Of a DNA stretch of 64,000 nt, positions 1-64,000 are shown one piece after another. The stretch covers positions 15,595,201-15,659,200 of the forward strand of contig CM051028.1 of the NCBI GenBank assembly GCA_027627225.1. The letters are read 5' to 3'. The stretch comes from Congeria kusceri (taxonomy: Eukaryota; Mollusca; Bivalvia; Myida; Dreissenidae). The notes under the pieces are model-generated. The model worked only from the letters and a program-made list of their open reading frames with translations. It searched no databases and was not told the DNA's origin. Numbering within the stretch: the first letter of the stretch is position 1; the number at the start of each line of letters is the position of its first letter. The translations under genes and the position numbers were made by a program.

Positions 1-74
1 TTAGTGCGGCAATGCGGACAATTGAATTCCACCTGTGTCTATGATATGTTATGTTCAGGAAGAAAGATGGTTAC

Positions 75-3000
75 CGATTTTCACAGTGTAGTCTCCTGGC
101 AGCCACTGTTCGCAGGGTCCCTGAGAGGGGTCACAGTCTGGGTCAGGCTGGGCCTTCAGCTGGATGTCCCCGTTGTAAGTTCCGCCAGGGGCCAGCTCGT
201 GCAGGAACGACTGACCTAAAGTGTTTAAGAAATAAGTTGAAGCTCCCTCAGAATTACCAGCAGAGAAGCAAGCATAATTCGATAAAGGACACTTATAATC
301 AAAACAGACGATCAAGCAAGTTTTGTAACGACAGGGATCAACTTGACGACATGATGTAGCTTCAACTACAAACATTATTTGCAATATTTAAACTCAATCC
401 AGGCATTCAAATAAATTAAAATTACCTATAAATAAGCATAGATTCGCCAACATTCGCAATAATGATCATATTAACATTGATTGCATCGAATAAAATACTT
501 CATACCAATTGGAATGCCGTCAACGGTGTCGATCTCTATGAAGATCTCACCGGTGCCTGTACCATTCTGCGATACATAGGTGAAGTCAATGTCGAACTGT
601 CCTAGAAAGGTTAGTTAAGCGTTAATTTTGATAGTCATGTTATTTAGATGGTATAAAATATCTGCTGAAACATAAATTACTTAACTTAAAAAAACATAGA
701 AATACATACGTGTCAGTACTGTGGAAGTTGTTATTGTTTATTCTGTCTTTTTAACAAGACAACTTGGTATTGTTTAGAAAGAATACAGGTTTATCCAATA
801 CTTACTATATAATTGAATTCTTAAATAGATTTGACACGTTGCCGTTTCAGCAAATAGTAACCACTTTTATAACAAATGTGTTTTATTTTGTACTTGCATC
901 CATACTAATTGTTCGCATTGAGGTTTTACTGATATTCCAAGTAAACATATCAATAGTGTTTATCTTTAAAGATATTCTTATTATTCTGTACCCTGTGGTC
1001 CGGACTTTGGTGACACACCAAACACCGAGAACTTGGCATCGCCATGGTCGTTGATGGGGCAAAGTGGCAGCAGCTCGCAGTAATAGATTGGGTCCAGGTC
1101 GGCCCTGAACCAGATATAACGTATCAGCAAAGGTATATCATCTAAACATAACGTGTTAATTGTATTAACACAAAACTAATAATGTCATAGGTATATTTTT
1201 ATTTGAAACTCAGTAAAATTTGTTTTACCTTATCATGGTTTTCGGATTACAATTGAACGTTTATCAGGTGACACTATACGAATACTTCCTCCATTGAAAG
1301 AATTGTTGAGTAATAATGCAATTCTAGTTTGTTTTCAAAATCCAAGTTATAAACAATAAGTCAGCAACTAACATTTGTTTATTAAATTAATTATTCCCTT
1401 GTGAAACAGGAATTGTACATGTAAGGGCAGTGTTACAGAGATCATCGTATAGGTCTGTGTAACCGTGGATATCGACTAGAAATAGCATTACTATTGAAGA
1501 AACCAACTAGCAACGGCAATGTTGCTGAAGACACCTTATGGAAACAAATACTGTGTTTCGAGGGAAACAAATAGGAAAGAAAGTGTATTAGAGGAAACCT
1601 ACTAAAAGGGCAGCGTTACAGAAGAATCCTACTAGAATGTGCAATGTTACCGAGGTAACCTACTAGCAAGGACAATGTTGCTAAGAAAATATAATGGAAA
1701 GAACTGTGATTCCTAGGAAAACTACTAGAAAAGACAATGATTTAGAGGAAACCTACCAGAAAGGGCATTACAGTGGAACTTTACTTGAAAGAATTAATGT
1801 TATAGAGAAAGGACAGTGTGACAGAGGAAATCTGATAGAAACGACAGGATTACATAAAAAAAACCACTAAATAGGACAGTTAAAACGTAGATATCCAACT
1901 ACAATGACGGTGTTAAAATGGACGCCTACTTCTGGATAATCTTGATGAACTCTTCGATGCCGACGATGTCGCAGAGGATGTTGCACACGGTACCGATCGC
2001 CGGGGAGGTCTTGGAGGCAAGAGCATTGCACAGGTCGGCACAACCACCAATGACTCCACCCTCTGTTCAATATATAATTATGTTGAATGTTTTGTTATAG
2101 TATTAATGCGGAATACATTAGTTTATGACAAGAAGAAAACAAAACAACGACAAATGTTTAGGACGTATATCTAATAATGTATTTGGTAAAATTAAAATAT
2201 TTACAATGTAAGTGTACGCTTAGATCTTAAAATACGCACGTGTCTTGACAATATAACTGGAACAAAATTCGAAAGTACATTGACATTGAGTTCTTATTAA
2301 ATCTGGAACACCACACTGGTCCTTATCTCCCTTATCTCTTCTAGTACACAGAGACACTTTTCAGATCATAGTTTTCGTCCACAACTACGTAATTGTGCAA
2401 TTGATGACCATAGAAATACATTTCTATGGTCATAAATTATGTACTATGAGTGTCCTATTTACCCATGTACAGATCCAAAACCGTCCAACAAATAGAAATT
2501 AAATAACAATAATTAATTTACTAAATTACTAAATACTTACTATTGTATTCACGTGGCTGACAGAGCGATAGTCAATAATATACAACCGAGAAATGTTCTA
2601 ATATTTAAACGGTTTGTGTTATTGACTATCATATTCACAATCATGTGCTATTTATTCTGCCATATCGAGCAAACGGCAAAATACTTTAGTGATCAGATTT
2701 ATGATATATTTCAACATTATTTCGTCGTCGACAAGATTGAATTGTTAGGAACGAATGGGAGTGGCGATATAGCATTATTGTTAAGATTTAATTCAACCAA
2801 TGATTCTTTTACTATCACAATTTCATAGCAACATCAATAAATTATTTTCTGAACATTTGATTTACATTGCACTTATGATATTGCATATTTTCTATCAGCG
2901 CCATGAAGTTTTAAAATCGTTATTCTATATAAAAAAGAACACGATTTCTGTGTTGTAGCAGTGTGATATAAACAAATATCATCCAGTGACATAACTTTTG

Positions 3001-3823
3001 AACAAAATACATAGAGTGGTTACGTGAGGTATACTAATAGTTTATACTTACGAAGGATGATGTTAAGCAGTTCGTTCAAAGCCTGTCCAGCAAATTCAAT
3101 ACACATTTTGCATTTGTCCAGACCCACTCGTGACGCTTCAGGGACTGGGCGAATCACGGAGTGCAAAAGAAGCCTGTGTTGGGTCTTTGTGGTGGGGATT
3201 TGAAGGGACAGAAGGGGCTGCACCAACAAAAGGGCCGAAACGGTAACCGCTAGAAATGCCTGTTGAAATGACATAAAACACATTGCACATCATATTGGGA
3301 AATGTTAATTATTTATTTTGTAACAGTAAATCATATTTTGGCATAAGAAGCTTCAACTACGAAGAATATATTATTTATTTATTTATTTTATAACAGTGGG
3401 GTAATATTTAATTTCATAAGAATTTATATCTACAAAGAATATATCCGATGGCTATTTTTGATGCCAAGCATATTTGGTGATGTGATTTTAGTCAACTGTT
3501 TCGTTTATGTCAGTTTAAAATATAACAGAATTTCTGAAATACATATATGCTAGGTAAATAACATACGCAAGTTTTAGTAATATCAATTTTCCTGGGTCAT
3601 TGTCCTGAATAAAGTTTGGAAGATTTTGCAAAACTGGAGTCTTAAGTCTACAACTAATTTACTTGACTGACCGTTGCTTTTTATGTTTGTATTTATTGTA
3701 TAAATTAACATTTAGTTTATATTGAATAAAATAAGTGATTGTCGAGCTTACAATACAGTTCAGACATACCCACGAAATAATTATTGAAAATATTAAATAT
3801 GAATCATTAAAGTTTACCTTCAT
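75..3823 (-). CDS. Secreted saposin-B-domain, countin-like protein (3' end outside window)
   Basis: Six coding exons were read on the minus strand: 3818-3823 (ATG AAG), 3052-3259, 1930-2062, 992-1104, 506-601 and 75-215. All have GT-AG borders and phases that join without a stop, giving about 232 residues. The last donor (GTAACC, just below 75) shows that one or more 3' exons lie left of the window. The protein starts with a signal peptide (MKAFLAVTVSALLLVQPLLS). A saposin-B-type domain follows, with the pattern KCKMC, GGCADLC, VCNILCD, YYCELLPLC. After it comes a beta-rich segment with GTGTGEIFIEID and WLPGDYTVKI. This two-part layout resembles molluscan proteins named countin-like after Dictyostelium countin; I recall that resemblance and did not search for it. 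Saposin-B folds bind lipids, so a secreted lipid-binding or membrane-active role is an inference. The tiny first coding exon, which carries only the initiator Met and Lys, is notable. Confidence 0.85.
2404..2433. repeat. Perfect hairpin in the countin-like intron
   Basis: Two perfect 14-base inverted arms (ATGACCATAGAAAT and its complement) are separated by 2 bases. This lies inside the 989-bp intron between the saposin exons at 3052-3259 and 1930-2062. It could be the tip of a small foldback element; nothing else in the intron is recognisable. Confidence 0.6.
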
Positions 3824-5422
3824 TTTTGTAGTTCTTCGACTAGATGACAGTCAGAAGATATATTTCAAACTGGTAGAGGTGAACATTCGACTGGCTTAAA
3901 TTCTTTCCCACCGGTCTTATCTCCACGTCCGACATACGTTCCATTGCCAAGGTGACTGGTATCTTTCCATATAATGTGACCGAAATAATACGATAGTCAC
4001 GTAAAAGTAAACATGATGTTGGTTTGCAAGTAATTTCATTTTGATTCCGTTAATCACGTAAATATAGCAATTATTGCACACCAATATTCTTATCAATTCC
4101 AAAGGTTATCAATTTACGTGATACGTTTGATTTGTAAAACCATTGCAATAAAATAATTAAAAAGTACTTCAACAATGTAAAGTTTGGTTAACATAAGTTG
4201 TAAACTTTAGTGTTCCTGTATATTTTTCTATAGCCAAGTTAAATGTAGTTGTTTATTACGGGATAATTTATTTACTGAAAAATGGGGAAATCGTAATTTT
4301 CTGTAAATAAACACATTGCAATATATAATATTTTAATCATCTGATTGTCCTGTATCAATTCATTTTAACGGATTGTAAATATGTGTATGGAACACGTTAC
4401 ATCACGGTTAGGAGACTCACCGGACCATCTCATTTCGAGGTGTTAAGAAACTGTCCGGTGGTGACTTCCGAGGTGGTCCGGTGGAGTAAAAATATTGTAA
4501 ACAGTGCGCATGACTTTCCAATTTTGTATTATTTTCTTATGATGAAGGTGCGTTTTAAGAAATCGGTCAATGCCTTTACCAGTAGGAATGATAAAACAAC
4601 ACTCGTTCGTAGTTTTGTTCAATAATATACCAAAATAAAGGTTGTAGGTTTTTTTTAAGTTGAAGTCATTGAACGAATATGTCTATGATACTCTGTGTAC
4701 TGACATGTTTACCCCTCTGAGTTCTTATTACAAACCATAATGGACGACTGACGATGATCACAAATATAAAAGTCTTCACATACGCATTACATGTTTTGCA
4801 ATAATTTGTATTATTATACCTCACTTTTGTCTATAACGATAAATTCCAATTACCCGAGAAAGAGATATTTTGACTGTCAAAAACATTTCAACCTTTTTTA
4901 CAAGTGACTGTCAGGTCATGTGACCGGTCTGACATTTTGATTGTCATATATGGGCAAGTAACTGCGTCAGTTTTTAGCCGCATCATGAAAATATTGTCTC
5001 CCTTGTCGTAACGTAATTTAGTCGTGATGTCACTATTCTATGTTTAAACAAGCGATTCTATTCAAAGTTAACTGTCAGAAAAACAGTTATCAAGTATTTC
5101 TAAAGATGAAAGAAGATTTAGGCATTCTTTAATCTTGATGGGCAGAATAGAGCACGTGTTTAACTTTTTTTACTCAATTTTGTTCGGTATAATAAAACAA
5201 GATATTTTCAACCCCGGTCTGACAGACCGGTCTGACAGACCTGTGTACTCACGCTCTAAGCATTATGGGTATGCGATACTTTCTAGCATAGCTCGCAATG
5301 GTTGATTTAACATCGCATGGTGGTTAGATAACAGTAAATCAATGTGTTTCCCTCCGTTTTACATTCGAAATATTGCCTTTTACTAGAGTTCCTTTTTTCT
5401 TCTGCTATGAAAGCATTTAGCA
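3824..5422. other. Intergenic stretch upstream of the countin-like gene
   Basis: This should hold the promoter and 5' UTR of the minus-strand countin-like gene, but I see no clear core promoter motif. Its right half contains the dispersed repeat at 4799-5200. Around 5216-5242 the short palindrome GGTCTGACAGACC is repeated in tandem. Confidence 0.5.
4799..5200 (+). repeat. Dispersed repeat, copy 1
   Basis: This segment shares about 350-400 bases in the same orientation with 10827-11180. Shared landmarks in order are CACTTTTGTCT, ATTACCCGAGAAAGAGATAT, GTGACTGTCAGGTCATGTGA, a CTCCCTTG block and GTTCGGTATAATAAAA. The last landmark also occurs in reverse near 40915-40935. No coding capacity is visible, so this is probably an old non-autonomous transposon. 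Confidence 0.7.
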
Positions 5423-5598
5423 ATGTCAGACAAGCCTTTTGTGGTTATTTCTTACATCCTCTGTGTGTTTGGAACATTTATGTGCATTTCTTTGGAGGCT
5501 AACTTGCAAGATGAGCTTCTGGGGTGTGTTTACTGTGGCATGGGGCTTTTGTCGAAATATCACTGCCGAAACCCTAGTTTCTACCGGTGTCTGCATTC
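5423..5598 (+). CDS. Possible orphan signal-peptide exon, Cys-rich
   Basis: An open frame starts at ATG 5423 with a good hydrophobic leader (PFVVISYILCVFGTFMCISL). It is followed by a short cysteine-bearing segment (GCVYCGMG, YHCRNPSFYRC) and ends in phase 1 at a strong donor, CAG|GTGAGA. A signal exon ending in phase 1 is typical of secreted or cell-surface genes. I could not find a convincing next exon, so this may be a relic or chance. I do not recognise the family. Confidence 0.25.
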
Positions 5599-8426
5599 AG
5601 GTGAGACGCATTTTCTTAGAAGTAATATGCCATATCTTTTTATTGCAATTTTCGGAAGAGGAAAGATTAATCTTTTAACAGACACCAAGCTTGCACAATC
5701 TGAAATCCTAGTTCGCCGTTTTATAATGGGATCCTGTGAGAATGGATATACTGGCATCTAACCTTGAATTTTCACACAAAACGAGCTTTTTATAATAATC
5801 ACGCTAAACAGCGTTAAACACGAACTACTGTTATTTTATTTAACATAAATATATTCTACTATCAGTATTAACTGAATATTAGATTGATTAAGAGTATCAC
5901 TAAAGTCATTTCATGAAACAACTTTCATACGCGGGATTACTTTATGCGTAAGCACATTTCGCCGTTTGGGGCGAAATAATGCGGTTAAGTACAGAGGTTT
6001 GGCGTGTGACGTCATCCTCTGTGTATAGAATGTTGTCAACCCTCGAAACATGAAGTCACCACTCGGCATTTGCCTCGGCTGACATTCTGCCCTCGGGTTG
6101 ACGATATAAATGTCACAAACGCTGTCATATGATATTTATATAACATTGGCTAGTTTTCTGGGAATTTCTTAAAATGAGGTGGCCCGGCGGTGTTGAGATG
6201 GTCCGGTTGTGCTGAGTTGGCTGATGTTCATAAAACCGAAAGTAGAACTTGTACACATTTTCATAAAATAAATGGAATTCGAACAGTTTTTAAGTTCAGT
6301 TTGGTGTTTACATTTTCAACACTACGAAATTAGCCATTCCTCGTGTTTTATGTAGAGAATCGTGTAGCTCGCCGAATGTTAACGGTGAATAGTTGGATTT
6401 AATCCGCAACGCCACGACAATCGGCAGTAAATAAAGCTAATGTTTGTAAACAGTTTTAATTGAAGGATGAGTGCAATAAACAGTATCCAGCAAACCAAAT
6501 GTTTCTTACGTAAGTTATATACTAACGTAAACACATGCTAAGACAGGCAATAAGATACTGTTTTATTGTAGATTCAATTTCTGAATTTCGCCATTTTCAC
6601 ACACACACTATATTATTTGGTATTGATACAACACCAAGATTGACGATGGCGTTGGTTCTGTATTCAAATTTGTGAAACCAATTACTGGTCATTTAAACTT
6701 CTTTTATTTAAAAAGAATAAAGGCAAATATGCCTTCTCTACAATGTGATATGTTATTGTCTACATCTACATTCACTGTACACCTTCGAATTAAGCTGTTG
6801 CCATAAAGTCACTCATTTACACCTAACACGTACGATGTTTCGTTGTATGAAAATCGATAGTAAACAATATATGAATTAAGTGTTTTTCGATATTTTGATT
6901 ATAAAAAAACGTATCTGGTATGGTGTACATTGTAAACAAGAGGCTTTCGATAAGTTAGTTGGTGGTGTCTGTTCTAGCATAAGTGATTGAATGATGATGA
7001 ATACAGCGTTGAATGTGCATATATCCGTTTGCACTTTTCTTTAAGATGAGTTTGCGTTGAGGCAACCGATACAAAATTAATTGTTCTAATCATAAGATAT
7101 TTGAAAACAAAAGTGTACCATATGCTATGAATAGCTTTTCTTAGAAAATGTTACTAAACGAACTATACAGTATTGTTCCTTTTGTGAATATCTCAATCTT
7201 TGTCCAAGTCTTCAACTTTCAGAATGTATATGATAAAACAAAATGTAGGTGTTATTTGGCAGACACTTTATGCACACGATTGTCGATTTGTATTATCGAC
7301 TGTATTCTTTACGCTGGTGTCTATGTGGTGAACAAAACAGAAATAAAAAACGACATTATATGCACGAAACTTGTTATTTTCTGAGAATGATTTTCCGGAA
7401 AGCATTTTTTTAAAACCTTTCTGAGATTTAAAAAAAACAGCTTAGAAAAAGGCTATTCTTATAGCTGGTAGGTCACGACATAGTATATCCTTAGTGTAGT
7501 ACAACGACCAATGTACACATGTTTCTGTTCCACATGTTCCATGTATGTATATTATTTGTACATAATACATATTGTTACTAAAAATAGTAACAATTTGACG
7601 TCGATTACGGGCCGTTACGCGGCTCCGCTGAGCCGATATAATTATAATTGGCCGCGGCCGATTTTTCGATAATCGAAGAGAATCCGATCGCGCGACGTCA
7701 ACGACAACGAATGGCGTATTAGTCAAAATTAAACGGTTATATCCGAAAATGCAAATACTGAATATTAACGAAAGTTTGTAGTTAAATTGATTAAATATAT
7801 AGGATCTCTACTAGCCTATGCATCTTTGAATTTGAGAAAAAGAATCACTGAAAAAAATTGAACAGATCGGAAACTTTTAATGTACCTCAAATTCAATCCA
7901 TTGCTTCCAACAATAAAAATCCAACAGTACTGTAAGCACTTCAATTCCCTTTTCTTGTATCCATAAGCCTTAATTTTTAACAATCATGATATTAATTGCA
8001 TGTGAACCATTCTGACCAGAAACACGATTTACGAAATCGCAATGACTGGTCAGAACGTTTAATTTTATTCCGATTCAAAGTCTCAACATATATTATTTAT
8101 CCAACTGACATATTCATCATTCAGAATTCGTCCATGCACGATTTATTAAACTTATTGTAATGTATTTTACTAAAAATAAAAGCAAACACGACATTATCGT
8201 TGTCACAACAAAACTGAGAGTCCAGCGAAAACTGGTTTGTTTCGTCACTGTTTTCTGTTTACTGTATAAATTACGTCATTCGTTGCAATTCCGTCACGTC
8301 TTGCGTAATTAGTTGAATGTTAAATAAAAGTACGGTAAGTTTGTTTGGTGTTTATGTTAACATTTTGTGTAATAAAGAAAGTAACATGATTATTTTCTTG
8401 TGACAGGATAATATGTATTATAAACG
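5599..8426. other. Gene-poor AT-rich stretch
   Basis: No gene was recognised. Small structures include an inverted pair near 6034-6106 (GTCAACCCTCG against CGAGGG with TTGAC), a hairpin TTGTTACTA/TAGTAACAA at 7571-7592, and a GC-rich island at about 7593-7702 flanked by TTGACGTCG and CGACGTCAA. These may be tiny foldback elements. Confidence 0.4.
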
Positions 8427-8558
8427 ATAATATACGGCAGAGCTGGGCTGGACGTCTATATTCGGCCCTACCCGTATAACGGCCCTCGGGCCAAAGGCCC
8501 GTGTTATATCGGCAGCAGGCCGATTATAGACGCCCGGCCCAGCTCTGCCGTATATTAT
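8427..8558. mobile_element. 132-bp near-palindromic foldback element
   Basis: The outer arms ATAATATACGGCAGAGCTGG (8427 onward) and CCAGCTCTGCCGTATATTAT (ending 8558) are complementary. The interior continues as an imperfect palindrome (CGTCTATA/TATAGACG, GGCCCTCGGGCC/GGCCCG). It is GC-rich within AT-rich DNA, which suits a foldback MITE. No clear target-site duplication was found. Confidence 0.75.
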
Positions 8559-10826
8559 TGTCTAAATCTCAAGAAAATGGAGGAAATAAAGCTATATATA
8601 TCGGAAATAATATTTTTGACGTTCATGTGTGATCCTAGATTATTACGTTCACTGAAACTTCTTCTATTTTAATAAAATTTACTAAACCTCGCATTGAATC
8701 GGTCAACAAATATTACTTTGCATTGTGTCTGAATAGTAGTTTCTGTAGCATATTCAATTGTATTTGAGTAAATAATGACTTTTAAATATTATGCACATTT
8801 CAAAGCAGCAATGGTTGCCCTTTCCTTGTGCATGATATAGTATCGATTTCATGTTAATTGAACCTATTTTTTTATATTTCAATTTGTAATATATATATGT
8901 GTGGTACTAAGTGTTTTAACATGACTACACATATCTCTGTTGAAAATTAGCCTGGCAACACTGAAACAGAAACGGAACTCTGAAAACGTGGTCAAATAAT
9001 TTGCTGTTAAGGCTTTGTGCACGCATGTGAGATCTAGTTTAGAACTCATTTATGACCATATGAAAACTTAATAAGAATACTATGATTTATTCGAGTGCAT
9101 TGTCACAATTGACGAATGAATTCATAATTAATAATAATTATTATTCAAAACGTAATTAGCAGCACAACATATATTGGTGCCAACATAATCTGCTATCTTG
9201 TTTGTTTGTCTTTTTATTAGGTCAAGGAGGTAGAGTAGCTCACATGTTATCAACCTGAACGGTTTCTCAGTTGCTCCAGTTACTGGAGTTAATCTTGATT
9301 GTTGAGCGCCTTGCTTTATAGTTTGTATAAACACGAATTCGTGTAAACAAACATGACAATTTTTCATTAATCGACAGTCGCATAATCCTAATACATGACC
9401 AACACCCACTATTGTACCTTTCAAAAAAATATCATGTTGTATCACACAACAGAATAGCTTCTGTTATAACATACAAAAAGATACAAACAATACAAAGTGC
9501 GTTTAGCGGATAGCTCGAAATGCCATAATACAGTATTGTGCTGGGCCATTAGCGATAAACGATAGAAGGTACATATGTCATCATGTGGTGTGAAAATATA
9601 AACAAAGCGAAATTCTCAGTTTAAACGTACATTTGTGTTGTTTTGTTGTTAGATTAATACTCTTTTATGTTTAAATTCTCTCAAATACTTAATGTCGATT
9701 TCATTCTCTGTTTTTGTTTTCAAATATAAAACCGACCCTACGAGTAGAACTATTTATGAGCAGAAGTGCCAGGCTGAGAGTTCGGTTGTTCACCAGATAA
9801 ATTTGATTATACACTGTTTGTTTTCTCGTATGTTCTCTATTGTTCTCAGAATTATTCAGTCAAGTCCCTTTATTTGCTTTGGGTGATATAGTCCTACACG
9901 CACTCCTGTTACATCGTTATAGAAAAATTGGTATTGATTGCGAAGTATCTTGTTATTTAACCACTAAAAACCTTTACGGAGATTGTATACGACATGATCT
10001 GCATTTAGAAACCATCTGTTACTAGACGGCTTACATTCGCTTTGAAACTAATTTAAATTCTATTATATAATTGTTTTTGAGTGATAAAATATATTATACA
10101 TTGGCTTAAAACTATTTTTTCATATTTTTTTATATTTATAAGAATAAGAACCCATATTTACATCATACCGGGTCTTTAAATAAGATATGGGTATTTCGAT
10201 ATGTATTTATGTTTTCAGAAGATATTGTTTAAGTATGTGAAAGTTTCGGTTATGTATACAGACACATGGTTTAATGACAATTAACAAAAGTATATTTCAT
10301 CTGATAAATCCCGGACGATAATATAACACGGAAAACAAAAATACGAAACTAAAAAGAAACCACATGTGAAGAGGAAAACGTACATTAAATTTAGTAGATT
10401 AAACGACTTATATGTATATGAATCACATATATATTCCGGTTCGTCACTTTTATTGGACATTTTATGAAGTGTAATTGTAATTGATTTCATTGTTAATGTT
10501 AATTAACAATGCTCTTCCACGCAGTTATGGTTCATTTGATGAATCAGGTGGAAAAAATACACCCATTTTTAAAGTTTACCAAAATTAATAGAACTAAAAT
10601 ATGTTGGAATATCTATTAAGTTTATGCATAACTCATATCGCTGGCCAAAAATTATTGTAGTACGTGTTTTCAAATACGACTGATTATAATTCGTTAATTG
10701 TTTTGCCGTTTTAAAAATAGATTTTAGACTATTTTTTAAATAATTCTTTTAATTCTTAGTTCACAACGTAAAACATACAGGTTTCATAACATCGGGCTAA
10801 CAACTTCGATAACTTCGGAAACAAAA
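8559..10826. other. Gene-poor AT-rich stretch
   Basis: I see no spliceable coding exon, RNA gene or clear transposon here. Short open frames (for example at 9128-9445 on the minus strand) have no recognisable domain and were not called. Confidence 0.4.
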
Positions 10827-11180
10827 TAATTTATCATATATCACTTTTGTCTAAAATGATACAATCCCATTACCCGAGAAAGAGATATTTTGAATATAAA
10901 AAACATTTTCAACCTTTTTGACAATTGACCAAGCAAAAGTGACTGTCAGGTCATGTGACTGCGCATATATTTTGTCATATAAGGGCAAATAACTGCTTTC
11001 CAAATTTTAGCCAAATTATGAAATGATTGCCTCCCTTGCCGTGACGTCATATAGTTGTGACGTCAGAAAAATATGTCAAAGTTTGCAAGAAGGTAGATTT
11101 TGATGCGCAAAATTAAGTTAATTAAGTTTCAATATTTACTTTTTGTATTTATTTTATTTTGTTCGGTATAATAAAATAAA
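10827..11180 (+). repeat. Dispersed repeat, copy 2
   Basis: This is a diverged second copy of the repeat at 4799-5200 in the same orientation. It ends with the same GTTCGGTATAATAAAA motif. Relative to copy 1 it lacks parts of the centre. The stretch from here to 11812 contains nothing recognised. Confidence 0.7.
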
Positions 11181-11812
11181 ATAATTATATCGCATGACAG
11201 TGTGTGTGACATTGATATTGTCAACCCTCGAAACAGAATCTCATCATAAAAAGATATTTAAAAAAGTCGTCATTACAAGTGTTTTAATATTGAGTAATTT
11301 TTATTTATTATACCTGTCACCAGGACGCTTCCATAAGCAAGAGATAAAACAGAAACCAACAATTCTTTTGATTTTATTTTTTTTATTAGTTTATAAATTT
11401 ATAATACGCAAAAGCTAATGCTAGAGTGCAGCCTTAACAGCGTTTGTTTGCAACAGAAAGAAACGCATGCAAATTATAAAGTATATTCTTGTACACGTGT
11501 TGTAATGTACAAAAGCAGCACAACACAACAATTTGGAGTAAAAATATACCACAAGAAATATATTTTACTAAAAGTGAATATACTGGACATTAATTTGTTA
11601 TTGAAAAAAGGGTTATTAAATTGTTGTGGTGTAATATAATGTCTGATCCATTAGTTTGTTAAAAATATTAAAAATAAGATCACAATTTACAAATAATATC
11701 CGCACTTTAAATAAGATGTATGTTTTTGAACATGTATAAAATGCAATGTTATGCCTTGCATTGTCAGCAGAAAATATTCACATTTGAATATGGCGCGTAT
11801 GCAGCTAGTTTT

Positions 11813-12452
11813 ATGTTCAAATGATAGAATGAAGAGGCAATTAGAGAAAAATAGGCCCGAGAATATTACTGTTTATATGTTCAAATGATAGAATGAAGAG
11901 GCAATTAGAGAAAAATAGGCACGAGAATATTACTGTTTATATGTTCAAATGATAGAATGAAGAGGCAATTAGAGAAAAATAGGCACGAGAATATTACTGT
12001 TTATATGTTCAAATGATAGAATGAAGAGGCAATTAGAGAAAAATAGGCACGAGAATATTACTGTTTATATGTTCAAATGATAGAATGAAGAGGCAATTAG
12101 AGAAAAATAGGTACGAGAATATTACTGTTTATATGTTCAAATGATAGAATGAAGAGGCCATTAGAGAAAAATAGGCACGAGAATATTACTGTTTATATGT
12201 TCAAATGATAGAATGAAGAGGCCATTAGAGAAAAATAGGCACGAGAATATTACTGTTTATATGTTCAAATGATAGAATGAAGAGGCCATTAGAGAAAAAT
12301 AGGCACGATAATATTACTGTTTATATGTTCAAATGATAGAATGAAGAGGCCATTAGAGAAAAATAGGCACGAGAATATTACTGTTTATATGTTCAAATGA
12401 TAGAATGAAGAGGCCATTAGAGAAAAATAGGCACGATAATATTACTGTTTAC
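11813..12452. repeat. 64-bp minisatellite, 10 copies
   Basis: Ten head-to-tail copies of exactly 64 bp each begin ATGTTCAAATGATAGAATGA. Variants fall in blocks: GGCAATTAG in copies 1-5 and GGCCATTAG in copies 6-10. CCCGAG occurs only in copy 1, GTACGAG only in copy 5, and CGATAAT in copies 8 and 10. The array lies about 100 bp past the stop codon of the big defensin, on the 3' side of that gene. Confidence 0.97.
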
Positions 12453-12559
12453 AACATAAGACACAGCAGAAGCACTTGACATATTTTCATATCATCTTGG
12501 TAAAAAGTTTTTAAGTTTCCAGCAAAAGTGTTAGCTGTTTCGATTCAGTTATGTCATGT

Positions 12560-13107
12560 TTAACGTGGCCTGCAGCAATCATAGCTCCCGCAGACTGCAC
12601 TATGGTAGTGGTCGATATACTCGTGACGGAAACATCGGTATCTGCACCAGCCTCTGTTATTGGCACACGAATGACTGTCAGAGCCTAGATATAGTGTTAA
12701 GGAAATTGAATGTCACAATCACATTGCCACAAGTGAAAGTAACTTCATTATGATGAGTACGGAATACTGTACTTGCCACTTAAAATTTCGCTCTGTACAA
12801 GACGGCGACGATGCGACAACGCAACATTTTAATTTCTATTTTATGCTGATCTCGCACTTGAAAAAATACGAGTAACGCGAAATAGCATACAAATGAAGAA
12901 AACAAAACAACAACAACAAAACACGCAATTAAACAACATCAGTTATGGAAACAGGGAGAAATACAGTTTGGCTATCAATTCAATTCAAAGAAATGATACT
13001 TTTTCTTGATGCAGAACACTGCCGGAGTGCTGCGAAGCCATATGCAGCCAACAGTGCCGCCCAGACCCACGGGGAAACGGCTACCCCTGATTTTTTGGAA
13101 AAAGTGC
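12560..13107 (-). CDS. Big defensin (antimicrobial peptide), two exons, 5' end unresolved
   Basis: The exon at 12560-12684 (acceptor ATCTAG, stop at 12560-12562) encodes 40 residues with six cysteines spaced C-x6-C-x3-C-x13-C-x4-C-C, including CANNRGWC and CGSYDCC. This is the big-defensin C-terminal beta-defensin-like domain. The exon at 13000-13107 encodes a hydrophobic segment (GVAVSPWVWAALLAAYGFAA) that fits the family's N-terminal membrane-active domain. Its donor (A|GTATCA) and the next acceptor join in phase to give a serine. The intron is 315 bp. Big defensins are secreted peptides that kill bacteria. The signal-peptide exon was not found with confidence. An acceptor at TTTCTCAG before 13107 suggests an upstream exon, and a hydrophobic start (MYILLIVTL, ATG at 13476-13478) fits only by a weak donor. 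An extra cysteine sits in the linker. It could be a functional gene or a 5'-truncated relic. Confidence 0.85.
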
Positions 13108-14936
13108 CTGAGAAACATTTCATTTTTTTAGCCTTATACCGTGTATCCTAATGAAAAGCAATCTTCAGAGAACATTCAGTGCATTTGAAATAATGATGAC
13201 TTCCATTTTGATAGCACAAACATAAAATTGTATAAGACTATGGCGATTTAAAATTATATTCTGTAGGAATATGATGTATCAAGGGTTTTTGTGTATATTT
13301 GGTATTGCAAAGCATGCATTAATTAGTTCTAAGAAATCGATGTTAAATAAAGCGTGCAAGCAATTCCAGGAAAGATTTCATTGCCTGTTTACAATATACA
13401 AAACAACATTCAGAACAACATGCACTTGACTTCAATGTGAAAAAAAGTACACAGAGTAACGATAAGCAAAATGTACATTTTCCGATTTGTACCATGTGAT
13501 TTAAAGATTGCCCGCACGTAGTCTAGAACAAATATTTGGTTCCAGAACATGAACAGTTTTCGCTGTTAAATCGAAGCAACTAGGAACTGTCAATAGCACA
13601 TGTGATTGCTGGTTTCGTTTTTAACAAATTGCTGTAACATGCTCTGTAACATGCTCTATCATTCATTTATTTTCTTCTCACTATGCAAGATACTTTAGTC
13701 TTGGCAAGCTGTGCCTCTCCATAATAATACTATTAAATATTGTAATGGTTTAATGATAATAAAGCCAAAAATTTTAATGGCCTCAAATCCAAATTTAATT
13801 TGCGGCGAGTTTCAAAGGAACATTATATAAATTTCTGATTACAATTACATATCAAGTACTAATTGTGTCCCACAAAAGTGCCTTCTTTCAATACTTTTCA
13901 ATTGTCTATGTACGCACGCATTATGGTAAAGAAACGATACAGGAAATGATTAATAATTTAGAAATTATCTCATGACATATACTCTTGACATTTGCATTAT
14001 TATTTAGTCTGATCCTTATTGCACTAAATACTTTAATTCTCTTGGACTATTGACGAAACCCTGAACTGTATATCTTAGCATGTAGGACTTCACAACAGCA
14101 TACCTACAGACATGAGTCGCTATAATTTATTATCTCTGTAATAATATGCCGATCGTGACATCTAATTAGTGTAGGTTCCGTAATGATTCCTCTCGAAATA
14201 TGCTGTTTGTTGGACCCCCACCTACTTTCTATAGACGTAACGTCTCATTTGCATTTTAAATAATACAGAATCAAACAAAATTCAAATGCGCCAGAATTAA
14301 ACCTAATTACGTACAATGCAAATATTTTTGAACTGATATATAGATATTAGTTGAAATGCAAATGGCCAGACGTGGCGCGTGAAAATGATAGGAAGATTAA
14401 TATTTCCTGTCGCATTTACAATAAATATGAGCATTAGAACGTGGTATTTTTGCCTGAACATTAATCAGAACACCACATTTCTATAATACAAAATATTGAC
14501 AAAAGTTTAATAACAAACCGAATCGATTTAGGGGATAACCGCATTCAAATATTAACCGATCTAACGCGCATCAAATCTCACTTACCAACACTTTTGAGAG
14601 GACATCGATCTTCAGGAAGTTATATGTATATATATATGAGATTTTATATGAAAGCACTTATTACTGAGATATGAAATTAGCGGAATTATGATTCTGCATC
14701 GTGACCCAAAACCGAATATGAACTTGAAACGTGAACGGAAATCAAGTCATCGTCTAGACAATATTTTTTTTTTCTCCCACGACAGTTATGTTTTAAAATA
14801 ACGCACATCACAATAAAAACAAAAACGAAAAGTAATGCACTGAAAGTAACAGTGCAATTAAGCAGGCATTATATCATTGCAAATCATAGTACCGTCTTCT
14901 TGTACCGTGCATCGCACGTCAAGAAAGATCCCGACC
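13108..14936. promoter_or_regulatory. Divergent intergenic region between big defensin and Ig receptor
   Basis: About 1.8 kb separates the minus-strand big-defensin exons from the plus-strand receptor start codon. It should contain the receptor promoter and the missing 5' part of the defensin. The last 150 bp (about 14725-14868) resemble 62750-62860 near the right end of the window. No consensus TATA box or transcription-factor site can be called with confidence. Confidence 0.5.
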
Positions 14937-17900
14937 ATGGATAAGCCTTCTTTACAAACATGGGTCTTAAAAACACTTATCGGTAAGTATATTTTTCAAT
15001 TATTTACTATAAATATGTGTGATTGTTGATGAACAATCCGTTAGTATTATCGTTGATTAAGCTAAATTGTATTATATTAAGTAAAGGTTGTATGTGTTTA
15101 TTACATTTTTATTCAGTGTCCAAATCTCGACGCTGTATTGACATAGTGTTGTTATAATGCAATTGTATTATGCCTATAAATACTTTTAATAGCTTGTGTT
15201 TTTTTCAGTGATTCATATATCAGTGGTTCTTTCAAATAACCTGGGGTATGTATCTGTTTTGAAACCTACCCTTCTCTACCGCAATGTTACACTCAATTTC
15301 ACCGCCCATAAGGCACTCGGTCAGAACGAAATCAGTGCCTTGAAATGGAAAGTGAAGTTCATAAATGAGACATCATACCAGGACATCACAGCCAATATTT
15401 TCTATGAGACACGCGTTTCTGGGATCAATATGTTCATGGATCTGGTGAGAGTGGACGAGAGATATCGAGGTGCAATCCTTCAAGTCACGTACGGCAATTT
15501 GATGTCTAACGAAATACAACTAGAGCTCATAGGTAATATAATTATGTTGAAGTGCATCAAAATGTAATGAAATATTTTTCCAAGTTTAAATTTCAGCGTA
15601 GTCATAAGTGATTATTAAAGCGTTATTTAGATAATGATTACATGCTTTTATATTCAGATTTCATACACGACTGTGGATACTTGTATATCGTATCGTATCC
15701 CGAGAAAGCCCAAGACAGTTTGCAGATAGGGTACTATCCCAGTGATAAAGTGTTAGGGGACAGTTGGTACGTACGCAGATGGTTTAGCAGAGTGAATGGT
15801 ACATTACAAGAAATAACATTGCAGGGAGAATTGTATGAGGAACGCCAACGGACAAGAAACTCCGAATACATCATATCCATCTTAAATTGGTCTCAAATCG
15901 ACAGTGTTCTAATAAAATGTTCGAACACCAGCTCACCTCTAACAACAAACGAGGTTAACATCACATTTACTGGTAAGGATTTGTGTTTCAGTAATAATAT
16001 ATGCAGCATTTTAAATGACACATTTCTCGTTGTTATTTTGCGAACTTCTTAAATAAAGATTTTATACTAGAAAATACACGCACATAAACCTTATTTGCAA
16101 GAGATGACTTAATTGATATTAATTTATATGTTGTGTTTTGTGTTTCTGACGTGTTTTCGTTTTGTCCTGGTTTGTTTGACAATTGGTCATTTGCCTTGAA
16201 TAAAGGATCGTGTGCTGCTCATAAGAGTTCTCTCCTGCTGATGCAGCTAGAGTTTCACAATTATTAAACTGAGCTCATTTGTTCCTTCAGACCCTCCGAC
16301 AAAGGTACACCTGCATGTACCGGAACAGCTTACAGAGGAACACACACATCTATGTTGTGCGGCTTATAGCTTGAGACCTCCTCCACAGCTGGACATGTTT
16401 CTGAACGGAAACAAGATTTTGGATGCGAACCAGATAAATAATTATAACGAATCCTCAGAAACCTTTAATAGCAAAGTTTGTGTCAGTTCAGTAAACAAAA
16501 CATGGTACAATAAAACTATACAATGTACTTCAACATTTCGAGAGCACGTATTGACAGCAAATGAAACAATCCGCTTTACATGTAAGTACTTTAAATTTTG
16601 CAAGTACCATCTTATTATAAATACTATTAACATATGAATAACACTCGTTGTAAAACGTTTTCGCTGGTAATCAGTATATTATTATGTGTACGTGTTTTAC
16701 AGACGCTCCATCCTCACTCAAACAGTCGTCTTGGTCGATGCCAATTAATTCATCGGTCTGTGTTAATTGCACAGCTATAGATACAAACGCTAATTGTACA
16801 ATCCAATGGGTTTTTGACAAAAAAGACGTAACCAGCACAACGGACTACACGATAGGCTTCAATATCACGTCTCAGATGTGCATAAACATGTCGGAGAACG
16901 CTAGAACTAGGCAAACAACATGTAATGTAACATGTGAGGAATTCGATGTAGAGCTGAAACTGGATTTTAATCTGTATACACCAAGTATGAAAAAAACTTT
17001 ATATGATTAATACTTCCCCAATATACAGTTAATGCAGTATAAATAAAACACACCAGAAACCCATTGACAAATGGCATTTCAATAATCAATCCCAAATGTA
17101 TTGAATTAATATTAAGATACAGACCTTTTTTTTATAATTTCGAGAAAGGAACATGAAACGTCGAACTCCTTCAGTATACATGTATGCATCAGTACAAGAT
17201 GAAAACTATAAGACCGTCAGGGGCGTAACTAGCCATACTCCTATACGCCCGTGCTTATAAATTTAGAACGAGTGGATACACGTAGAAAGTGCTGCATACT
17301 ACAAACATATATTTTAATCGAGACCTTAAGAGGGTTTTTATGTGTAATATACGCACTATTGTTTTCCGGCTTATTTAACAGTTAATTAAGCAATAAATGT
17401 TGAAGTCTGATTTATTTGTACATGCTATGACAATTATCACTGACGATTTTGTTTGAATCTTCAGTGTCTCCCGGCGTCGAATGCTCCACTGATTTACCTG
17501 TTCCAGATCCGCAAGGTGTCGAATCACCCAGAGATTTCCCGCTGATGTCAGTTACGCTAGGGATCGGAGCAGGAACTGTTGTGATTCTATCCTGCATTGT
17601 TATAGTTATCCAAGGTCAGTCGTATTGTTCTTAAACATTGTAAAGCATAACGTTACATTTGCAGTACTAATACATATATTGTTTCATTATCTTTAATATT
17701 TGATTATCCTTAAGTACATATATATTTCTCAACACATAACTAACTATTCCCCAGTCGGTTCATGTGTCACTTACAGGAATATTGTTAACTATCTTTTATT
17801 AGTGAATACATGAATAAAACATATACAAGGTATGAAACTACATCAGCTAAGGGAAATCCTTTTTAACATCACAATAACCTATATTTCAATCCAATTTAGT

Positions 17901-19213
17901 TAAGACTAATTATAATTTCGTCTATATTCATAGTTCGTATGCGCAAGAAGATTTCGATCGAGCATCGACAGGCGTAAGTACATTTGACAAAAACAAATGC
18001 AGTGTTGATTACGATATATTTTTGATATTATGCAAGTGTTCGATTTAACATTCAGAATTAGTTCCAAAATCAAAATCACTTTTAATATAAACATTTCTAA
18101 AATACTGAAACATGTTTGGAAATAAAGTGTTTGCTGCAAAGCTTGGTCTCTCTTGTGAATATTTATTATAACTTGTCCAATAATAATAATTTTTTAAAAT
18201 AAGGGCAATAACGATTCTTTCGGCCCTTCCGATTAAGTCACTGTACAAAAAGATTTTCCGACAGTCAAATAATTACGTAAAACTTCAAATCTTAAGTTAT
18301 GAATGAAGGTATAATTTGCTATAATTTTACAACCAGTTTCAATTTCAGGTTGCCAGGGCAAGGTCTAGCTTTACCTGCCAACAACAATCCTATAGGTGTG
18401 CAGTATTTTTCTAATATAGATTTTAGTATTGTTTGTATTTTGTATTTGTGTACATAGTTTTGGACGTTAAAATATAATAACATGTACATGTACATGATAT
18501 TTCGAAAATACATACCCGTATAGGAAATAAAGTTTCTTTAAAAGAAATGAATGTCGAATGAAGTCCGTGTATAACTGCAAAGACATACAACTAATAAATA
18601 ATTGTTTGTAATAATATAACATTGGCGATTGCCAAAATGTCACTGGAACTGACATTTTTATTGTAACACTTTCAGCAAATATCGCAGCCCATGAAGCAGT
18701 GCATGGTGCAATTTATGCAAACGTCGACAACATTGAACAAGCTTCCAACAATTCACCCTCTACCTCTAACCAGGTTTGTTGTTTATATTTGAAGTTTCAC
18801 GTTTTATTTGCGAAACACGATAATTAAGTCATGATGTAACACACATTTAATAACCTTGTTGTTCGCTTTTAGCATTTACAAAACGTGTATAAAAATGAAA
18901 ATAGAAAGAACAATAACATGTTGAAGGTAGGTGCACGTAAATTCAAAAACATACTATTGTATGTTAATCAATGATCTGTTATTAACTACATGAAACAACC
19001 ATTGCTATGACCCAGAAAATACTGTATATCCGCTTTAATTTATAGGTGAATCACAACTCAGACCTGACTTACGCAGAACTAGACATTGAATTCTTGGAAA
19101 AGAACAGACCTACAATGAAGAAAACAGACAAATATGTGCCCACTATCTACTCCACAGTAATCTGCTCGAGAAACGTTGCTGGACAAAGCGATCCAGATTG
19201 TGCTTGTGAATAA
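14937..19213 (+). CDS. Ig-superfamily transmembrane receptor with ITIM and ITSM tail
   Basis: Eleven exons: 14937-14982, 15209-15532, 15658-15972, 16291-16581, 16703-16984, 17465-17614, 17934-17973, 18349-18395, 18676-18773, 18873-18926 and 19046-19213. All have GT-AG borders and consistent phases, giving about 604 residues. A hydrophobic leader spans exons 1-2. Exons 2-5 are symmetrical phase 1-1 units, each about one Ig-like domain. Domain 1 has no cysteine, domain 2 has two, and domains 3 and 4 have four or more. N-glycosylation sites are numerous. Exon 6 carries a proline-rich stalk and a membrane span (about 448-469), followed by a basic stop-transfer (RMRKK). The roughly 135-residue tail holds Y512 (IYANV) and Y537 (VYKNE), which resemble Grb2-type YxN sites. 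It also holds an ITIM-type LTYAEL (Y558) and an ITSM-type TIYSTV (Y584). In vertebrates such motifs recruit SH2 phosphatases or adaptors, so an inhibitory or switch role is inferred. No ortholog is recognised. Confidence 0.88.
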
Positions 19214-19640
19214 ACCGTTCGTGTCAAATTTGAGGCATTACGTTATGTAGAAGAAGAACTTTTGAAAGATGATGGAAAATATGTTTTGTGACATAAACAA
19301 TTTGACTTATGTTTGGATGTGATATTCATTATTGGCAATGATGAAGTGTGATGAATAATGATGGCGTTTTAGTACGAGTAATGACGCTAACTGCAAGTTA
19401 AATCTCGACCAGCTGTTTGACCTTTAATAGCGTTAGCAAAATGTATTCTAAATATGGCAAACAGTTTTGAGCTTAAAATGAATGCAAATGAAAGAGGACA
19501 CATCGTGACTAGGTTGATCGTTACATATTTTAATATTGAGCATGTTATTGGACTAATATGACTTTTATGTTTTATTGTCTAGTTGATATTATTGATAAAT
19601 AATTTGTTTGTAAATAGAAAACTGTATCCAAAATAAATAA
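19214..19640 (+). other. Probable 3' UTR of the Ig receptor with poly(A) signal
   Basis: Non-coding sequence follows the TAA at 19211-19213. AATAAA occurs at 19632-19637, about 420 bp past the stop, and is the best candidate polyadenylation signal. The true transcript end is not known. Confidence 0.45.
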
Positions 19641-22561
19641 TATTTGTAAGCATACACTTTAAGGCGACCATTCAATAACAGTAAAATAAATGCCATATTT
19701 GCATAATAATTTACGCGACATAACGGAATACCGCATGGTTACTTGAATCATGCAATAAGAGATGCATACTTCAACACCAAACTGGATTTGTTTAAACTTA
19801 AATCTACCAAACCGCCGAAAATAATAATATTTCAAAGTTATCCTGAATGGGAATACGAGATTAAAATTAGCCGTTGAATGAAATGATCGTATATAGATTT
19901 TGATCACATTCAATATGGAGAAAAACACAACAAAACAACAGTACAGCTAATGAGTCGATCCTTCTTGTAAACAGACAAATAGTATACGGACAGACTTGAT
20001 GACCATACGGTCAATATTTAGGGAATATATGGGCCATATCTATAAAATTACATCATAAAAAACATAGCGATACCTATATTAGATATATATGATAAAAATA
20101 TAAAAAAATATTGATAGTACTAAATATTTCATAATAATAAAAAAAAAAAAAAAAAAAAAAATAAAATAAAAAATAATATCTTTAAATTATTTATAGAAGA
20201 TGATAAAATCATTTTGGGCAATAATTTTCTATCATGAAATGTGTAAAATCTCTTTTAGCTACTATACAAGCAATAATTTTAATAATAACTGTGTGAATAT
20301 CCTGGCGGTGTATAGATTTACCGAAATCCCCGTAATTACCGAACCCCCGAAATCCCCCGGACCGAAATCCCATCTTATTTTAATATTAAGTAGTATTAAA
20401 GGCATTTAAAGCATTTTATAGCACTCGTAATGGAAAATGTATGCTTAAATTGTATTTATTTAACGTTTATGATGATGTGAGTTCATTATATAAAGGGTTC
20501 GGTAATTACGATAAGATTTGCGTGAGTGCTCTCCCTTGCCGTTACCGAAATCCCATATTATTGTTGTTTAAAGTAATATTATATGCATTTTTATGAATAA
20601 AAACTTATTCCAGATACAAAGCTTTAATTTATCTTGCATATGTATGCATACTACTCGTGTACTCAACGGGAATGGTGCGATACATTAGTTAATTATCGGG
20701 ATTTCGGTAATTTTTAGCGTAGTTTAATGTTTGTGCTATCCATTGGTACATCTCAATTTCGACGTTACATACATTTGACGAGTTTTTGTTTTTAGTTTGA
20801 AAGACAAAATTAACAAAAAAAGGTATAATCATGAACATTTAATTATTTTCTTGACTTTGTCTAAATGGATGTTCACAACGAATAGAATCTATGACGCTTA
20901 AATTTGAAGTATTACTGGGATCTCAGCATGACAGTTTGTATTACGGCGGTGGAATGAGTTTAAATTGTTTTAGCGCCTTGATATTTTTTAATAGTGGATA
21001 TCAGCCTTTATTCTATATGGTTTTGTAAAATCTCGGAAGTACAACAACAACATTAGTAACAACATCAAAACAACAACAACTACGGAAACCTTGTTCTGCA
21101 GAAGTTTTGACAGGTCAATTAAAAATTGAATGGAAATATTTTAACGTTTAAACGAAGGACAGCCTGGGACAACTGAACTTTAATGGTACGCGTTTTTATT
21201 AGAATATGTACTGGTTAGCGTGTAATTGTCGGACAGTAGTATTATCCGGACGTTTTTAAATATTCGCGTTTCGTAACCGCTTTTCGTATTTTATCATCAT
21301 AATACAAATTAACGCTTATATTTTTAAGTATGTTTCGTTTAACTTCGAAAATAGTGAGCTTATGTTTTGGTAAAACCCCAAATGTTTACGTCGATAGTCT
21401 GACATGCATGCAACTGTCATCTGGGGAAGTAAAATGACGTGCGCATGCGCGATAAAATCCCAATTTGGGGCCCAGACAGGGTTTGTGATAGTTTTGGCTG
21501 CCAACTCATTATAGCAGACGAACTCTGGCAGAACATTATTTAACCCGCTACGACGTTAAGGACGTGCGTAGTAGCTACATAGATACGTAACGTCTAGTAA
21601 ACTCTTTAAAACGTCATGCTTCCGTATTTGTTTCAACGCCTTACTTATATTCTCTAGTAATTATTAAATCATTGGATAAATTGGTATTATTTTGATATAA
21701 ATTACGCAACTGATTATTTATTTGTTGTCTAATATAGATTAAATAAAGTTAAAAAGCATTTCTCCGTATATTTCAGTGTTAAAAAAAAAACGTCCGGAAA
21801 ATACTACTGTCAACGTGAAAAAGACTGTGTTTTATGTACCCATTTCAGGACCTCTATTGTTGCGTATGCGCACAAGTGAAACTTATTTTGTTTACATACG
21901 CAAACGGGTGATCAACCCGGGATATTACACGCGAATTTTCATCGTTGAGTTTGTTCATGAATAAAAATGACGTCATAAATGATTCCAAAACTATCACTTG
22001 TTAGTATGGTGGAAAAAAAGTACCATATTTTGTGGGTTGTTGTCGCTAAATTATAATTTTGTTGAATTGTATAATGTGTTTTATGTAAACACATGCATGT
22101 ACATACTGCACATGTATATAAATTTGCAAGTGGTTGTAAACCACTACTTGTAGATCGATGCTATTCATGGAAAATTAGTCCGTTTTGTGTTATTCACGAT
22201 TTCAACATTGTCAAATCACGCGTAACATGACTGGCAAGATAACGCAAGATTTTGAGGTCAGGAGGGTTACGTGTTCTTGCTGTAAAGTAAAGATCGATCA
22301 GCTGCTGATTCAGTTTCACATAAACTGCTATTAAAACTCAAATAAAACAATGTTATATGAAGACGTTTTGCTTTATATGGTAATTTACGATTTTATGTTC
22401 ACACATTGAATTTAAAACCTGGCTGGATAAACAGAATTAATGGTCACACGAGTAGTATGTCAATATAGACAAAAGTAAAAAAGAAACACATCAGACCTAC
22501 GGTTAGAAGTGTAACCATACTAATCCTTTTGACATGCCACTTTTAAATACCCAACCCACCT
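19641..22561. other. Gene-poor stretch with A-run and repeated ACCGAAATCC motif
   Basis: No gene was recognised. A long A-rich run lies at about 20138-20172. Between 20318 and 20712 the motif ACCGAAATCC occurs several times, and its complement GGATTTCGGT occurs near 20698. This suggests an old inverted-repeat element. Confidence 0.4.
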
Positions 22562-22569
22562 ATTTTGAA

Positions 22570-23921
22570 CAGGGTTGGCACGAATTATCCACTACAGGGT
22601 TTTCCCGGCGGATCTTACCGGTTTTTCCCGCCCGGATCAATGCTCTGAAAGTGGGTAATACTGGGCTATACTTTTTTTTCAGTTAATTTGCAGTTTTAAT
22701 TGTTTTTATAAATCTAAATGCTCAGTTAACTTATGTCATTAAGAAAATGACTTGTTTAGTTTTGCAGATCCAGTATATGCGTAGATACAGTATTTTTGTA
22801 AGTGCCGGCACATATCCACTGGTTCATTCATTCACTTCTGATGGCACAGCTTATCAAATATTTTCTATAATGTTTGTAAAATGATTCCACTTGATATTGA
22901 AATATGTCTACACAGGTTATTCATCCTTCTTTTTTTCTTGCATTGAACTGTTTCTTTTTGTGTAAACAATTATAGTACTTAGGAAGGCCTTCTCTGTCTG
23001 GACAATAACGCCAGCCTGGTCCAAATTATTATAATCTGATATTGGGTAATACCAGGGATTACTGAACAAATCACTTATCTTCTATTTTCATTACTTACTT
23101 TCAATTTTTTTCACTTTTAAAGCAGGATAAATTAATGATAATGATGAAGCAAAGATTAAAAATTATTATTTTTATACTGATGCACAATTAACAGCAGGAA
23201 GCAGTCATTTAAGGTGCAAATCAATGCATGTTTTCACGGTTTTGAGAAGGCCCCGAATTGACATGGGCCTTTGCCTGGCCCGTCATTGAGATAGGTCTAA
23301 TGTTTATTCAAGGGGTCCAGTTTAACTGTTTGTTGAGCACTTGCATCTGTCAATTCAGTCTATGTTTGTGTTTGTTTATGAGTGTGTACATATAGTGGAT
23401 GGGTCATAAATGATATCACAATATTGTGTCATTAAGTACTGCATGTGGCTGCAATAGGGTCTTGTTGCAACATGATATCGACTAAAATATTTTAAAACAT
23501 AAAAATATGTTAGAATGGTCAAATTTCTCTTATACATTCAGTTCTTCTTTTTCTTTCATTAACATAATTCTATTGAATTATGCACGAGTATATACTTAGA
23601 GAAATATAATAAATGTGAGTAAAAACACAGATGCCAAGTAAAACTCAGTATCCAATTTGAATTTTGTGAAAAAGAAATTATCAATATGTTTCCACATGAA
23701 ATAGAAATAAAAATGTAACTAGATGATATAATTGTTAAAAGATGTGTGTTTATAATGTAAAAACTTATTATTAGTATGTAATGTAAACATAATTGTGCAA
23801 TATCTTTTTTCCCCAGTATTGCCCACTATTGCCCAGTAAAACCCTGTAAAACCCGGTTTTTCCCAGGATTACCCGCCCGGGCCAGTCAATACCATAAAAC
23901 CTGGGTTTTATGCCAACCCTG
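22570..23921. mobile_element. Non-autonomous hAT-type DNA transposon (1352 bp)
   Basis: The terminal inverted repeats are CAGGGTTGGCA at 22570 and TGCCAACCCTG ending at 23921. They are flanked by an exact 8-bp target-site duplication, ATTTTGAA, at 22562-22569 and 23922-23929. Subterminal regions on both sides are rich in CCCGG/TTTTCCC blocks. An 8-bp duplication with CAGGG ends is characteristic of the hAT superfamily. No transposase frame is present, so it would depend on an enzyme supplied elsewhere. Confidence 0.88.
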
Positions 23922-24187
23922 ATTTTGAAAACATTGAATTGGTCTATTTTTTTTACAAATTAAATGATTTACTAAGTATTATATGTGCAAAAAATAGCCC
24001 AACATTAAGTACATTTTCAGTGAGCCTGAAAATGAGTATTATTTGATTTGGAGAGTGGGTTTTTCACAGATATATTAAATATAGGAATAATGAAAATCCA
24101 TTATAAAAATAATGAAACTTAATTGATGTATATATAATTTTTTATATGATTTTTTTTCCTTTGACAATTGCAACCTGAACACAAAAC

Positions 24188-24452
24188 GGGCCTAGCTAGC
24201 TCAGTTGGTTGAGAGCTTGACTGTCAGTTCGGATGTTCGTGAGTTCGAGCCCAAACCCAGCCACATAACTTGTGTGGGATTGGTCATAAAATAATTTCTA
24301 CGGCCATTCTCACCCTACCTCTGATTCAAGTAGGGCAGTAGTTACTTGCATTAAAGTATGTGTACTTGTTACTGGTAAACCGCTTAGATCGGCTAAGCTG
24401 CCCAGGAAAAGTAAGTAGGTTAGCTGACCGCCGTATGATTGAAAAAGCAACC
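24188..24452 (+). mobile_element. tRNA-derived SINE
   Basis: The element opens with a tRNA-like head. An A-box-like TAGCTCAGTTGGTTGAG lies near 24195 and a B-box-like GAGTTCGAGCCC near 24241. About 190 bp of non-tRNA body follow. A short direct repeat, ACACAAA, flanks both sides (about 24179 and 24453). The head does not fold as a complete tRNA, so this is a SINE and not a tRNA gene. The subfamily cannot be assigned by eye. Confidence 0.75.
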
Positions 24453-27400
24453 ACACAAACTTACATCAAAGTCTGTAATTGTAGTATATATGACTGCAGT
24501 AAACACAGGATGAGTCCTGTAGTTCCAAATAATAGACCTGTGTTCTACTAGTACCATCATAAGGAATATATGCAGCTTAATTATCTTCTCATATTTAATA
24601 ATCAATAACACAACAAGAACAAATGTCCATGTATTCTCTTTTAATCATAAGCAATAAATATTTAGCATTTCTTAATCACATCCACAGCACACAGCTAAAG
24701 AAAATTAAATAACATATTCAATTATACTGAAACAAGTATCACAAAAATACATTAGTATTGCTCAAAGCATGGAAATCTTTTAATTAGTATAGTCCTGCGT
24801 AAAACCAGTACTTAGTCACTTTTTTCACAAGTTTTAGTACAGTTCAGTCAAAACCGAGCAGGTTCATAACCAGCTACTGAGTTGGGCTGATACCCCAGAC
24901 ACTTCCAATGTACCCATTTTGAACAGCAACTTGGACAGTCTCAGTTAATGCTGGTTCTTATGTCACAATGAACAACTTTTCTATAGCATGTAGTAGTTCG
25001 TCACACTAATCACAAAGCAGTCAAAGGTCCTAGCCCGGCAGACTGAATTGATGGAGAAAATTATTCATGTCACCAATGGGTCGCTTTTCCACTGTCTGCT
25101 GCTTCCGGAATGTTTCACCGCAATGGATGTTTTGCCCGAGGATGTTTCGACTTAGAACTTTGTATGTGCACAGATGTGTGATTACTAAATACTCATGACA
25201 ATCTACCATCTGTTATGATAACAACAATTCCTTAACATTATTATTTTAAATATATCTACTTGAATTTGGACGATTAATAATATTACACAACTTGAACACA
25301 CATTATATCATATTTATATTTTTTTAAATAAATGTTAACTACAGTAGTGGTGTTGTGTGTCACAATATGCTAATTCAAGAAGGAATACTCCAATCAGGTT
25401 AATAATCCGCTGGAAAAACATATTTCAGGGTGAGACATCCCAGATTCTGTTTGTGATAGTTACCTGAAACAAATAAAGTTCAATTAATATATTATTATTA
25501 ATTTATTATTGCAATGATGTACTGTAATATAAACACACAATAATATTATGTATAAACATACTGAACTGGCTACTCCATGCAATTCCTATTTTATATACCT
25601 TAAAACTTCTAAATATTGCCTACTGTAGCTAGAGTACTACTGTAGCATATGTTTTCCATTGACAAACACTGATGACACATTTAAAAACTTTTATGGATAA
25701 ACATCACGTGCATACAAAATAAATATAGTGGAATTCTCTTTCTTATTTCATAACCTATTGGAAAGAAAGGTATTAAATCCAAAGCCTAAATACGATCTGT
25801 TGCCTTAGTTTAATGATCATTAATTCCCATACCCCACCACATTTGGAATGGTAAATTTTAACCTGTTTAAAATATAACAAAGTGCATATAAAACATAAAT
25901 ATGTATAAAAGCCGACTTACATATATTTCTGCACAACAAGTAACTGTTTTCTTTTCCAGTCATGAAGTTAAATGAGCAAAATTGCTCTCATCAACAACGA
26001 TAATCAGTACATACAGAAGTAACCTAATCAGTAGTAACCCCCCTTACCTCAATCTCCTACACAGAGTGATCTCCCCTTATTGGAATGTAGAAAAGGGCAA
26101 TATTTTAACTGCAGTGAAAATATAAAATCTTATATTTTCACTGCTTGAACAATATAATGTTTTCTAAATGGGTGCTACCACCCCCACACCCCCGCTACTT
26201 AAAAAAAAAAGTTTGACTAAGATCTATATAAAAACCCATCTGTTAAAGAGTAAAGATAAACACACTTTAAGTCATTTTTAATTTTGTAAGGAGAATTTAC
26301 AAAAAAAAATTGCAACGAGAGCTATTATTTGCCAACTGTATATTATAGAGGTTAGACGCAAATTGTGATTTGACAACATGTTGCAGAAAATTTAAGTGAA
26401 TGAAGTGTTCTCTTTCATAATGGGGGCTGCCGCCCCCACACCCCCGCTTTTTTCTAGCATCAAATATTCAGGATAAACATTCTGGTCAGCTCAACAGCTG
26501 TTAATAATCATTTCGATATCTCAGCCTAATTAAATAATGAAAATGGTTAATAAAACAAAGAAAACACAACATTTAAACTGTTTATTTCATAACAAAAATA
26601 ACTTGCACTATTGGCATAGTTGGGTGTAGTCGATCGCTAAATCCAATATGGCAGACATTTGCTTACTTGAACATAGCAACGAGCACCTGCTCATTGAGCA
26701 TGGGTGATCCGCGTAACGGTAAAGTTCAATCTGGCATCGAGCTGCACATGATATTTATCTAGAATACAAATACAGTCAAGTCGCCAATAACGGAACACTA
26801 GTTTTGGCTTCCATAACTTAAAATGTCGCTTTTTCTATTTTTTGACTTTGCGCAACATAAATTTTTACATCTAGTTGGCATACTTATGACAAAATACGGT
26901 CTAAAACACTCTAAATTTCCGTTTCGTTGCTAAAATGTGTAGAAAATCAGCCATATGGAAGACATTTGTCAAATGAGAATCTCACTGGATTTTACGGTCA
27001 TGTGACATTTTATCTATTTTCAGTAACAGTGCTGTCACTGTTGTCAAACACAGCCTGAAACGAAAATGACATTTTCTGGATTTTTACTTCACTGGTGATT
27101 GTTTTGTGAACACACTATAATTTTAATACCTAGTAAACGAATAATGGATTAAACGTCACTTACATATATTTATACAATATGTTTGCTGGTCAGACATGAG
27201 TAATTGAACAAAAATAATGCATTACAGAAAACAAAAACCATGTTTACAATTCGAGCATGCGAAAAGGTCAAGGTCGATTCGAAAATACCGAAAAATTTCG
27301 TAGTCACAATGCCGGTGTAGTTGTACACTGTGTGCTGATCAGAGTTATTTTCAGGTATTATTTCGATGCATTTGACAATTTCGATTCTCAAAACACGCCA

Positions 27401-28028
27401 CAAGACAAAAGTTTATATATTCCTCCAGAAATTCCAAAATTATGGATTTATTACGTGACATAAATATGTTATGACTCTGGTTGACTTTCGATACGGGATT
27501 GGCTTCAGTGAACAGGTCTAGTCAGTACTATATACACTGTTCGCTGGTTTCTTTAGCTAACGAAACACTAACTAATTTTTAGGGGTTGGACTTATTGCAA
27601 AAAGACATTGGTATTTGGAGACCGGAGTTGATCTTAAGAAAGTTTAGTGGGAATAACATTTTTCTTGCTTTTTCACATGAATTATTGTTTGTTTCAATAG
27701 GCTTACAATATTATGATGAGGTAGTTATACTTGTAAGCCCTGGGAAAACATTGAGATACTTTTTATATAGGGCAATGTTTTGCTGACAGGCTATACCAGG
27801 GAAGGACCATTGATGTGGTGAAAAGTTTTCCTTCTTTGTCTATATTGTTCCGACAGGATTTTGATCGCATCATTTACGTCCCGAAATTACATAGTTATTG
27901 TGAACAGATTTCAATAGAAATTACATACCTGGACAAATAAACCATTCCTAATTAATGTACCATGAATATTTGTATGATAACACTTTCATTTTGGATGCCT
28001 GAGCAAAGTAAACCTACTCACTATTGCA
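24453..28028. other. Gene-poor AT-rich stretch
   Basis: I see no spliceable gene. A repeated C-rich motif (AATGGG, CTACC or CTGCC, CCCCCACACCCCCGCT) occurs at about 26168-26196 and again at about 26419-26448, roughly 251 bp apart. It looks like two copies of a degraded repeat. Confidence 0.4.
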
Positions 28029-31000
28029 TTTTTAGCTCACCTGAGCACAAAGTGCTCATGGTGAGCTTTTGTGATCGCCCGTTGTCCGTCGTGCGTGCGT
28101 GTGTGTGTCATCAACTTTTCATTCAAACAACATCTCCTCCTAAACTGCTTGGCAGATTTTCACCAAACTTCACAGGAATGATCCTTGGGTGGACCTCTTT
28201 CAAAGTTGTTCATATCTTTCCGTTCCGCTGAATATGTAGGTCACCAGAGCTAAAAATAGATTTAAAAAGTGAAAACTTTAAAAATCTTCTTCTATGAAAC
28301 CGCAAGGCTCAGAGCTTTCATATTTGATATGTGACATCCTCTAGAGGTCCTCTACAAAGATTGTTCAAATGATGCCCCTGGGGTCAAAACTGGCCACGCC
28401 CCAGGGGTCAAATGGTTTATATAGACTTGTATAGCAAAATGACTTTGAAAATCTTCTCCTCTGAAACCGCAAGGCCTAGAGGTTTCGTATTTGGTATGTA
28501 ACATTGTATAGTGGTCCTTTACAAAGATTGTTTAAATGATGCCCCTGGGGTCAAAACTGGCCACACCCCAGGGGTCACATGGTTTATATAGACTTAAATA
28601 GCAAAATGACTTTCAAAATCGTCTTCTCTGAAACCGCAAGGCCCAGAGGTTTCATATTTGGTATGTAACATTGTATAGTGGTCCTCTACAAAGATTTTTT
28701 AAATGATGCCCCTGGGGTCAAAACTGGCCACACCCTGGGGGTCACATGGTTTATACAGACTTAAATAGCCAAATGACTTTCAAAATCTTCTCCTCTGAAA
28801 CTGTAAGGCCTAGAGGTTTCATATTCGGTTGGTAACATTGTATAATGGTCCTCTACAAAGATTATTGAAATGATTCCCCTGGGTTCAAAATTGGCAACAC
28901 CCCGGGGGTCACATGGTTTATATGCATTTAAATAGCAAAATGACTTTAAAAATCTTCTTCTCTGAAACCGCAAGGCCCAGAGCTTTTATATTTGGTATCT
29001 AACATTGTATAGTGGTCCTCTACAAAGATTGTTCAAATAATGCCCGTGGGATCAAAACTGGCTACACACCGGGGGGAGGGGGGTCACATTTTTTATACAG
29101 CACTATAACTTCAATAAGCCTCTAACACTCAAAAATCAGTACAGTGTTGTGAGGGTGCTTTAGAGAATCCTTAGAGATGACCATTGAAATGCATAGAAAA
29201 TGTTACCCACGTGCATGGTCAATAATGTTGTTGTGTAAGTAAATTAGCTGGATGTAATGTTTAGGCAATGTGTATGAAATGTAGTCAATCAGTCTTAGTA
29301 TATAAGACCGTCTTATATCATACATTTTCACTTAAGATCTACTACATTGAATTTGTTTACAGGCAAAGTGTATATTTCTAATTTAATAATGAAATGCCAA
29401 ATATGAAATGATAGCAATAGATCTATATCTAGTTTAACTTAAATGGAACTGCACAATTTTTTGTAAGACAAAATGATGCAGCAATTGAGTCTGTAGCTCT
29501 GACACTGCAGTCTGTTTCACCAGCATGTACAGAAACACGTAGCATAGAGCCTAAAGTCTAGTCATCTACTTTAAACCTTTCATTTGTACAGTTTAATTAA
29601 ATGTGTGCAGCACACAAAAAACTACACACAGATCATGTCTCTGCAACAAAGTTCTTAATGCTTTGTTGGCAGCCTCCACCCAAGCACCTCTTCTCAGAAG
29701 AACAACTTTTTAGTACCAGATTATTTGACATGAACACTATGCCTCATCAACATGTGGGTGGACATGTAGCACCAGCAGAAGCCATGAAGGACAGCTTTCT
29801 AAATTGGTGTACAGGGCTTGCACTAAAATGAAATGTTTGTGTTGGATATAACTGTTGGATAGTGGAAGACGTGAACATTTCAGACATGAAATGAAGTATA
29901 AAATAAAGCTTTGTTTAAAGTCATTTCTGATAATGTTGTGATAATATGCCAATATTTTCTTTGAAAGAGGTATACATTTAGGTAAACCGTGTCATTATCT
30001 ATTTCCAGGTTACAGGCTGTTTATTGTTGTGCTTCTGTTAGCTCTGAAGAACTGAAGATTTTGATTTAGTACACATAAAAAGTTTTAAAAAATCTAACGT
30101 CGAAAGGGGTACCCCCCTCCCACCCCAACCCCCAACCGCGGTTATTTGCCCCTATGCCATAGCAAAATCCCGGGGAAAGGCCTGGGTATGTAACATTGAA
30201 TAGTGGTCTTCTACAAAGATTGTTCAAATTATGCCTCTGGGGTCAAAACTGGCCACATCTCGAGGGTCACATGGTTTATATTGACTTGAATTGTAACATG
30301 ACTTTAACAATCTTCTCCTCTGAAACCGTAAGGCCCAGAGGTTTCATATTTGGTATGTAACATTGTATAGTGGTCCTCTACAAAGATTGTTCAATTGATG
30401 CCCTTGGGGTTAAAACTGTCCACATCCCGGGGCTCATATGGTTAATATAAACATAAATAGCAAAATGACTTTAAAAAACTTCTCCTCTGAAACCACAAGG
30501 CCCAGAGGTTTCATATTTGGTTGGAAACATTGTATAGTGGTCCTCTATAAAGATTGTTCAAATGATGCCCCTGGGGTCAAAAATGGGCACACTCCAGGGG
30601 TCACATGGTTTATATCGACTTAAATAGTAAACTGGCTTTAAAAATCTTCTCCTCTGAAAATGCAAGGCCCAGAGTTTTCATATGTGGTATGTGACATTTT
30701 ATAGTGGTCCTCTGCAAAGATTGTTCAAATGATGTCCCAGGGGTCAAAACTGGCCCTGCCCTGGGGTCACATTGTTTATATAGACTTAAATAGCCAAATG
30801 ACTTTAAAATCTCCTGAAACCGCAGTGTTTTCGTATTTGTAATGTAACATTGTATAGTGGTCCTCTTCAAAGATTGTTCAATTATGCCCCTGGGTAAAAA
30901 GTGGCCATGACCCGGGGCGTCACATGATTTATATAGACTTATATGGCACGTGGGCCTTAAAAATCTTCCTTGTTGAAACCGTAAGGCCCAGAGATTTTAT

Positions 31001-31409
31001 AATTTGCATGAACATTGTGGAGCGGTCCTCTACACAGATTGTTCAAATGACGTCCCTGGGGTAAAAAAAGGCCACACCCTGGGGGGTCACATGGTTTATA
31101 TATATTTAAATAGCTAAATGACTTGAAAAATCTTCTCTGAAACTGCAAGGCCCAGTGGAATCATATTGGGTATGTAGCATTGAAAAGTGGTCCACTACAA
31201 ATATTGTTCAAATTATGCCCCTGGGTTACAAGGTGGCCATGCCCTGTGGGTCACATGGTTTATATAGACTAAAAAAAACATCTCAAACTGCAAGACCCAG
31301 TTCTTTATACTCAGGTAAGGCGTTTAGTGCCATTTTTCCCTCTTGTTATTAGCCATTATGATGCCTTAAACTCAGGTGAGCGACCTAGGGCCATCATGGC
31401 CCTCTTGTT
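28029..31409. mobile_element. HINE/Helentron-like element A with about 165-bp tandem array
   Basis: The 5' end TTTTTAGCTCACCTGAGC includes a hairpin at 28035-28066. The 3' end carries CTCAGGTGAGC, an inverted match to the 5' segment, then the hairpin GGGCCATCATGGCCC and the terminal TCTTGTT. Between them lie roughly 12 degenerate copies of a repeat of about 165 bp with the cores CTCTGAAACCGCAAGGCCCA and GATGCCCCTGGGGTCAAAAC. About 1.1 kb of unrelated sequence (29096-30185) interrupts the array. Subterminal inverted repeats, a 3' hairpin and a tandem core match descriptions of Helentron-associated elements and bivalve 'pearl' elements. No replication-helicase protein is encoded. Confidence 0.7.
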
Positions 31410-31850
31410 AAAAACATCTCGCTGTCCTCCACTGTGTAAACTTTAATCAATATTCTGCTATGCTGTAGAAGTGTCTTTCTGTTGTTCAATCTTAGGATAG
31501 CCTCACTCTGATTGGTTGAAATGCTAAATGAGGCTGCCATTTTGGGAATTTCTACATATATGTAATAGATTTATACATAAGTTTAAATCGGAATTAAATC
31601 ATATATAAGGTAAATTTGTTTATGTAAAGTACATCTATTAATAACTTTATTGTAGCAAGTTATAGCAATATCTGAAATTTGAAACTTTCATGTTTCCACC
31701 ACATAAATGGTCGTTTGTCTATGAGACATTCCAGCGAATTTAGTCCCGTATCAAAAGTAGCACTAAATTGGTTGCACATCTGATTTTTTTTACTATTGAT
31801 GCGGTAGCTTAAACCGCATTATTTAATGCATATTTAATCAATTTTTGTAG

Positions 31851-33862
31851 TTTTTAGCTCAGCTGAGCACAAAGTGCTCATGGTGAGCTTTTGTGATCGT
31901 CTGTCGTGTGTGTGTGCATGCGTGTGTGCGTCGTCAACTTTTCATTCAAACAACATCTCCTAAACCGCTTGGCAGATTTTCACCAAACTTCACAGGAATG
32001 ATCCTTGGGTGGACCTCTTTCAAAGTTGTTCAAATCTTTCCGGTCCGCTGAATATGTAGGTCACCAGAGCTAAAAATAGATTTAAAAAGTGAAAACTTTA
32101 AAAATCTATGAAACCGCAAGGCTCAGAGCTTTCATATTTGATATGTGACATCCTCTAGAGGTCCTCTACAAAGATTGTTCAAATTATGCCCCTGGGGTCA
32201 AAACCGGCCACGCCCCGGGGGTCGCATGGTTTATATAGAATATATAGCAAAATGACTTTAAAACTCTTCTCATCTGAAACCACAAGGTCCAGAGGTTTCA
32301 TATTTGGTATGTTACATCCTATAGTGGTCCTCTACAAAGATTGTTCAAATTATGTCCCTGGGGTCAAAACTGGCCACGCCCCGGGGGTCACATGGTTTAT
32401 ATAGAATATATAGCAAAATGACTTTAAAAATCTCCTCTGAAACCGCAAGGCCCAGAGGTTTCATATTTGGTATGTAACATCCTTTAGTGGTCCTGTACAA
32501 AGTTTGTTCAAATTATGCCCCTGGAGTCAAAACGGGCCACGCCCTGGGGGTCACATGGTTTATATAGAATATATAGCAAAATGACTTTAAAACTCTTCTC
32601 CTCTGAAACCACAAGGCCCAGAGGTTTCCTATTTGGTATGTAACATCCTATAGTGGTCCTCTACAAAGATTGTTCAAATTATGCCCCTGGGGTCAAAACT
32701 GGCCACGCCCCGGGGGTCTCATGGTTCATATAGAATATATAGCAAAATGACTTTTAAAATCTTTTCCTCTGAAATCGCAAAGGCCCAGAGGTTTTATATT
32801 TGGTATGTAACATCCTTTAGTGGTCCTGAACAAAGTTTGTTCAAATTATGCCCTGGGGTCAAAACTGGCCACACCCCGGGGGTCACATGGTTTATTTAGA
32901 ATATATAGCAAAATGACTTTAAAAATCTCCCTTGAAACCGCAAGGCCCAGAGGTTTCATATTTGGTATGTAACATCCTTTAGTGATCCTGTACAAAGTTT
33001 GTTCAAATTATGCCCCTGGAGTCAAAACGGGCCATGCCCTGGGGGTCACATGGTTTATATAGAATATATAGCACAATGACTTTAAAACTCTTCTCCTCTG
33101 AAACCACAAGGCCCAGAGGTTTCCTATTTGGTATGTAACATCCTATAGTGGTCCTCTACAAAGATTGTTCAAATTATGCCCCTGGGGTCAAAACTGGCCA
33201 CGCCCCGGGGGTCTCATGGTTCATATAGAATATATAGCAAAATGACTTTTAAAATCTTTTCCTCTGAAATCGCAAAGGCCCAGAGGTTTTATATTTGGTA
33301 TGTAACACCCTTTAGTGGTCCTGAACAAAGTTTGTTCAAATTATGCCCTGGGGTCAAAACTGGCCACACCCCGGGGGTCACATGGTTTATTTAGAATATA
33401 TAGCAAAATGACTTTTAAAATCTCCTCTGAAACCACAAGGCCCAGAGGTTTCATATTTGGTACGTAGCATCCTATAGTGGTCCTCTACAAAGATTGTTCA
33501 AATTATGCCCCTGGGGTCAAAACTGGCCACGCCCAGGGGATCACATGGTTTATATAAACTTATATAGCAAAATGTCTTAAAATCTTCTTCTCTGAATCCG
33601 CAAGGCCCAGAGGTTTCGTATTTGGTATTTAACATCCTATAGTGGTACTCTACAAAGATTGTTCAAATTATGCCCCATGAGTCAAAACAGACCACACCCG
33701 ATTGGTCACATTGTTAATATAGACTTAAATAGCAAAATGACTTTAAAATTTTTCTCCTCTGAAACTGCAAGGCCTAGAGGTTTCATATTTGGTATGTAAC
33801 ATTGTATAGTGGTCCTTTACAAAGAGTGTTAAAATTATGCCCCTATGCGATACACCTTTTTT
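31851..33862. mobile_element. HINE-like element B with about 165-bp array, 3' end missing
   Basis: The element has the same 5' end as element A (TTTTTAGCTCAGCTGAGCAC and a CT/GT-rich leader), followed by about 11 tandem copies of the same 165-bp repeat. It fades out at about 33862 without the usual hairpin and TCTTGTT terminus. Within it, 32430-32924 and 32925-33419 form a recent 495-bp (three-monomer) higher-order duplication. Confidence 0.7.
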
Positions 33863-34442
33863 CCACCTATAGTAACATGTGTGTGTAAAATACAACCTAC
33901 TCATTTCCAATACCTAATGATTTAAAAAGCTATGTCCCGGAAGTGTCAATCACGATCGGATCCTTCTGGTTTAGGGATTTTCTGCATAGGTTCTGTGTTT
34001 CAGTAACGCTAACAACGCTAAGTGCACCTGGTAACAGGGAACCAAATTCTTGCATTTTTTTAACCCAAAGAAATTGTAACAGAAAGTTAATAGGTGTAAA
34101 TACAACACCAAAGTTCCATGAAAAGATAACATAGAAACTTGTTTGCCAATATAAATCTAGATTTCCATCTAATCGATCATTAGTTTTTCATACTTGTCCA
34201 TATTTGAAAGAAACATTATTATTTATATAGATCTACCATGTATATAAAGGTAATATTACTTCAGGCTGCAATATAAATTGAAGGTTTACTAAAGATTTGA
34301 AGAACAAACCTAGCTACATGTATTGTATGGAGTGAATGGTCTTTGTAAAAACAGCGAAGAAAATGACCTGTTACATAAACCATTAATAATAAAAACAACA
34401 CTAAACTTGGTCTCAATTAAGCATTGCTTGAAAAGACCAAAG

Positions 34443-34506
34443 CAATCATTTACACAATCAATCATTTACAAAATCAATCATTTACACAATCAATCATTAA
34501 CAAAAT
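34443..34506. repeat. 16-bp tandem repeat, 4 copies
   Basis: Four copies of AATCATTTACACAATC occur with single-base variation (ACACAATC alternating with ACAAAATC). Confidence 0.85.
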
Positions 34507-34529
34507 CATGATAATATGTAGAACTTAAA

Positions 34530-34860
34530 CAGTGATTTTTTTCGCTAATGTTAGTACCGATTAAAGGCAGCTTCCCCTGACAAAATATCCTCCACTTTTC
34601 CCCAAATTGTCCATTTTCTTCCCCCAAGTAATTTATAGTATTTTACAGGTGGGTGCATAAATAGAAAAGCAATTATTGAAGAATTATTGTCACAACAGAA
34701 GTTCAGTTGATGAAAAATTTGAATATATTAATCTTTAAAAAAGCAAAATTTCATGCTTTTTTAACACATTGCATAAAACATTCCCTATTTTGAAATTTGT
34801 CGCGCTAAAGTTCCCTTTTTCATGGACACAGGCAGGTAGGAAATTAAAAAACAATCACTG
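34530..34860. mobile_element. Small inverted-repeat element, CAGTG ends, 5-bp duplication
   Basis: The left end CAGTGATTTTTTT pairs with the right end AAAAAACAATCACTG. The 331-bp element is flanked by the direct repeat TTAAA on both sides. Its ends and style match the element at 39440-39822, so they probably belong to one family. A hAT subgroup with 5-bp duplications is one possibility. Confidence 0.65.
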
Positions 34861-35463
34861 TTAAAAAACCCACAAACAACAGCTTGCATGGTTCAATATT
34901 AGCCAATTTCAATTCAAAATCGTTCAAACCATTACATTTGCTGCAATAACATATAACTGTTGGGTGTCCCCAAAATTAGGTAGTGCCTAAAATCATATTA
35001 AGCATTTATATGATATATAGTATATACTAGAATTGGCAAAACAGCACAACAGGTTGATTCATATTCAACACCCCGTTACACAGATGAAACATTTCAACTT
35101 AAACTTTGCGACAGTTGTCCCAATGGGACATGTTTCTAAACATTTTACTGGTAATTTTTAATAGCTGCTTACTTCAGAACTGTTTTGGATGAAGGTGGTC
35201 CTATATATGTCATATGTTAACAGTTAAAAGTATTTTGAAAACTATGAAAACGAAAGCTTAATTTGGTTTGTTTTCAACATGTGCAATACATAATTCTATG
35301 TTTTGATACGACCCCTGACCTATATATAACAATTGGGTCATGTTTCGGTATTGGAGAAAATGGCTGCTGAAGTTTAAGGTACCTCCTCAAAATATCATAT
35401 AGCCAATTGTAACCAACAATAATGCAACTAGCCAACCGCTTTATCGAACTTTCACCTCTTGTT

Positions 35464-36064
35464 GTTTTTAGCTAATCTGAGCTCGGTGAGCTATTGATGT
35501 AGGGGGACTATCCTGCGTCGTCCATAATGCGTCAACAGTTAGGCGCATGGACACAATAGAGACTCTCTATTGAATAGAGATTTCACTTTTCATTAAATCT
35601 TGACCAAACGTGCACAGTTTGTGTATGACCATAAAATCTCGGCGAAGTTCGATAATGGGCCAGATCGGTGTCACAGTCAGACCAGGAACACCAGAGTTAT
35701 TGCCCTTTTTTCATGAGAAAAACTGCAAAATGGACTTTGTGCAACGTACATGGACACAGTAGAGACTCTCTATTGAATAGAGACTTCATTTTTCATATGA
35801 TCTTGATCAAACTTGCACAGTTTGTGTATGAGCATAAGTCCACAAGATTGAGGTACAAACACCAGAGTTATTTCCCCTTGATTGTGAAAAAAAATGTAAT
35901 AAATGGACAATGTATGAAGGATGGAGATTTTTTAGTCTAATCTTGATCAAACTTGCACTGTTTGTGTATGACCATAATGTCTCAGTCGAAGTCAAATATG
36001 GACCAGATCAGACCAGATTAAACTAGGAAGACCAGAGTTATGGCCCCTTGTTTGGGAAAAAAAC
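35464..36064. mobile_element. HINE-like element G, about three repeats, truncated
   Basis: It starts with GTTTTTAGCTAATCTGAGC and a CTCGGTGAGCT hairpin partner. About three copies of a repeat of about 170 bp follow (GAGACTCTCTATTGAATAGA; CTTGCACAGTTTGTGTATGA). The 3' terminal hairpin and TCTTGTT are not visible. Confidence 0.5.
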
Positions 36065-36210
36065 CATCTTTCAAATACAAGCATTAAAGCCACAATCAGG
36101 GAAACAACCAATATACGCTTTGAGGCTTAAACTCAATTGATATTATAAATACGTAAAAAATGCCAGATTGCTGAAAGATTGGTCAATGTTTAACTGATAG
36201 TCATATATAT

Positions 36211-36354
36211 GGAATATTACGCTAGTCAATTGTTTCAGAAGTATGTGTTAGTCGAGTGCCTTGTCTGATGACGTATCACATGAGAGGCGGAGCCTCGAGT
36301 GTGATATGAAATAACGCAAGCCACGAGACTTAATACATACTAGCGTAATATTCC
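36211..36354. mobile_element. 144-bp MITE-like inverted repeat
   Basis: The arms GGAATATTACGCTAGT (36211-36226) and ACTAGCGTAATATTCC (36339-36354) are perfect 16-bp inverted repeats around a GC-richer core. This fits a short MITE. It lies about 650 bp upstream of the RNF216 coding start. Confidence 0.75.
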
Positions 36355-37014
36355 TTTTATTATATACCACGATAAACTTCAAATGTGCATTTGCCTTATT
36401 TTATTTGTTTAAAACTACAATAATGACTTATCATTGTAGGTATAGATAATATTTGTTTACATAACTTTATGATCACGTCATTAAAAAAGTAGTCCAGCTA
36501 GTATGGTAATACGGGATCAGAAAAATAGCGAGTAGCATAATACTGGATTTTGTTTCTGTCGACATGTATTTCACCGATTGATAAAGCATTAATTTTGTTA
36601 AGATTTTAAACAGGTATATAATAAAGTGAAAATATGTGTGTTCAGTGCAAGCTAAATATGACACGTGACCTGCAGTACTTTTATCGCATCATTCATGCAT
36701 GGTTGTAAAATGGTGGGCATAAAATAAAGTTGTGTGTTACAGTTTTACTCAGTTGGGTACTTCCGACAATCAACTAATGTTAGTGGCGTAACATAATTTC
36801 AAGCACTCAATTAAATCACCCAGTACTCATTATTTAATTAATGATGGGGAAATACTAAATTCTGGTAAAATCTTTACCTGTTGCACTGTGTAATAATATT
36901 TTTGACATAAACATGCTGCTTCAAACTAAGATATCCTGAGGCTGCAATAGTTCTGTTCAGAAATTTAAGGTTTACAGTAGAAACCACTAACCAGTAATAT
37001 ATTTTGCAGGAACT

Positions 37015-40000
37015 ATGGAAGAGCCAGAGCCAAAGAAATTGAGGCTTGCTAGTGACAACTCACAATCAACTGTCAATCAGAGTGGTGAAACTCTTGAATA
37101 TGAATTGGAAATCCAAGATAATGAAGATGTTGATGATGATACTGTTGTTGTTGGTAAAAATCACATTGTGAGTAAAGACCATACATATCATGAGTATAGC
37201 AAACACGATGTTAATGATGAAGCAGAACAAAATCCCAGTCAGAAAAATGAAGAATCTGTTAAGAATGGTTATAAGCATGGTGAAGAAGGCAGTTCTGAAC
37301 ATCTTAATGGGGTAGATATAGAAAGATCTAGTCTGATGAAAATTGAATCTGTGAAAGAAGATGCTGTCACAATATCAAATGTTATTCCTAATATAGATTT
37401 GGTTGAAGTGTACAAAAAGATATTGGCTAGAAGAAATGTAAAGCACAGAGTAGATCTAGTAACTATGGAACTTTTGGAAGATGCAAACACTAATGCAAAT
37501 GAGGTAGTAAGCAGTCCTAGTGATGAAATATTCAAAGATGTAGCAGAAATTTTAATGAAATTTCCAAATGTTGATCCAAGTTACATTTATGATTTGCTGG
37601 AAAAGAATGAAGCCAGGCAAGATAGAGTTGAAATCGTTGTTGCCAAACTTGGGAAGGAACCACCAGAGAAAGGTTCCAATAATGTTTCAATAGAAAATAC
37701 TCCTCCATCAAGCATGTCAGAATCTGCAACAAGCAATGAAAGTAAGAAAAGTGATCCTTTTAGTGATCCAGAATTCAGAAAAAATCCTTTGTACAAAGAT
37801 TTGAGAACTTTGAGGAAAGTATTGCCTGCCATAGACCCAAATGAACTGTATGCTTACTTAGAGGCACATTTTGATAAGCCAAATCGTGTTCAGATAGTGA
37901 TTGATGAGCTGACAAAGTCTGAAAGTCAGGAGTCTCTACCAGTTGATGACAGTCAGTCAATTCAAGAGACCGATAAAGGGAAGGCACCAATGACAACAGA
38001 AGACAAAGTGCAAGCAGATCTCAAGGAACTAAAAGAAATTTTTAGGGACTGTGACCCAAGTTTTCTTTACGAAAAGCTTGTTATGCTATATAACGACACT
38101 GACAGAGTGATGAAAGTTGCCTCAGAGTTATTTGAACATAAAGACTATCCAAAAATAGAGGAAACCGATGGCGTAAAATCTGGAAAGACAAATCCGAAGG
38201 AAATACAATTTGACATGAAAGGATTTTTGGTCAAGTTTCCAGATCCATTTAATTACTTTGAAAATACAGAGAGGATAGTAAGTGAAAGTTACAAAGAACA
38301 TGCGCTGATTTATGTGAAGAATACATACCCGTTTCTGAAAGATGGCTACTTAAAGAAGATTCTCAACAGTCACAACTATCACCTTCTACCTGCTGTTACA
38401 GAGATTGACATGGCTGTGAACGATGCTATTGGTAATGTTAAGTTTTTATTTTTAACTGACTTTGATCGAATCAAGTTGTGTTTTGTTTTATTTCTGCCAT
38501 CTGCTGTATTCAATATTGTTTATTCTAACATAATACTCGCTAATTTCTCTATATACAAAGAACAAAATTGTCGTTGTTAAACTACCAAATAAACAACGCC
38601 AAAAGTAGTCCAGATTCTGAGCGTAGAATAGTAAAATGTAGTTCTCATTACAATTGCAAAAATATTTGTCAAATTATATTAGAATCTAAATAATGTTTGC
38701 ATTATCGTTGTTTCTCGGCCAAAAAACAACTCTTTGTCGTTCTGATGCATGGCTAGCGCCCTCATGGTTTAATTCCTACGCATCAGAACTCCAAATCGTT
38801 ATATATTGGCCAATAAACCACAATAAATCAAAAATTATTTCTTAAATAAACACTGTCACAGTGTTTTTAAGCCACTAGCACCTATTGATGTCGGAGGCAT
38901 ATAGTGATTGGCCTGTCTGTCCGTGATTCCGTCCATACGAGGTTAATTAGAATTTACTGTTTCGTCTAGCACCAACACTGCTTACTACCACACTTAGATA
39001 CTTATACAGATTTTGCTTATGACCATTCCAAATCCACCCATATCACCCAACCTCAATTTGACCTTGACCTTCTTCTAATTTGGACTTGGAATAATTCAAA
39101 TGGACTATTTCTTGGTTAACTTGATTTTACTGTTTCGTCCAGCACCAACACCGCTTACTACAACACTTTGATAATTAAACAGTTGTTGCTTATGACCAAT
39201 CCTAATCCACCCATATCACCCAACCTCACTTTGACGTTGAACTTGACCTAATTCGGATTTCAAATGGGCTGTCTAGCACCAACTGGGGCCATCTCTGTTT
39301 AACACAGCCTCTTGTTTTCTTCTACATTTATTACAATACATGTACATCAATTTTTTCTTTATTATTAACATATTATAGTCTATAACCGACACAAGACTAA
39401 ATGCTGCGTATACTGTTAAACATAATCTTTTGATACTGACAGTGTTGTTTTTTTATGGCCAAGTTGGCGCCGAAATTCGGCCCCATTCCCCTGCTAAAAA
39501 AGTATATATTTTTCCCCTATACTTACCTTATAATTCCCCTCAGAATGTAAGCTTTATTTTGAAAAAAAACTATCAAAATTGGACAAAAATTGACTAAGAT
39601 AGGGGGATTTTCGTAAACAATCTCAGCAATTTTTTATCAAACCAAGTTTGTGCATAAACTTAGTTAACATTTGTAGCAAAACAACTGATTAATTTTTTTT
39701 GTAACAAAGTAGAATATAAAAATGTAATAATGCTTTTCTACGAAAACCATTCCCCTTTTGCCGTAAAATTTCCCGCCTGAAGGGCCCCGCCACCTTTCCC
39801 CCAAAGGTGAAAAAAAACACTGACTGATCTGGTTTACATGCCTCTAAGATCACAATTACAACACCACCTAAACATTCTAAGCCAGTATTTGAGTGAAACC
39901 CGTAATCCATAGTTACATGTATGCAAGTATGTAATACTATTGCATTTTGGACAGGTGACCGTCAATCTAAGAAGCGTCGATCTACACCAAGAGATTTGCT

Positions 40001-43000
40001 GGACTTCCCAGATGTTGCAGATGAACCATTCTTTCAGGAAATGCTGTTTTGCCAGCACAAGCAGCAAGTGAAAGGTAAGTCGATAGTGGTTTAGGGTCTT
40101 CAAACCGTGATTCCATTGTGAGCAGCTGGTATGAAGTACTCATGTTTGAATGTTACAGTGTTATTAAGATGCTGGATTTATAGGTGGACCAGAGGTTTGA
40201 AAGGAAGGGAAGTGACCAAGGCCCTATGATACCCTTGTTATCAGGGACAGCAAATTTATGTGAAATACACTTTTGGAGACAGTGCATAATTTTAAAGAAA
40301 TTATGCTAGGGGAAGATGCATTTATAAAGCCTCCGCTTTAAAAATGCCAAAAAGATCTGGGTGTTCATCTGTAGTGATATGCTGTGCATGCATTGTACTG
40401 TATATGTGACTCAGGGCATTAAAACAGTATAATATATTTAATATTCATTTAGATTACCTTCGCGAAAGACGGTATCTAAGAGAGCAGAAGCTTCAGGTTG
40501 CAAGAGAGACCAGGGAGCTGATGGAATGTGGCTGTTGCTATGACGATGAGTGTTTGTTTGAAGACATGGCGGCCTGCGCTGATGGCCACCTCTTCTGCAA
40601 GCAGTGTGTTATCAGGTCCACAGAGGCAGCTGTGGGAGAAGGGAGGACCGTGTTTAAGTGTTTGACAGGTGGGTGCAAGAAGTTACTGTTGTGAGTTGGA
40701 AAGAAATAAATATCATCATTTATGTCAATAAGATGATGGTCAAGAATTCTTCATAAAATAAAAAAACTTTTGACGTTATTGACAATAAGTCTAAGTTCAT
40801 AATTTCAATCTTTTCAATCTGGATGGATCAGTAAATAAATATCACACCCCATAGAGGGTGATACAACGTATTGTCAACCCGAGAATGGTATTGAGAACTG
40901 AGGCATGTAATATTTATGTTATTATACCGAACAATGAAAACAAGGGAACATATGCAAGATTACTTTAATTATTTAATCATCAACTGAATTGACTAGCTTG
41001 TTTATCGAATTTCATCAAGGGCTGGAAGTAAACACATTTTAATAAGAGCTCAACGAGTAGGAGTTGATTTTTGTATACCATGGCTTCCCTTGATTTAGGG
41101 AAAACCCTTGTTCTATTTTTATCTGCATGCAAGAGTGACATTATACTGTAGCATGGGACATTATACAGATATTTCATTAGCATTTGGGAACAGACAAATT
41201 GTTTTCCTGAAGTAGAGGAGGCAACTTTTGAACTTTAAAAAAATGTTGCCCCCAATACTGAAGGGAACAATTTGACTGTTCCCAAATTACTATGCAATAT
41301 CTGTTTGATTACCTACTTCCAATAATAAATAAAAGACAACTGTTAATTTTTTTATTGTCCATAAAAACTTAACGTTACAATAGTTGTGACTCAAAACTAC
41401 AGAATAGAACAATCATTAACCTGGGTCCTGCTTGTAACAGTCAGTAGCAGTCAGTGTTTCCAAAAAGTTGCATTGCGCAATGTTCTGTGCAAGTTGCTCC
41501 CCTTTGTATAATGATGAGGGCAACATAACAAAATTGTGACACCGCAGTGTTATGCCATTTTTGATGTTGTTATGGTTTTCATTGTTTTATGAAAACTGTA
41601 TAGTCTGGGCATGTATTTCAAATGGCACTGCAATTTTGTATTGCATTTTGTAAACGTATTTGCACATATTGTATGTGTTGAGCGAAATAAACTGAAACTG
41701 AAACAAAACAAAACCATGAAACATCGCGAAAAGTTGCCTGTTGGGAGGAGCTTGTTTAAAAAAGTGGTAAACAGTTAAAAACGCTTAATTATCATTTACA
41801 TAATAAAGTAGGTAATACAATAAATTAGTTGGTGCTATGTATATGGAAATTTAACATGGGCTAGTTATGTGAGGTATAATATTATTGATTGAGTCCTTCT
41901 ATTTCTGAATTAAAAATATTGCACACATTTGTCTTCTAATTTTGCTCTTGAACAGGTTCCTGTGAGAGTGTGTTCCCCCTGCACACACTGCAGGACGTGC
42001 TGGCGCCCTCTCTGTTCTCCCTGGCGCTCCGTAAGCTGCAGGAGGAGGAGCTACGACAGGCCGACATCGCCGACCTCGTGTCATGCCCCTTCTGCTCCTT
42101 CGCGACCATCATGCCAAATCAGGAGGACCGCGTGTTCAAGTGCTTGAACCGGGAATGTCTCAGGGAATCATGCAGGTATTATATGAAGATTTGCATTGGA
42201 CTCTATAATGCATTATTATGCCATTATAGCAGACATGTATAAATCATGCCCAATCATGAGGACCGCGTGTTCAAGTGCTTGAACCCGGAATGTCTCCGGG
42301 AATCACGCAGGTATTATATTATGAAGAATTAAGTCGTTTTCTATGAAGCATTATAGCAGAAATGTATGCATGATGCAATATCAGGCGGGCTGCATGTTCC
42401 AAGTGCTTATACCCAGAATCAATCAGGTATCATATGTAGAACCAGCAATTGTTTTTTCACTGCTTTGGGAATGGGTACGGTACCCATCAAATTGGGAATT
42501 TTGTATTGTTAAGTCTTGAAATTGGGAAAATTAAAGAATTCATGATTCATTAATAACTTAAAATAGTGTTGTAATGGCCGAATTTGTTATTTTAATGGTG
42601 TTTATTTATAATCATTCAAGAAATTTCATGATTTACAGCTTAGATTTACATTTCCTATTTATTTAGGATTTTGTCAATTCTGATTTGAGATTTTTTTTTT
42701 ATTCCAATTGGGAAAAATAAACCATAGTTGGCATTGGGCATGGGTCCTTTTACTGGACCCTGTTAAATAAGGAAAAGAATCACTGAGAACTGGGTTGGTG
42801 CACTAATGCACTGCAACTCTGCTATATTGTGTTCCATTATTTTGCGTTGTCCCTTGACCCCAACTTTGAAACTTTAGTAAATAAATCTAGTTTGGTCTGG
42901 TCTGGTTTTTGCACCTACATGTATATTGCTACTCTCACTGACACCTGTGTAGTGTGCTTGACCTGCTTAATATCAATGTTTAACAGTTTGATGTCATCAG

Positions 43001-46000
43001 CATATATCGAGAGTTCCACCCACTCACAGCACTTTAGGAGGAATTTACATAACTTTTTAAAAATCTTTATAGGTTCCTTTGGTCTGTGAGATTGAAATTT
43101 CATTAAATTTACTGGACTATGTTGTATTACACAGAAACGAATATCTTTTTATCTTTAATACCCTTTTGTATTTGTAGATAAAAACAGTTTTTATGAAACA
43201 GTAATTTAAATTACCAAAGTATGCGACAAGACTTGTTATTGCCTGATAAAATTCTGATGAGTTTGTTAGTTCGACTATTCACTGAATAGTTCGAGCTGTA
43301 CTACACATGTACTCACCCATTTGTGGGCGTCTGCATAATGCTATGGTTAAGGTTTGCGTGCAACAAGTACATATCTCTGTAACTACTACAGATGTTCAAT
43401 TGAATTCCTAACATGTCTTATGGGTAATTATGTAAGGTCACTGACCAAAACCAATTACTCTGACTTGCAATTTAGCAGAATTATTCCCTTTTTTGGTATT
43501 TAAAAAATTCAGGTTAAGGTTTGCATACAAGTAAATATCTCTGTAGCTACTACAGATATTCAGCTGAATCTTCACACAGGTCTTCATGGTCATAATATAC
43601 ATGTAAAGGTCACTGGCCAAAGCCCATAACTGTGACCAGCATTTTAGCAGAATTATGTCCCTATTTATACATAGAAATATTAAAGTTTGGGGGCAAGTAC
43701 ATATCTCTGCTCTGTAACTACTACAGATATTTTAATTGAAACTTCACAATTGTCTTCGGGGTCATTATGTAAGGTCAAGGTCACTGACATAATGATATAT
43801 TATCAAAGCGGAATTACTTATAGTCAAGCTTGCTGTCCTTGTAAATAAACTAGTTTGTGTAAATTAAGACTAATTTAACATTTCAGTATTTGAGTTACAA
43901 ACATTTAATGGAGAGTATTTTTGTCGAAGCCAGTTCTTTCCTGTTAAAATACACCAAAGAAAAAAAATGAAGAAGACTAGTTTTTTGTGAACATTGAAAT
44001 TGTCTAGATGAAAAGATTTCATCTGTAATTTAATTTGATACTATAATTTGGAGTCTCAGTCAGGCTAGTGATGGGACGATGATTGGAAAAAATTACTTAG
44101 CGGCGTGTACAATTTGTTTGATGTTGATTATCAATGTCATAGTTGCAAAATTGATCATTGCATTCAACATGGGATATAAGGACTAAGATGCGAGTTACGT
44201 ATTTTAGACAAAATCATTTTTGTATTATTTTACAGTTTTTCCATGTTAAATGTACTTGTTTTATATTTCTTTTATATGGTCAAAATTGATAAGCAATTGT
44301 TTATTAAAAAAAGTTATGTTATTAAACTTATTATTTATTTGTTTACATTTATTTATGCACAAAGAAAAAAATATCATTATTTAAGTATTTTTAGCTCGAC
44401 TATTCGAAGAATAGGTGAGCTTTCCTACTACTGTCGGCGTCCGCGTCTGAATTTGGTTAAAGTTTTATTCAAAAGTCTTGTAACTTCAAAACTACGTAAG
44501 TTATTCACTTGAAACTTGGAATATACCTTTGTCATCAACTCCAGTTTCAGGGGCAACATTCTCCATAACTCTGTTTTGTATTTTGACAGAGTTATGCCCC
44601 TTTTTCACTCAGATTTTCTGGTTAAACTTTATATTCAAATGTTTTGTAACTTCAAAACTACATAAGTTATTCACTTGAAACTTGGAACTAACCTTTGTCA
44701 ACAACTCCAGTGTCAGGAGCAACATTCTCCGTAACTCTGTTTTGTATTTTGACAGTTTTATGCCCCTTTTTCACTTAGATTTTCTGGTTAAAGTTTCTAT
44801 TAAAATGTTTTGTAACTTCAAAACTACATAAGTTATTCACTTGAAACTTATAATTTACCTTTGTCATCAACTCCAGTATCAAGGGCAACATTCCCCATAA
44901 CTCTGTTTGTATATGACAGAGTTATGCCCCTTTTTCACATAGATTTTCTGGTTAAAGTTCATATTCAAAAGTTTGGTAACTTCAATACTACAAAAGCTAT
45001 TCACTTGAAACTTGGAATGTGAACATTCCCCATAACTCTATTTTGTATTTTGATAGTTATGTCCCTTTTTCACATAGATTTTCTGTTTAAAGTTTATATT
45101 CAAAAGTCTTGTAACTTCAAAACTACATAAGTTATTTTCTTGAAACTTGGAACTAACCTTTATCATCAACTCTAGTACCAGGGGCAACATTATCCATAAC
45201 TCTATTTTGTATTTTGAGAGAGTTATGCCCCCTTTTCACTTAGATTTTCTTTTAAAGTTTATATTCAAAAGTTTGATAACTTCAAAACTACATAAGATAT
45301 TCACTTGAAACTTGGAACTAACCTTTGTCATCAACTCTAGTATCAGGGGCAACATTACCCATAACTATGTTTTGTATTTTGACAGAGTTATGCCCCTTTT
45401 TCACATAGATTTTCTTGTTAAAGTTTATATTCAAACGTTTTGTTACTTCAAAACTACATAAGTTATTCACTTGAAACTTGGAACTAACCTTTGTCATCAA
45501 CTCTAGTATCAGGGGCAACATTACCCATCATTATGTTTCGCATTTTTACAGAGTTAGCCCACTTTTTACCTAGACTTTGTGGTAAAGTTTTTGTTCCAAA
45601 CATTTATAAACTATACAAGGCTTCACTTAAAAATGTTGTATTTTATGTATTTTAAAAAATTTATGCCCCTTTCACTATCCAAAATATGTACCAACTGAAA
45701 TACTTCGAATAGTCGAGCGCGCTGTCCTCTGACAGCTCTTGTTTCTACATAAAATGAATAGAAAAATGTATAATACAAAATAATATTTGAAACCGATTAT
45801 AATCGGTAAGATCGTATCGGAACTGGCAACCGATTCCAACCTGACAATCGATTGCAATTTTGAACCGATGTCCCAACACTTAGTCAGGCCATGGTTGAAC
45901 AGATTATTAATATAATCTCAACTGCAAACTTATATTTGCAGGCTATGTAAGGAGCCAAACCATGTACCACTGCGATGCAACGAGGTGGAGAAGCAAGGGG

Positions 46001-49000
46001 TGACCAACATAAGGACATACATTGAGACTCAAGTGTCTGAATCCATTCTCAGGACTTGTCCAAATTGCAAGAAAAGGTAAACATTTGAGGCGTGTTGTAA
46101 GAAAACCGGGCTTAATATATGTGCATATAGTGTCGTCCCGGATTAGCCTGTGCAGTCCGCACAGGCTACTCCGGGATGACACTTTATGCACATGCATTAA
46201 GCCTGGTTTTCCCACGACACGCCTCATTTGCAGAATGTTTGCCTGGAATGTATTTTTATTAATTTCACCATATTTGCTAGACGTCTTCCTTGACATAATT
46301 TTAATTTTTAGAATAAACTTTTATCTTCCTTAAAGACCCATAATGTTAATATAATAAATTATAATGTATACTACATTTAAAGTAATTGATGTAAACTCAT
46401 GGTTTTGCTGTTTTTGTAACAAGTAAACAATAAGCAAATTTTAATTATTTACTTAATTGGAAGACTAAAGTGAAATGTTTGTAAATAGATATTGACAATA
46501 GTATAATAGGTAATAATAAAGAACAATCACCTAGATGCTTTAGTGGTGTGTTTCTGTTTTCAGTGTAAACATGAAAATAAATACAAATTGTTCCACCAGG
46601 ATGACAATATAGTATTAATATAGTTAAAAAAAATTAATCAACACACACGATTTATCTTCTATATTACTTATTGGTTCTTTGATGATAGAAAGTAGTTGTC
46701 AGATGTGTGACTTTAAATTAGGATTTTGTATGCCCCCGAAGCGAACTTTGGGGGCATTTAGTAATCGCATTGTCCATCTGTCCGTCCATCCGTCCGTCAC
46801 GCTTTGTGTGCGAGGCATAACTCCATTAGTATTGAAGGGATTCAAATGAAACTTCATATAATAATAGAAAACAATGAGAGGAAGTGCAGAGTACAAGGAC
46901 CACAACTCTTTCTTAAATATTTACGGAGTTATTGGGCTTTGTTTAATTTTCTTGTGCAGGGCATATCTCCATTAGTATTGAAGAGATTCAAATGAAACTT
47001 CATATAATGATAAAGGACACTGAGAGGAAGTGCAGAGCACAAGGACAACAACTCTTTCTTCAATATTTACGGAGTTATTGCCCTTTTTTTATTTCCTTTT
47101 GTGAAGCATTCATTTTCTTGTGCGGAGCATAACTCCATAAGTATTGAAGGGATTCAAATGAAACTTCATATATAGATAGAGGACAATGAGAGGAAGTGCA
47201 GAGCACAAGGACCACAACTCTTTCTTCAATATGTACAGAGTTATTGCCCTTTGTTTAATGTTCTTGTGCAGACAGAACTCAATTAGTATTGAAGGGATTT
47301 TAAATAAAACCAAATATATTGAAAGAGGACATTGAAAGGAAGTGCAGAGTACAAGGACCATAATTTTTTCTTCAATATTTGTGGAGTTATTGCCCTTCAG
47401 TTAATTTTAATGTGCAGTGCATAACTCCATTAGTATTGCAGTGATTTAAAATAAAACCACATATATTGATAGAGGATGTTGAGAGGAAGTGCAGAGTACA
47501 AAGACCATAAATCTTTTTGTAGAAAGCATCATTTTTGCCAACATGTAACTGACATTGTGTTACCTTCCTCGGACAATCATGTGCTTCAGGGTCATACGCC
47601 ACATCCTGTGACAAGCCTTGTTTTTTATGTGTGAACTAAAGTTTGGAGTTTTTATGTGCAACAAATACCCGACACTGGCCAAACAATAGTTATGACTTTC
47701 TGAAGTACATTTTGTTGTGGTCAGTGTGCATAGGAATTTCTTACTTGCATAGTGAAGGTAGTGGGGGAAATTTTAGCTCGATAAGTGTATTGTTTAAGGT
47801 TCTTGAAGGCGCACGGCTGCAACAAGATGACCTGTACATGTGGAACAACAATGTGTTACGTTTGCAGGGAAGCTAACATTGACTATCAACACTTTGACAA
47901 TAACCAAAGGTGAGCATTACACATACCTCTTGAAACGTATAATTATTATGTTCATCTACTAATAATTAGTTAGCTAGACTGGTAATTATGCAAATCTGGA
48001 TGGATACATCAATTAGAAAAATAGCATCCTTACCATTCCTAGCTATGTATTACTGTATGAAATACCAACAAATCAGTGTATGAAGTATTTATTGTCATAA
48101 GCTGTGACAATAAATGATTAATTTTAAGAATACAGTTTTGCATTGTATACTATACGTGGCAAAGTTACTGAAACAATCATTTGCACTCCTTAGGTGTAAA
48201 AAAAATGTTTGTTTCAGATTACATGACCAAAAAAATTAAGGTAAGTAGGTAGGGATTTTTTCAAATCATTTTTTTTATTTAGAACATAGTCAACTTGAAG
48301 ATTCTGCAACTGAATAAATATCCAAAACATATCGGTAATATCCTTAAACATTGTTTTGAAGTGGATGCCATTAAAATAAAACACTTATTCAACCAAAAAA
48401 CATTGAATTATTGAAAAACATAAATAAATAAAAATATCTGACAAACTCAATAAAATGTTTCAGGGTCGGGGCCTTTTTTTAGGGTGGGTCGGGTAACCTG
48501 AAACAAACATATTTTTTTATTACGCCTTATTGGTAAGACATTGCTCAAATAGGACACTCAACATACAAGTCCAGATCTAACTGCTGAATAGATAACAGTT
48601 ACAGGTGGACTCATCATTTTATGCCAGTAATTTCAACCTTTAAATTTACTTCAGGTGTTCCATTGACTCGGACATGGCTGACCTCCACAAGCAAGAAATG
48701 ATAACAGCTGCACAGAAGGCCAAGACCCAGTACCTTGCTGACCACCCAGACCTTGACCCCACAGGGCTTGACCTTGACCTGGATCAACTGGTCAAGAAAG
48801 GTGAGTTCATGGTTGTGGTCTACTGTAGTGCAAATATTAACAATCAAGCAACACATTATGACCAACATTATCTTACAAACAGTACTTTTATTTTCTAAAA
48901 TATCTGCTGCAAAATAGCATATTCATCAAATTCAGGGCTGAATTGACATGTTGCAAAGTCATAGACTGCTCCACCTTTCTGTTTGTCTAAGGTTGTATGT

Positions 49001-49545
49001 CCAAAGATTTGAAGTAAATTGATTGGATCATGTAACCATGTGCTATTATTTACCTGTACCTCTGAAATATAAACCCATATAGAGAAAGATCAGGATAAAA
49101 CAGGTACAGGGTGCTGTTAAAAAGGAGCAGGGTGGAAAACCAGACTAGTTTGTTGACATTTTCCATTTATTTCCTAAATCGACGGTTTTCATGAGTCTAA
49201 TGATTTTGATTAGGGTTTTCAAGCATACGGCTAGTATATTTATTTGTCATTGAGTACTTGCACAAATATGCTGAATTTCAAAAGATATTCAACACATCTG
49301 TGTTTACCATCCCAGAGGGGCTGTAGGGGGAACCCAAAAAGGAGCAGGTGCAGCACCCTATTACATGTAGTTCACTCAAGATCTTTTCATACCCATAATT
49401 GGTCAGCTCAATCATTGATTGACAAGTTGCAACTGGCTAAATTCAGTGTTGTTGTTGCATTTCAGTTTTGAGCAGTGGTGGAGATGACGAGAGAAATGAG
49501 AACAATTATGAAGAGGATGATTATGATGATGATGACTACATGTGA
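37015..49545 (+). CDS. RNF216: E3 ubiquitin ligase RNF216 (TRIAD3), RBR type
   Basis: Eight coding exons: 37015-38431, 39955-40074, 40453-40668, 41956-42175, 45942-46076, 47799-47909, 48655-48800 and 49466-49545. Phases are consistent and give about 814 residues. The ATG lies 5 bases past an acceptor at 37009, so a 5' UTR exon must lie upstream. The N-terminal third is acidic, with a SUMO-interaction-like DDDTVVVG and four related helical repeats near residues 120-160, 178-213, 263-302 and 337-376 (for example FPNVDPSYIYDLL). RING1 (about 538-590) has CGCCYDDEC and CADGHLFCKQC. The IBR (about 628-670) has CPFCSF and CLNRECLRESC. RING2 (about 697-740) has CPNC, the predicted catalytic C710 in HGCNKM, and CTCGTTMCYVC. 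The order RING1-IBR-RING2 and the flanking tail match RNF216, which builds ubiquitin chains and in vertebrates dampens Toll-like receptor and autophagy signalling. The tail ends in an acidic run (EEDDYDDDDYM). The introns carry many transposons. Confidence 0.93.
38864..39316. mobile_element. HINE-like element H in RNF216 intron 1
   Basis: It starts TTTTTAAGCCACTAGCACC and contains two copies of a repeat of about 180 bp (TTACTGTTTCGTC, AGCACCAACAC, CACCCATATCACCCAACCTC). It ends with the short hairpin CTGTTTAACACAG followed by CCTCTTGTT. The end matches the other elements of this type in the window. Confidence 0.6.
39440..39822. mobile_element. Inverted-repeat element, CAGTG ends, 5-bp duplication
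   Basis: The left end CAGTGTTGTTTTTTT pairs with the right end AAAAAAAACACTG. The 383-bp element is flanked by the direct repeat ACTGA (39435-39439 and 39823-39827). It is similar in structure to the element at 34530-34860 and lies about 130 bp before RNF216 coding exon 2. Confidence 0.7.
42111..42445 (+). repeat. Tandem duplication of an RNF216 exon end and its splice donor
   Basis: The last 65 bases of the IBR-encoding exon (42111-42175), with the donor and start of the intron, are repeated from 42246. That copy keeps AGGACCGCGTGTTCAAGTGC and CACGCAG|GTATTA. They recur again, more eroded, from 42373 (TGTTCCAAGTGCTTA, ATCAG|GTATCA). The first period is 135 bp. The extra copies lack acceptors, so they are probably not exons but are decoy donors. 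Confidence 0.9.
43263..43842. mobile_element. HINE-like element in RNF216 intron
   Basis: The start carries the hairpin TTCGACTATTCACTGAATAG. About three copies of a repeat of about 170 bp follow (AAGTACATATCTCTGTAACT, AATTTAGCAGAATTA). The end is TCAAGCTTGCTGTCCTTG, a degraded form of the terminus seen in element C. Confidence 0.5.
44066..45881. mobile_element. hAT-type element split by a nested insertion
   Basis: The ends TAGTGATGGGACGAT (left) and ATGTCCCAACACTT (right) form imperfect terminal inverted repeats. They are flanked by an exact 8-bp duplication, AGTCAGGC (44058-44065 and 45882-45889), which is diagnostic of hAT-like transposition. The interior is interrupted by element C (44388-45743), leaving only about 460 bp of the hAT sequence. 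It sits in the large RNF216 intron, ending 60 bp before the exon at 45942. Confidence 0.8.
44388..45743. mobile_element. HINE/Helentron-like element C with tandem array
   Basis: Perfect 16-bp subterminal inverted repeats GCTCGACTATTCGAAG (44394-44409) and CTTCGAATAGTCGAGC (45703-45718) bracket about seven copies of a repeat of about 150-170 bp (AACTACATAAGTTATTCACT, CAGAGTTATGCCCC). The 3' end is the hairpin GCTGTC-CTCT-GACAGC followed by TCTTGTTT. Insertion is between T residues with no target duplication, as described for Helentron-type elements. It lies inside the hAT element at 44066-45881. Confidence 0.8.
46087..46225. mobile_element. 139-bp foldback MITE next to an RNF216 splice donor
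   Basis: The arms GAGGCGTGTTGTAAGAAAAC and the complementary right arm ending CACGCCTC form a near-complete palindrome through GTGTCGTCCC/GGGATGACAC and AGCCTGTGCAG/CCGCACAGGCT. The direct repeat ATTT flanks both sides. The left edge is only 10 bp past the end of the RNF216 exon at 45942-46076. I recall this sequence type as very common in some heterodont bivalves. Confidence 0.85.
46728..47622. mobile_element. Array element E (TGCCCCCGAAG start), about five repeats
   Basis: The 5' hairpin (TGCCCCC at 46731, GGGGGCA ending 46756) is followed by a CCGTCCGTC-rich leader. About five copies of a repeat of about 160 bp follow (ATTAGTATTGAAGGGATTCA, GAGAGGAAGTGCAGAG). It ends near 47622 with TGTGACAAGCCTTGTT. 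The organisation is like the HINE-like elements but the 3' hairpin is weak. Confidence 0.55.
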
Positions 49546-49760
49546 AGTTCTCAAGTCCCATAGTGTGCGTGTGAAGGAGACATTCAGACAAAACCATATT
49601 GAATCATTAATAGAATTATTAACATAGTATTTAATATGAACCAGAATTTGTAATGTATAGTTTGCAGTATTTGAAGGGAAGACCTGCAGTATATGAAGAA
49701 AAATGCAGAATCATGAATGGAAGGACATGCTAGTTTTTTCTAAATAAATGATTTAGAATG
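49546..49760 (+). other. Probable RNF216 3' UTR start with poly(A) signal
   Basis: Non-coding sequence follows the TGA at 49543-49545. AATAAA at 49743-49748, about 200 bp downstream, is the nearest candidate polyadenylation signal. Confidence 0.45.
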
Positions 49761-49855
49761 CGGTCCAGCATACCATGACTTGAACGTAAGCCATACTAAA
49801 CTATTTAATTTTATCAACATTCTTGAAGACATCAGGTTCATACAAGATGACGTTA

Positions 49856-50074
49856 GACATCTATGATGCAACAGTGCCCTGAAAAAATAATACACACAAA
49901 TCCAGGAAGATTGGGAATAGTTGGTTGGGATGTATTTCAACTGTATCTGTTAAGACCAACACACTGGACATCTATGATAATGCAACAGTGTCCTGAAAAT
50001 ATAATACACACACATCCAAGAAGATTGGGATTAGTTGGTGTGGGATGTAGCTTTATCTGTATCTGTTAAGACCA
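49856..50074. repeat. 111-bp direct tandem duplication
   Basis: Two diverged copies begin GACATCTATGAT at 49856 and 49967. Each ends with CTGTATCTGTTAAGACCA or a close match. The DNA from here to 50820 contains no recognised gene. Confidence 0.85.
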
Positions 50075-51134
50075 TTTTTGTGACGATGTTTGAAATCAAA
50101 AAGATGAAATTTTGACACATTTATATTTAACCTTTCACACCAAGTGCAACAAATTCACTTTGTAAAACAGTTCATATTATTTTTGGTCTTTCTTCTGAAG
50201 ACCATTAGACAAATTACAAACGTGATACTGTCGCTTGAAAGTCAGAAGGCCTCATCAGCTTATGAGCAAAGTAGGCTGATAACCAGTTCCGGCTTTTAGG
50301 GGCCGTTATTTATCCCTGGAAGACATCAGATAGGTTAATTCCATTTGGTTTCACTTGTTCTTTGATAACAATTCATATATCTTTTATTGTACCATGCATT
50401 GTTCTGATTAGCTTTAATTTTTAGTTCAAATATCATATAGCGCCCAATGAACTATTAGGGTGACTGCAGAGTCAACACTTGACATTCTACAGGTCATCTT
50501 TTCATAAGATCACCATCAAATTTTGTCAGAATCATGTCCTCAGTAAATGTACAGGGCATCAAAGGTCATGTGTCAAGCACTAAATCACTAGGTCTCAAAT
50601 GTTATAAAAACCAAGATCCACATTTGTCATTATTGATAAAAACCTGGCCGAAGGTTGTCCTCCATGAAATCTAGGTCCTGCTAAAATATGGATTATCTTT
50701 GGCCAAAAACTAGGTATCTATGTCAAATAATGTAACAAATTTTGTGTCAGATCAGGTCAAATCTAGGTCCTGGTAAATCTGCTGTAAAAAAACCGGGTCA
50801 CTAGATCAAATAACAATATGTTTTATGCCCCCGAAGGAGGGTATATTAAAATCGAACCGTCTGTCAGTCCGCCCGTCCGTCCCTTAGTCCATCATGCCAA
50901 GGTTACAGATTTTTATGAAGTAAAATATCATTAATACTAACAAAGAACTAATACTAACATTTACTTGAAACTTAAAATATGTCTTTACTATCTATTTTAC
51001 ACAAAACAAAGCAACCCCCATAACTCTGTTTGTTATTGTGACAGATTTATGCCCCTTTTTTAACTTAGAAATGTTGGTTGAATTTTTCATAAGTTTTTCC
51101 AGAGCAGCCATTTTCACTGAAGTAAAAGTTTACA

Positions 51135-53660
51135 TTTTTAGCTCACCTGAGCACAACGTGTTCATGGTGAGCTTTTGTGATCGCCTTTTGTCTGTCGTTC
51201 GTCATTCGTCGTTAGTCTTTCATAGTTCGTCGTCAACATTTACCTGGTGAACACTCTAGAGGCAACATTTATTGGCCAATTTTCATGAAACTTAGTCAGA
51301 ATTTTTGTCCCTATGATATCTTAGCCAAGTTCGAAACTAGGTCATGTGGAGTAAAAAACTAGGTCACTAGGTCAAATTGAAGAAAAAGCTTGTAAACACT
51401 CTAGGTTACATTTTTTTGCCCAATCAACATGAAACTTGCTCAAAACATATGTTCTAATGATATCTTGGCCGAGTTCGAAAATGGTTCCGATCCGTTGAAA
51501 AACATGGCCGCCAGGGGGCGGGGCAGTTTTCCTTATATGGCTATAGAAAAAGCGTGTGAACATCCTAGAAGTCACAATTTTTGCCCAATCAACATAAAAC
51601 TTGCTCAGAACCTTTGTTCTTATGATATTTCAGCCGAGTTCGAAAATGGTTCCGCTCCATTAAAAAACATGGCGGCCAGGGGGCGGGGCAGTTTTCCTTA
51701 TATGGCTATAGAAAAAGCTTGTGAACACTCTAGAAGTCACATTTTTCGCCTAATCAACATTAAACTTGCTCAGAACAATTGTTCTTATAATATTTCGGGT
51801 GAGTTCGAAAATGGTCCCGGTCCATTGAAAAACATGGCCGCCACGGGACGTGGGTCAGTTTTTCTTATATGGGTATAGGAAAAGCTTGTGAACATTATAG
51901 AAATCACATTTTTTTGCCAATCAACATGAAACTTGCTCAGCTATAGGAAAAGCTTGTGAACACTCTAAAAGTCACATTTTTTGCCCAATCTTCATGAAAC
52001 TTGGACAGAACATTAGTCCCAATGATATCTCGACCGAGTTCGAATCTGGGTCATGTGGGTTCAAAAACTAGGTCACTAGGTCAAATTGAAGAAAAAGCTT
52101 GTTAACACTCTAGAAGTCACATTTTTTGCCCAATCTTCATAAAACTTGTTCAGAACATTTGTCCCAATGATATCTCGGCTGAGTTTGGTTCTGGGACATG
52201 TGGGGTCAAAAACTAGGTAACTAGGTCAAATTGAAGAAAAAGCTTGTTTACACCCTAGAAGTCACATTTTTTGCCCAATCTTCATGAAACATGGTCAGAA
52301 CATTTGTCTTAATAATATCTCGGCCGATTTCAGATCTGAATCATGTGGGTTGAAAAACTAGGTCACTAAGTGGAATTGAAGAAAAAGCTTGTTAACACTG
52401 TAGAAGTCACATTTTTGCCCAATCTTCATGAAACTTGGTCAGAACATGTGTCCCAATGGTATCTCGGCCGAGTTCGAATCTGGGTCATGTGGGGTCAAAA
52501 ACTAGGTCACAAGGTTCGTTGAAAAACATGGCCGCCAAGGGGGGGGGGGCAGTTTTCCTTATATGGCTATAGGAAAAGCTTGTCAACACTACAACTCATC
52601 TTTTTTGCCCAATCAACATGAAACTTGGTCAGAACCTTAGTTCTGATGATATCTCGGCCAGGTTAAAAAATGGTTCCGGTTCGGTGAAAAACATATCTGC
52701 CAGGGTGGTGGTGGCAATTTTCCTAATATGGCTATTGGAAAACTTGTGAACACTCTAGAAGTCACATTTTGTGCCCAATCTTCATGAAACTTAGTCAGAA
52801 CATTTGTCCCAATGATATCTCAACCGAGTTCGAATCTGGGTCATGTGGGGTCAAAAACTAGGTCACTAGGTCAAATTGAAGAAAAAAGGTTGTTAACACA
52901 CTAGAAGTCACATTTTTTGCGCAATCTTCATGAAAATTGGTTCGAACATTTGTGCCAATGATATCTCGGCCGAGTTCGAATCTGGGTCATGATGGGGAAA
53001 AAACTAGGTCACTAGGTCAAACTGAAGAAAAAACTTGTTAACACTAGAAGTGACATTTTTTGCCCAATTTACATGAAACTTGGTCCGAACATTTGTCCCA
53101 ATGATATCTCGGCCGAGTTCGAATCTGGGTCATGATGGGGGAAAAACTAGGTCACTAGGTCAAATTGAAGAAAAAGCTTGTTAACACTAGAAGTCACATT
53201 TTTTTGCGGCCAATTATGATAACTTTATAAAATTTCCATATAAGCTGTTTGGATAGGTTCAAGTTTTTCGGTAAGCTAGTTTCTAAAGAATGCCTTGAGG
53301 GAAACTTATTCCCTATAGTAAAATAAACCCATAGTCCAATTTTGATCAGTCTAGTTTGAAATGTGTCAAAATTATGGCCTTTTTACACTTAGAAATTTAA
53401 CATTCCTGTGGATGGGGTGATGGCGTCAACTTTTGATTTCCACTCTCTAACTTGAGAATGAATTTTCATACATAGATACCCTAAAGCAACACTTTACTTG
53501 GGATTGGATTTTTTGTCAAGGTCAAGGTAACTGTTACTAAAAATATAAAAAAAGTTTCTGATCAATTACTCGAAAACAAACAGTTTGTTTTGGACAAAAT
53601 GCCAGTAACTCTGACAAGTATAAGAAAAGTTGAGCGCGCTGTCCTCCGACAGCTCTTGTT
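51135..53660. mobile_element. HINE-like element D1 with about 140-bp array
   Basis: It starts TTTTTAGCTCACCTGAGCAC and contains about 13 copies of a repeat of about 140 bp (CTAGAAGTCACATTTTTTGC, GAACATTTGTCCCAATGATA, AACTAGGTCACTAGGTCAAA). It ends GAGCGCGCTGTCCTCCGACA, then GCTCTTGTT. The 5' end is of the element A type but the 3' end is of the element C type, so the termini do not pair. Confidence 0.7.
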
Positions 53661-54881
53661 TTTTATCACATCACGCTACTGAAGCAGGCGAACCATGTAG
53701 GACCATCTTGGCTTTGTTTTGTTTTTAGTTAATATTACAATTTTCAATCTCTATTGTTATATGGACGTATTAGAAATTGTATGAAAATTAGAATTCTGTC
53801 CTGTACTTTTCACTGAAGAATTGTCAAAAAGGAGATCATTTTCAATAAATAACATTTTATAGAAAATTTGATTACTGTAGTGCCGTTTTATTGGTTGTAC
53901 TATGCTAGCTTAAAATAAACAAATAATAGATTTACAACACATGTAGGTGATAAATTGTTCATCTGTTTCGATGTCTGAAGAATTTCCACTTTTCAAATAT
54001 ATATATTATAACTTAAAGTTTTAAACAATGACCTCTGTTTGTTGAATGTTGTGATACTAAAATATTCTTTAACAACTTTTGATATTGGTATTTGATGTTT
54101 ATTTTATTATTAGTATTTGATTATTAGTTATGAAGATGTTGATGTATTGTTTATTGATGTATAGTGCGAATGGTTAGTTGTGATTTTCCTCTGTGATAGT
54201 TCAACACATATACATTATTTTTTTCTGTGATAGCAAAAAAGTTGCAAAAACAAAATAAATACTTAAACAGTTTACAACTAATTAGTTTTTTCTTTACATA
54301 CATGATTAAAAACACGTTGCTGTGTCAGCTATTACAATGTACTATGGGTGACCTCTTACGTGTAAACAGTATGTTTCATATCCATGATGTAAACAATAAC
54401 CCCAAATGTAATGTTCTACAAAAATTACGCCATGTGCGTCACGGAGATTACTTTTACCTCGGATGAACAAACGAAACAAATATACTGTGTTGGTGTGTAT
54501 TCACGAGTTCTTACATTTTATCATGCAAAATAGATAACACAATTGACGTTGACGATGAACCTAACTCTATCACAGTTTTAAATGTCAGAGCGAGTTTAAA
54601 ATTAAGACTTAAGTTTGCTTATTTGGTGGAAATTTAGATGAAAGGATATTTCCAACAAATGCACAACTTGCGCGCAATTATATCTAGACGCAACGTTGAT
54701 GACTTCAGAATACGTTTTTACATGTTTTCTCCACTAAGGGATTCACTTGATCTTTACAAAGTTGTAGAAATCCGTACTTTAGTATAGTTTGCTCTTCAGG
54801 CCCTGTCTGAAATGTTTTTATACGCCATTTTGAAAAACGGGACGTATCGGAACGCCCCAGGCTCGTCGGAAAATCTTTGTC

Positions 54882-55616
54882 CAGCATAGATTAATTTTCA
54901 AATAACTTGGCAGGAGTGACAAGCATGATGAGACGGAGTGTCGCGCGCAAGAACCAGATCCCTAGGTCTCAGGTCAAGGTCACAATTCAAGGTCAAATGT
55001 CAAATTTAAGAAATAAATCCGTAACACTTTGACCGGAGCATAACATTATACAGCATGAATGGATTTTCAAATAAATTGGCAGAAGTGACAAGCATGGGGA
55101 GACGGAGTGTCGCGCGCAAGAACCAGTTCTCTAGGTCCAAGGTCAAGGTCACATTTCAAGGTAAAATGTCAATTTTAAGAAATCAATCCTAAGCACTTTG
55201 TCAGGTGCATATCTTTGTCCAGCATGGATGTATTTTCAAATTACTTGGCAGAAGTGACAAGCATGGTGAGACGGAGTGTCGCGCACAAGAACCACGTCCC
55301 TAGGTCCATGGTCAAGGTCACTATTCAAAGTCAAAGGTCAAATTTAAGAAATCAATCCTTAATACTGTCCGGAGCATATCTATGTCCAGCATGGATGGAT
55401 TTTCAAAAAAACTTGGCAGAGGTAACAAGCATGGTGAGTCGGAGTGTCGCGCAGTTGAATCAGGTCCCTAGGTTCAAGGTCAAGGTCATAATTTAAGGTC
55501 AAACGTCAAATTTAAGAATTAAATCCTGAACATTTTGTCCGGAGCATATCTTTGTCCAGCATGGATGAATTTTCAAATAACCTGGCAGCGCGGGCAAGAA
55601 CCAGGTCCCTAGGTCC
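54882..55616. repeat. 168-bp tandem array, about 4.5 copies (copy 1)
   Basis: Direct repeats contain CCAGCATGGATGGATTTTCA, GTGACAAGCATGGTGAGACG and GGTCAAGGTCAC. The array is cut at the duplication junction and then appears again, complete and continuing, at 59554-60305. Confidence 0.85.
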
Positions 55617-58600
55617 AAGAACTAATACTAACATTTACTTGAAACTTAAAATATGTCTTTACTATCTATTTTACACAAAACAAAGCAACCCCCATAACTC
55701 TGTTTGTTATTGTGACAGATTTATGCCCCTTTTTTAACTTAGAAATGTTGGTTGAATTTTTCATAAGTTTTTCCAGAGCAGCCATTTTGACTGAAGTAAA
55801 AGTTTACATTTTTAGCTCACCTGAGCACAACGTGTTCATGGTGAGCTTTTGTGATCGCCTTTTGTCTGTCGTTCGTCATTCGTCGTTAGTCTTTCATAGT
55901 TCGTCGTCAACATTTACCTGGTGAACACTCTAGAGGCAACATTTATTGGCCAATTTTCATGAAACTTAGTCAGAATTTTTGTCCCTATGATATCTTAGCC
56001 AAGTTCGAAACTAGGTCATGTGGAGTAAAAAACTAGGTCACTAGGTCAAATTGAAGAAAAAGCTTGTAAACACTCTAGGTTACATTTTTTTGCCCAATCA
56101 ACATGAAACTTGCTCAAAACATATGTTCTAATGATATCTTGGCCGAGTTCGAAAATGGTTCCGATCCGTTGAAAAACATGGCCGCCAGGGGGCGGGGCAG
56201 TTTTCCTTATATGGCTATAGAAAAAGCGTGTGAACATCCTAGAAGTCACAATTTTTGCCCAATCAACATAAAACTTGCTCAGAACCTTTGTTCTTATGAT
56301 ATTTCAGCCGAGTTCGAAAATGGTTCCGCTCCATTAAAAAACATGGCGGCCAGGGGGCGGGGCAGTTTTCCTTATATGGCTATAGAAAAAGCTTGTGAAC
56401 ACTCTAGAAGTCACATTTTTCGCCTAATCAACATTAAACTTGCTCAGAACAATTGTTCTTATAATATTTCGGGTGAGTTCGAAAATGGTCCCGGTCCATT
56501 GAAAAACATGGCCGCCACGGGACGTGGGTCAGTTTTTCTTATATGGGTATAGGAAAAGCTTGTGAACATTATAGAAATCACATTTTTTTGCCAATCAACA
56601 TGAAACTTGCTCAGCTATAGGAAAAGCTTGTGAACACTCTAAAAGTCACATTTTTTGCCCAATCTTCATGAAACTTGGGCAGAACATTAGTCCCAATGAT
56701 ATCTCGACCGTGTTCGAATCTGGGTCATGTGGGTTCAAAAACTAGGTCACTAGGTCAAATTGAAGAAAAAGCTTGTTAACACTCTAGAAGTCACATTTTT
56801 TGCCCAATCTTCATAAAACTTGTTCAGAACATTTGTCCCAATGATATCTCGGCTGAGTTTGGTTCTGGGACATGTGGGGTCAAAAACTAGGTAACTAGGT
56901 CAAATTGAAGAAAAAGCTTGTTTACACCCTAGAAGTCACATTTTTTGCCCAATCTTCATAAAACATGGTCAGAACATTTGTCTTAATAATATCTCGGCCG
57001 ATTTCAGATCTGAATCATGTGGGTTGAAAAACTAGGTCACTATGTGGAATTGAAGAAAAAGCTTGTTAACACTGTAGAAGTCACATTTTTGCCCAATCTT
57101 CATGAAACTTGGTCAGAACATGTGTCCCAATGGTATCTCGGCCGAGTTCGAATCTGGGTCATGTGGGGTCAAAAACTAGGTCACAAGGTTCGTTGAAAAA
57201 CATGGCCGCCAAGGGGGGGCAGTTTTCCTTATATGGCTATAGGAAAAGCTTGTCAACACTACAACTCATCTTTTTTGCCCAATCAACATGAAACTTGGTC
57301 AGAACCTTAGTTCTGATGATATCTCGGCCAGGTTAAAAAATGGTTCCGGTTCGGTGAAAAACATATCTGCCAGGGTGGTGGTGGCAATTTTCCTAATATG
57401 GCTATTGGAAAACTTGTGAACACTCTAGAAGTCACATTTTGTGCCCAATCTTCATGAAACTTAGTCAGAACATTTGTCCCAATGATATCTCAACCGAGTT
57501 CGAATCTGGGTCATGTGGGGTCAAAAACTAGGTCACTAGGTCAAATTGAAGAAAAAAGGTTGTTAACACACTAGAAGTCACATTTTTTGCGCAATCTTCA
57601 TGAAAATTGGTTCGAACATTTGTCCCAATGATATCTCGGCCGAGTTCGAATCTGGGTCATGATGGGGAAAAAACTAGGTCACTAGGTCAAACTGAAGAAA
57701 AAACTTGTTAACACTCTAGAAGTCACATTTTTTGCCCAATTTACATGAAACTTGGTCCGAACATTTGTCCCAATGATATCTCGGCCGAGTTCGAATCTGG
57801 GTCATGATGGGGGAAAAACTAGGTCACTAGGTCAAATTGAAGAAAAAGCTTGTTAACACTAGAAGTCACATTTTTTTGCGGCCAATTATGATAACTTTAT
57901 AAAATTTCCATATAAGCTGTTTGGATAGTTTCAAGTTTTTCGGTAAGCTAGTTTCTAAAGAATGCCTTGAGGGAAACCTATTCCCTATAGTAAAATAAAC
58001 CCATAGTCCAATTTTGATCAGTCTAGTTTGAAATGTGTCAAAATTATGGCCTTTTTACACTTAGAAATTTAACATTCCTGTGGATGGGGTGATGGCGTCA
58101 ACTTTTGATTTCCACTCTCTAACTTGAGAATGAATTTTCATACATAGATACCCTAAAGCAACACTTTACTTGGGATTGGATTTTTTGTCAAGGTCAAGGT
58201 AACTGTTACTAAAAATATAAAAAAAGTTTCTGATCAATTACTCGAAAACAAACAGTTTGTTTTAGACAAAATGCCAGTAACTCTGACAAGTATAAGAAAA
58301 GTTGAGCGCGCTGTCCTCCGACAGCTCTTGTTTTTTATCACATCACGCTACTGAAGCAGGCGAACCATGTAGGACCATCTTGGCTTTGTTTTGTTTTTAG
58401 TTAATATTACAATTTTCAATCTCTATTGTTATATGGACGTATTAGAAATTGTATGAAAATTAGAATTCTGTCCTGTACTTTTCACTGAAGAATTGTCAAA
58501 AAGGAGATCATTTTCAATAAATAACATTTTATAGAAAATTTGATTACTGTAGTGCCGTTTTATTGGTTGTACTATGCTAGCTTAAAATAAACAAATAATA

Positions 58601-60288
58601 GATTTACAACACATGTAGGTGATAAATTGTTCATCTGTTTCGATGTCTGAAGAATTTCCACTTTTCAAATATATATATTATAACTTAAAGTTTTAAACAA
58701 TGACCTCTGTTTGTTGAATGTTGTGATACTAAAATATTCTTTAACAACTTTTGATATTTGTATTTGATGTTTATTTTATTATTAGTATTTGATTATTAGT
58801 TATGAAGATGTTGATGTATTGTTTATTGATGTATAGTGCGAATGGTTAGTTGTGATTTTCCTCTGTGATAGTTCAACACATATACATTATTTTTTTCTGT
58901 GATAGCAAAAAAGTTGCAACAACAAAATAAATACTTAAACAGTTTACAATTAATTAGCTTTTTCTTTACATACATGATTAAAAACACGTTGCTGTGTGAG
59001 CTATTACAATGTACTATGGGTGACCTCTTACGTGTAAACAGAATGTTTCATAACCATGATGTAAACAATTACCCCAAATGTAATGTTCTACAAAAATTAC
59101 GCCATGTGCGTCACGGAGATTACTTTTACCTCGGATGAACAAACGAAACAAATATACTGTGTTGGTGTGTATTCACGAGTTCTTACATTTTATCATGCAA
59201 AATAGATAACACAATTGACGTTGACGATGAACCTAACTCTATCACAGTTTTAAATGTCAGAGCGAGTTTAAAATTAAGACTTAAGTTTGCTTATTTGGTG
59301 GAAATTTAGATGAAAGGATATTTCCAACAAATGCACAACTTGCGCGCAATTATATCTAGACGCAACGTTGATGACTTCAGAATACGTTTTTACATGTTTT
59401 CTCCACTAAGGGATTCACTTGATCTTTACAAAGTTGTAGAAATCCGTACTTTAGTATAGTTTGCTCTTTAGGCCCTGTCTGAAATGTTTTTATACGCCAT
59501 TTTGAAAAACGGGACGTATCGGAACGCCCCAGGCTCGTCGGAAAATCTTTGTCCAGCATAGATTAATTTTCAAATAACTTGGCAGGAGTGACAAGCATGA
59601 TGAGACGGAGTGTCGCGCGCAAGAACCAGATCCCTAGGTCTCAGGTCAAGGTCACAATTCAAGGTCAAATGTCAAATTTAAGAAATAAATCCGTAACACT
59701 TTGACCGGAGCATAACATTATACAGCATGAATGGATTTTCAAATAAATTGGCAGAAGTGACAAGCATGGGGAGACGGAGTGTCGCGCGCAAGAACCAGTT
59801 CTCTAGGTCCAAGGTCAAGGTCACATTTCAAGGTAAAAGGTCAATTTTAAGAAATCAATCCTAAGCACTTTGTCAGGTGCATATCTTTGTCCAGCATGGA
59901 TGTATTTTCAAATTACTTGGCAGAAGTGACAAGCATGGTGAGACGGAGTGTCGCGCACAAGAACCACGTCTCTAGGTCCATGGTCAAGGTCACTATTCAA
60001 AGTCAAAGGTCAAATTTAAGAAATCAATCCTTAATACTGTCCGGAGCATATCTATGTCCAGCATGGATGGATTTTCAAAAAAACTTGGCAGAGGTAACAA
60101 GCATGGTGAGTCGGAGTGTCGCGCAGTTGAATCAGGTCCCTAGGTTCAAGGTCAAGGTCATAATTTAAGGTCAAACGTCAAATTTAAGAATTAAATCCTG
60201 AACATTTTGTCCGGAGCATATCTTTGTCCAGCATGGATGAATTTTCAAATAACCTGGCAGCGCGGGCAAGAACCAGGTCCCTAGGTCC
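55617..60288. repeat. 4.67-kb tandem duplication, copy 2
   Basis: Second copy of the block at 50944-55616, with only scattered single-base differences seen by eye. At its right end the repeat array continues into sequence not present in copy 1 (GTTTAAGGTCACAATCC). This shows where the ancestral locus continued. Confidence 0.95.
55809..58332. mobile_element. HINE-like element D2 (duplicate of D1)
   Basis: Duplicate of the element at 51135-53660 carried within the 4.67-kb block, with the same mismatched 5' and 3' termini. Confidence 0.7.
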
Positions 60289-60305
60289 AAGTTTAAGGTC
60301 ACAAT
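59554..60305. repeat. 168-bp tandem array (copy 2)
   Basis: Second copy of the array at 54882-55616. Here it continues to the right into sequence ending near 60863. Confidence 0.85.
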
Positions 60306-60863
60306 CCAAGGTAAAAGGTCATGCGTATAGGTTGGGTGCGGTCGAGGTTAAGGTCACTGTTACTAAAAAAATAAAAACGGTTTCCGTTCAATAGCTTGAG
60401 AACCTTGATATATTTTAATGAAGCTTCATACATAGATATCTTATAGCTAGACCTCGCTTTGAATTTCGAATGGGGGTCAAGGTCACCGTTACTAAAAATA
60501 GACAAACAGTTTTCGCTCAATAGCTTGAGAAGACATTGAGATATTTTAATAAAAATTCATATCTAGACCTCGCTTGGGATTGCAAATGGGTTGGGTGGGG
60601 TCACTTGTTCGAAAAATTTGGTTTTCGGGGAATTTCCATGTTTTTTGTTTATTTTGTCATATTGATTGTAGATTTAAGAATATATATGGAATAGTTTTGA
60701 TACCTCAACTCACTTCACAGAGAGAGGCTTTGGATATGAATTAGATGCACAAATACCTGTACTCTACCTTGTTTCGTTTAGAATTGTTTCTCTTTAGTCG
60801 TTGAATCTTTACCACAAAAAGCTTATTTGACGGGCGTATCTTTGTGACAATGGCACTCTTGTT

Positions 60864-62749
60864 TTTATTTAAAAGTAACCGTTTCCAGACTTGTTATCTT
60901 TTAGCAATTCTGAAGGATTGGTTACAGAACAACAACGTTTTCCATTTTTTTAACTTGAATGTCTGTTATTAAACTGATATATACACTATGGCAGGAACAT
61001 ATGCACATAGAATTACAAATGGGACTATCTGAGCAATGATCACGCACATAAATAAAAACAACAAATCAACCTCCAATAAATATGTTTGAGATTTAAGTCA
61101 TTCTATTGAAACTTCGAATATGGATACCATCGATGGTAGTTTGGACCGAAGGGAGGAGTTTTTTCACGTTAGAGATGACTGGAATGTAAGTCTGTAATTG
61201 AGAATGACGTTAGGTCATTTGATAAACTGACATAAATGACAGTATTTTTCCGTTAACAGCACAATAATTAAGGTTAGTCATCACAATTGAATTGTTATTC
61301 GTGAGTCATCACTATTGAATTCTTGTGTGAAACTGAAACTGTGTGTATTGATATCAAACGGTGGTTTTGTAAGCAATTCAGAGTTCGTGCAATGGATATA
61401 TTTCTTCCTTAAAATCTGTAAAGTCAATGGTTGTAATTGAAGCGGTACATCTTAGAAGTCTATGAACTCTATTTGCTAATTATTATGGAATTGAATACTA
61501 TAACAATTCTACAGCCGTATGCTTGTTTGATTGAATAAATCGCTATGCATCTTTGGTCACCTTATCTTGAAAAAAAAATCAACACGGAATTTTGTAAGAA
61601 TCGGGTCAGGAGTATTATTTCAGTTTATGCCCTTTTAAAGAACTTTTCCCATACAATATGGATTTGATTATAGAAATTATAATACTTCCGTCTAAAAATC
61701 AAACTAAAGAACCTTTCAGCATTCTGAGGCAATTTACATGAAGTCAGCAAGTGCATTAATCGTATTATTCCACTGACAATAATTAATTATAAAATATTTC
61801 CTTATTAAATGGTTAATATTTCTATGACTATAAATGAGTGTGCACTAACATTTTACACGAGAAGACGATTCAGTATAGAATTACGATATCATACCAAATA
61901 AGGGCGACTCGTCTAATTATTGTGTCAATATAATAATAATGATATTCAAATGTTTAAACTTCGAGCTATCAAAATCGTGAGTTGAAAATAAATGAAAGAA
62001 TGTATTATACTTGGAGCTCAAGCTCCAATTACGTTCACAACTTTTCAATATGCAAAGAGATAACACTCGGGCAACGCAGGCAACGCCAAAAAGCTCATGG
62101 TCTCATTGTCACCAATAATACGGAATTCTTTACAAATACTGGAGCCAAGCCAAAATAAATAATTGTTTATTGTCACATTTCCAACCTTCCCATAAACTTG
62201 CATGGAAATCCTTCATAAAGTTTTGAGATAAGTACCTAACTAACAACACTAATCATACCAACGTCGGTTAAACAAACTTCTTGACACGGTTTACAAAAGT
62301 CAATGGCTCTGATTTGAACGTACATAATGCTATGTTTTGTTTAATGAAATTACGAGGTTTAGAAAACCCTAACCGCGATCTTTGTTCACAAGGATTGTAA
62401 TTCTTTCAAAAATAGATACGTCAATTTAATATGCTCCATCGGCTTAATTGTTTCACCCTCTGCGGACGTTAACCTGTTAATTTACCTACGTAATGATATC
62501 GTTTGCCTGAAATAGTTCGCATAAAAACCTTTATGTTCCGCATTAAACCGCATTAAACTGCAAAGATCAAAATATAAAGGCGAGAGTTTAAACATTCTAA
62601 AGTGAGACAACCCTTGCACGTGTGTACCTGTGAAAGACCAAAGAGCTCATACGGTTTTATATGAGATTACTTCGATGTGAAAAAAACAACAACTGAATAA
62701 TGGTGCTGCATCATGTCTCCTTACCAATCATGGACTCTACTAAACATAG
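60864..62749. other. Gene-poor AT-rich stretch
   Basis: I see no gene, RNA or clear transposon. Confidence 0.4.
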
Positions 62750-62860
62750 ACTTACAAGTTTATGTCACAGGAAATCTAGTCGTCTTCTAGACAATGGATG
62801 TTTTTCTTCCACAATTATGTCCTCAATAAAACAATCATAAACTAAACTGAAAGTGACAGT
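62750..62860 (+). promoter_or_regulatory. Block resembling the Ig receptor 5' flank
   Basis: The block matches 14725-14868 in order: GGAAATC, AGTC, TCTAGACAAT, TTTTTC, CCAC, TTATGT, AATAAAA, then CTGAAAGT and ACAGTG. The shared order with small gaps argues for common descent. In the first locus this block lies about 70 bp before the receptor start codon. Confidence 0.55.
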
Positions 62861-63024
62861 GATATTTACTGTCAAGATATATTATTATATGGAACGCCAT
62901 TACTGTCTTATGTTGGCTTGATAAAAACTGTCATCATATTTATTTCTAGCTTATAATGTCAAACAACTATGTTATTATGTAATTGAGATGTCAAAAGTGA
63001 TCTGAACTATAATGTCATGTGCAC

Positions 63025-63097
63025 ATGCTATTAAGTTTGATGCTTATGTTATTTGGTCAAAGTGTACTGCTTTTATGTCCAGTTGAAGTCTTACAAG
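63025..63097 (+). CDS. Possible signal-peptide first exon of a receptor paralog
   Basis: An ATG at 63025 opens 24 codons of hydrophobic leader (MLLSLMLMLFGQSVLLLCPV onward), ending in phase 1 at the donor CAAG|GTGAAT. Phase 1 is also where the signal exon of the Ig receptor at 14937 ends. It lies about 165 bp past the promoter-like block at 62750-62860. No Ig domain exon was found before the window edge, so this may be a relic, a chance frame, or the first exon of a gene continuing to the right. The remaining sequence to 64000 shows nothing else recognisable. Confidence 0.3.
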
Positions 63098-64000
63098 GTG
63101 AATGGTTTTGTGAAATGTTCTTATTATGTAACATAGTCTTCTATGGCCTTGGCACCGAATTGACAGGATGGCTTAACTTCAGACATTATCAAATAGTGTG
63201 TTAACAAACCTACAGCTTATAGATACAAACTTCACAAACTCGAATTTGTGCTTCACATAATAACATAATTAACACATAAAAAGCCGTCTTGGCACACATA
63301 CATAATTTATAGAAACAAGATCAATCATCCTATAAATAGCAGTCATGTCATAGACACCGACAAAATCAAGCTTCTGCATCAAGGGAACGTATCCTCGTTT
63401 ATATGTATTAGGGCAATGCAGCGTGTTAACCGTTTACCAGGCGTATTTGCAATTAACATATTTTATTCCGATCTGGAAGTCTGACGAGGACAGTTAACCA
63501 TTAAGAAGTAGTTTAACAACCCAGAGCACGTTGCACGAACGTACCCACGCCTGTTTCTGGGGAAAACGAAAATTCACAAATCGTGTTTACAACATGATTT
63601 ATTATTAATTAAAGTGTTTGTGCATACACACCATCATTAATTTGTATTAAAAGCGTACAAACATCATAATTAATATGTGGCATTTTACTGGTGGTAAAGC
63701 TTCCTGAAGACACGGAAAGCACCAAGAAATGTCAACAGAGTGAGACAGATCGTGCTTGGCAACAACGAACAAATTTACCTAATGTTTTCAGGGAACGAGA
63801 CGATTAAAACACAAAGGATTAACATAATTGCTACTTTGGAAATGATATCACATTTCTGGTAAAGGCAACCAGCTCTAATGTCTTGTGGATTACTTTTGTC
63901 CCGCAAGCCAAGTTATGTTTGTTCTTTTCCCCTAATATCTCTTATAAGTTGTAATTAATTTGAGTACAATAAACTAATGAAAGTAGGGTACGTCAGTATT

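Follow-up and report, generated by a model that had tools for sequence, protein, structure and literature searches.

Does a bivalve gene encode a receptor whose cytoplasmic tail carries an ITIM followed by an ITSM, as in PD-1, and does such a pair point to an inhibitory function and to shared descent with the vertebrate receptors? The question was raised by a first-pass annotation of a stretch of 64,000 nucleotides of the Congeria kusceri genome (the whole stretch is referred to below as the window), in which one gene was read as an Ig receptor with both motifs at a vertebrate-like spacing and as a possible independent or ancient inhibitory checkpoint. In our reading, which we regard as about evenly poised between right and wrong, the gene encodes a lineage-restricted, single-pass dreissenid receptor that would recruit a phosphatase of the SHP2/Corkscrew type via the paired motifs. 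The likeness to PD-1 most likely consists of an arrangement of short motifs that arose independently.

Reconstruction of the gene yielded 11 exons with an open coding sequence of 1815 nt, ending in the stop codon TAA at 19211-19213, and a single-pass product of 604 residues (Table 1). All ten introns are GT-AG. Ranked by a simple consensus score, all 10 splice donors fell within the top 1-15% of the GT sites of the span; the acceptors were more mixed, with four in the top 7%, five at 22% and one (exon 5) at 40%. The G+C content of the exons was 41% versus 29% for the introns. The 11-exon structure given by the first-pass annotation was thus borne out by the GT-AG introns and the open coding sequence, and two Dreissena polymorpha homologs (P0001 and P0002, see below) support all exons but 4, 5 and 10. 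For these three exons the evidence consists of splice signals and open frames, because exons 4-5 are nearly unmatched in the homologs and exon 10 is absent from both. The reading frame is kept when exon 10 or exons 4-5 are skipped, and exon 10 is possibly of the cassette type. A tandem array of a 64-bp unit (11808-12451, approximately 10 copies, 98% matches) lies some 2.5 kb upstream of the gene.

Table 1. Coordinates of the receptor gene, its exons and the tail motifs within the window
Feature	Position	Strand	Content	Homologs
Whole coding span	14937..19213	+	Rebuilt exons	P0001, P0002
Exon 1	14937..14982	+	Start codon; beginning of the hydrophobic, signal peptide-like N-terminus	N-terminus aligned in P0001, P0002
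Exon 2, phase 1-1	15209..15532	+	Remaining hydrophobic N-terminus; ectodomain D1 (unmatched in Pfam and PDB)	
Exon 3, phase 1-1	15658..15972	+	Ectodomain D2 (Ig models unmatched; unrelated proteins matched at chance level only)	
Exon 4, phase 1-1	16291..16581	+	Putative Ig-like domain, matches below cut-off	Mostly missing from P0001/P0002
Exon 5, phase 1-1	16703..16984	+	Putative Ig-like domain, matches below cut-off	Missing from P0001/P0002
Exon 6	17465..17614	+	Stalk and transmembrane segment (residues 450-468 at 17554-17610, most hydrophobic stretch)	
Exon 7	17934..17973	+	Juxtamembrane basic segment VRMRKK...	
Exon 8	18349..18395	+	Tail	
Exon 9	18676..18773	+	Tail; contains GAIYANV (Y512, 18705-18725) as part of a strongly conserved block	
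Y512 block, residues 500-515	18678-18725	+	Block begins at residue 498 in exon 8	
Exon 10	18873..18926	+	54-nt in-frame exon (NVYKNE, Y537)	Missing from P0001/P0002
Exon 11	19046..19213	+	Last exon; both motifs and stop codon	
ITIM LTYAEL (Y558)	19064..19081	+		LIYAEL in P0001, LIYDEL in P0002
ITSM TIYSTV (Y584)	19142..19159	+		TIYTTV in P0001, TIYTTI in P0002

The N-terminus of the product is hydrophobic and signal-like. By hydropathy, one strong hydrophobic segment (residues 450-468) is followed by RMRKK, which predicts a single-pass topology with the motifs inside the cell. The first 440 residues contain 17 N-glycosylation sequons, and the tail of approximately 134 residues contains five tyrosines (Y512, Y537, Y558, Y579 and Y584).

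In a search of 5.8 billion proteins, two of the 3,723 candidates matched at E up to 1, both uncharacterised proteins of Dreissena polymorpha: LOC127872769 isoform X2 (P0001, E 1.1e-118, 57% identity to the window protein over aligned columns) and LOC127871369 isoform X2 (P0002, E 9.5e-109, 55% identity). The window protein itself was not among the matches. The comparisons with relatives given here are of these two proteins from a single species. Their alignment begins at the start codon and covers exons 1-3, the membrane-spanning segment and the tail, and by tblastn against the window each matched exons 2, 3, 6, 9 and 11; most of exons 4-5 and the whole of exon 10 are missing from these isoforms. 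A second copy of the receptor was not found within the window by tblastn of the three proteins (matches outside the gene had E 1.6 or worse).

Outside Dreissena, no relative was retrieved by a profile search (5,198 candidates, E up to 10) or by a search with the tail only (299 candidates, E up to 10). The tail search, suggested at first pass for bivalve proteomes, did recover P0001 from Dreissena; its sensitivity is limited, because it missed P0002. The protein search reaches only relatives that share exact 5-residue words, and very distant homology could escape it. The suggestion that the receptor might be ancient is left without support, because nothing was found outside Dreissena in these three protein searches of limited sensitivity. 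Within the reach of these searches, membership of the PD-1 family by descent was rejected, with no vertebrate protein among the matches at E up to 1 or at E up to 10. PD-1 was likewise absent from the four PDB matches at E up to 1, all of which were weak (E 0.1 or above).

The ectodomain is encoded by separate exons, of which exons 2-5 are each phase 1-1 and 94-108 codons long. Ig units of ectodomains are often encoded by phase 1-1 exons of such size, and the layout is compatible with an Ig ectodomain, which it fits but does not prove. When compared to Pfam, exon 4 matched C2-set_2 (E 0.011) and exon 5 matched I-set (E 0.046), both below the curated cut-off; exon 5 scored better with Tissue_fac (E 0.011) and also matched Bundlin (E 0.055), again below cut-off. 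The best PDB match of exon 4 was beta-2-microglobulin (E 0.038) and the sole PDB match of exon 5 was SYG-2 (E 0.11); with the whole protein as a query, an unrelated methylphosphonate synthase (E 0.1) ranked ahead of beta-2-microglobulin. Three-sequence profiles of the units encoded by exons 2 and 3 retrieved nothing from PDB for D1, and for D2 no Ig chain and one unrelated enzyme (E 0.65). In Pfam, D1 and D2 taken from the window protein and from P0001 matched no Ig model, the lone match being an unrelated phage family (E 0.098). Profile comparisons of D1 with D2, exon 5 and exon 4, and of D2 with exon 4, revealed no likeness. AlphaFold models of exon 4 alone (pLDDT 34.8) and of P0001 with a 4-row alignment (pLDDT 27.8) were unusable. 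The designation as an Ig receptor is therefore a weak one: exons 4-5 are, judged by their sequence matches to Ig models, likely to be Ig-like, whereas exons 2-3, the part common to all three sequences, match none and are unproven as Ig.

Both tyrosine motifs are encoded in exon 11. According to the rules S/I/V/LxYxxI/V/L for an ITIM and TxYxxV/I for an ITSM (PMC8631942), LTYAEL (Y558) fits an ITIM and TIYSTV (Y584) an ITSM, in the order in which they had been reported, and both rules are satisfied in all three sequences (window protein, P0001 and P0002). The two tyrosines are thus kept in both relatives found, and the sole change at a defining position is V to I in P0002, still inside the ITSM rule. 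The distance from tyrosine to tyrosine is 26 residues in the window protein and in P0001, and 16 in P0002, which lacks 10 residues between the motifs; the spacing of 26 noticed at first pass therefore varies among the three sequences. In PD-1 and BTLA a separation of 25 may allow 1:1 bivalent binding of tandem SH2 domains (PMC8631942), and phosphotyrosine distance has been called critical for SHP-2 activation (PMC7078208). A different account of PD-1, in which the ITSM alone is essential and two phosphorylated ITSMs are bridged by SHP-2 (PMC7078208), suggests that the ITIM-ITSM distance may be less important than supposed. With its spacing of 16, P0002 lends itself to a natural experiment on the importance of the 25-residue distance.

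Of the tail segments that were measured, the one with the highest conservation was a block around Y512, which was absent from the first-pass annotation. In this block (IANIAAxEAVHGAIYANV, residues 498-515) 17 of 18 positions are identical in the three sequences, and the hexamers of the ITIM and the ITSM, with 4 of 6 identical positions each, fall below it. The conservation surrounding Y512 bears on a different reading of the tail, namely an activating or switch receptor in which Y512 (YANV), Y537 (YKNE) and Y584 dock the SH2 domains of Grb2-type or other adaptors and lead to ERK signalling instead of inhibition. YxN is the Grb2 SH2 motif, and TIYSTV presumably resembles the ITSMs of vertebrate SLAM-family receptors. 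SH2D1A and SH2D1B are adaptors bound by the ITSMs of certain receptors (PMC8631942), and ITSMs have been reported from activating as well as inhibitory receptors, so that the motif may signal either way (PMC8211107). We nevertheless consider an activating role rather unlikely: it leaves the ITIM at Y558, kept in all three sequences, unexplained, and Y537 lies in an exon that is absent from both relatives.

The pair could also be a product of chance, a tail with five tyrosines having come to fit two loose patterns and having been passed to close paralogs unused. When the window tail was shuffled 100,000 times, 14.7% of the shuffles contained an ITIM ([IVL]xYxx[LVI]), 2.8% an ITSM and 0.31% both, and an ITIM followed by an ITSM at a distance of 15-35 residues was obtained in 29 shuffles (0.029%). 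With a looser rule (Ser allowed at -2, 10-40 apart) the frequency was 0.08-0.12% across the three tails. By extrapolation from these rates, a few ordered pairs would be expected by chance in a genome that encodes thousands of membrane proteins, and so many membrane tails. Conservation does not single out the motifs, because five of the six key motif positions are identical across the three sequences and six random tail positions give at least 5 identities in 30% of draws; the motif positions are no better conserved than the tail average (of the 87 tail columns without a gap in any of the three sequences, 56 are identical). On the other hand, the pair persists in relatives that differ by 43-45% over aligned columns, and where residues of the motifs have changed (T to I, A to D, S to T, V to I), the defining positions still obey the rule. 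On balance, an idle pair seems quite unlikely to us.

It is distinctly improbable that the main role of YAEL, YANV and YSTV is that of YxxPhi clathrin-adaptor motifs setting the uptake of an adhesion or scavenger receptor; all three tyrosine stretches fit that rule too, but YxxPhi has no requirement for the Leu or Thr at -2 that is kept in all three sequences. An ITAM reading was rejected, as YAEL and YSTV are 26 residues apart, versus a spacing of approximately 6-12 between the motifs of an ITAM.

If the receptor does recruit a phosphatase, binding of a ligand would lead to phosphorylation of Y558 and Y584 by a Src-type kinase, and the bivalve SHP2/Corkscrew phosphatase would dock onto the two phosphotyrosines with its tandem SH2 domains. 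The recruited phosphatase would then damp a neighbouring activating receptor of the ITAM/Syk type, for example on hemocytes. Y512 (YANV) could provide a third binding site, perhaps that of an adaptor of the Grb2 type. Oyster hemocyte receptors with an ITAM or hemITAM act through ERK or Syk (PMC11999971; PMC13027682), and by analogy receptors of this type could be the ones that the bivalve receptor opposes. Only tentatively, and with some doubt, do we propose the broader scenario, in which dreissenids, independently of vertebrates, evolved inhibitory receptors that form a small family and have a PD-1-like ITIM-ITSM pair in common. In this scenario the pair would have been retained as Ig-like domains were added to or lost from the ectodomain, and the family would be a protostome immune checkpoint acting via recruitment of a tandem SH2 phosphatase.

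Several known receptors resemble the dreissenid protein in part. PD-1 and BTLA are also single-pass, with an ITIM and then an ITSM in the tail at a separation of 25, versus 26 here (PMC8631942). However, no sequence homology with the bivalve receptor was found, the bivalve ectodomain has as many as four units, among them two that match no Ig model, and the bivalve family has the additional conserved Y512 block and, in P0002, the spacing of 16. Invertebrate ITIMs are already known. Drosophila Draper-II, like the dreissenid protein a protostome receptor, has an ITIM that is bound by Corkscrew, the fly counterpart of PTPN11/SHP2, but Draper is a MEGF10-type engulfment receptor, and an ITSM is not mentioned in the available text of that source (PMC9008705). 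BbLcLRR of amphioxus, another invertebrate, has ITIM or ITIM-like tyrosines and is inhibitory in Jurkat cells; its ectodomain, in contrast, is of the LRR type, and its ITSM match, TRYLRV, sits in the predicted ectodomain (PMC8211107). Daphnia Dscam reportedly has tail forms with or without an ITIM, and shrimp and crab Dscam are without (PMC6851185). For Ciona, transcripts for ITIM proteins have been mentioned (PMC5465252).

Among bivalves, the oyster protein CgIgIT2 is a bivalve single-pass receptor with Ig domains and a tyrosine-motif tail, but its motif is an ITAM that acts through ERK, and the available text describes no ITIM or ITSM (PMC11999971). Oyster CgSiglec-1 differs in having two I-set domains; the ITIM mentioned in the available part of a review is that of mammalian Siglecs, and no tail motif is given there for the oyster protein. 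Among the matches listed in the open-access literature, no bivalve receptor with both an ITIM and an ITSM was described. Should the pair prove functional, braking by a tandem ITIM and ITSM would have originated outside chordates, and bivalve hemocytes would gain a brake against their known ITAM/hemITAM receptors. The constraint that a tandem SH2 phosphatase places on receptor tails would then be testable by comparison.

With respect to the rest of the window, there was no Rfam match at gathering scores. A likely RNF216 gene (RBR E3 ubiquitin ligase) is located at 36991-42242 on the forward strand, where the ORF at 40410-40691 matches the RNF216 structures 7m4m and 8eb0 (E 2.2e-10); the ORFs at 36991-38580 and 41952-42242, neither with a Pfam match, probably belong to the same gene in view of their position. 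Several satellite-like repeat arrays with a unit of 165-167 bp were present (28275-33844 and 44454-45590). Finally, the window contains a near-identical tandem duplication (approximately 50943-55616 and 55617-60300, with a shift of approximately 4.67 kb), which itself harbours tandem arrays with units of 143-169 bp.
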